Assembly (NCBI GenBank): GCA_014381465.1
Contig: JACNLP010000026.1
Coordinates: forward strand, 1-35,387
Source of the DNA: Flavobacteriales bacterium
Lineage (GTDB): Bacteria; Bacteroidota; Bacteroidia; Flavobacteriales; BACL11
Direction: 5' to 3'
Length of the DNA stretch: 35,387 nucleotides
Shown here: in pieces, positions 1-35,387 of the stretch
How positions within the stretch are numbered: position 1 is the first letter of the stretch
How the letters are laid out: each line of letters opens with the position of its first letter
The notes under the pieces: generated by a model
What the model saw: only the letters and a program-made list of their open reading frames with translations
Told to the model about the DNA's origin: nothing
The model's database searches: none
Program-made: the position numbers and the translations under genes

Positions 1-63
1 TCATTGTTTCTCAATAATTTACAAAGATATAAATATCCCTAAGCTATCTTGAACCATTTTTTA

Positions 64-1059
64 TTAACCTCCAATTGCAAACATGCATCTGCCTTTTCCT
101 AAATCTTCTTCTTTCTTAATATCTTCAAATTCAGGAAGTCCTCCTCTTTCTTTAAACTTTGATTCAATATTTTGAAAAATCAATTGTTCAATATCTTCTC
201 CTTTTCTATAAGCTGTGAGCAAATCTAATTCATTATTTGAAAATAAACAATTCTTAATTCTACCATCAGCCGTTAAGCGTATTCTATTACAACTACCACA
301 AAACGAATCAGTAACCGAACTAATTACTGCAAAAGTCCCCTTCCCCCCTTTAATTCGGAAGTTTTTTGCAGTATCATTTTTAGCATCTTCTATTCTATCA
401 TACTCAAAATTACCTTCAACAATTTTTAGGATTTCTTTATAACTTACAATTTTAGAAAAATCCCAAGAATTACCATTAAAAGGCATGAATTCAATAAAAC
501 GAACATGAACTTCTTCATTTCTAGTCCATTCAATAAAATCTGGAATTTCATGAATATTCACATCTTTAAGAGCTACCATATTCACTTTTATTCTAAAGCC
601 ATTATCTATAAATAATTTAATATTAGAAAGGACTTTTCCCAAGTAATCTCTTTTTGTGATATTGAAGAATTTATCTGCATCCAAAGTATCCAAGCTAACA
701 TTTACCGACTGCAATCCAATTTCCTTAAAAAGCTCCATATATTCATCCAGCAAATAACCATTTGATGTTATTGCCAGTTCAATCGGCAGATTTGATAAAC
801 GAGAAATAATTTCTCTTGCGTCTTTCCTAAGAAGTGGTTCTCCTCCTGTTAATCGGATTTTTTTTACTCCTAAGGAAACAAAAGTTTTTGCGATATTCAA
901 CAACTCATCAGCCGACATTAATTTACTATTAGGGTAAAAACTCAACTTCTCATCAGGCATGCAGTAAAAACATCTAAAATTACATTTGTCCGTCATGGAA
1001 ATACGCAAGTAATCGTGTTTCCTTCCGAAAGTATCTTGTATGATGTTATTAATTTTCAC
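64..1059 (-). CDS. moaA: GTP 3',8-cyclase, molybdenum cofactor biosynthesis (MoaA)
   Basis: Radical SAM CxxxCxxC (CNFRCFYC), RLTGGEPLLR, C-terminal FCGSCNRIRLTADGRIKNCLF second cluster motif. GTG start overlaps the upstream TAG stop (TAGTG). Confidence 0.95.
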   Translation of the reverse strand: MKINNIIQDTFGRKHDYLRISMTDKCNFRCFYCMPDEKLSFYPNSKLMSADELLNIAKTFVSLGVKKIRLTGGEPLLRKDAREIISRLSNLPIELAITSNGYLLDEYMELFKEIGLQSVNVSLDTLDADKFFNITKRDYLGKVLSNIKLFIDNGFRIKVNMVALKDVNIHEIPDFIEWTRNEEVHVRFIEFMPFNGNSWDFSKIVSYKEILKIVEGNFEYDRIEDAKNDTAKNFRIKGGKGTFAVISSVTDSFCGSCNRIRLTADGRIKNCLFSNNELDLLTAYRKGEDIEQLIFQNIESKFKERGGLPEFEDIKKEEDLGKGRCMFAIGG

Positions 1060-1787
1060 TATTTTACATTATCAATTAAAGCATTCATTTTATCAAATTC
1101 CTCAGTAGAAATTAATTGATAAGCTAATTGAAACAAAGTTTCATCTTCTCTATAAATATGTAATCTTAACATTTCAATAAGCTCCAAACTATTTTGATAA
1201 GCAATATCACTTACAATATTCTTAGATTCCTTGTCAGGCAATCGAGAAGAAATACCAATTAAATTAAACGCTAAAGTACCAAGTTGTATAAACTGATAAT
1301 GATCATCTTCAAAAATATCAATTGGCGTTTGAGCAAAAGTAGATGTACCATGTTCTCCACTTTCTCTAAATCTTTTTTCCAATAAGGGAAATAAAACTTT
1401 TTCCTCTTTTCTGTTATGCAGTAATAATTCCCCATCAAAAAATTGAAAAAACTCAGAAAAGGTATCATTTATTTCTTTGTTAATTTTCCACTTATTTTCC
1501 TTAAACTCCAGAAGTGATTTCTCAAATTTATTAAGCTTTTTAATTGCTACTTTATGTTCCAACATTAGTTTCTTAATCACATCAGGCATATCATCATAAC
1601 CTACTTGATCTACCTTTTTAGAATATGCCTCTGGCGGATCCATTGGAGAGTCTCCCTCATCCATCTCAGGATCTTTAGTTACCTCTTTTAATATAGGGTC
1701 TTCCTGAGCAATTTTTCTCTTCAATTCCTTATCCAAAGCACTTACTCTTTGCTTTGAATTTTTATCAATAATTGTTATTTTTTTCAT
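1059..1787 (-). CDS. Hemerythrin HHE-domain protein with ~75-aa N-terminal extension
   Basis: Conserved His/Glu pattern (LMLEH, LLLHNRKEEKVLFPLL, DDHYQF, LHIYREDETLFQLA) typical of hemerythrin-like four-helix proteins. Confidence 0.8.
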   Translation of the reverse strand: MKKITIIDKNSKQRVSALDKELKRKIAQEDPILKEVTKDPEMDEGDSPMDPPEAYSKKVDQVGYDDMPDVIKKLMLEHKVAIKKLNKFEKSLLEFKENKWKINKEINDTFSEFFQFFDGELLLHNRKEEKVLFPLLEKRFRESGEHGTSTFAQTPIDIFEDDHYQFIQLGTLAFNLIGISSRLPDKESKNIVSDIAYQNSLELIEMLRLHIYREDETLFQLAYQLISTEEFDKMNALIDNVK

Positions 1788-1814
1788 GCTACAAATTTAC
1801 TTAATTTAAGACAA

Positions 1815-1841
1815 AAAGGAGTCCATTTTAAGGACTCCTTT
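1815..1841 (-). terminator. Rho-independent terminator downstream of the narK pair
   Basis: AAAGGAGTCC-ATTTTAA-GGACTCCTTT, 10-bp perfect stem; T-run follows on the minus strand. Confidence 0.85.
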
Positions 1842-1864
1842 AATATAAAAATCATAAACCCTTT

Positions 1865-3496
1865 TTACGGATTTTTGATATCTGCTTTTGGACCTAAATA
1901 GTACCACCAGTTTAGCACAGCACAAATTGCATAAAATGCAGCAAAGCCATACATTGCAACCTCAGGGGTTCCAGATTTCATGTTTTCACCAATAATTTTA
2001 GGTATTAAGAATGCTCCATAAGCAGCAATTGCTGAAGTCCAACCAAGTACAGGCCCTGCTTGTTCTTTATTAAACACCATAGAAATTGTACGGAAAGTTG
2101 ATCCGTTACCAATACCAGTTGCTGCAAATAAGATTACAATTAGCACAAAGAACTGCATAAAGAAGTCTTGTGGAGTTGCAGAATGATAAGCTAAATTAGC
2201 ATAATAACCTACTCCTACTGAACATATCACCATCACAATTGCAACCCATTGGGTAATAATTGCACCACCTAATTTATCAGCCATTTTACCACCAATTGGT
2301 CTAATTAACGCACCAACAAAAGCACCAACCCAAACATACATAAATGTTGCAGGTCCATCAGGATTTGGAAGATGTTCCCAAACTCCAGTTGTTTCATTTA
2401 AAATGTGTTTTACTCCAAAAATAAATTTAATTGCTAAACCTACTGCAGCAGCAAACCCAATAAATGACCCAAAAGTCATAGTATAGATAATTGTCATTAC
2501 CCAAGTATGTTTATTATCAAAAATTGAGAATTGTCTTTTTAGATTTTCTTTAATCTCACCAGGAGAAAGTGCTTTCATAAGCACTACAGTTAAAGCAATT
2601 ATAATTGGTAATACAATCCATTTTACCCAAGTATATTCTTTAAATGTAAGGATGAAAAATAATCCTGCAGCAGCTGTTACAAACCCAATAGATAATAGGA
2701 ATAGAATTCTTCCATAAGAAACCATAGGGCTTTTAATGTTAGGAGAAACAGCTTCTGTTCTAATGTTGTTTAATCTTTTGTATCCAAAGTAAGCTAAAGG
2801 AATAAGCCATAACATCCATACCCAACCTGCATTTGCTAACCAAGTTTCTGATCCTGCAGCAATTCTTTTGAAAATTGTTCCAGAGTTACTCGATAAGGGG
2901 AGAGAATCTCCACTCAACACACCCAAGAAAGGAACCGTCATTGCAAGTGGAATAAGAATTTGCATAGTGGTAACTCCAAAGTTACCTAGACCTGCATTCA
3001 TCCCAAGTGCATAGCCTTGTTCTTTTTTAGGATAAAAGAAAGATATATTACTCATGGAAGAAGCAAAGTTACCTCCCCCAAGACCCGATAAAAAAGCCAT
3101 TACCATAAAATATTCAAATGGTGTGCTAGGGTCTTGTAATAAAATTGCAGTACCAAATGCTGGAATCATCAATAATGCTGTAGTGAATAGAATTGTGTTT
3201 CTACCCCCTGCTAAACGAATAAAGAATGAAGAAGGAATACGCAAAGTTGCTCCTGTTAAACCTGCAATTGCTGGCAACATAAATAGTAGCCCCATTGCTT
3301 CTTCTACTGATTTACCAAATGTAAATCCTAAATTTTTCATTTGTACGGTAATAATACCCCACATTAACCAAACTGAAAACCCTACTAATAAACTTGGAAT
3401 AGATATCCACAAGTTACGGTTCGCAATCTTTTTTCCTGTTGATTCCCAAAAACCTTGGTCTTCAACATCCCATTTTGTTAAATCTTTGTTTGACAT
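1865..3496 (-). CDS. narK: NarK-type MFS nitrate/nitrite transporter (first of pair)
   Basis: MFS protein with LSGLGGGNFASSMSNISFFYPKKEQGYALGMNAGLGNFG and ALIRPIGGKMADKLGG motifs; sits beside narGHJI. Confidence 0.9.
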   Translation of the reverse strand: MSNKDLTKWDVEDQGFWESTGKKIANRNLWISIPSLLVGFSVWLMWGIITVQMKNLGFTFGKSVEEAMGLLFMLPAIAGLTGATLRIPSSFFIRLAGGRNTILFTTALLMIPAFGTAILLQDPSTPFEYFMVMAFLSGLGGGNFASSMSNISFFYPKKEQGYALGMNAGLGNFGVTTMQILIPLAMTVPFLGVLSGDSLPLSSNSGTIFKRIAAGSETWLANAGWVWMLWLIPLAYFGYKRLNNIRTEAVSPNIKSPMVSYGRILFLLSIGFVTAAAGLFFILTFKEYTWVKWIVLPIIIALTVVLMKALSPGEIKENLKRQFSIFDNKHTWVMTIIYTMTFGSFIGFAAAVGLAIKFIFGVKHILNETTGVWEHLPNPDGPATFMYVWVGAFVGALIRPIGGKMADKLGGAIITQWVAIVMVICSVGVGYYANLAYHSATPQDFFMQFFVLIVILFAATGIGNGSTFRTISMVFNKEQAGPVLGWTSAIAAYGAFLIPKIIGENMKSGTPEVAMYGFAAFYAICAVLNWWYYLGPKADIKNP

Positions 3497-3553
3497 TTTA
3501 TTTATTTTTAGTTAGTATATTTTGAAAGCAGTATCTCTACTCTCCTAATTATT

Positions 3554-5059
3554 TTATTCTTCTCCAAATGCTCCTTTAGGCTCCTTAAGGGCAACTGCAC
3601 AATAGAAGAAACTTATTAATGCACCTGCGGCTAATATAAAAAAGAATGTTTTTGAATCCACCATACTTAAAATATAAAGGTAAGTAACCGCACCTACATT
3701 ACCATAAGCACCTGCCATTCCAGCAATTCTTCCTGTCATATCTTTTTTAATTGCAGGAATCATTGCAAAGGTTGCACCCTCAGCTCCTTGTACAAACATA
3801 GAGGCAAACATGGTAATAAGTATAGAAACCACTAACCACCAAGTACCTTCATACATAGGGACTAAAGTTTGTACCCCATCAACTACTGGTCCGTAATTAC
3901 TGATTAAACCCATCAACCCAAATCCTATAGAGATACCTACCATATACATTAGCATTGTTTTCTTTCTGCTACCCATTTTATCAGATAAATAACCACCAAG
4001 AGGACGAGCAACTAAATTAATTACAGCAAAAGATCCTGCAACTAATCCAGCCATTTGCGGACTAATTTTAAAAGTACTTTCAAAAAAGAAAGGTAACATA
4101 GAAACTACTGCAAGTTCTGCACCAAAGTTTGCAAAATAAGTTGAGTTTAAAGCTCCAACCGAACTAAAAGGATATTTTTCTTCTTCAGGAATTCCAGCTT
4201 TTAATCTTGGAACATTAAATTGTATAATTTTATATGCTTTATAAAAATAAAATGCTGCTAAGCCAACCCACATCATATACATCATATCCATAGAGAACAT
4301 ATTTTCTCCATTTATTACTTGTTTTTGTAAGTTTCTGGCAAGCAGACCAAGTGCAGCATATAATGGAATTGTCCATCCTAAATATTGGTACAAACCACTC
4401 CAAGAAGAAACAGGCATAATTGAAGATTTACTTTTATCAACTATCACTTCTTTTCCTGTTGGATAATCTTTTACTTGAAAATAATAAAACACTCCGTATA
4501 CTGCTGTTAATACAGAAGAAATAGCCATTGCGTATCTCCAACCAAACTCACCACCAATTAGAGTTAACCCAATATAAGGAATTAAACCTGCTGCTGCTGC
4601 AGAACCAAAGTTACCCCAACCAGCATAAAAACCTTCTGCTCTACCAATGTGTTTTGGAGGAAACCAATTATCAGTCATTTTTATACCAATAACAAAACCA
4701 GCTCCAATAGAAGAAAGTAATAACCTAGAAATAACTAATTGCATAAAAGTAGTACCAAATGCAAAGAACAAACCTGGTATAACAGTTACCACCATTAAAC
4801 CTGAAAAAACTACTCTAGGACCATACTTATCTACTAATGCTCCAATTATAATTCGAGCAGGAATAGTTAATGCCACATTACATAGTAAAAGCGCTTTAAA
4901 GTTTCCTTTTGTTAGGAAGCTAAAACTCTCAGTCATAGCTGTTTTTAATGGCGCCATATTGAACCATACAAAGAAAGTAAGGAAAAATGCTATCCATGTA
5001 TAATGTAGCACTCTTACTCTTTCTTGTGAGAAATCAAATAATTTGAATTTTTCGTTCAT
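3554..5059 (-). CDS. narK: NarK-type MFS nitrate/nitrite transporter (second of pair)
   Basis: MFS protein with GRAEGFYAGWGNFGSAAAAGLIPYIG and LVARPLGGYLSDKMGSR motifs; next to nar genes. Confidence 0.9.
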   Translation of the reverse strand: MNEKFKLFDFSQERVRVLHYTWIAFFLTFFVWFNMAPLKTAMTESFSFLTKGNFKALLLCNVALTIPARIIIGALVDKYGPRVVFSGLMVVTVIPGLFFAFGTTFMQLVISRLLLSSIGAGFVIGIKMTDNWFPPKHIGRAEGFYAGWGNFGSAAAAGLIPYIGLTLIGGEFGWRYAMAISSVLTAVYGVFYYFQVKDYPTGKEVIVDKSKSSIMPVSSWSGLYQYLGWTIPLYAALGLLARNLQKQVINGENMFSMDMMYMMWVGLAAFYFYKAYKIIQFNVPRLKAGIPEEEKYPFSSVGALNSTYFANFGAELAVVSMLPFFFESTFKISPQMAGLVAGSFAVINLVARPLGGYLSDKMGSRKKTMLMYMVGISIGFGLMGLISNYGPVVDGVQTLVPMYEGTWWLVVSILITMFASMFVQGAEGATFAMIPAIKKDMTGRIAGMAGAYGNVGAVTYLYILSMVDSKTFFFILAAGALISFFYCAVALKEPKGAFGEE

Positions 5060-5099
5060 GATTTTTTATTTTTAAGGTTATTCGTATTAATTAACGGGA

Positions 5100-5107
5100 C
5101 AAAAATA
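5100..5107 (-). promoter_or_regulatory. Candidate -7 box (TATTTTTG, consensus TAnnTTTG) for the narK operon
   Basis: Reverse complement of CAAAAATA, embedded in GGACAAAAATA, which also occurs upstream of the cytochrome c/nar operon. Confidence 0.5.
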
Positions 5108-5142
5108 CAACCAACCGACTGCAAATATCCTAACCTTTATCA

Positions 5143-5174
5143 TTTCAAAATATGATTCTTGTCATATTTTGAAA
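5143..5174. promoter_or_regulatory. Candidate CRP/FNR-family operator upstream of narK
   Basis: TTTCAAAATATGA-TTCTTG-TCATATTTTGAAA: perfect 13-bp arms, core TGA-N6-TCA. Confidence 0.7.
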
Positions 5175-5192
5175 ATAGCTTATTAAATGAAA

Positions 5193-5220
5193 AAAGGGAG
5201 AGTTTTAAAGCTCTCCCTTT
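5193..5220 (-). terminator. Rho-independent terminator after narI
   Basis: AAAGGGAGAG-TTTTAAAG-CTCTCCCTTT perfect 10-bp stem with T-run on the minus strand. Confidence 0.85.
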
Positions 5221-5243
5221 CCAGTATTAACCGAATTTATGGT

Positions 5244-5966
5244 TTAATTGTTTTTAGATCGTACTCCCTTCACCCATTTGTCCGGTATTCTAATAGTATT
5301 TTTATCCCAATTCCAAATTACTTTTTGATATGGTCTCCAAATGTAAGCAATAGGATAAACCAAGAAGTGCATGTACCTTGAAAAAGGAATTATTCCAATA
5401 ATAGCAAATGCTGAAATTACATGTATTTTTACTGCAAGTGGCATAGTAGATATAACACTTATATCAGGATTAAATGCAAATATTGACCATAAATAAGGGG
5501 TTAATGATGTTGCAAACCATGTAGAACCATATCTATGGAAATACGCAATCCAGACACCAGAGATAATTTGAACTAGTAAAGTGATAAATACTACTTTATC
5601 CATTTTAGAAGTTACAATTTGAACTCTCTTATTATTTTTTCTCCTAATCACAAGAAGAATGATTCCAAAAAGAGATAGAAGTCCAAACATAAAGGCTGTA
5701 GATTCTAAAATGATTAACCTTACAGGATCACCATTAAAAGCAATTACTGATTTTGGAAAGAGAAATGCAATTAGATGCCCAAAAAACAAGAACATCATTC
5801 CCCAATGAAAAGATTGAGAGCCCCAAAAGAGCTTCTTTCCTTCTAAAAACTGTGTTGATAATGAAGATACTGTGAATCCTTTGTTCATGTACCTTAAAAT
5901 TGTACCAATAAGCATAATTGCTAATGCTGCATATGGTAATCCGACAAATAAAAAATAATCGCTCAT
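5244..5966 (-). CDS. narI: Respiratory nitrate reductase gamma subunit (membrane cytochrome b)
   Basis: ~240-aa multi-TM protein with GMMFLFFGHLIAF, VWIAYFHRYGSTW, KIHVISAFAIIGIIPFSRYMHF; follows narJ. Confidence 0.93.
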   Translation of the reverse strand: MSDYFLFVGLPYAALAIMLIGTILRYMNKGFTVSSLSTQFLEGKKLFWGSQSFHWGMMFLFFGHLIAFLFPKSVIAFNGDPVRLIILESTAFMFGLLSLFGIILLVIRRKNNKRVQIVTSKMDKVVFITLLVQIISGVWIAYFHRYGSTWFATSLTPYLWSIFAFNPDISVISTMPLAVKIHVISAFAIIGIIPFSRYMHFLVYPIAYIWRPYQKVIWNWDKNTIRIPDKWVKGVRSKNN

Positions 5967-5968
5967 AA

Positions 5969-6601
5969 TTAAAATTGTTTTGTTGTTGTATTTTTTCTTT
6001 CAAATAACGATTGGTCAATTCCGCAACCTTTATAGTTGGAAAGGAAACCTGTATCGTCTTCTCTTTTTATAATAAATGGTTTGTAATTTGAACTTTTTGT
6101 ATCTTGTTTCATTACATTTTGTAACATTTTCAATAACTCTAAATATGCATTTTGCATATTAAATTTATCAATCATCTCATCAAGTGCAGGGATACAAATT
6201 GTTGAAATCAATTCCTCTGCAAATTCAGGAGTTGTTTTAGGTAAAAGGGTTAAAACATTAGGCAAATGATCGGATAACTCAACACCACAATCATTATTTG
6301 CATTTCTTTGTTCTTCTTTCATCTGGACTAAGAAATCTCCTCTCTTATAATCCTCTCCAAAAAGTACATAACCAATATCCAAAAAGCAAACTGCTTGAAT
6401 GTCGAATGTTTTAATGTAATATTCCTGTCTTTGATGTAAGGTTAAAGAAGAAAAGTTAGTTATAAATCCTTTTATAATTTCTGTTTCATTAGGATAATCA
6501 ACAGATAGAACTGAAGCAGCAAGTAACGCATCATCAATTAGTCGCTCAGAAGGGTATCTGAATAAATCTGCTAGAATGGTATAGTGTTTAAAATCTTTCA
6601 T
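5969..6601 (-). CDS. narJ: Nitrate reductase assembly chaperone NarJ
   Basis: NarJ-like sequence (ILADLFRYPSERLID, DHLPNVLTLLP). The ORF track starts at 6637 inside narH; MKDFKHYTILADLFRYP at 6601 is the more plausible start, just after the narH stop. Confidence 0.88.
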   Translation of the reverse strand: MKDFKHYTILADLFRYPSERLIDDALLAASVLSVDYPNETEIIKGFITNFSSLTLHQRQEYYIKTFDIQAVCFLDIGYVLFGEDYKRGDFLVQMKEEQRNANNDCGVELSDHLPNVLTLLPKTTPEFAEELISTICIPALDEMIDKFNMQNAYLELLKMLQNVMKQDTKSSNYKPFIIKREDDTGFLSNYKGCGIDQSLFERKNTTTKQF

Positions 6602-6602
6602 T

Positions 6603-8093
6603 TTATAATCCTCTTGCTGGCATTTCTTTAAACCCAAATCCTGTGTTTCCTTTTACATCAGCAGTAGATTCTAGCATTTCCATTGCTTCCTCCCTGTGTG
6701 CTGCTGGGATTACAAACCTTTGATCAAATAATGGTAAAGAAGTTAATCTAAAAATATCATCTGCTTCTTCTCTTGTCATTGCAGTATCTGCAAGTGCTTG
6801 ATTCAATTCTTTTATATCCAAATCACCAACAGTTTTGTCTCTTCTGTGTAATCTCACTGTCATCAGTTTTCTAAATACTTCCTTTATTTTCTCACCATTT
6901 CCTGCAGAGAATAAAGATGCTAAATACTGAATTGGCATTCTTGATGCATCAATTTTTCCCCATAAAGAATCAGTAGTTGTATTATAAGTTCCGTTTTCAA
7001 CTGTTGCCATAGCAGGTAACAATGGCGGAACATAAAATAAGTTAGGAATAGTTCTGTATTCTGGATGAAGTGGTAATGCAACTCCCCACTCTTTTACAAA
7101 TTTATAAGTAGGAGATTTCTGTGCTGCATCAATTGTAGAATCTGCAATTCCATTTTTTCTGGCTGCCTTAATTACTGCTGGATCGTTTGGGTCTAAATAG
7201 ATTTCCATTTGTCTATCCACCAACTCACTTTCATCACAAGATGCAACCGCTTCAATTCTATCTGCATCATAAAGCATAACACCCAGATATCTAATTCTTC
7301 CCACACAAGAATGCATACAAGCAGGTGCTTGTCCTGATTCTAATCTTGGATAACATAAAATACATTTTTCTGATTTTCCAGTATGCCAGTTATAGTATGA
7401 TTTTTTGTAAGGGCAGGCTGTTACGCACATTCTCCAAGCTCTACATTTTTCTTGATTAATTAAAACTACACCATCTTCTCCTCTTTTATAAATAGCTCCT
7501 GAAGGGCAAGATGCTACACAAGCAGGATTTAAACAATGATTACAAATTCTAGGCAAATAAGCAAGTGTCATTTGTTCTAATTGGAACATTGCTTCCTGCT
7601 CCTGAGGACTTAAATTCTCAAAGTTTGGATCTTTTCTTGCGTAATCAGGAGTTCCACCCAAATCATCATCCCAGTTAGGACCTGATTTTATGTCAATATT
7701 TTCTCCTGTAATTAATGATTTTGCACGAGCAGTTGGCTGATCATCTCCTTCTGGAGCTTCAAACAAATGCTCATATTCATAAGTCCAAGGTTCATAATAA
7801 TCATCAATTATTGGCATATTTGGGTTATGGAAGATATTCTTTAAACCTTTCATTTTTCCTGCTCCTTTTAAAGATACCGTTTCCCCATTTTTCTCCCAAC
7901 CACCTTGGTATATTTCTTGATCTTCCCATTTTGTAGGATAACCTGTTCCAGGTTTAGTTTCTACATTATTCCACCACATGTATTCAGCACCTTTTCTGTC
8001 GGTCCAAATATTTTTACATGCGATAGAGCAAGTATGGCAACCAATACATTTATCCATGTGGAAAACCATTGTCATTTGTGATCTAATATCCAT
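6603..8093 (-). CDS. narH: Respiratory nitrate reductase beta subunit
   Basis: Fe-S motifs CIGCHTCSIACKN, CNHCLNPACVASCP, CRAWRMCVTACP (Trp-substituted, as for the 3Fe-4S cluster) and CILCYPRLESGQAPACMHSC. Confidence 0.97.
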   Translation of the reverse strand: MDIRSQMTMVFHMDKCIGCHTCSIACKNIWTDRKGAEYMWWNNVETKPGTGYPTKWEDQEIYQGGWEKNGETVSLKGAGKMKGLKNIFHNPNMPIIDDYYEPWTYEYEHLFEAPEGDDQPTARAKSLITGENIDIKSGPNWDDDLGGTPDYARKDPNFENLSPQEQEAMFQLEQMTLAYLPRICNHCLNPACVASCPSGAIYKRGEDGVVLINQEKCRAWRMCVTACPYKKSYYNWHTGKSEKCILCYPRLESGQAPACMHSCVGRIRYLGVMLYDADRIEAVASCDESELVDRQMEIYLDPNDPAVIKAARKNGIADSTIDAAQKSPTYKFVKEWGVALPLHPEYRTIPNLFYVPPLLPAMATVENGTYNTTTDSLWGKIDASRMPIQYLASLFSAGNGEKIKEVFRKLMTVRLHRRDKTVGDLDIKELNQALADTAMTREEADDIFRLTSLPLFDQRFVIPAAHREEAMEMLESTADVKGNTGFGFKEMPARGL

Positions 8094-8121
8094 AATATTT
8101 ATTTTTTCTTTTATTAATTTA

Positions 8122-11100
8122 TTAAAATACTACTTTATCCATTTTCTTAACCAGTACATGCGTATCTCTGTTCACTCCAACAGGACCCCAATAATTAAAA
8201 TGGTAAGTAAACTGCCCATATCCACCAACTAATAAGTTTGGTTTTAAATGAACTCTAGTGAAACTGTTATGTCCTCCTGCTCTTCTATTTCCTCTCACTT
8301 CTGATTTAGGAACAGTATAAGTTCTTTCTGGAGAATGATAAACAATACAAACCCCATCAGGAATTCTAGCAGATACACAGGCTCTAGTACAATAAACTCC
8401 ATTATCATTATACACCTCAACCCAATCATTATCTTTTACCCCCATTGCTTCTGCATCTCTCTCGCTCATCCAACAAGGCTCCATTCCTCTTGAAAGCGTA
8501 AGCATTCTTAAAGTATCACCATAAGTAGAGTGAATATGCCATTTACCGTGAGGAGTAAGTACATTTAACATTTTTGCTTTCCCAATTGCTACTGATTTAC
8601 GAATATCTCCATAAACTTCAGGTTTTGGTGATGGCTTATAAGTTGGCAAGTGTTCTCCAAACTTAATATACCCTTCATGGTCTAAATAAAAGTGCTGACG
8701 ACCTGTAAGTGTTCTCCAAGGAATCATGTGTTCTACATTATAAGTATAAGCAGAATACGCCCTTCCTCCATTCATAAGCCCTGACCAAATAGGAGAATTA
8801 TTGTATCTCCTTGGGCGTGCTTGCAAATCTTTATAATTAGTTCTTATATTTTTATTTCCCTCATTTAAATGTCTTAATTTCTGACCCGTTTTCTTTTCAG
8901 CTACTGCATAAGCCCTATCACTTAACTCCCCATTTGTTAATGAAGAAAGATGTAGAATTGCATTTACCGCTTCTTCATCTTCTTTTAATGACGGATAAGT
9001 TTCTCCTCCCCAAGATTGCAAATGATCTTTTTGACGGAACATATCTTCATAAAAGTCCTCACAATTATATGAGTTACCATGAGCTCCTAATCCATTTTTA
9101 ATGTTTGGTCCTAAAGAAATAAACTTGTTATAAATTTGGGTATAATCTCTTTCAACAACTGCTAATTTATGCATTGTTTTTCCAGGGATTAAATCACATT
9201 CTCCTTTACTCCAATCCTGAATCTTAGTTTGAGAAATTTCATCTTTACAATCATGTGATAAAGGGATATTTACGATATCCTTTACTGGTGTTGCAAAATG
9301 TTTTTCAGCAAGTTCGGAAGTAACTTTAGCAATGGACTGGAATATTTTCCAATCTGTTCTTGCTTCCCAAACAGGTGCAATTGCTGCAGATAATGGATGA
9401 ATAAAAGAGTGCATATCAGTTGAATTGATATCTGCTTTTTCATACCATGAAGCTGCAGGTAAAACAATGTCAGAATAAAGTGCTGAAGTATCCATACGGA
9501 AATTCAAATCAACAATTAAATCCATTTTCCCTTCTGGAGCTTCTTCAGCCCAAGCAATATCTTTTACATGATCAATTGCTACTTCTTCAGCAATATCATT
9601 ATGATGAGTACCTAGGTAATGTTTTAAGAAGAATTCATGTCCTTTTGATGATGACATTAAAGCATTTCCTCTCCAAATATACCAAACTCTAGGAAAATTA
9701 ATCTCTTTATCTGGCTCTGCAACAGAGTGAGTTAATTTATTTTCTTTTAACTGCTCAACAACATAATTTTTAATTGCTTCATCATCATTTGCTCCAGATT
9801 CTTGAGCATCTTTTACAATATCTAAATTGCTTTTATCGTATTGAGGATAGAAAGGCATCCAACCATTTCTTACGGATTTAACAACTAAATCGGCAGAGTG
9901 CTGTGATGATAATTCATTTTCAGGAACTGAATTATAATCTGCTTGATTTCCATCATATCTCCATTGAGAAGAATTAATATAATGCCAAATTGGAGCTTGC
10001 TGTAACCTTACAGCAGATTGCCAATCTTTACCAGACATAATTGCACCCCAAGAATCAACAGGAGCTAATTTTTCTTGCCCTACATAATGGTTCATACCAC
10101 CACCATTAACACCAATACATCCGGTAATCATCAATGCCATAGTTCCAGCACGATACATTAAATTTCCATGATACCAATGATTAATACCAGCCCCAACAAT
10201 AATAGAACATTTTCCATTTGTAGTTTCAGCCGTTACACCCCATTCTCTTGCTAATTGTATAAGAGTTTCTTTACCAATTCCAGTAAATATTTCTTGCCAT
10301 GCTGGAGTATAAGCTGCATCTTTATCATCATAAGAAGTTGGGTAATCTCCAGCCAAACCTCTATCTATTCCATATTGAGCCATCATAAGGTCATAAACAG
10401 TAGTAACCATTACTTCCCCATCAGAAGTTTTAACATTCTTTACAGGAACTCCTCTTAATGATTTTTTATCTAAACCATACTCAATAAATTCTACTTGCTG
10501 AACATCATCTTTATTATCAATTAATGACAATAATGGATCATAATTTTTATCATTTTCTCCATCAATATGTTGCATATTCCAGTTTCCATCTTTTGAATCC
10601 CATCTATGACCAGAAGAACCTCCAGGACATACAAATTCACCAGATTTTGCATCAATATTTAAGAACTTCCATTCTCCATTTTCAGCACCTTTATATTTAT
10701 CTACTTTATTAGCTCTTAACATTTGTCCTGGAACTAACTTATCACCATCTTTTACTAATTCAACTAAATAAGGAGAATCAGTATATTTCTTGCAGTAATC
10801 AATAAAGTAAGGTACTTGCTTATCTATATGAAATTCTTTTAAAAGAACATGAGTAAACGATTGCCAAAACGCACCATCTTGCCCTGCATGAACAGGTAAC
10901 CATTTATCAGCATATTTTGCAACCATGTTAAAGTCAGGAGCCATTACAACAGTTTTTGTACCATTGTGTCTTGCTTCTGAGAAAAAGTGAACATCAGGAG
11001 TTCTTGTCATACCCAAATTAGCTCCCATTGCTACAATAAATTTAGAGTTGTACCAATCTGCAGATTCTGCAACATCAGTTTGCTCTCCCCAAATTTCTGG

Positions 11101-11733
11101 GAAAGAATTAGGTAAATCACAGTACCAATCATAAAAAGAAAGGTTAATCCCTCCCATTAACTGTAAGAACCTTGCACCAGAAGCATAAGAAAGCATTGAC
11201 ATTGCAGGAATAGGAGAAAATCCAATAATTCTATCTGGACCATATTCTTGTACAGTATTAATATTGGAAGCTGCAATAAGCTCTAAAATCTCATCCCAAG
11301 CAACTCTTCTGAAACCACCCTTACCTCTTGCAATTTGGTATCTCCTTCTTAGTTTAGTATCATTCTGAATATTTTTCCAAGCAGAGAGTGCATCTCCTGT
11401 TTTATCTTTTTCTTTTCGAAACATATCAATTAAAGCACCTCTTACAATTGGGTATTTTACTCTAATTGGGCTATATAAATACCATGAAAAAGAGATTCCT
11501 CTTTGGCAACCTCTTGGTTCATAAGGGGGGAGAGAATCTTCTAATAAAGGATAATCTAAAGCTTGGGTTTCCCAAACTACAATACCATCTTTTACATGAA
11601 TATTCCATGAACAACCTCCAGTACAGTTTACCCCATGTGTACTTCTAATAACTTTATCATATTGCCATCTGTTTCTGTAGAAATCTTCCCATTTACGGGT
11701 TTGTGGTGAAATTAAATCTTGTATCCAACTCAT
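8122..11733 (-). CDS. narG: Respiratory nitrate reductase alpha subunit (Mo-bisPGD)
   Basis: 1203 aa; [19 protein letters not shown]...RGCQRG Fe-S motif, molybdopterin oxidoreductase fold, [20 protein letters not shown]. Confidence 0.98.
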
Positions 11734-11746
11734 CTTTTTTATTATT

Positions 11747-12556
11747 TTAAATTGATTTTATTTGCCTGTTATAAATATCATCTTTTACTCCCCCTTTCTT
11801 TTTATCGAACCACAAGAAGAAAATTAGAATAAGTATTGTGATAAATCCTATCATTCCAAAATGCAAGAACATAGTTTTTTTCTCACCATGGTGTTGATAT
11901 ATTTTATTGTCATCTACATGTTTTAGGAAAGCTTGTAATTGCACAAGCTCATCTTCAGTAATAGGGTAGTTTCCGTAAGCCGATTTCATAGCAGGGAAAG
12001 GCAAGCCAGTAAGTATGCCTTTAATACCTACCATACCTCCAGAACGAGAATAAACATCCGTTAAGTCAGCAGCTAAAAGTCCGCCCTGCATCATTTGCTC
12101 ATAATCTACATTATGACAAGCAATACAAGATGGTCCTCCATTTTCAAAGCGTGTAGTTCCTTCAAAAAGCATCTCTCCTGATTTTACATCATCCAGAGCC
12201 ACAACCACTTCTTCTACTTCTACTACTTCTTCAACTTGTCCTTCTGCAGGTGATTTTGATACTATATAATTAAGTATTGCTTTTATTTCAGCATTTGTTA
12301 AGTTTTGAGGCGGCATCATTATTACATCAAAATCAGCAGGGTTTTGTACATACCTTATAATTTCATCTTCTGAGCGTCTTTCCAAAACTCCAGCCAAATC
12401 AGGACCTACTAATTTTCCCCCACCAATTGTATGGCAAGCGGCACAACTACTAAATAAAGATTCTCCATCTTGTGCACTACTATTAGTATGGAATAAAAAA
12501 CCAAATAATAATAGGGTTAAAATCGTTTTTGTTCTCATTTTTATTATTTTTAACAT
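11747..12556 (-). CDS. Membrane-anchored diheme cytochrome c, probable NarC-like component
   Basis: Signal peptide; two CxxCH motifs (CAACH, CIACH); [12 protein letters not shown] linker; C-terminal [24 protein letters not shown]. 13 bp upstream of narG. Confidence 0.85.
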
Positions 12557-12589
12557 TTATGTATTTATTGTGTGGTAAATTTATGAGGA

Positions 12590-12597
12590 CAAAAATA
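12590..12597 (-). promoter_or_regulatory. Candidate -7 box (TATTTTTG) of the cytochrome c-nar operon
   Basis: Matches TAnnTTTG; G of the box lies ~36.5 bp from the centre of the 12617-12636 palindrome. Confidence 0.5.
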
Positions 12598-12616
12598 TTG
12601 CAGTGTGTTTCTTAAA

Positions 12617-12636
12617 AATATGACAATAATCATATT
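12617..12636. promoter_or_regulatory. Candidate CRP/FNR-family operator upstream of the nar operon
   Basis: AATATGA-CAATAA-TCATATT: perfect 7-bp arms, same core as 5143-5174. Confidence 0.7.
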
Positions 12637-12678
12637 ATGAAAAAAAAGTGTTATTTATAATAATTCTATATAAGTTTT

Positions 12679-12698
12679 AATGTGATATCTATCATGTT
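12679..12698. promoter_or_regulatory. Candidate degenerate CRP/FNR-like site upstream of the 151-aa ORF
   Basis: AATGTGA-TATCTA-TCATGTT, TGA-N6-TCA core, arms imperfect. Confidence 0.45.
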
Positions 12699-12718
12699 TT
12701 AGGATAAAAAAAGAGTGG

Positions 12719-12726
12719 TATCTTTG
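12719..12726 (+). promoter_or_regulatory. Candidate -7 box TATCTTTG for the 151-aa ORF
   Basis: Exact match to TAnnTTTG, 14 nt before ATG at 12741; centre of the preceding TGA-N6-TCA site is ~37.5 bp upstream of its G. Confidence 0.6.
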
Positions 12727-12740
12727 CAAAAAAAATAAAA

Positions 12741-13196
12741 ATGAAAGAAGAGTATCAGTTAGTAGAGGAAGGTTGTAAGTTTTGGTTTAATGACAATGAG
12801 CATGTGCGAACTCCCTTCCCAAAAGAAATACAAAAAGATTTAAAAAAGAAAGCTCAGCAACTTTACTTAGATTATATAAAAAATCTTACTCCAGAAGACA
12901 GACAAGAAATTACAGATGATGAATTAGTAAGCGTTTTTGAAATGTTTTTGTTTAGTGAATCGATAACCTTAATAGATGAGGAAGATAAAGATTTACTCCT
13001 TAGTATTCATTACCCTTTCTTGCCAAGAACTGGAGATGTAGTAAACGACAAAGAAAAAGGAGAATGCACCATAATTGCACGAAATGTAACAGAAAAGGAA
13101 GTAAATGATCAAAAAGAAAAAAAACTGTACATGCGAGTTGAACTTAAAACAAAAAAGGGAGAGAAATGGGAAACAGAATTTGAAGTTCCAGCTTAA
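12741..13196 (+). CDS. Uncharacterised 151-aa soluble protein divergent from the nar operon
   Basis: ORF with Bacteroidota-type promoter; charged sequence, no family recognised. Confidence 0.75.
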   Translation: MKEEYQLVEEGCKFWFNDNEHVRTPFPKEIQKDLKKKAQQLYLDYIKNLTPEDRQEITDDELVSVFEMFLFSESITLIDEEDKDLLLSIHYPFLPRTGDVVNDKEKGECTIIARNVTEKEVNDQKEKKLYMRVELKTKKGEKWETEFEVPA

Positions 13197-13364
13197 CAAA
13201 AATGAGGATTAAAGTAATGAAGCAATTTGATGATATGCTGATTTGGTAATTAGAAATAAAGAAATGTTTTATGGCATTATTGGGAAGTTTTATAGGGTTA
13301 TTGGAATGTTTTTGGTGATATATAAAAGAGCGAATTGGATGAAATAAGTTTTTGGTTGTTAGGC

Positions 13365-13406
13365 ACTAGAAACTAGAAACTAGTAACTAGAAACTAGTAA
13401 CTAGTA
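13365..13406. repeat. Six tandem heptamers ACTAG(A/T)A
   Basis: actagaa actagaa actagta actagaa actagta actagta read directly. Confidence 0.95.
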
Positions 13407-13410
13407 TAGA

Positions 13411-13760
13411 AGCTAACCCACCCCTAACCCCTCCAAGGAGGGGAGTTATAAAGAAATCCCTGCCAATTTGGTGGGGCTTTTTTTGTATCTAAATTACACA
13501 CCCCCAACCCCTCTTATCAGAGGGGAGTTTTGTCATTGCGATAAAACAGGGTTTTAGAAGCAATTTATGTTTACACACCCCCTTAATCCCCTCCCAAGAG
13601 GGGAATTGATAAAATGCGAATAGTTCTCCTCCTTGGAGGAGGTAGAGGTGGGTTGCTTTGGACTACTGTCATTGCGAATAAAATGAAGCAATTTATGTTT
13701 ACACACCCCCAGCCCTTACTTCACATGCGTTCAGCACATGCTTATTTAGAGGGAACTAAC
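13411..13760. repeat. GC-rich intergenic repeat array A
   Basis: Repeated CCCACCCCTAACCCCTCC(AAGGAGGGG)-type modules; 13567-13674 is a near-identical inverted copy of 27294-27400. Confidence 0.9.
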
Positions 13761-14816
13761 CCACCTTTGCACACCTCCAATTAAACTCAAAGTATTTTTA
13801 ATTCCTTGCTTTTTTAACATTGAAACAATGGCTTTACTTTTTGCTCCATATTGGCAAAAAATAATAGTTGGTATTTTGAAATTAATCTCTTCTAAATTAT
13901 GCATAAAATCTCCCATAGGAATATAATGAGTAGCATTTAATTTATAGCTATCTATTTCGTACTCCTCTCTTATATCAATAAAATTAAATTCTTTTTTAGA
14001 TAAAATCCATTCCATTAGAATAGTGCTTTCAATCTCATTACTCTCTGCTAACTCACAATTATAATCATAAGTCGATAATTTGGTAATTTGTATGTGCGAT
14101 TTTTCAAAGTTAATTATTTGCTGAGCATTAGACATACAGTTGTAAGTAAGTAGTTTACCGATAAGCACATCTCCTATTTCAAGAATAATTTTCAGTACTT
14201 CAGTTGCTTGAAGTGTTCCAATTAATGATGGAAGTACGCCAATTACTCCTACCTCAGAACAAGAAGGGATATCACCATCTTTTGGAGGGTTAGGATACAA
14301 ACATCTATAAGTTGGTCCTTTTTTGTAATTAAAAACTGAAAGCTGTCCAGAAAATTTATGCAATGCACCATACACAAAAGGTTTCTCTGAAATAACACAA
14401 GCATCATTTATTAAATATCTTGCAGAAAAATTATCTGTACAATCTACCACCACATCATACTTTTTTATTATTTCTAAAGCATTATTTTTTTCTAACTGAA
14501 AAGGATAGTTTTGAAAAATAATATTCTCATTCTGGGCAGAAAGGTAAGTAATTGCAATAGTAGATTTTTGTTTTCCAATATCAGAAGTAGTATAAAGCAC
14601 TTGCCTTTGCAGATTACTTAAATCCACAATATCGGCATCAATTACTCCAATTTCACCAATACCAGCAGCAGATAAGTATTGTAAAACTGGACAACCCAAG
14701 CCTCCAGCACCAACCACTAATACTTTAGCATTCTTTAGCTTTTGTTGCCCTTTCTCCCCTACTTCTTTTAGTCGGAAATGTCTATCGTATCTTTGTTTTT
14801 CTTGCTGTGAAAACAT
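13746..14816 (-). CDS. ThiF/MoeB/HesA-family adenylyltransferase with C-terminal rhodanese domain
   Basis: VLVVGAGGLGCPVLQYLSAAGIGEIGVIDADIVDLSNLQRQVLY, DCTDNFSARYLINDAC, C-terminal rhodanese FIDIREEYEID...IIFCQYGAKSK. Confidence 0.92.
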   Translation of the reverse strand: MFSQQEKQRYDRHFRLKEVGEKGQQKLKNAKVLVVGAGGLGCPVLQYLSAAGIGEIGVIDADIVDLSNLQRQVLYTTSDIGKQKSTIAITYLSAQNENIIFQNYPFQLEKNNALEIIKKYDVVVDCTDNFSARYLINDACVISEKPFVYGALHKFSGQLSVFNYKKGPTYRCLYPNPPKDGDIPSCSEVGVIGVLPSLIGTLQATEVLKIILEIGDVLIGKLLTYNCMSNAQQIINFEKSHIQITKLSTYDYNCELAESNEIESTILMEWILSKKEFNFIDIREEYEIDSYKLNATHYIPMGDFMHNLEEINFKIPTIIFCQYGAKSKAIVSMLKKQGIKNTLSLIGGVQRWVSSL

Positions 14817-14820
14817 TTTG

Positions 14821-14828
14821 CAAATTTA
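14821..14828 (-). promoter_or_regulatory. Candidate -7 box TAAATTTG four nt before the ThiF-family ATG
   Basis: TAAATTTG-CAAA-ATG on the minus strand. Confidence 0.45.
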
Positions 14829-14858
14829 GGATTTATTTATGTCTTAAAACCACAAAAG

Positions 14859-16184
14859 CTACTGCTTCAACTGTTCGAGTTTTGGTTTAATTATTTTAAA
14901 ACCATTTAAAAGTGCTTCTGATAATCTATCCACATTCTGTTGGGTAATAGTAGTAGCAAACATACAGGCACAAGTGTTTATCATTATTATATTTTCTTCC
15001 AAAAATAGAAAATCAAGTAGTTCGTTTATAATTAATTTTATCTCTTTCCCTTGATAGGCTTCACGATATGTGGTAGGTGCTATTTTATTAAAATGCACTC
15101 TGAACATAGAACCCGCTCCTGTAACACAAGCAGAAATACCTGCTAACTTAATAGCTTCTTCTACTTGTTTAATAGCAATTTTAGTTAAGTTATTCAAATC
15201 CCTTACCCCTTGCTCATCAAACATTTTCATTGCAGTATAACCAGCAGTTATGGAAATAGGATTAGCTGAGAAAGTCCCGGAATGAGGGTGCCTTAAAAAA
15301 GTCTCTCTCGGATCAAGCACTTGCATAATTTCTGATTTTCCAGCAAGTGCTCCAATAGGAAAACCGCCACCAATAATTTTTCCTAAAGCTGTTAAATCAG
15401 GTTCTACATTATAGCTTTCTTGTGCCCCAGAATAATTTATTCGGTAAGTAACCACCTCATCAAAAGCCAAAACCGCATTATTTTTTCTTGTCCACTTATA
15501 TAGTGCTTCAACATATTCTTTGCTTGCAGGAATAAGCCCTACTCTGTGGGGAACAAGATCAATGAGTACAATTGCAATATCATCTGCATTCTTATTTAAT
15601 AAGTTAAGCGTTCTTTCAATATCATTGTAAGGAAAAATAACCATGTCATTTAGCACTCCTTCAGGAGTTCCTTCTACAACAGGAACCGGATTTGGATTTT
15701 CAATACTTCCCCAATTGCTAGGGGTGGCAGTTTGGCTTATTTCAGCATAATCGTAAGTTCCATGATATGCTCCTTCCGCTTTTGCAATTTTATGTTTTCC
15801 TGTATAAACCCTGGCTGCTTTTATCATGGTCATTACAGCTTCAGTACCTGAGTTCATAAATCGGATTCTCTCAAACCCTTTGGTACGATTATTTAGAAGT
15901 TCGGCATAATTCACCTCTATTTCTGATCCCATAGTAAAAGCTGAACCTTTTTGTAATTGCTTACTAACAGCTTCTACAATTTTAGGATGCGAATGCCCAT
16001 GAATTAAAGATGCCATATTGTTAGCAAAATCTAATCGTTTACAACCATCAACATCTTTTATATAACTCCCATTAGCAGTTGAAACATAAAAAGGATGTGG
16101 ATCACGAAATATAGTGTTTCGGCTAACTCCTCCTGTTAAAACTTGAATGGCACGATTATATATTTTTTTGCTTTCCTCTCCCAT
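14859..16184 (-). CDS. Class III PLP aminotransferase (GSA-aminomutase/beta-transaminase-like)
   Basis: FMNSGTEAVMTMIKAARVYTGKHKIAKAEGAYHG, LAFDEVVTYR, TALGKIIGGGFPIGALAGK, HSGTFSANP motifs. Confidence 0.9.
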   Translation of the reverse strand: MGEESKKIYNRAIQVLTGGVSRNTIFRDPHPFYVSTANGSYIKDVDGCKRLDFANNMASLIHGHSHPKIVEAVSKQLQKGSAFTMGSEIEVNYAELLNNRTKGFERIRFMNSGTEAVMTMIKAARVYTGKHKIAKAEGAYHGTYDYAEISQTATPSNWGSIENPNPVPVVEGTPEGVLNDMVIFPYNDIERTLNLLNKNADDIAIVLIDLVPHRVGLIPASKEYVEALYKWTRKNNAVLAFDEVVTYRINYSGAQESYNVEPDLTALGKIIGGGFPIGALAGKSEIMQVLDPRETFLRHPHSGTFSANPISITAGYTAMKMFDEQGVRDLNNLTKIAIKQVEEAIKLAGISACVTGAGSMFRVHFNKIAPTTYREAYQGKEIKLIINELLDFLFLEENIIMINTCACMFATTITQQNVDRLSEALLNGFKIIKPKLEQLKQ

Positions 16185-16188
16185 TTTA

Positions 16189-16839
16189 TTATTGACTTAA
16201 AGTAGCCTGAGTATGTCTCTGTACAAAATCAAAATCTACATTTGGAGCTAACTCTTTAATAAATAAACCATCTTTTTTTACCTCTATAATTGCTAGATTT
16301 GTGTAAATTCTTTCTACAACATTTTTTCCTGTTAAAGGGAATGTGCAATTATTTATAATTTTAGGAAGTCCTTTTTTTGTTGTGTGTTGCGTGATTACAA
16401 AAATCCTTTTTACTCCAGCAACCAAATCCATAGCCCCCCCAACAGCAGGTATAGCATCTTCTGCTCCAGTACTCCAATTTGCCAAATCACCTTCTCTGGA
16501 TACTTGCATTGCTCCAAGTACACAAATATCAATATGCCCGCCTCTAATCATAGCAAAGCTATCAGCATGATGAAAATAACTAGCTCCAGAGATTGCAGAA
16601 ATACATTTTTTTCCTGCATTTACAAGTTCTCTATCTTCCATTTCTTTGGAAGGAGCCTTCCCCATACCAAGTAAACCATTTTCAGTTTGGTAAATTACCT
16701 CTCTATCCTTAGGGACAAAATCAGCTACCAATTCAGGAATACCAATACCTAAATTTACATAAGAACCATCAGGAATATCTAAAGCTACTTTTTGAGCCAT
16801 TTCTTCTCTGCTCCAACCTATTTGTTTTGTGTCTAACAT
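16189..16839 (-). CDS. 3-oxoacid CoA-transferase, subunit B
   Basis: YVNLGIGIPELVADFV, YQTENGLLGMG (catalytic ENG motif), GGAMDLVAGVKR. Confidence 0.93.
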   Translation of the reverse strand: MLDTKQIGWSREEMAQKVALDIPDGSYVNLGIGIPELVADFVPKDREVIYQTENGLLGMGKAPSKEMEDRELVNAGKKCISAISGASYFHHADSFAMIRGGHIDICVLGAMQVSREGDLANWSTGAEDAIPAVGGAMDLVAGVKRIFVITQHTTKKGLPKIINNCTFPLTGKNVVERIYTNLAIIEVKKDGLFIKELAPNVDFDFVQRHTQATLSQ

Positions 16840-17546
16840 GGATATTTTATCTGCTTTGCTACCAAATCCGATTCGTGAGATGGATTAGTAATTTCTACAA
16901 CTTTTTTTACAAAAATTCCTGGGGTAATTACTTCTTCCGGATTTAATTCTCCAAGCTCAACAATTTGTTTTGCCTGAACAATAGCCACCTTTGATGCCAT
17001 ACACATAATTGGTCCGAAATTTCGTGCCGTAGCATGATATACTAGGTTTCCGTATCTATCAGCTTTATTACATTTTACTAAAGAATAATCTGCTTTTATA
17101 GCATATTCTAAAACATTTTCAGTACCATTAATTATTCGACTTTCTTTCCCTTCTGCTAGTGGTGTGTTTACTGATGATGGCGTAAAAAAAGCTGGGATTC
17201 CAGAACCACCAGCCCTAATTCTTTCAGCTAAAGTGCCTTGAGGAACAAGCTCTAGCTCAATTTCTCCATTCCTATACAATTCAGGGAACACCTTAGAATT
17301 TGCAGTTCTTGGAAAGGAGCAAATCATTTTTTTTACTTGCTTGTTTTCAATTAGTGCAGCTAAGCCAATATGTCCACTTCCAGTATTATTACTCACAACA
17401 GTTAAGTTTTTTGCTCCATTATCAATCAGTGCATGAATTAGTTCAATGGGACTACCCGCTTCTCCAAATCCACCAATCATAATTGTTGTTCCATTATGTA
17501 TCTCTTTTACTGCCTGAGAAACTGATTCTACAATTTTATTTATCAT
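16833..17546 (-). CDS. 3-oxoacid CoA-transferase, subunit A
   Basis: TIMIGGFGEAGSPIELIHALI, NNTGSGHIGLAALI, GNLVYHATARNFGPIMCMAS; overlaps subunit B by a few nt. Confidence 0.93.
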   Translation of the reverse strand: MINKIVESVSQAVKEIHNGTTIMIGGFGEAGSPIELIHALIDNGAKNLTVVSNNTGSGHIGLAALIENKQVKKMICSFPRTANSKVFPELYRNGEIELELVPQGTLAERIRAGGSGIPAFFTPSSVNTPLAEGKESRIINGTENVLEYAIKADYSLVKCNKADRYGNLVYHATARNFGPIMCMASKVAIVQAKQIVELGELNPEEVITPGIFVKKVVEITNPSHESDLVAKQIKYPC

Positions 17547-17549
17547 TAG

Positions 17550-19124
17550 TTAGCTTTCAAAATTATTTTCCAAATTTTCTTCAATCTGTGATAATTCCTT
17601 TTCGTAAAAATACTCTCCTCCTTCAAATGGTTTTAAATTAATGATGGTATTTTCTTTTTCATCATATTCTGCTAAGTAAACTTCATCTAACCATTGCATA
17701 TTTCTAGCTTCATTAAATTTAAGTACAAATGCTTTTTTTCCATTTATAGTTGTGGTTCCAAGTAAAGAAGTTTTCCCTGCTGAGGAAGTCATGGTAATAT
17801 ATCGAGATGGCCTACCAATTGAAGGTAAACTTCTGTAAATTTTGCTAAATATCTTATTCATATCGGCAAGTGGAGCTGTAAAATAACCATGTTCTCCTGT
17901 TGGGCGAGCACAATAAATGGAATGGAAACTCATGCCAAGCATCATTAAAATATGTGCTAAATCAATCCAATTTTGTGCCGATTTATCCACATCTACTTTT
18001 CCGTTTTTACCCATAAATAAACTGATGTGGTTCATCATTGGACTTTGGCTTTTTACAGTTATACCGAACAATCTTAACCTTCTTATAGCAGCTATTGTGT
18101 GAATATTTAACAATTCTTTTGGAGTAGAAAAATGCCCCATCCATAATACCTGAACTCCGCTATCAATCAGTTTTTTGAAAAGTTGTAGAGAACCATCATA
18201 TTTAGAATCCAAAATAATATTTGGCTCATAAGTAAGGGCACGGGAAGCAATTCTAATAGTTCTAATATGTGATAATTCAGGGTTTTCAATTATGGGCAAA
18301 AGATATTCGTTTAATCTTTTTGTTGGCATATAGCCAGCATCTCCTCCAGTAATTAGAATATCGGTAACTTCTTTATGTTTTTTTAAGTACTTATGAACTT
18401 GTGCAACATCATCTTGTACAAACATATCATCATCTCCTCTTACTTGTGCATGCCTAAAACAATAAGTACAATAGGCAAAGCAACTTTGAGTAGTTTTATC
18501 AAACAACAAGAACACATGTGGATACTTGTGTTGCCCACCATCTACTGCTTCAACATTTCCATCTTCAGAATAAAAAGTTGGTCTGTTTAATAGTTGTTTC
18601 CCATCATGAGGATTGGTTTTATCTCTGTAAGAAACCACCATTTTAGTTCTTTCTTTTGCATCCTCAATGTTTTTGTATTTTTCTACAATTTCTTCCTCAA
18701 TCATTCCTGGCTGAGGAAAAACCAGTTGAAAAACTTGATCCTGCTCATAGTTTTCCCAATCGATAGTGCTAAGTATATGTTTTGTTGCTAAAAAAGCATA
18801 GACTTCCAAAAAAAGTTCTCGTTCCCTCATTTGTGAAAGATGTATGCCGTTATCTTCCAAAATTGTACAAACTGCTTTAAACCCTTCTAAGCCAAAATAT
18901 TTATTCTTAGCATTAGCAAATATTGATTTGGATTCTCTTTTTAGAAGGGAATGTTGAGAAAAACAATTATGTAATCGACTTAATAATGCAAGAGGAAGTA
19001 AATTTTCTTGCTCAATAACTTCTTTTGCTTTATCTGATAATGCATGAAAGTTCATTAATTTTAAAACATCTGAATTATCAATTTTATTGATTTTTTCTGT
19101 TTTTACTTTAGTATTTGTTGGCAT
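17550..19124 (-). CDS. KamA-family radical SAM protein (lysine/glutamate 2,3-aminomutase-like)
   Basis: CFAYCTYCFRHAQVRG radical SAM motif, DILITGGDAGYMPTKRL, IRIASRALTYEPNI; Lys-2,3-aminomutase-like layout. Confidence 0.88.
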   Translation of the reverse strand: MPTNTKVKTEKINKIDNSDVLKLMNFHALSDKAKEVIEQENLLPLALLSRLHNCFSQHSLLKRESKSIFANAKNKYFGLEGFKAVCTILEDNGIHLSQMRERELFLEVYAFLATKHILSTIDWENYEQDQVFQLVFPQPGMIEEEIVEKYKNIEDAKERTKMVVSYRDKTNPHDGKQLLNRPTFYSEDGNVEAVDGGQHKYPHVFLLFDKTTQSCFAYCTYCFRHAQVRGDDDMFVQDDVAQVHKYLKKHKEVTDILITGGDAGYMPTKRLNEYLLPIIENPELSHIRTIRIASRALTYEPNIILDSKYDGSLQLFKKLIDSGVQVLWMGHFSTPKELLNIHTIAAIRRLRLFGITVKSQSPMMNHISLFMGKNGKVDVDKSAQNWIDLAHILMMLGMSFHSIYCARPTGEHGYFTAPLADMNKIFSKIYRSLPSIGRPSRYITMTSSAGKTSLLGTTTINGKKAFVLKFNEARNMQWLDEVYLAEYDEKENTIINLKPFEGGEYFYEKELSQIEENLENNFES

Positions 19125-19330
19125 TTTGTTTGGGGTTTATTCATGTAAAGTTAAAGTAACAATTGTAAAACAAAATAATAGATTATTTATTAAATAAGCA
19201 AAAAACAAACAAAAGAAAGTCAATAAAATATAACTTATAGTTAAACCATCTTTAAATTATTGCTTTTGAATACATAAGATTTATTATTCTAGTTTTCATA
19301 TTAAAAAGATATTTTGCTTATTTTTACAAT

Positions 19331-22300
19331 GTGAAAAAATGTATGAAAATATCTTTTGTATTAGCACTTATTTGCTTGCTTCCAAAACTTATGTTTTCCC
19401 AAGCACCTGGCTGCCCAAATGTAAATGCAGGTGCCGACACAGTTGTTGACTGCAATAGCGTTTCCTGTGTGCAACTTACAGCTAATTATTTGGATGTAGG
19501 TCTAACGACATCTTATACGGTTTCTTCAACTCCTTATGCGCCACCCTATCCTTTTACTGGTGGCACTCAATTATTTATTGGCATTGATGATATATGGAGT
19601 AGTGTAATAAGTCTGCCTTTTAATTTCTGCTTTTTTGGAAATACCTATAATCAGATTGTGATTGGTACTAATGGTGTAATTTCTTTTGACCTATCTAATG
19701 CAGGTGGATTTTGTGTTTTTGGGTTTTCTAATAATATCCCAAATCCTAGTATCCCTTATCCAAACTCTATTAATGGGGCTTATCACGATATTGATCCATC
19801 AGTAGGAGGAGACATCAATTATGCTGTTTTAGGTTCTTACCCATGCAGAACATTTGTTGTAAACTATAATAATGTGCCTCATTATTCATGTAATTCAATC
19901 ACTACTACACAGCAAATTGTACTTTATGAAACTACAAATGTGATAGAAGTTTACATTAATGACAAACCCACTTGTAATGGTTGGAACTCAGGGAATGCTG
20001 TTATAGGCATTCAGAATATAGCTGGAACGATTGGCTACACTCCTCCTGGAAGAAATACTGGCTCTTGGACCACTTCTAATGAAGCATGGCGATTTACACC
20101 AAGTGGACCTTCTATTAGTACTATAAATTGGTTTGAAAGTGGGGTGAGTAGTCCTATTAGTACATTTGATACGGTTACTGTTTGTCCAATAAACACTACT
20201 AATTATATTGCGGAGGTTACTTACATTAGGTGTGATCAAACCATTGTAATTGAAACAGATACTGTTGAGGTTGATATTAGCTGTTGTCCTCCACAAGTTA
20301 TAGATGTAGTTACAACCCCATCATGTGGTGCAGGGAATGATGGTTCAATACAACTTTCCCTTGCAGCAGCAAATATTCTTAATATTAGTTGGACTGGCCC
20401 AAATGGATTTACAAGTAATACAGTAAATATTTCAAATCTTATTTCTGGGAATTATGTGGCGGATATTACTTATTCAAATAATTGCCCTCCATTTACAGAT
20501 ACTATTGCATTAATTGACCCTTTGGTGATGTCTGCCAATTACACTTTTAATAATATTAGTTGTTTTGGTGATAATGATGGAAATATTGATTTGACAGTGA
20601 TTGGAGGCACGCTTCCTTATACATTTCTATGGAGCGGACCAAATTCCTTTTCGGCTTCCTCAGAAGATATAAATCTACTTTATGAAGGGATTTATTCAGT
20701 ACTTGTTTCTGATTTTAATGGTTGCTCTTATTTCTATAATATCCCGATTCAAGAGCCAGATAAAATTACTTTAAGTGCGTCCATTACTGATTTGAGTTGT
20801 GTATCGGTCAATGATGGTGTTATTGATGTTATGGTTAGCGGTGGCACACCTTCTTTTAATTACAGTTGGAGCAATGGAGCAAGTACTTCATTGCTTAATA
20901 ATTTGTCGGTTGGAGAATATATTTTAACACTTACTGATAATAAGAATTGTTTACAAACCGATACTTTTGAAATCAAAGCAGCTACTTTTCTTACAAGTGC
21001 ATCTGTTTTTGATATCAAATGTAATGGCGATTCTGATGCTTTTATCGACATAGAAATTATTGGAGGAAATTACCCCTATACTTACAATTGGAATAATGGT
21101 ACAAGTACACAAGATATAATAAATGTTGGAGCAGGGGTGTATCAAGTAAGTGTAACGGATGTTACTAATTGTACAATTGATACTACTATTATCATTTCCC
21201 AACCCACACCTTTAAATGCAATTGCAACTACAACTAATGTAAGTTGTTATGGAGGAAATAACGGAAGCTCTACTTTGCAGATTACAGGTGGAATACCGCC
21301 ATATATTTCAGATTGGAATGGTTTAGATACTTTGAATTTTTTTGCAGGCACTCATCCTTTTCAAATTACAGATTCTAATGGATGTGTTTTTAATGCAAGT
21401 GTGAATATATCACAACCCGATTCATTAAGCATTAGTTTTAACACTTCAAATGTGCAATGTGTGGGAGATGCTAATGGGGCTATTGATATTTCTGTTCTCT
21501 CAGGAAGCGGAACACCTAATTACACCTTTTCTTGGACAGGACCAAATTCCTTTATTTCTAATTCAGAAGATATTTCAAATATAAATGCTGGTCTTTACAC
21601 CATAAACATTGCAGATGCTAATAATTGTGTTTTTGAATATCATTTAGTGGTGGAACAACCCACCCCGCTTTCTCAAATTTTGGATATAAAAACACCAAAT
21701 TTTAATGGCTACTCTATTGCCTGCAATAGTGATTATAGCGCTTGGATTTCAGTGGATGTTTTTGGTGGCTATATTCCTTATACTTATCAGTGGAGTAATG
21801 GCAGTAATTCCGATAGTATATTTGGCTTAAATGCTGGTAATTATGCTTTAACTATTACTGATGCACTCGGTTGTACTTTCGATACCTCTGTTACTCTTTT
21901 AGAGCCGCCTTCTACTATTTCTGCTTCAATCAATGCTACTACTGATTATAATGGTTATACAGTGCGGTGTTTCGACAGTAATGATGGGGCTATTCAGGTT
22001 GTTGGAGCAGGAGGAGTTCCATCATATTCTTTTTTATGGAATAATGGAAGCACCTCAGATAGCATTACTAATTTGGATGCTTCCTACTATGAGGTAGAGG
22101 TTACCGATAGTAATGGTTGTATTTGGGTTGGAGGGATTACACTTAATAAACCCTCTGCACTTGAAATTACCCTTTCATCTATCACAGATACTTGCGAAAG
22201 GGCAGTTGGTTTTGCTGGCACTAATGTAATTGGTGGAGTAACACCTTATACTTATTTGTGGAGTAATGGGCAAAGCTCAATAATTGCAAATAACCTTTTG

Positions 22301-22936
22301 GAAGGAGTTTATTACATTACTTCTACTGATGCTAATTTATGTGAGATTTCAGATTCTGTTGAGGTTGATAATATAAAAAGTCCGATAGCAGATTTTAATA
22401 CAATGCCAAAACATAGAAGGTATTATGAGCAATTGGACAAGCCATTTATTTTTATTGACATTTCAAATACCTATTGGCAAAATATAATAAATTGGAATTG
22501 GGATTTTGATTATAACGGTATATCTCCTACTTATAATGGGTTTGATTCTATTGTGAAACATTTCTATAATGAAACTGGTACATATAGAATATTTCTAAGC
22601 ATTGAAACAGAATATCATTGTATAGATACCATTTCAAAAACTATATTGATTGATGATTTTGCATTATTTATTCCTGATGCTTTTACTCCGGGAATTGATG
22701 AACTAAATAATGAGTTTAAACCATATGGCTATGGGATAAAAGAATATAAAATGATGATTTTTAGTCGGTGGGGAGAGCTTCTTTTTACTTCAAAGAATTT
22801 GGATGTTGGCTGGAATGGTATAAAAGAAGGAAAAGAAAAAATATCTCCACTTGGAGTATATGCTTACTATATAGAAATTGAAAATATATTTGGAGAGATT
22901 TTTAAATATGAAGGAACATTAAATTTAATTAGATAA
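19331..22936 (+). CDS. Secreted SprB-repeat protein with gliding-motility/T9SS type B-like C-terminal domain
   Basis: Signal peptide; about nine GGxxPYxYxWSNG...VTDxNGC repeats; PKD-like segment; C-terminus FIPDAFTPGIDELNNEFKP...MMIFSRWGELLFTSKN.GWNG. Confidence 0.9.
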   Translation: MKKCMKISFVLALICLLPKLMFSQAPGCPNVNAGADTVVDCNSVSCVQLTANYLDVGLTTSYTVSSTPYAPPYPFTGGTQLFIGIDDIWSSVISLPFNFCFFGNTYNQIVIGTNGVISFDLSNAGGFCVFGFSNNIPNPSIPYPNSINGAYHDIDPSVGGDINYAVLGSYPCRTFVVNYNNVPHYSCNSITTTQQIVLYETTNVIEVYINDKPTCNGWNSGNAVIGIQNIAGTIGYTPPGRNTGSWTTSNEAWRFTPSGPSISTINWFESGVSSPISTFDTVTVCPINTTNYIAEVTYIRCDQTIVIETDTVEVDISCCPPQVIDVVTTPSCGAGNDGSIQLSLAAANILNISWTGPNGFTSNTVNISNLISGNYVADITYSNNCPPFTDTIALIDPLVMSANYTFNNISCFGDNDGNIDLTVIGGTLPYTFLWSGPNSFSASSEDINLLYEGIYSVLVSDFNGCSYFYNIPIQEPDKITLSASITDLSCVSVNDGVIDVMVSGGTPSFNYSWSNGASTSLLNNLSVGEYILTLTDNKNCLQTDTFEIKAATFLTSASVFDIKCNGDSDAFIDIEIIGGNYPYTYNWNNGTSTQDIINVGAGVYQVSVTDVTNCTIDTTIIISQPTPLNAIATTTNVSCYGGNNGSSTLQITGGIPPYISDWNGLDTLNFFAGTHPFQITDSNGCVFNASVNISQPDSLSISFNTSNVQCVGDANGAIDISVLSGSGTPNYTFSWTGPNSFISNSEDISNINAGLYTINIADANNCVFEYHLVVEQPTPLSQILDIKTPNFNGYSIACNSDYSAWISVDVFGGYIPYTYQWSNGSNSDSIFGLNAGNYALTITDALGCTFDTSVTLLEPPSTISASINATTDYNGYTVRCFDSNDGAIQVVGAGGVPSYSFLWNNGSTSDSITNLDASYYEVEVTDSNGCIWVGGITLNKPSALEITLSSITDTCERAVGFAGTNVIGGVTPYTYLWSNGQSSIIANNLLEGVYYITSTDANLCEISDSVEVDNIKSPIADFNTMPKHRRYYEQLDKPFIFIDISNTYWQNIINWNWDFDYNGISPTYNGFDSIVKHFYNETGTYRIFLSIETEYHCIDTISKTILIDDFALFIPDAFTPGIDELNNEFKPYGYGIKEYKMMIFSRWGELLFTSKNLDVGWNGIKEGKEKISPLGVYAYYIEIENIFGEIFKYEGTLNLIR

Positions 22937-22938
22937 TT

Positions 22939-25900
22939 ATGAAAAAGTACACACTCATTTTGTTTTTGTTTTTTACTCAAACCCTTTTTGGGCAAGAACT
23001 TTTTACAATTAATAACAACAATAAAATAATTGCAACAAAAAATCCTAAAAATACAATTGGTTTAATTCTTAATGACATCATTCATCAGAAAATATTAAAT
23101 AATGCTGAAAAACAACACACTATTAATCTTCCGTTTTTTGGGCAAGCTTTACAATTTAGTTTGGAAAAACACAATGCTGTTTTTAGTGAATTACAAATAA
23201 CTTCTAAAACTAAAAATGGAAATGTACTTTTGGATATTAAACCAAACTTATTGACCTATAAAATGTTTCATAATGGAGAGTCTGTTGGTATTATTAGCTT
23301 TGTGAATGGGGAAATCCTTGCCACTTTTAAGATGAATGCTAGACAATACGAGATTAGTAAATTCAAAGGAAAGTATATTTTATTTGAAGCCACTAATAGT
23401 ATTAATGCTTCTAATTTTGAGTGTGGTTCTGAGCAAGTTCAATCTCAGCAATTAAATAGTTACCCTCAAAATTCTTTTATCCCAAAATGTATTGAGCTTG
23501 CCATTGAAATTGACGAATACACTAGGTTAACTTTTGCTAGTGATCAAGAAGCAACCAATTGGGCATTAGCAATTATTGCAGGGGTTAGCCAAATATATGA
23601 AACTGATATTAATGTAGCTGTGCAAGTTGTTGATGTTACTATTTGGAACACTACTGATCCTTATGATGCAATTACAAATGATGCAAGCAACATGCTAAGT
23701 ACATTGGCAAACTATTGGAGTACAAATAATGGCGGTATTGCTCGTGATTTGGTGCATTTAATGACAAAAAGAAGTAATACTGGAACAGGAGGTATTGCGT
23801 ATTTAGGAGTGCTTTGTAGCATGGGCTCAGGTTATGCTTTTTCTAGTGTACTGAATAATGACACTACTTTTACTTTTCCAAATCCTTCATACAGCTGGAA
23901 TCTGAATGTAATCTCTCATGAAATGGGACATAATATCGGTTCTCCTCACACACATTCTTGCAATTGGGCAGCAGACCCAACTTATGGTTTTGTTGGTGGT
24001 GGTATAGATGATTGTGGTGTAGTTTCAGGGTCAGCAAGTGCTTGTACTCCCCCAGCACCAGCTCCTCCTGGAGGAATAGGTACAATTATGAGTTATTGCC
24101 ATGTGGGAGGAAGCGGAGTAATTTTGGAATTTCATGATATTGTTATCACACAAGCACTTAATCCGGGTATAAATAATGCTTCTTGCATTACAACTTGCGA
24201 TTATTTTGGATGTACTGATTCATTAGCATTTAATTATGATACTACTGCCACTATTGATGATAGTAGTTGTATCCCTGTTGTAATGGGATGTATTGATACT
24301 GCTGCTGCAAATTATAATTCGGCTGCCAATACGGATGATGGAAGTTGTACTTATTGTTTTGCTTTAACTTTTAGCGTTTCTGATATTAGCTGTAATGGTT
24401 ATAATGATGGTTTTATTGATATGTTGGTGCAATCAGGAACAGGAACTTCATCTTATATTTATAATTGGACAGGCCCTAGTGGGTTTTCATCTACTAGTGA
24501 AGATATAAATAGTTTGTCGGCTGGCACTTATATAATTGCTGTTACCGATACTTTGGGCTGTACCGAAACAGTAAGCAGAGTAATAAATAATCCTTTACCA
24601 ATAAACATTGATAGTTTGGTGATTACTAATGTAAGTTGTTTTGGTTTGCCAGATGGAACAGCAACTGTTTACATAAGTGGAGGCACGCCTAATTATGTTT
24701 ATAATTGGGGTGGAGCTACTCCTCTTTCATTAGTAGCTGGCAACTATTCTGTTGCAATAACGGATGCGAATAATTGTCCGCAAGCCACCTCAAATTTTTC
24801 AATTACTGAGCCCAATTTGTTAGTTGGCACTTACTCAACTGTTGATATAAGTTGTTTTGGTTTTGGAAATGGAAGCATTGATGCAACTCTTATGGGTGGG
24901 GTATTGCCTTATACTTATAGTTGGACAGGACCAAATACCTTTTCAAGCACTACACAAGATATAACTAGCTTGCAAGCGGGAGCTTATTCTCTTGCCATTA
25001 CGGATGCAAATGGATGTGTAGAAACAATTTCCCCTACTATTACAGAGCCATCAGCAGTAATGGTAAGCTCCACTATTTCGGATGCTAGTTGTAATGGGGG
25101 TTCTGATGGCTATATTGATATTAGTCCCACAGGAGGAACGCTACCATATTCATATAATTGGAGTAATGGAGCAATTACTCAAGATTTAATGAATATTGGT
25201 GCAGGGCAGTATTCTGTTGATGTTTTGGATGATAATGGTTGCATTGTTCCTACTCTTACTTTTACAATTAACCAGCCGCTTCCTTCCTCTCTATCTGTTC
25301 AGATTACTTCTGTGGATTGTAATGGAGATAACAATGGTGTAATTGACATTACTTATGTGCCAGATGTTGGCGTTCCTTTTAGCTTTAGCTGGACTGGTCC
25401 AAACGGATTTACCTCCAATATAGATGATATAACTTCTCTTTTTGCTGGAACTTATACCCTCAATATTACCGAGAGTAATTGTGTTATTACAAACACTTAT
25501 TTTGTGTCAGAGCCAGCTCCAATCACTACTTTAGAAACGGTACAGCATGCAAGCTGTTACGATTCTACTGATGCAAGTGTATTATTAACTATTTCTGGTG
25601 GAGTGCCTACTTATACAACAAATTGGGGAGGATTTAATCCGCAAGCATTAAATGCAGGTACTTATACTTACACTATAACAGATGATAATAATTGTGTTTT
25701 TTCTGATACAGTTTTTATAAATCAGCCAAGTATTGTTAATGTCAATTATAATATTTCTAATGTAAGTTGCTTTAATGGGATTAATGGGAGCGCTTCTCTT
25801 ATTATTAGTGGAGGAACTGCTCCTTATACTTCTACTTGGCAAAATGCAAACCCTCTTCAACTCAATGCTGGATTTCACTCTTACACTATAGTTGATGATA

Positions 25901-27054
25901 ATGCTTGTATTTATTCCGATTCAGTTTTTATTAGTCAGCCCTCACAAATGATAATAATTGAAAACACTGTTGATGTTCTTTGTAATGGTGATAATTCTGG
26001 TTCTGCTGTTTTGAATATAAGCGGTGGTGTTTCTCCTTATCAAACAAATTGGTATGGGTATAATAATTTAACACTGCAAAGTGGAAATTACCTTTATGAT
26101 GTTACAGATATAAATAATTGCAATTCAACTGGTGTTGTATTTATTAGCGAACCGAATCCGATAGTAGTATCTAATAGCATTACTCCATCTTCATGCCTAA
26201 ATTCTACTGACGGACAAATAAACATAAATATAAGTGGAGGGGTTGCCCCTTATCAACAAAATTGGTTTGGTATAACTCCTTTGAGTTTATCGGCAGGAAA
26301 TTACACTTACACTATTATTGATGCCAACGGATGTATAGATAGTAATCAAGTTGTTGTATCTTCTATTAGTAATTTATCGGTTAATAATATCACAAATCAT
26401 GTGAGTTGTTTTGGTTTTTGTGATGCTAGCATCAACCTTTCTATTACAAATGGAATTCCTCCTTATTCGGTAAATTGGTTTTCATTTTCTCCTGATTCAT
26501 TGTGTGAGGGTAACTATCCTTATAGGGTTACAGATGATTTGGGTTGTACTTTTGATGATACAATTACAGTTTTGATGCCTCAGCCATTAGTAACAAGTTT
26601 AACTCTTAACGGAACCCTTCTTAGTGCAAGCGTAAATGGAGGAACGCCACCTTATTTTTATTATTGGTGGAATGCAAATGGGAATTTAGGGAACACATCA
26701 TCAGTAACTATCAATCAAGGTGGAAATTACTTTTGTGTTGTTAGCGATATTAATAATTGTAATTCTGATACCGTTTCCTTTTTGTTTACTGCAATGGATG
26801 CAGTAGATTTTTTATCAGATAATATCAAGCTATATCCTAATCCGTTTTCAGACTTTATTACTATTGAAATTCCAATAGAGTATAAGGGTTTAACATTATC
26901 CTTACATAATGTTTTAGGTGAAATTCTATTACAGCAAAAGTATTACAACACACAGGAAATACAAGTTTTTAGAAAAGACTTATCCTCTGGTACTTATATC
27001 CTAAGTTTAAAAATGAAAGACTTTACAATTAGGAAAAAATTGGTTATTGAATAA
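22939..27054 (+). CDS. Secreted M12B-like zinc metalloprotease with SprB repeats and type A-like T9SS C-terminal domain
   Basis: Signal peptide; HEMGHNIGSPHTHSCNW zinc site, GIGTIMSYC Met-turn; about 11 SprB-type repeats; C-terminal LYPNPFSDFITIEI...GTYILSLKMKDFTIRKKLVIE. Confidence 0.92.
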   Translation: MKKYTLILFLFFTQTLFGQELFTINNNNKIIATKNPKNTIGLILNDIIHQKILNNAEKQHTINLPFFGQALQFSLEKHNAVFSELQITSKTKNGNVLLDIKPNLLTYKMFHNGESVGIISFVNGEILATFKMNARQYEISKFKGKYILFEATNSINASNFECGSEQVQSQQLNSYPQNSFIPKCIELAIEIDEYTRLTFASDQEATNWALAIIAGVSQIYETDINVAVQVVDVTIWNTTDPYDAITNDASNMLSTLANYWSTNNGGIARDLVHLMTKRSNTGTGGIAYLGVLCSMGSGYAFSSVLNNDTTFTFPNPSYSWNLNVISHEMGHNIGSPHTHSCNWAADPTYGFVGGGIDDCGVVSGSASACTPPAPAPPGGIGTIMSYCHVGGSGVILEFHDIVITQALNPGINNASCITTCDYFGCTDSLAFNYDTTATIDDSSCIPVVMGCIDTAAANYNSAANTDDGSCTYCFALTFSVSDISCNGYNDGFIDMLVQSGTGTSSYIYNWTGPSGFSSTSEDINSLSAGTYIIAVTDTLGCTETVSRVINNPLPINIDSLVITNVSCFGLPDGTATVYISGGTPNYVYNWGGATPLSLVAGNYSVAITDANNCPQATSNFSITEPNLLVGTYSTVDISCFGFGNGSIDATLMGGVLPYTYSWTGPNTFSSTTQDITSLQAGAYSLAITDANGCVETISPTITEPSAVMVSSTISDASCNGGSDGYIDISPTGGTLPYSYNWSNGAITQDLMNIGAGQYSVDVLDDNGCIVPTLTFTINQPLPSSLSVQITSVDCNGDNNGVIDITYVPDVGVPFSFSWTGPNGFTSNIDDITSLFAGTYTLNITESNCVITNTYFVSEPAPITTLETVQHASCYDSTDASVLLTISGGVPTYTTNWGGFNPQALNAGTYTYTITDDNNCVFSDTVFINQPSIVNVNYNISNVSCFNGINGSASLIISGGTAPYTSTWQNANPLQLNAGFHSYTIVDDNACIYSDSVFISQPSQMIIIENTVDVLCNGDNSGSAVLNISGGVSPYQTNWYGYNNLTLQSGNYLYDVTDINNCNSTGVVFISEPNPIVVSNSITPSSCLNSTDGQININISGGVAPYQQNWFGITPLSLSAGNYTYTIIDANGCIDSNQVVVSSISNLSVNNITNHVSCFGFCDASINLSITNGIPPYSVNWFSFSPDSLCEGNYPYRVTDDLGCTFDDTITVLMPQPLVTSLTLNGTLLSASVNGGTPPYFYYWWNANGNLGNTSSVTINQGGNYFCVVSDINNCNSDTVSFLFTAMDAVDFLSDNIKLYPNPFSDFITIEIPIEYKGLTLSLHNVLGEILLQQKYYNTQEIQVFRKDLSSGTYILSLKMKDFTIRKKLVIE
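24208..24351 (+). repeat. Two tandem GCxDxxAxNYxxxAxxDDxSC motifs inside the metalloprotease CDS
   Basis: GCTDSLAFNYDTTATIDDSSC followed by GCIDTAAANYNSAANTDDGSC. Confidence 0.85.
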
Positions 27055-27150
27055 GACTCTATCCCTTGAAGTGTGTAAGTTGGTTGTTGGACAATAGTTT
27101 ATAGAATAATATGTTAAGCGAACTTTGGCACAAAGTGTGGCTATCTATCT

Positions 27151-27400
27151 AAACCCACCTCTACCTTCCTTCCAATAAATTGTTCAGGACATGCTCTCCA
27201 AGGAGGAGAACTATTCGCATTTTATCAACTCCCCTCTTGGGAGGGGTTGGGGGCGGCTAAACATAGATTGCTTCTAAAAACTCTGTTTTATCCCAATGAC
27301 AGTAGTCAAAAGCAACCCACCTCTACCTCCTCCAAGGAGGAGAACTATTCGCATTTTATCAATTCCCCTCTTGGGAGGGGATTAAGGGGTGGGTAAACAT
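27151..27400. repeat. GC-rich intergenic repeat array B, two ~134-bp units
   Basis: CTCCAAGGAGGAGAACTATTCGCATTTTATCAA recurs at 27196 and 27330; inverted relative to array A. Confidence 0.92.
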
Positions 27401-27422
27401 GATGAAAGGAAGAACTCATACA

Positions 27423-28226
27423 CTAGAGAAAAATAGAACTGTACTTCTTTCCAGATTTCTCAAAAAGGAGTTTCACAGCCTTTCGCCCTTTCTCTCCCAA
27501 AGAAATAGAATAATCATTTACATACAAAGCAATGTGAGTATCAATCACTTCCTTTTGCATTTCTTGAGCATGACACTTCACATAGTCAGCAGAACTATTA
27601 GGATTTGCAAAAGCATATTCAACTGATTTTCTTAGCAATCTTTCTACCTTTTTTTGCAAATCAACATCTAAATTTCTTTTTACTACTATACCACCTAAAG
27701 GAATAGGCAAGTCCGTTTCTTCTTCCCAAAACTCGCCTAAATCTTTTACTTTCTCCAAGCCTTTATCTTGGTAGGTAAATCGATTTTCATGTATAATAAG
27801 TCCAGCATCTACCCTGCCTAAAAGCACTTCATTTTCAATTTCAGAAAAAAGTGTTTCTACCTTATTTTTATGTTCTGGATAAGCAATTTCTAAGAGCATA
27901 TTGGCAGTTGTATATTTTCCTGGTATAGCAATTTTACTTTTTTCAGACAAGATAGTATCTGGCATTTTTATTAAAAGCGGACCGCAAATATTACCCAAAG
28001 CTGAGCCACTATCTAATAATGCATAGTTAGAAACACAATGCGTAAAAGCGTTATAACTAAGTTTTGTAATCGCTAATTTTCCTTGAAAAGCCCACTTATT
28101 TAATTGTTCTACATCAGCAAAAACAACCTCAAATTCCAATCCTTCAGTATCAATTTTATGATGCACCATAGCGTCAAAAATAAAGGTGTCATTCGGACAA
28201 GGAGAAAATCCTAAGGTCAATTTCAT
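27423..28226 (-). CDS. mqnD: 1,4-dihydroxy-6-naphthoate synthase, futalosine menaquinone pathway
   Basis: LGFSPCPNDTFIFDAMVH, AITKLSYNAF, LLDSGSALG, PIPLGGIVVKR; adjacent to mqnB. Confidence 0.95.
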   Translation of the reverse strand: MKLTLGFSPCPNDTFIFDAMVHHKIDTEGLEFEVVFADVEQLNKWAFQGKLAITKLSYNAFTHCVSNYALLDSGSALGNICGPLLIKMPDTILSEKSKIAIPGKYTTANMLLEIAYPEHKNKVETLFSEIENEVLLGRVDAGLIIHENRFTYQDKGLEKVKDLGEFWEEETDLPIPLGGIVVKRNLDVDLQKKVERLLRKSVEYAFANPNSSADYVKCHAQEMQKEVIDTHIALYVNDYSISLGEKGRKAVKLLFEKSGKKYSSIFL

Positions 28227-28801
28227 AATTCAGCAATAATTTGTTTCACTTGAATATTCAGATTTTTTATTGCTAATGGCATATTCCAATTTGCTTTATT
28301 ACGCTTTTCTACCTTATTGGAAATCGCTCTTATCTGCACACAAGGAATATCAAATTCTTGGCACACTTTAAATACTGCCGCTCCCTCCATACTTTCAATA
28401 TCAGGATTTAACCTACTTACTACCTCAGCAATAGAGCCCTCATTGCCATGCACTGTATTTACTGTAATTCCTTTCGCTTTTTGCAAATTGGTTTTTCCTT
28501 CCACACTATAATTGGTTTGAATTCCAAAATCAGAAAATTGTTCAAACTCCTTTCCATTTTCAAATCCAATTTCTGAAAAACTATCTTCTATTACCTCAAC
28601 TATATCTCCAATTTTTATATTAGGATTAAAGCAGCCTGCAATCCCCATATTAATTACTAAATCATAAGATTTTGTACTTAACTCTTTAGTTAAACAAAGA
28701 GTAGTATTCACCATCCCAATGCCAGTAAAAAGCACTTCTAAATCTTTAAATTTCTCTACAATTACCTCTTGTTTTGTAGCCGCAACTAATAGTATCTTCA
28801 T
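28223..28801 (-). CDS. mqnB: Futalosine hydrolase
   Basis: MTA/SAH-nucleosidase-like fold (LVINMGIAGCFNP, ESMEGAAVFKVC); 4-bp overlap with mqnD. Confidence 0.93.
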   Translation of the reverse strand: MKILLVAATKQEVIVEKFKDLEVLFTGIGMVNTTLCLTKELSTKSYDLVINMGIAGCFNPNIKIGDIVEVIEDSFSEIGFENGKEFEQFSDFGIQTNYSVEGKTNLQKAKGITVNTVHGNEGSIAEVVSRLNPDIESMEGAAVFKVCQEFDIPCVQIRAISNKVEKRNKANWNMPLAIKNLNIQVKQIIAEL

Positions 28802-28805
28802 TTGG

Positions 28806-28813
28806 CAAATATA
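28806..28813 (-). promoter_or_regulatory. Candidate -7 box TATATTTG four nt before the mqnB ATG
   Basis: TATATTTG-CCAA-ATG on the minus strand. Confidence 0.45.
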
Positions 28814-28932
28814 CCAAAAGAAAAGGTAGTTGATTTACATATTCTATCCTATTACACTGATTTTTATTACAAATTTTTATCTTTACCATCTCAAAATCAA
28901 TAAATAATTTTTTGTAATAAATATTTAAAAAA

Positions 28933-30693
28933 ATGAAATCATTCCTTAAAAATGTATTATCCACCATAGTGGGCGTAGTGCTATCGGTAGTAGTAGTAGT
29001 TCTTTTATTTATTGGCATCATCAGTATTGCTGTTTCTACCTTGGATAGTGATAAAGAAGCCAAAGTAAAAATGGACTCCATTTTAAAAATAAATTTGTCT
29101 AAACCCATTGTAGAAAGAGCAAGTGATAATCCTTTTGAGAATTTATCGCTCACTAATATGGACCCGGAAACTGAAGTTGAATTTAAAAACATTTTAGATA
29201 ATATTGAAAAAGCAAAAACAGATGAGCGCATAAAAGGAATTTACCTCAATGTACCTTTTGTAAATGCAGGTCTTTCGCAAACTGAGGAAATTAGAAATAA
29301 GTTATTGGATTTTAAAACTTCTGGAAAATTTATTGTTTCCTATGCAGAATATTATTCGCAAAAGGGCTATTACCTTAGCTCGGTGGCGGATGAACTTTTT
29401 TTAAATCCAGAAGGACTTTTTGAACTAAAAGGATTTTCAGCACAAATTATGTTTTACAAAGGGCTTTTGGAAAAGCTGGATATTGAGGCGCAAGTCATCC
29501 GTCACGGAAAGTTTAAAAGTGCCATTGAGCCATTTGTTTTAGATAAAATGAGTAAGGCAAACAGAGAGCAAATTTCGCTTCTTCTTTCTACCATTTCCGA
29601 TAATATTTTGGATTCTATTGCAAGCCAAAGAGGAATGACTTTAACCCAAGTAGAAGAAATAGCCAATAACTTAGAGCTGAATACAGCCAAAAAATGCTTA
29701 GAACATAATTTTGTAGATGCACTCATTTACCAAGATGAGTTGGAAGAAAAATTAAAAAACAAATTAGATGGAGTAGAAAAATTGCAGCTGATTTCTCTTT
29801 CAAAATACAGCAATGCCAAAGTGAAAAAAGAAGGCAAAATAAGCAGAGATAAAATCGCCATCATTTATGCCACAGGCGAAATTAATTCTGGTAAAGGAGA
29901 TTTGAAAAGTATTGGCTCTATTACCACCGCAAAAGCAATCAAACAGGCAAGAGAAGATGATAAAGTAAAAGCAATTGTTTTAAGGGTAAATTCTCCTGGC
30001 GGAAGTGCCCTTGCATCAGATGTAATTTGGAGAGAAACCACATTAGCAAAGGCAGAAAAACCCCTTGTTATTTCTATGGGCGATTTGGCGGCAAGTGGCG
30101 GCTATTATATTGCTTGTGCTGCCGACTCTATTGTGGCTAACCCTAACACAATTACTGGCTCTATTGGAGTGTTTGGATTAATACCAAATTTGAAACATTT
30201 TTATAAAAATAAATTAGGAATTACCATTGATACAGTAAATACCCACAAGCATGCTGATATGGGAGTAAATAGAGCATTGACTACTTTTGAAAGAGCAAAA
30301 ATTCAAGAGAGCATTGAGGATGTTTACGCTACTTTTATAGGGCATGTAGCGAAAGGAAGAAATATGAGCGCTACTGCTGTAGATGATGTTGGGCAAGGAA
30401 GGGTTTGGACTGGTTATGATGCAAAACGCTTAGGACTAGTAGATGTTTTGGGTGGCTTGGAAACAGCCATTGATATAGCGGCTCATTTGGCAAAAATAGA
30501 GGAATATCGACTTGTTTCTTTGCCAAAAAAAGAAGATCCTCTTGAAGTATTTATTAAAGAAATGACTGGAGAACAAAGCAACTATATTGCAAACTATTTT
30601 GGTATTGACAGTAAATACATTAAAGCAATTGAAAGTTTAATAAAAGGTGAAAAAGTTCAAGCAAGAATGCCTTTTATTTTGGAGATTAATTAA
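28933..30693 (+). CDS. sppA: Signal peptide peptidase SppA, 67K type
   Basis: N-terminal TM; LRVNSPGGSALASDVIWRE and MGDLAASGGYYIACAADSIVANPNTITGSIGVFG motifs. Confidence 0.95.
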   Translation: MKSFLKNVLSTIVGVVLSVVVVVLLFIGIISIAVSTLDSDKEAKVKMDSILKINLSKPIVERASDNPFENLSLTNMDPETEVEFKNILDNIEKAKTDERIKGIYLNVPFVNAGLSQTEEIRNKLLDFKTSGKFIVSYAEYYSQKGYYLSSVADELFLNPEGLFELKGFSAQIMFYKGLLEKLDIEAQVIRHGKFKSAIEPFVLDKMSKANREQISLLLSTISDNILDSIASQRGMTLTQVEEIANNLELNTAKKCLEHNFVDALIYQDELEEKLKNKLDGVEKLQLISLSKYSNAKVKKEGKISRDKIAIIYATGEINSGKGDLKSIGSITTAKAIKQAREDDKVKAIVLRVNSPGGSALASDVIWRETTLAKAEKPLVISMGDLAASGGYYIACAADSIVANPNTITGSIGVFGLIPNLKHFYKNKLGITIDTVNTHKHADMGVNRALTTFERAKIQESIEDVYATFIGHVAKGRNMSATAVDDVGQGRVWTGYDAKRLGLVDVLGGLETAIDIAAHLAKIEEYRLVSLPKKEDPLEVFIKEMTGEQSNYIANYFGIDSKYIKAIESLIKGEKVQARMPFILEIN

Positions 30694-31532
30694 AATAATC
30701 TTCCCTGTACAATTTCTTGATAAGAAAATTTTGATATAAACCCTTCATGCGAACGGATGTTAAAAACTCTGTCGCCATCCAATAATAAGTATTGCCCTTT
30801 TATACCTAAAAGTTCTCCTTCAATTATAGGATTCTTTTCTAACTTCACACTCTTTATCTTTTTAGGAAATTGAGTGACAGGATACTTTATTTCAGTTACT
30901 GTATTATCAGCTAAAATATATTGTTTTAATTCTTCTGGAACATGTTCAGAAAGTTTCTCTTTCATCTTTACCAAATCAACTGAATCAGGAGTTCCTGAGA
31001 GCATCTTTCTCCAATTGGTAACATCAGCTACAAAACGCTTTAACGAAACCTCTATATCTCCTGAAAACCTTCTATTTGGTACTTCTGCTAACAAAATTGC
31101 TTGACTTGCCCCTTGATCCATCCACCTAATTACCCCTTGAGTTCCTCTTGTAATCCCTACTTTTATCCCAGATGAGTTCGCTAAATAGACATAATGTGGC
31201 GCCAATTGAAAAGTTTTTTCCCACTCCAAATCTCTTTCCTCAATTCCTAAATGTGCGGTACAAAGTTCTGGTTTGAAAATAGATTGAGAGGCAAGAGGTG
31301 AATCGTAAAAACATTGATAACAAAAACCCGAACGATAAAATTTCTTCATTATTCTACCACAATTACAAATGACTTCTCCACTCCATTCTATTTTTATTTG
31401 CTTGCCAATGAGTTCATTCATCAAAATGTAACCCCCATGAATATCTAATGTATATTGCACCACATCTTGCAAATTAGTACTCATTTTTTTTAGTGTGTCT
31501 TTCATCATAATTTTTTGTAATTTTATGGGCAA
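30690..31532 (-). CDS. DUF2797-family protein
   Basis: C-x-C...CYQC cysteines, VYLANSSGIKVGITRGTQGVIRWMDQGASQAILLAEVPNR; the true start may be an internal Met. Confidence 0.7.
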   Translation of the reverse strand: MPIKLQKIMMKDTLKKMSTNLQDVVQYTLDIHGGYILMNELIGKQIKIEWSGEVICNCGRIMKKFYRSGFCYQCFYDSPLASQSIFKPELCTAHLGIEERDLEWEKTFQLAPHYVYLANSSGIKVGITRGTQGVIRWMDQGASQAILLAEVPNRRFSGDIEVSLKRFVADVTNWRKMLSGTPDSVDLVKMKEKLSEHVPEELKQYILADNTVTEIKYPVTQFPKKIKSVKLEKNPIIEGELLGIKGQYLLLDGDRVFNIRSHEGFISKFSYQEIVQGRLF

Positions 31533-31550
31533 TAAAAGTATCTATTATTT

Positions 31551-33062
31551 ATGAGGTTTCCTTTTAAAAATTCTTTTCTTTCTTGGATGATGAAAAAACG
31601 CATTCATCAGATTGAACTTTTTTTGAAATATCCTTTTTCCGTGCAAGATGAACTTTTATTAAACCTTATAAACAAAGCGAAAGATACAGAGTTTGGTAAA
31701 GCACACGGTTTTTCTTCAATCAAATCGTATGAAAAATTTATAAATAATGTAGAGGTAAAAACTTATGAAGAATTTTATCCTAACATCCAAAAGCTCAGAA
31801 ATGGAGGGGAGAATATTCTTTGGCCTGGAAAAATAAAATGGTTTGCAAAATCGGCAGGAACAACTAATGCAAAAAGCAAATACATCCCTATTACTGAGGA
31901 AGCTTTGGAGGATTCTCATTTTAAAGCTGGAAAAGACATGCTTTCCATTTATTGCAATAATAATCCTGAAAGTACTTTTTTTGATGGAATGGGATTAATG
32001 CTTGGTGGTTCGCAATCTCAAAATTCTTTAAAAAAATATACGGATGGTGACCTTTCAGCCATTCTAATTGATAATTTCCCTTTTTGGGTAAATATGCACC
32101 GAACACCTGATTTGGAAACTGCACTACTTCCAAAATGGGAAGAAAAACTAGATAGAATTGTAAGGCAGGGGATAAAAGAAAATGTAACTAATTTAACTGG
32201 CGCTCCCTCTTGGATGCTAATTGTATTAAACAAAATTTTAAAAAAAACAGCTAGCAATAACATTTTGGAAGTCTGGCCAAACTTAGAACTTTATATGCAT
32301 GGGGGTATGAATTTTTTACCCTATAAAGAGCAATTCAAAGAGATTATTCCAACAAATAAAATGAATTATATGGAGTGTTATAATGCTTCAGAAGGTTTTT
32401 TTGCCATTCAAGACCAAGTGCATTCTAATGAGATGTTACTCATGTTAGATTATGGAATTTTCTATGAATTTATTGACATGGAAGATTTTAAGAAAGGAAG
32501 TAGAAAAACGATAAAATTAGATCAGGTAAAACTAAGCACAACTTATGCCATTGTAATTACTACAAATTCTGGGCTTTGGCGATATCTTATTGGTGATACT
32601 GTTAAGTTCTCTTGCATTTCTCCTTTTAGAATTAAAATTGTAGGTAGAACCAAAAGTTTTATCAATGCTTTTGGAGAGGAATTAGTAATTGAAAATGCTG
32701 AAAGTGCTTTAAGACATGCCTGCAGAGAAACCCAAAGCACAATTAAAGAATTTACTGTTGCTCCACTTTATATTAATAAGGAAAACTCTGGAGCACATCA
32801 ATGGCTTATTGAATTTGAAAAAAAACCAACTAATTTGGATTTTTTCACTAAAGAACTTGATGTTTTTTTACAAAGTATTAATTCTGATTATAAAGCAAAA
32901 CGAAATAATGATTTGATACTTAGAATGCCAAAAGTAGAAATACAAAAAGATGGCACTTTTTATAAATGGCTAGAAAGCAAAGGGAAATTGGGAGGACAAA
33001 ATAAAGTCCCTAGATTGAGTAATGAGAGAAAAATTATAGACGAAATACTTAATTTGAAATAA
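31551..33062 (+). CDS. GH3 auxin-responsive promoter-family protein (acyl-adenylating enzyme superfamily)
   Basis: WFAKSAGTTNAKSKYIPIT, YNASEGFFAIQD, LWRYLIGDTVKF motifs. Confidence 0.88.
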   Translation: MRFPFKNSFLSWMMKKRIHQIELFLKYPFSVQDELLLNLINKAKDTEFGKAHGFSSIKSYEKFINNVEVKTYEEFYPNIQKLRNGGENILWPGKIKWFAKSAGTTNAKSKYIPITEEALEDSHFKAGKDMLSIYCNNNPESTFFDGMGLMLGGSQSQNSLKKYTDGDLSAILIDNFPFWVNMHRTPDLETALLPKWEEKLDRIVRQGIKENVTNLTGAPSWMLIVLNKILKKTASNNILEVWPNLELYMHGGMNFLPYKEQFKEIIPTNKMNYMECYNASEGFFAIQDQVHSNEMLLMLDYGIFYEFIDMEDFKKGSRKTIKLDQVKLSTTYAIVITTNSGLWRYLIGDTVKFSCISPFRIKIVGRTKSFINAFGEELVIENAESALRHACRETQSTIKEFTVAPLYINKENSGAHQWLIEFEKKPTNLDFFTKELDVFLQSINSDYKAKRNNDLILRMPKVEIQKDGTFYKWLESKGKLGGQNKVPRLSNERKIIDEILNLK

Positions 33063-33148
33063 AAACTTATTAACGATTTATAAAATACTAATAGCATATA
33101 ATCTTATTTTAATCTTCTTTTTTTATTTTAGTCCAAAATTTTAAAAAT

Positions 33149-33772
33149 ATGCATGTAGCTATTGCCGGGAATATCGGCTCGGGAAAAACAACTCTTACCA
33201 CAAAGCTTGCCAAACATTATAAATGGGAAGCTCATTATGAAGATGTGGAAAACAACCCTTACTTAAATGATTTTTATAAAGACATGCAAAGGTGGTCTTT
33301 TAATTTACAGGTTTACTTTTTGAATAGCAGATTTCGACAAATTTTAAACATAAAAGCAAGTGGAAAAAGCTTTGTACAAGACAGAACAATATATGAAGAT
33401 GCTTTTATTTTTGCACCTAATTTACATTCAATGGGGCTTATGAGTTCTCGTGATTTTGATAATTACCAGCAACTCTTTAATTTAATGGATTCTTTTATTC
33501 AAGGGCCTGATTTACTTATTTATTTAAGAGCATCAACCCCCACTTTAGTAAATCAAATTCAAAAAAGAGGAAGAGACTACGAAAACTCAATTCGCTTAGA
33601 TTATTTAACTCGCCTTAATGAGCGGTATGAGGCATGGATTTCCGAATACTCAAAAGGGAAGCTCTTAATTATTGATGTGGATGATATTAACTTTTCAGAA
33701 AACAAAGAAGATCTCGGAGGGGTTATCGAAAAAATAGATGCCGAAATTCATGGACTTTTTAAAACTAATTAG
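33149..33772 (+). CDS. Deoxynucleoside kinase
   Basis: P-loop IAGNIGSGKTTLTTKLA, QDRTIYEDAFIF, YLRASTPTLVNQIQKRGRDYE. Confidence 0.92.
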   Translation: MHVAIAGNIGSGKTTLTTKLAKHYKWEAHYEDVENNPYLNDFYKDMQRWSFNLQVYFLNSRFRQILNIKASGKSFVQDRTIYEDAFIFAPNLHSMGLMSSRDFDNYQQLFNLMDSFIQGPDLLIYLRASTPTLVNQIQKRGRDYENSIRLDYLTRLNERYEAWISEYSKGKLLIIDVDDINFSENKEDLGGVIEKIDAEIHGLFKTN

Positions 33773-33782
33773 CAAAAGACAT

Positions 33783-33817
33783 AAAAAAAAGAGCCACTTA
33801 TAAGTAGCTCTTTTTTA
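33783..33817. terminator. Bidirectional terminator between convergent dNK and hppA
   Basis: AAAAAAAAGAGCCACTTA/TAAGTAGCTCTTTTTTA hairpin with one mismatch, A-run and T-run flanks. Confidence 0.85.
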
Positions 33818-33837
33818 TTTTACGCTATAAATTAGAT

Positions 33838-35387
33838 TTACTGTTTGCCTTTTACTTGAAAGGTAATATATTCGTCTTTTGTTGATATTGTTGATGGTCT
33901 CTTAATTACAATTGCAGCATCAAAAGATGTTTGCTCTGTAATAATTCCTACATTATAATATAGTGTTGCAACAAAATCATTATTATTCATTTTCAACAAA
34001 CCCTCTATTTGTTGTCTATAGTTTTCCATTTCTGAATTTTCAGAATATTCTTCAGTAGCATTAAATACAACAGTCTCATCTCCTAAGAACTTTGTCATTT
34101 CTTCACATAATCTTGAATTATCAGAATTACAAGCAATGTCATCTGACAGAGTTATACGCATAATACTAATTGCCTCTGTCTGACTATCTGTGTTAAAAAG
34201 AAAGTCTTCAGATTTTGATGTAAAATGCGGCATGTCAATTACAGTGTTATTTGCAACTTGTCGGCTTTCAACTAGTTGATTTGTATCCGTTGAAGAACTT
34301 GCAACATCCATTGCAATAGACGGAGCAATAACCAAAGCCACTACTGACATTAATTTCAATAATATATTTAATGAAGGACCTGAAGTATCTTTGAAAGGAT
34401 CGCCAACAGTATCACCAACTACAGCAGCTTTATGTGCCTCTGTTCCTTTTCTTCCATCTTCCTCAATCATTTTTTTAGCATTGTCCCAAGCACCACCAGC
34501 ATTGGATTGGAAAATTGCCATCAAAACACCTGTTGTAGTAACACCTGCTAATAATCCTCCTAACATTTCTGCTCCTCCAAAAAATCCAATAAGCACAGGA
34601 ACAACAATAGCCAATAATCCAGGCAACACCATTTCTTTAATAGATGCTTTTGTTGAAATATCTACACATTTATCGTATTCTGCAACTCCATCAGCAGCAT
34701 CAAAAATTGCTCTATCTTCTTTAGATGCTTTGGTCATATCCGAATCGTATTTACGCATTACTTCTAGTGCAGCTTTCAACTGAGGAATATCTCTAAATTG
34801 TCTTCTCACTTCTTCAATCATTGCCATTGCAGCTCTACCCACAGCATTCATTGAAAGTGCCGAGAATACAAATGGAAGCATACCTCCAATTAATAAACCT
34901 GCCATAATATCTGGTCGAGAAACATCAATTGCAGTAACACCTGCCGTTTTCATAAATGCAGCAAATAATGCCAATGCCGTAAGTGCCGCAGAAGCAATAG
35001 CAAATCCTTTACCAATTGCTGCAGTTGTGTTTCCAACAGCATCTAATTTATCAGTTCTTTCTCTTACTTCTGAAGGAAGTTCAGCCATTTCAGCAATACC
35101 TCCAGCATTATCAGAAATTGGTCCGTAAGCATCAACTGCTAATTGAATTCCTGTATTTGCAAGCATCCCTACAGCAGCAATTGCAATACCGTAAAGTCCT
35201 GCAAAACCATGAGAAACTATAATAGCAGCAGCAATTAAAATAATTGGCAAAGCAGTGGACATCATACCCACACCTAAACCAGCAATAATAGTAGTTGCAG
35301 CACCAGTTTCTGATTGCTCAATAATGGAGTTTACAGGTTTGTATCCTGTTCCTGTATAGTATTCTGTTACTTTTCCTACAGCTAAAC
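33838..35387 (-). CDS. hppA: Membrane-bound ion-translocating pyrophosphatase, partial at window end, with C-terminal extension
   Basis: Same frame continues open to the window edge ([43 protein letters not shown]); [52 protein letters not shown]. Confidence 0.95.

Follow-up and report, generated by a model that had tools for sequence, protein, structure and literature searches.

These analyses suggest that a four-gene operon, found within a stretch of 35,387 nucleotides (the window), is quite probably a catabolic branch for L-2-aminoadipate, the C6 dicarboxylic amino acid derived from lysine. The operon encodes a KamA-like aminomutase, the two subunits of a CoA-transferase and a class III aminotransferase, transcribed in that order. 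The ORFs were all found as the tightly packed, co-directional set described in the first-pass annotation (Table 1), with a 3 bp gap, a 7-bp overlap and a 4 bp gap separating them along the operon. There is no thiolase gene in the window's own operon.

Table 1. Genes of the putative 2-aminoadipate operon, in order of transcription
Gene product	Position	Strand	Length
KamA-like radical SAM/PLP aminomutase, long form	17550-19124	-	524 aa
CoA-transferase subunit A	16833-17546	-	237 aa
CoA-transferase subunit B	16189-16839	-	216 aa
Class III aminotransferase	14859-16184	-	441 aa

Conservation of gene order

Gene order was compared among the 54 loci whose flank downstream of the KamA-like gene spans 5.2 kb or more (L035 and L079 being a single locus). 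The two CoA-transferase genes and the aminotransferase gene each follow directly downstream of it and in the same orientation in 53 of these loci, and the fifth gene of the operon is a thiolase in 45. The KamA-like proteins compared are 53-78% identical and the carrier loci are spread over about eight phyla, including many unrelated marine and sediment bacteria. The four-gene arrangement is far beyond chance. The first-pass annotation had made its reading depend on this order recurring in relatives, which it does. A search of plasmids with the KamA-like protein gave distant matches only (below 35% identity among the matches listed).

The KamA-like protein

The KamA-like protein matches PF04055 and the KamA family, both under the curated cut-offs, and it falls below every KamA-family cut-off in NCBIfam, scoring 77.9 bits with TIGR00238 (cut-off 199.2). 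Its scores are also far below the cut-offs for three known activities: lysine 2,3-aminomutase (LAM; TIGR03820, 69.6 versus 525.4 bits), glutamate 2,3-aminomutase (TIGR04368, 51.3 versus 650 bits) and EpmB (TIGR03821, 50 versus 369.3 bits). A scan of 43 long-form members with TIGR04368 gave no match better than E 2e-19, and the KamA-like proteins form a long separate branch in the tree. The cysteines of the CxxxCxxC motif (C215, C219 and C222) are kept and are aligned in all three groups of sequences, as are Arg224, equivalent to the α-carboxylate arginine Arg134 of LAM, and Lys451, equivalent to its PLP lysine Lys337. The best PDB match of the AF2 model (pLDDT 85, with a low-confidence cluster loop) is LAM 2a5h, at E 1.5e-13 and with Foldseek TM scores of 0.50/0.63. 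These cysteines, the arginine, the lysine and the LAM-like fold place the protein in the KamA superfamily of radical SAM aminomutases, and the cluster-loop motif noticed earlier, CFAYCTYCFRHAQVRG, is present.

The substrate-binding residues, a check proposed with the first reading, were compared by sequence alignment in 66 long-form and 30 LAM-type sequences. In LAM, Asp293 and Asp330 hold the ε-amine of the lysine side chain, and both positions are Asp in 30/30 LAM-type sequences. The corresponding positions in the long form are Arg407 and Ser/Thr444, each in 66/66 sequences. Since both aspartates are replaced, by arginine and by serine or threonine, the sequences point to a substrate with an acidic side chain, and the loss of both, together with the low scores, led us to reject a lysine aminomutase. 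The lysine fermentation genes kamDE, kdd, kce and kal, whose presence elsewhere in the genome the first-pass annotation named as counter-evidence, are part of a lysine 2,3-aminomutase pathway, and the KamA-like protein does not resemble that enzyme. An early profile alignment of the long form with nine LAMs had a gap beside Arg407; alignments built with more sequences, and through a 450-aa short-form sister family, have no gap at that point and make Arg407 the likelier counterpart of Asp293. The KamA-like protein is a predicted 2-aminoadipate 2,3-aminomutase.

Aminotransferase, CoA-transferase and thiolase

The aminotransferase has a PF00202 domain and scores 326.8 bits with the hemL model TIGR00713, for which the cut-off is 527.3 bits. 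The operon aminotransferases score about 300-367 bits, always below this cut-off, and the nearest solved relatives are 6k8h and ForI (6ssd), not HemL. A separate true HemL is present in 16 of the 48 carrier genomes. These scores and the separate HemL proteins led us to reject the possibility, raised in the first-pass annotation, of a true HemL acting in haem synthesis. No HemL above the curated cut-off was found in the window genome, and HemL is also missing from most of the searched members of its family. We infer that the protein is a candidate 3-aminoadipate:2-oxoglutarate transaminase.

Both CoA-transferase subunits match PF01144. Subunit A scores 348.7 bits with TIGR02429 (pcaI_scoA, cut-off 128.5) and subunit B scores 299.5 bits with TIGR02428 (pcaJ_scoB, cut-off 243.55), and these subfamilies do not tell PcaIJ from SCOT. 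Among plasmid relatives of subunit A (52-57% identity), some CoA-transferase genes precede pcaF or lie near catC. The two subunits are those of a 3-oxoacid CoA-transferase, with 3-oxoadipate as the predicted acceptor. For the operon thiolases, 12 were tested (L035, L038, L056, L063, L070, L077, L080, L088, L096, L104, L107 and L114) and all 12 score 641-710 bits, above the 597 cut-off of the pcaF equivalog TIGR02430; the solved structures nearest to operon thiolases include the β-ketoadipyl-CoA thiolase 6pca. The window genome has a PcaF/PaaJ thiolase elsewhere (607 bits, contig C38), in a paa-like cluster. The type of route first proposed, from aminomutase through β-transaminase and 3-oxoacid CoA-transferase to thiolysis, is supported because the gene order is deeply conserved and the recurrent fifth gene encodes a 3-oxoadipyl-CoA thiolase.

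Linkage to lysine catabolism

Piperidine-6-carboxylate (P6C) dehydrogenase and saccharopine dehydrogenase make 2-aminoadipate from lysine, and three loci cluster the operon with genes for both enzymes. In L110, from Desulfuromonadales, one strand carries the genes for P6C dehydrogenase, the KamA-like protein, CoA-transferase subunits A and B, aminotransferase, thiolase and saccharopine dehydrogenase in this order. In L090 the KamA-like, subunit A, subunit B and aminotransferase genes are followed by those for P6C dehydrogenase and saccharopine dehydrogenase, and in L097 the order is KamA-like, aminotransferase, P6C dehydrogenase and saccharopine dehydrogenase. The P6C dehydrogenases of these loci score 804-818 bits with NF050084 (cut-off 730), and that of the window genome (C47:66646-68067) scores 829 bits. 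Of the 48 distinct carrier genomes, only 31 have a P6C dehydrogenase above the cut-off or a clear fragment of one; the six carriers searched from Shewanella, Photobacterium and Pseudoalteromonas all lack it by the same model. Co-occurrence of this enzyme with the operon is weak evidence by itself, because the enzyme is frequent in Bacteroidota without the operon (154/297), and we did not retain it as proof.

The standard route was examined with a glutaryl-CoA dehydrogenase query checked against the PDB. In twelve carrier genomes that have a P6C dehydrogenase (one a fragment), the threshold applied revealed no gene resembling glutaryl-CoA dehydrogenase. The cultured carrier Marinifilum has a P6C dehydrogenase, and no such gene was found in it. 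A gene of this kind is present in 23/48 carriers versus 30/32 controls, in groups that are phylogenetically unmatched; strict exclusivity between it and the operon was not found. The window genome itself carries one, with 51% identity to glutaryl-CoA dehydrogenase, and a standard route may therefore be present there besides the operon.

Alternative substrates

The statement in the first-pass annotation that lysine, glutamate or another amino acid could all be the substrate, which cannot be told from sequence, is too cautious. The loss of the aspartate pair, the invariant arginine, the thiolase type and the gene clusters narrow the predicted substrate to the C6 diacid 2-aminoadipate. Glutamate would be converted through 3-aminoglutarate, 3-oxoglutarate and 3-oxoglutaryl-CoA to acetyl-CoA and malonyl-CoA, and an arginine at position 407 would suit a distal carboxylate of any kind. 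Among the known relatives of KamA, glutamate 2,3-aminomutase is also without the two aspartates, and some carriers have no P6C dehydrogenase. However, the TIGR04368 scores are far too low, the curated cut-off identifies the operon thiolase as a 3-oxoadipyl-CoA thiolase and the operon clusters with lysine-to-aminoadipate genes, so that we consider glutamate unlikely. It is similarly improbable that the substrate is some other amino acid, neutral or aromatic, or that it depends on the clade, the gammaproteobacterial operons using something different. The Shewanella, Photobacterium and Pseudoalteromonas carriers do lack the P6C dehydrogenase equivalog, but these genomes keep the same thiolase type and the same three arginines (Arg407, Arg438 and Arg441).

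Degradation of β-lysine by transamination, CoA transfer and thiolysis, as in the proposed Bacillus kamA-yod operon, would use the same enzyme classes (KamA and YodT are given in PMC6522883) and shares the radical SAM fold. This appears quite improbable given the 66/66 replacement of the side-chain-amine aspartates, the TIGR03820 score, the separate branch in the tree and a PcaF-type thiolase, which acts on a diacid. That the genes are unrelated neighbours, a HemL for haem synthesis among housekeeping genes, would suit a window genome with no HemL above the curated cut-off but is very hard to reconcile with an order kept across many phyla, the hemL scores, the separate HemL of other carriers and the lack of HemL in most of the window genome's family.

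Proposed pathway

On the preferred reading, with 2-aminoadipate as substrate, the KamA-like enzyme would shift the amino group by one carbon to give 3-aminoadipate. Arg224 would grip the α-carboxylate, Lys451 would bear the PLP, and Arg407, perhaps with Arg438 and Arg441, would grip the distal carboxylate where LAM has Asp293 and Asp330. The class III transaminase would then produce 3-oxoadipate, the two-subunit CoA-transferase would transfer CoA from succinyl-CoA to give 3-oxoadipyl-CoA, and a PcaF-type thiolase would cleave this to succinyl-CoA and acetyl-CoA. Most relatives would use the thiolase encoded in their own operon, and the window genome the paaJ/pcaF product of a phenylacetate operon elsewhere. 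In total, 2-aminoadipate, 2-oxoglutarate and CoA would yield acetyl-CoA, succinate and glutamate, without O2, loss of CO2 or a net redox step.

A literature search for 3-aminoadipate, β-aminoadipate and aminoadipate aminomutase found nothing relevant, and none of the papers covered describes such a pathway. We think it fairly likely that this is a previously undescribed, phylum-crossing lysine/2-aminoadipate pathway that runs via 3-aminoadipate and 3-oxoadipate, opens with a new activity, 2-aminoadipate 2,3-aminomutase, and joins the lower β-ketoadipate pathway without oxygen. If so, it would add an enzyme activity and a branch of lysine breakdown linked to the β-ketoadipate pathway, in which all six carbons of 2-aminoadipate are kept as acetyl-CoA and succinate independently of O2. 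Genes usually labelled lysine 2,3-aminomutase, glutamate-1-semialdehyde aminomutase and 3-oxoacid CoA-transferase by automated pipelines would need re-annotation in many marine and sediment bacteria, and the enzyme would offer a defined, testable case of how an aminomutase specific for a basic side chain came to recognise an acidic one.

Comparison with known systems

LAM (KamA/AblA; 2a5h) shares with the KamA-like protein the radical SAM cysteines, the Arg134 and Lys337 equivalents and the closest fold in the PDB, but here Asp293 and Asp330 are replaced by Arg and Ser/Thr, the N- and C-terminal parts are longer and the family score is far under the cut-off. Glutamate 2,3-aminomutase (TIGR04368) is likewise a KamA relative acting on an acidic amino acid; the score here is far below its cut-off and the gene company differs. 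The Bacillus kamA-yodPQRST cluster also has a CoA-transferase pair, with acetyltransferase and deacetylase genes and, to our knowledge, no PcaF thiolase. It shares with the operon the combination of KamA, class III aminotransferase and CoA-transferase pair, but it has a true lysine aminomutase and its YodT is annotated as BioA-like, not HemL-like; KamA and YodT are listed in PMC6522883.

The β-ketoadipate pathway (PcaIJ, PcaF) has the same succession of a CoA-transferase pair and a 3-oxoadipyl-CoA thiolase, whereas the 3-oxoadipate of the proposed route would derive from an amino acid and not from aromatic ring cleavage. The known routes also start from lysine-derived 2-aminoadipate, and lead via 2-oxoadipate to glutaryl-CoA or, by HglS, to 2-hydroxyglutarate (PMC7286885, PMC5653290). 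They remove the amino group at C2, whereas the proposed route would shift it to C3 before transamination and thiolysis, without decarboxylation or oxygen. Finally, Kat is an acyl-CoA β-transaminase acting on 3-aminobutyryl-CoA in lysine fermentation (PMC3149608), and thus also a class III β-transaminase, called HemL-like, within a lysine pathway; in the operon described here, however, transamination is predicted to take place ahead of CoA transfer.

Conservation of the operon

The first-pass annotation had proposed a beta-amino-acid route in which an aminomutase is followed by a transaminase, a CoA-transferase and thiolysis. Its four genes are present as described, all on the minus strand; two neighbouring pairs lie 3 and 4 bp apart and one overlaps by 7 bp. 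Pfam and NCBIfam assign their products as a KamA-group radical SAM protein, a class III aminotransferase and the two subunits of a CoA-transferase. When named genomes were searched with a five-sequence alignment, 69 relatives of this long-form KamA-like protein (53-78% identity) were found in Flavobacteriales, Bacteroidales, Ignavibacteria, Neomarinimicrobiota, Edwardsbacteria, Deltaproteobacteria/Desulfuromonadales, Shewanella, Photobacterium, Pseudoalteromonas, alphaproteobacteria, Verrucomicrobiota and Sumerlaeota. Among the 54 loci that extend at least 5.2 kb downstream (L035 and L079 being one locus), genes for CoA-transferase A, CoA-transferase B and the aminotransferase were each co-directional with the KamA-like gene in 53, and a thiolase gene in 45. 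The order KamA, CoA-transferase A, CoA-transferase B, aminotransferase, thiolase was the most frequent (42/54), and seven loci, the window included, have the same order lacking the thiolase. Because gene set and order are kept across relatives, the operon very likely serves one single pathway; a real, deeply conserved operon agrees with the proposed type of route. Regulators vary: proteobacteria have LysR, and many Bacteroidota and Neomarinimicrobiota a cupin-HTH protein.

The window's genome, 97% complete at 1.98 Mb in 85 contigs, contains no other KamA-family gene at the thresholds used. The ThiF/MoeB-rhodanese gene 42 bp past the aminotransferase gene is close to narGHJI and is not, as a rule, conserved among relatives, and was therefore excluded from the operon; with the narGHJI nitrate reductase genes, the adjoining cytochrome c gene and a nearby MoaA-like ORF it forms a nitrate respiration cluster. 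Divergent from the operon are two very large, mutually related ORFs (1201 and 1371 aa) with repeats resembling secreted gliding/adhesin proteins. Genes matching PF02621 (menaquinone biosynthesis) and PF01048 (nucleoside phosphorylase) probably belong to the futalosine pathway.

Positions of the genes discussed (window coordinates unless a contig or plasmid is named)
Feature	Position	Strand
MoaA-like ORF	64-1059	
narGHJI	5244-11733	
ThiF/MoeB-rhodanese	13746-14816	
Aminotransferase	14859-16184	-
CoA-transferase B	16189-16839	-
CoA-transferase A	16833-17546	-
KamA-like	17550-19124	-
Two very large ORFs	19331-27054	+
PF02621, PF01048	27423-28801	
Short-form locus L015	G216 C90:157003-164583	
Locus L190	Tistrella mobilis pTM2, 11427-19219	
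HemL-like aminotransferase	G302 C3:25217-26359	
HemL-like aminotransferase	G304 C8:192332-193462	

Active site of the KamA-like protein

The window protein falls far under every KamA-family cut-off (lysine 69.6 against 525.4 bits, arginine 52.7/600, glutamate 51.3/650, EpmB 50/369), and its relatives also match these models only weakly. In a tree the long-form sequences make up a single clade (support 99), well separated from lysine 2,3-aminomutase (LAM). LAM (2a5h) is the best PDB match (E 1.5e-13, TM 0.50/0.63) of the AlphaFold model, which has pLDDT 85 and a poorly predicted cluster loop (217-230). We aligned 66 long-form and 40 short-form sequences, the latter of about 450 aa, with 30 of LAM type. 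The three cluster cysteines are kept throughout, as are Arg224 (LAM Arg134) and Lys451 (LAM Lys337), whose counterparts in 2a5h bind the alpha-carboxylate and PLP respectively. At LAM Asp293 all 66 long and 40 short forms have Arg, and at Asp330 they have Ser/Thr (66/66) or Ser (39/40), whereas all 30 LAM-type sequences have Asp at both; the profile alignments run through this region without gaps. Arg438 and Arg441 are additional basic residues common to both forms. The loss of both acidic residues together with the invariant Arg points to a substrate with an acidic side chain.

The substrate of the short-form sister family (match regions L003-L030, L034, L117-L127) is probably acidic too. Its members are frequent in Bacteroidota and Halomonas and probably occur on some plasmids, and comparison of their loci showed no conserved neighbours; one member adjoins an NRPS (L046) and a Halomonas member a TAXI-TRAP transporter. 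At L015 the gene and a piperidine-6-carboxylate (P6C) dehydrogenase gene are about 5 kb apart, perhaps reflecting the same substrate link.

Aminotransferase, CoA-transferase and thiolase

That the aminotransferase might be a true HemL, as the first-pass annotation had cautioned, is not borne out: in carriers, the genomes with the operon's KamA-like gene, it scores about 300-367 bits, never reaching the HemL cut-off (527.3), and 16/48 carriers have a separate true HemL. The enzyme is HemL-like; its nearest solved structures are the class III transaminase 6k8h and ForI, before HemL, and the matches also include the beta-transaminases 4ao9 and 2yku. Beta-transaminases resembling HemL have been described (PMC3149608). 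No HemL over cut-off was found in the window's genome or most searched family members, despite encoded cytochromes. Two same-family MAGs (G302, G304) have HemL-like aminotransferases with scores like the operon enzyme and no KamA-like match; these may be incomplete operon copies or have another use.

All 12 operon thiolases tested exceed the curated equivalog cut-off of the 3-oxoadipyl-CoA thiolase PcaF, and the beta-ketoadipyl-CoA thiolase 6pca is among the nearest structures, which suggests 3-oxoadipyl-CoA, a C6 diacid thioester, as the CoA-transferase product. In the window's genome, a phenylacetate-type cluster on a separate contig encodes a PcaF/PaaJ that could serve as the thiolase (607 bits, cut-off 597). 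By subfamily the CoA-transferase subunits are PcaI/ScoA and PcaJ/ScoB, assignments that do not tell 3-oxoadipate enzymes from acetoacetate ones; plasmid relatives (52-57%) are found ahead of pcaF or close to catC. The nearest plasmid pair (L190, 65%/64%) has no KamA; genes for a DUF1338 (HglS-type) protein, a P6C-dehydrogenase-like protein and an aminotransferase lie close by.

Substrate and comparison with known routes

P6C and saccharopine dehydrogenases make 2-aminoadipate from lysine. Both flank the complete five-gene operon on one strand in a Desulfuromonadales locus (L110), P6C dehydrogenase first and saccharopine dehydrogenase last, and both follow the operon in two alphaproteobacterial loci (L090 and L097, the latter without CoA-transferase). 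The L110 KamA-like match is split over two frames, indicating a broken or misassembled copy. The clustered P6C dehydrogenases score 804-818 (NF050084 cut-off 730), and the saccharopine dehydrogenase genes, of which two of the three were scanned, contain PF16653/PF03435. Pocket, thiolase and gene clusters, three separate lines, converge on 2-aminoadipate. Moving the amino group of this C6 dicarboxylic amino acid from C2 to C3 would give 3-aminoadipate, and transamination 3-oxoadipate, the compound handled by PcaIJ/PcaF. We consider it likely that this real, deeply conserved operon encodes a route of the proposed type, with 2-aminoadipate as the most probable substrate.

The window's genome has P6C dehydrogenase (829 bits, over cut-off), as do 31/48 distinct carriers, three fragments counted in; the enzyme is common in Bacteroidota at large (154/297), so co-occurrence is only permissive. 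None of the six carriers searched in Shewanella, Photobacterium and Pseudoalteromonas has the enzyme, which is the main weak point of the 2-aminoadipate reading. A glutaryl-CoA dehydrogenase-like gene occurs in 23/48 carriers, against 30/32 non-carriers bearing P6C dehydrogenase. Twelve carriers, two Marinifilum among them, have P6C dehydrogenase (one as a fragment) and no such gene, and another fate for 2-aminoadipate would be useful there; the window's genome has both P6C dehydrogenase and a glutaryl-CoA dehydrogenase-like gene.

Described routes take 2-aminoadipate through 2-oxoadipate to glutaryl-CoA, or to 2-hydroxyglutarate via the oxygen-dependent HglS (PMC5653290, PMC7286885). A literature search, with most subscription journals outside it, returned no aminoadipate aminomutase and no 3-aminoadipate as a metabolite; an earlier description may exist. 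In gene content the operon has its nearest analogue in the kamA-yod cluster of Bacillus. Two products of that cluster, KamA and YodT, are covered in PMC6522883.
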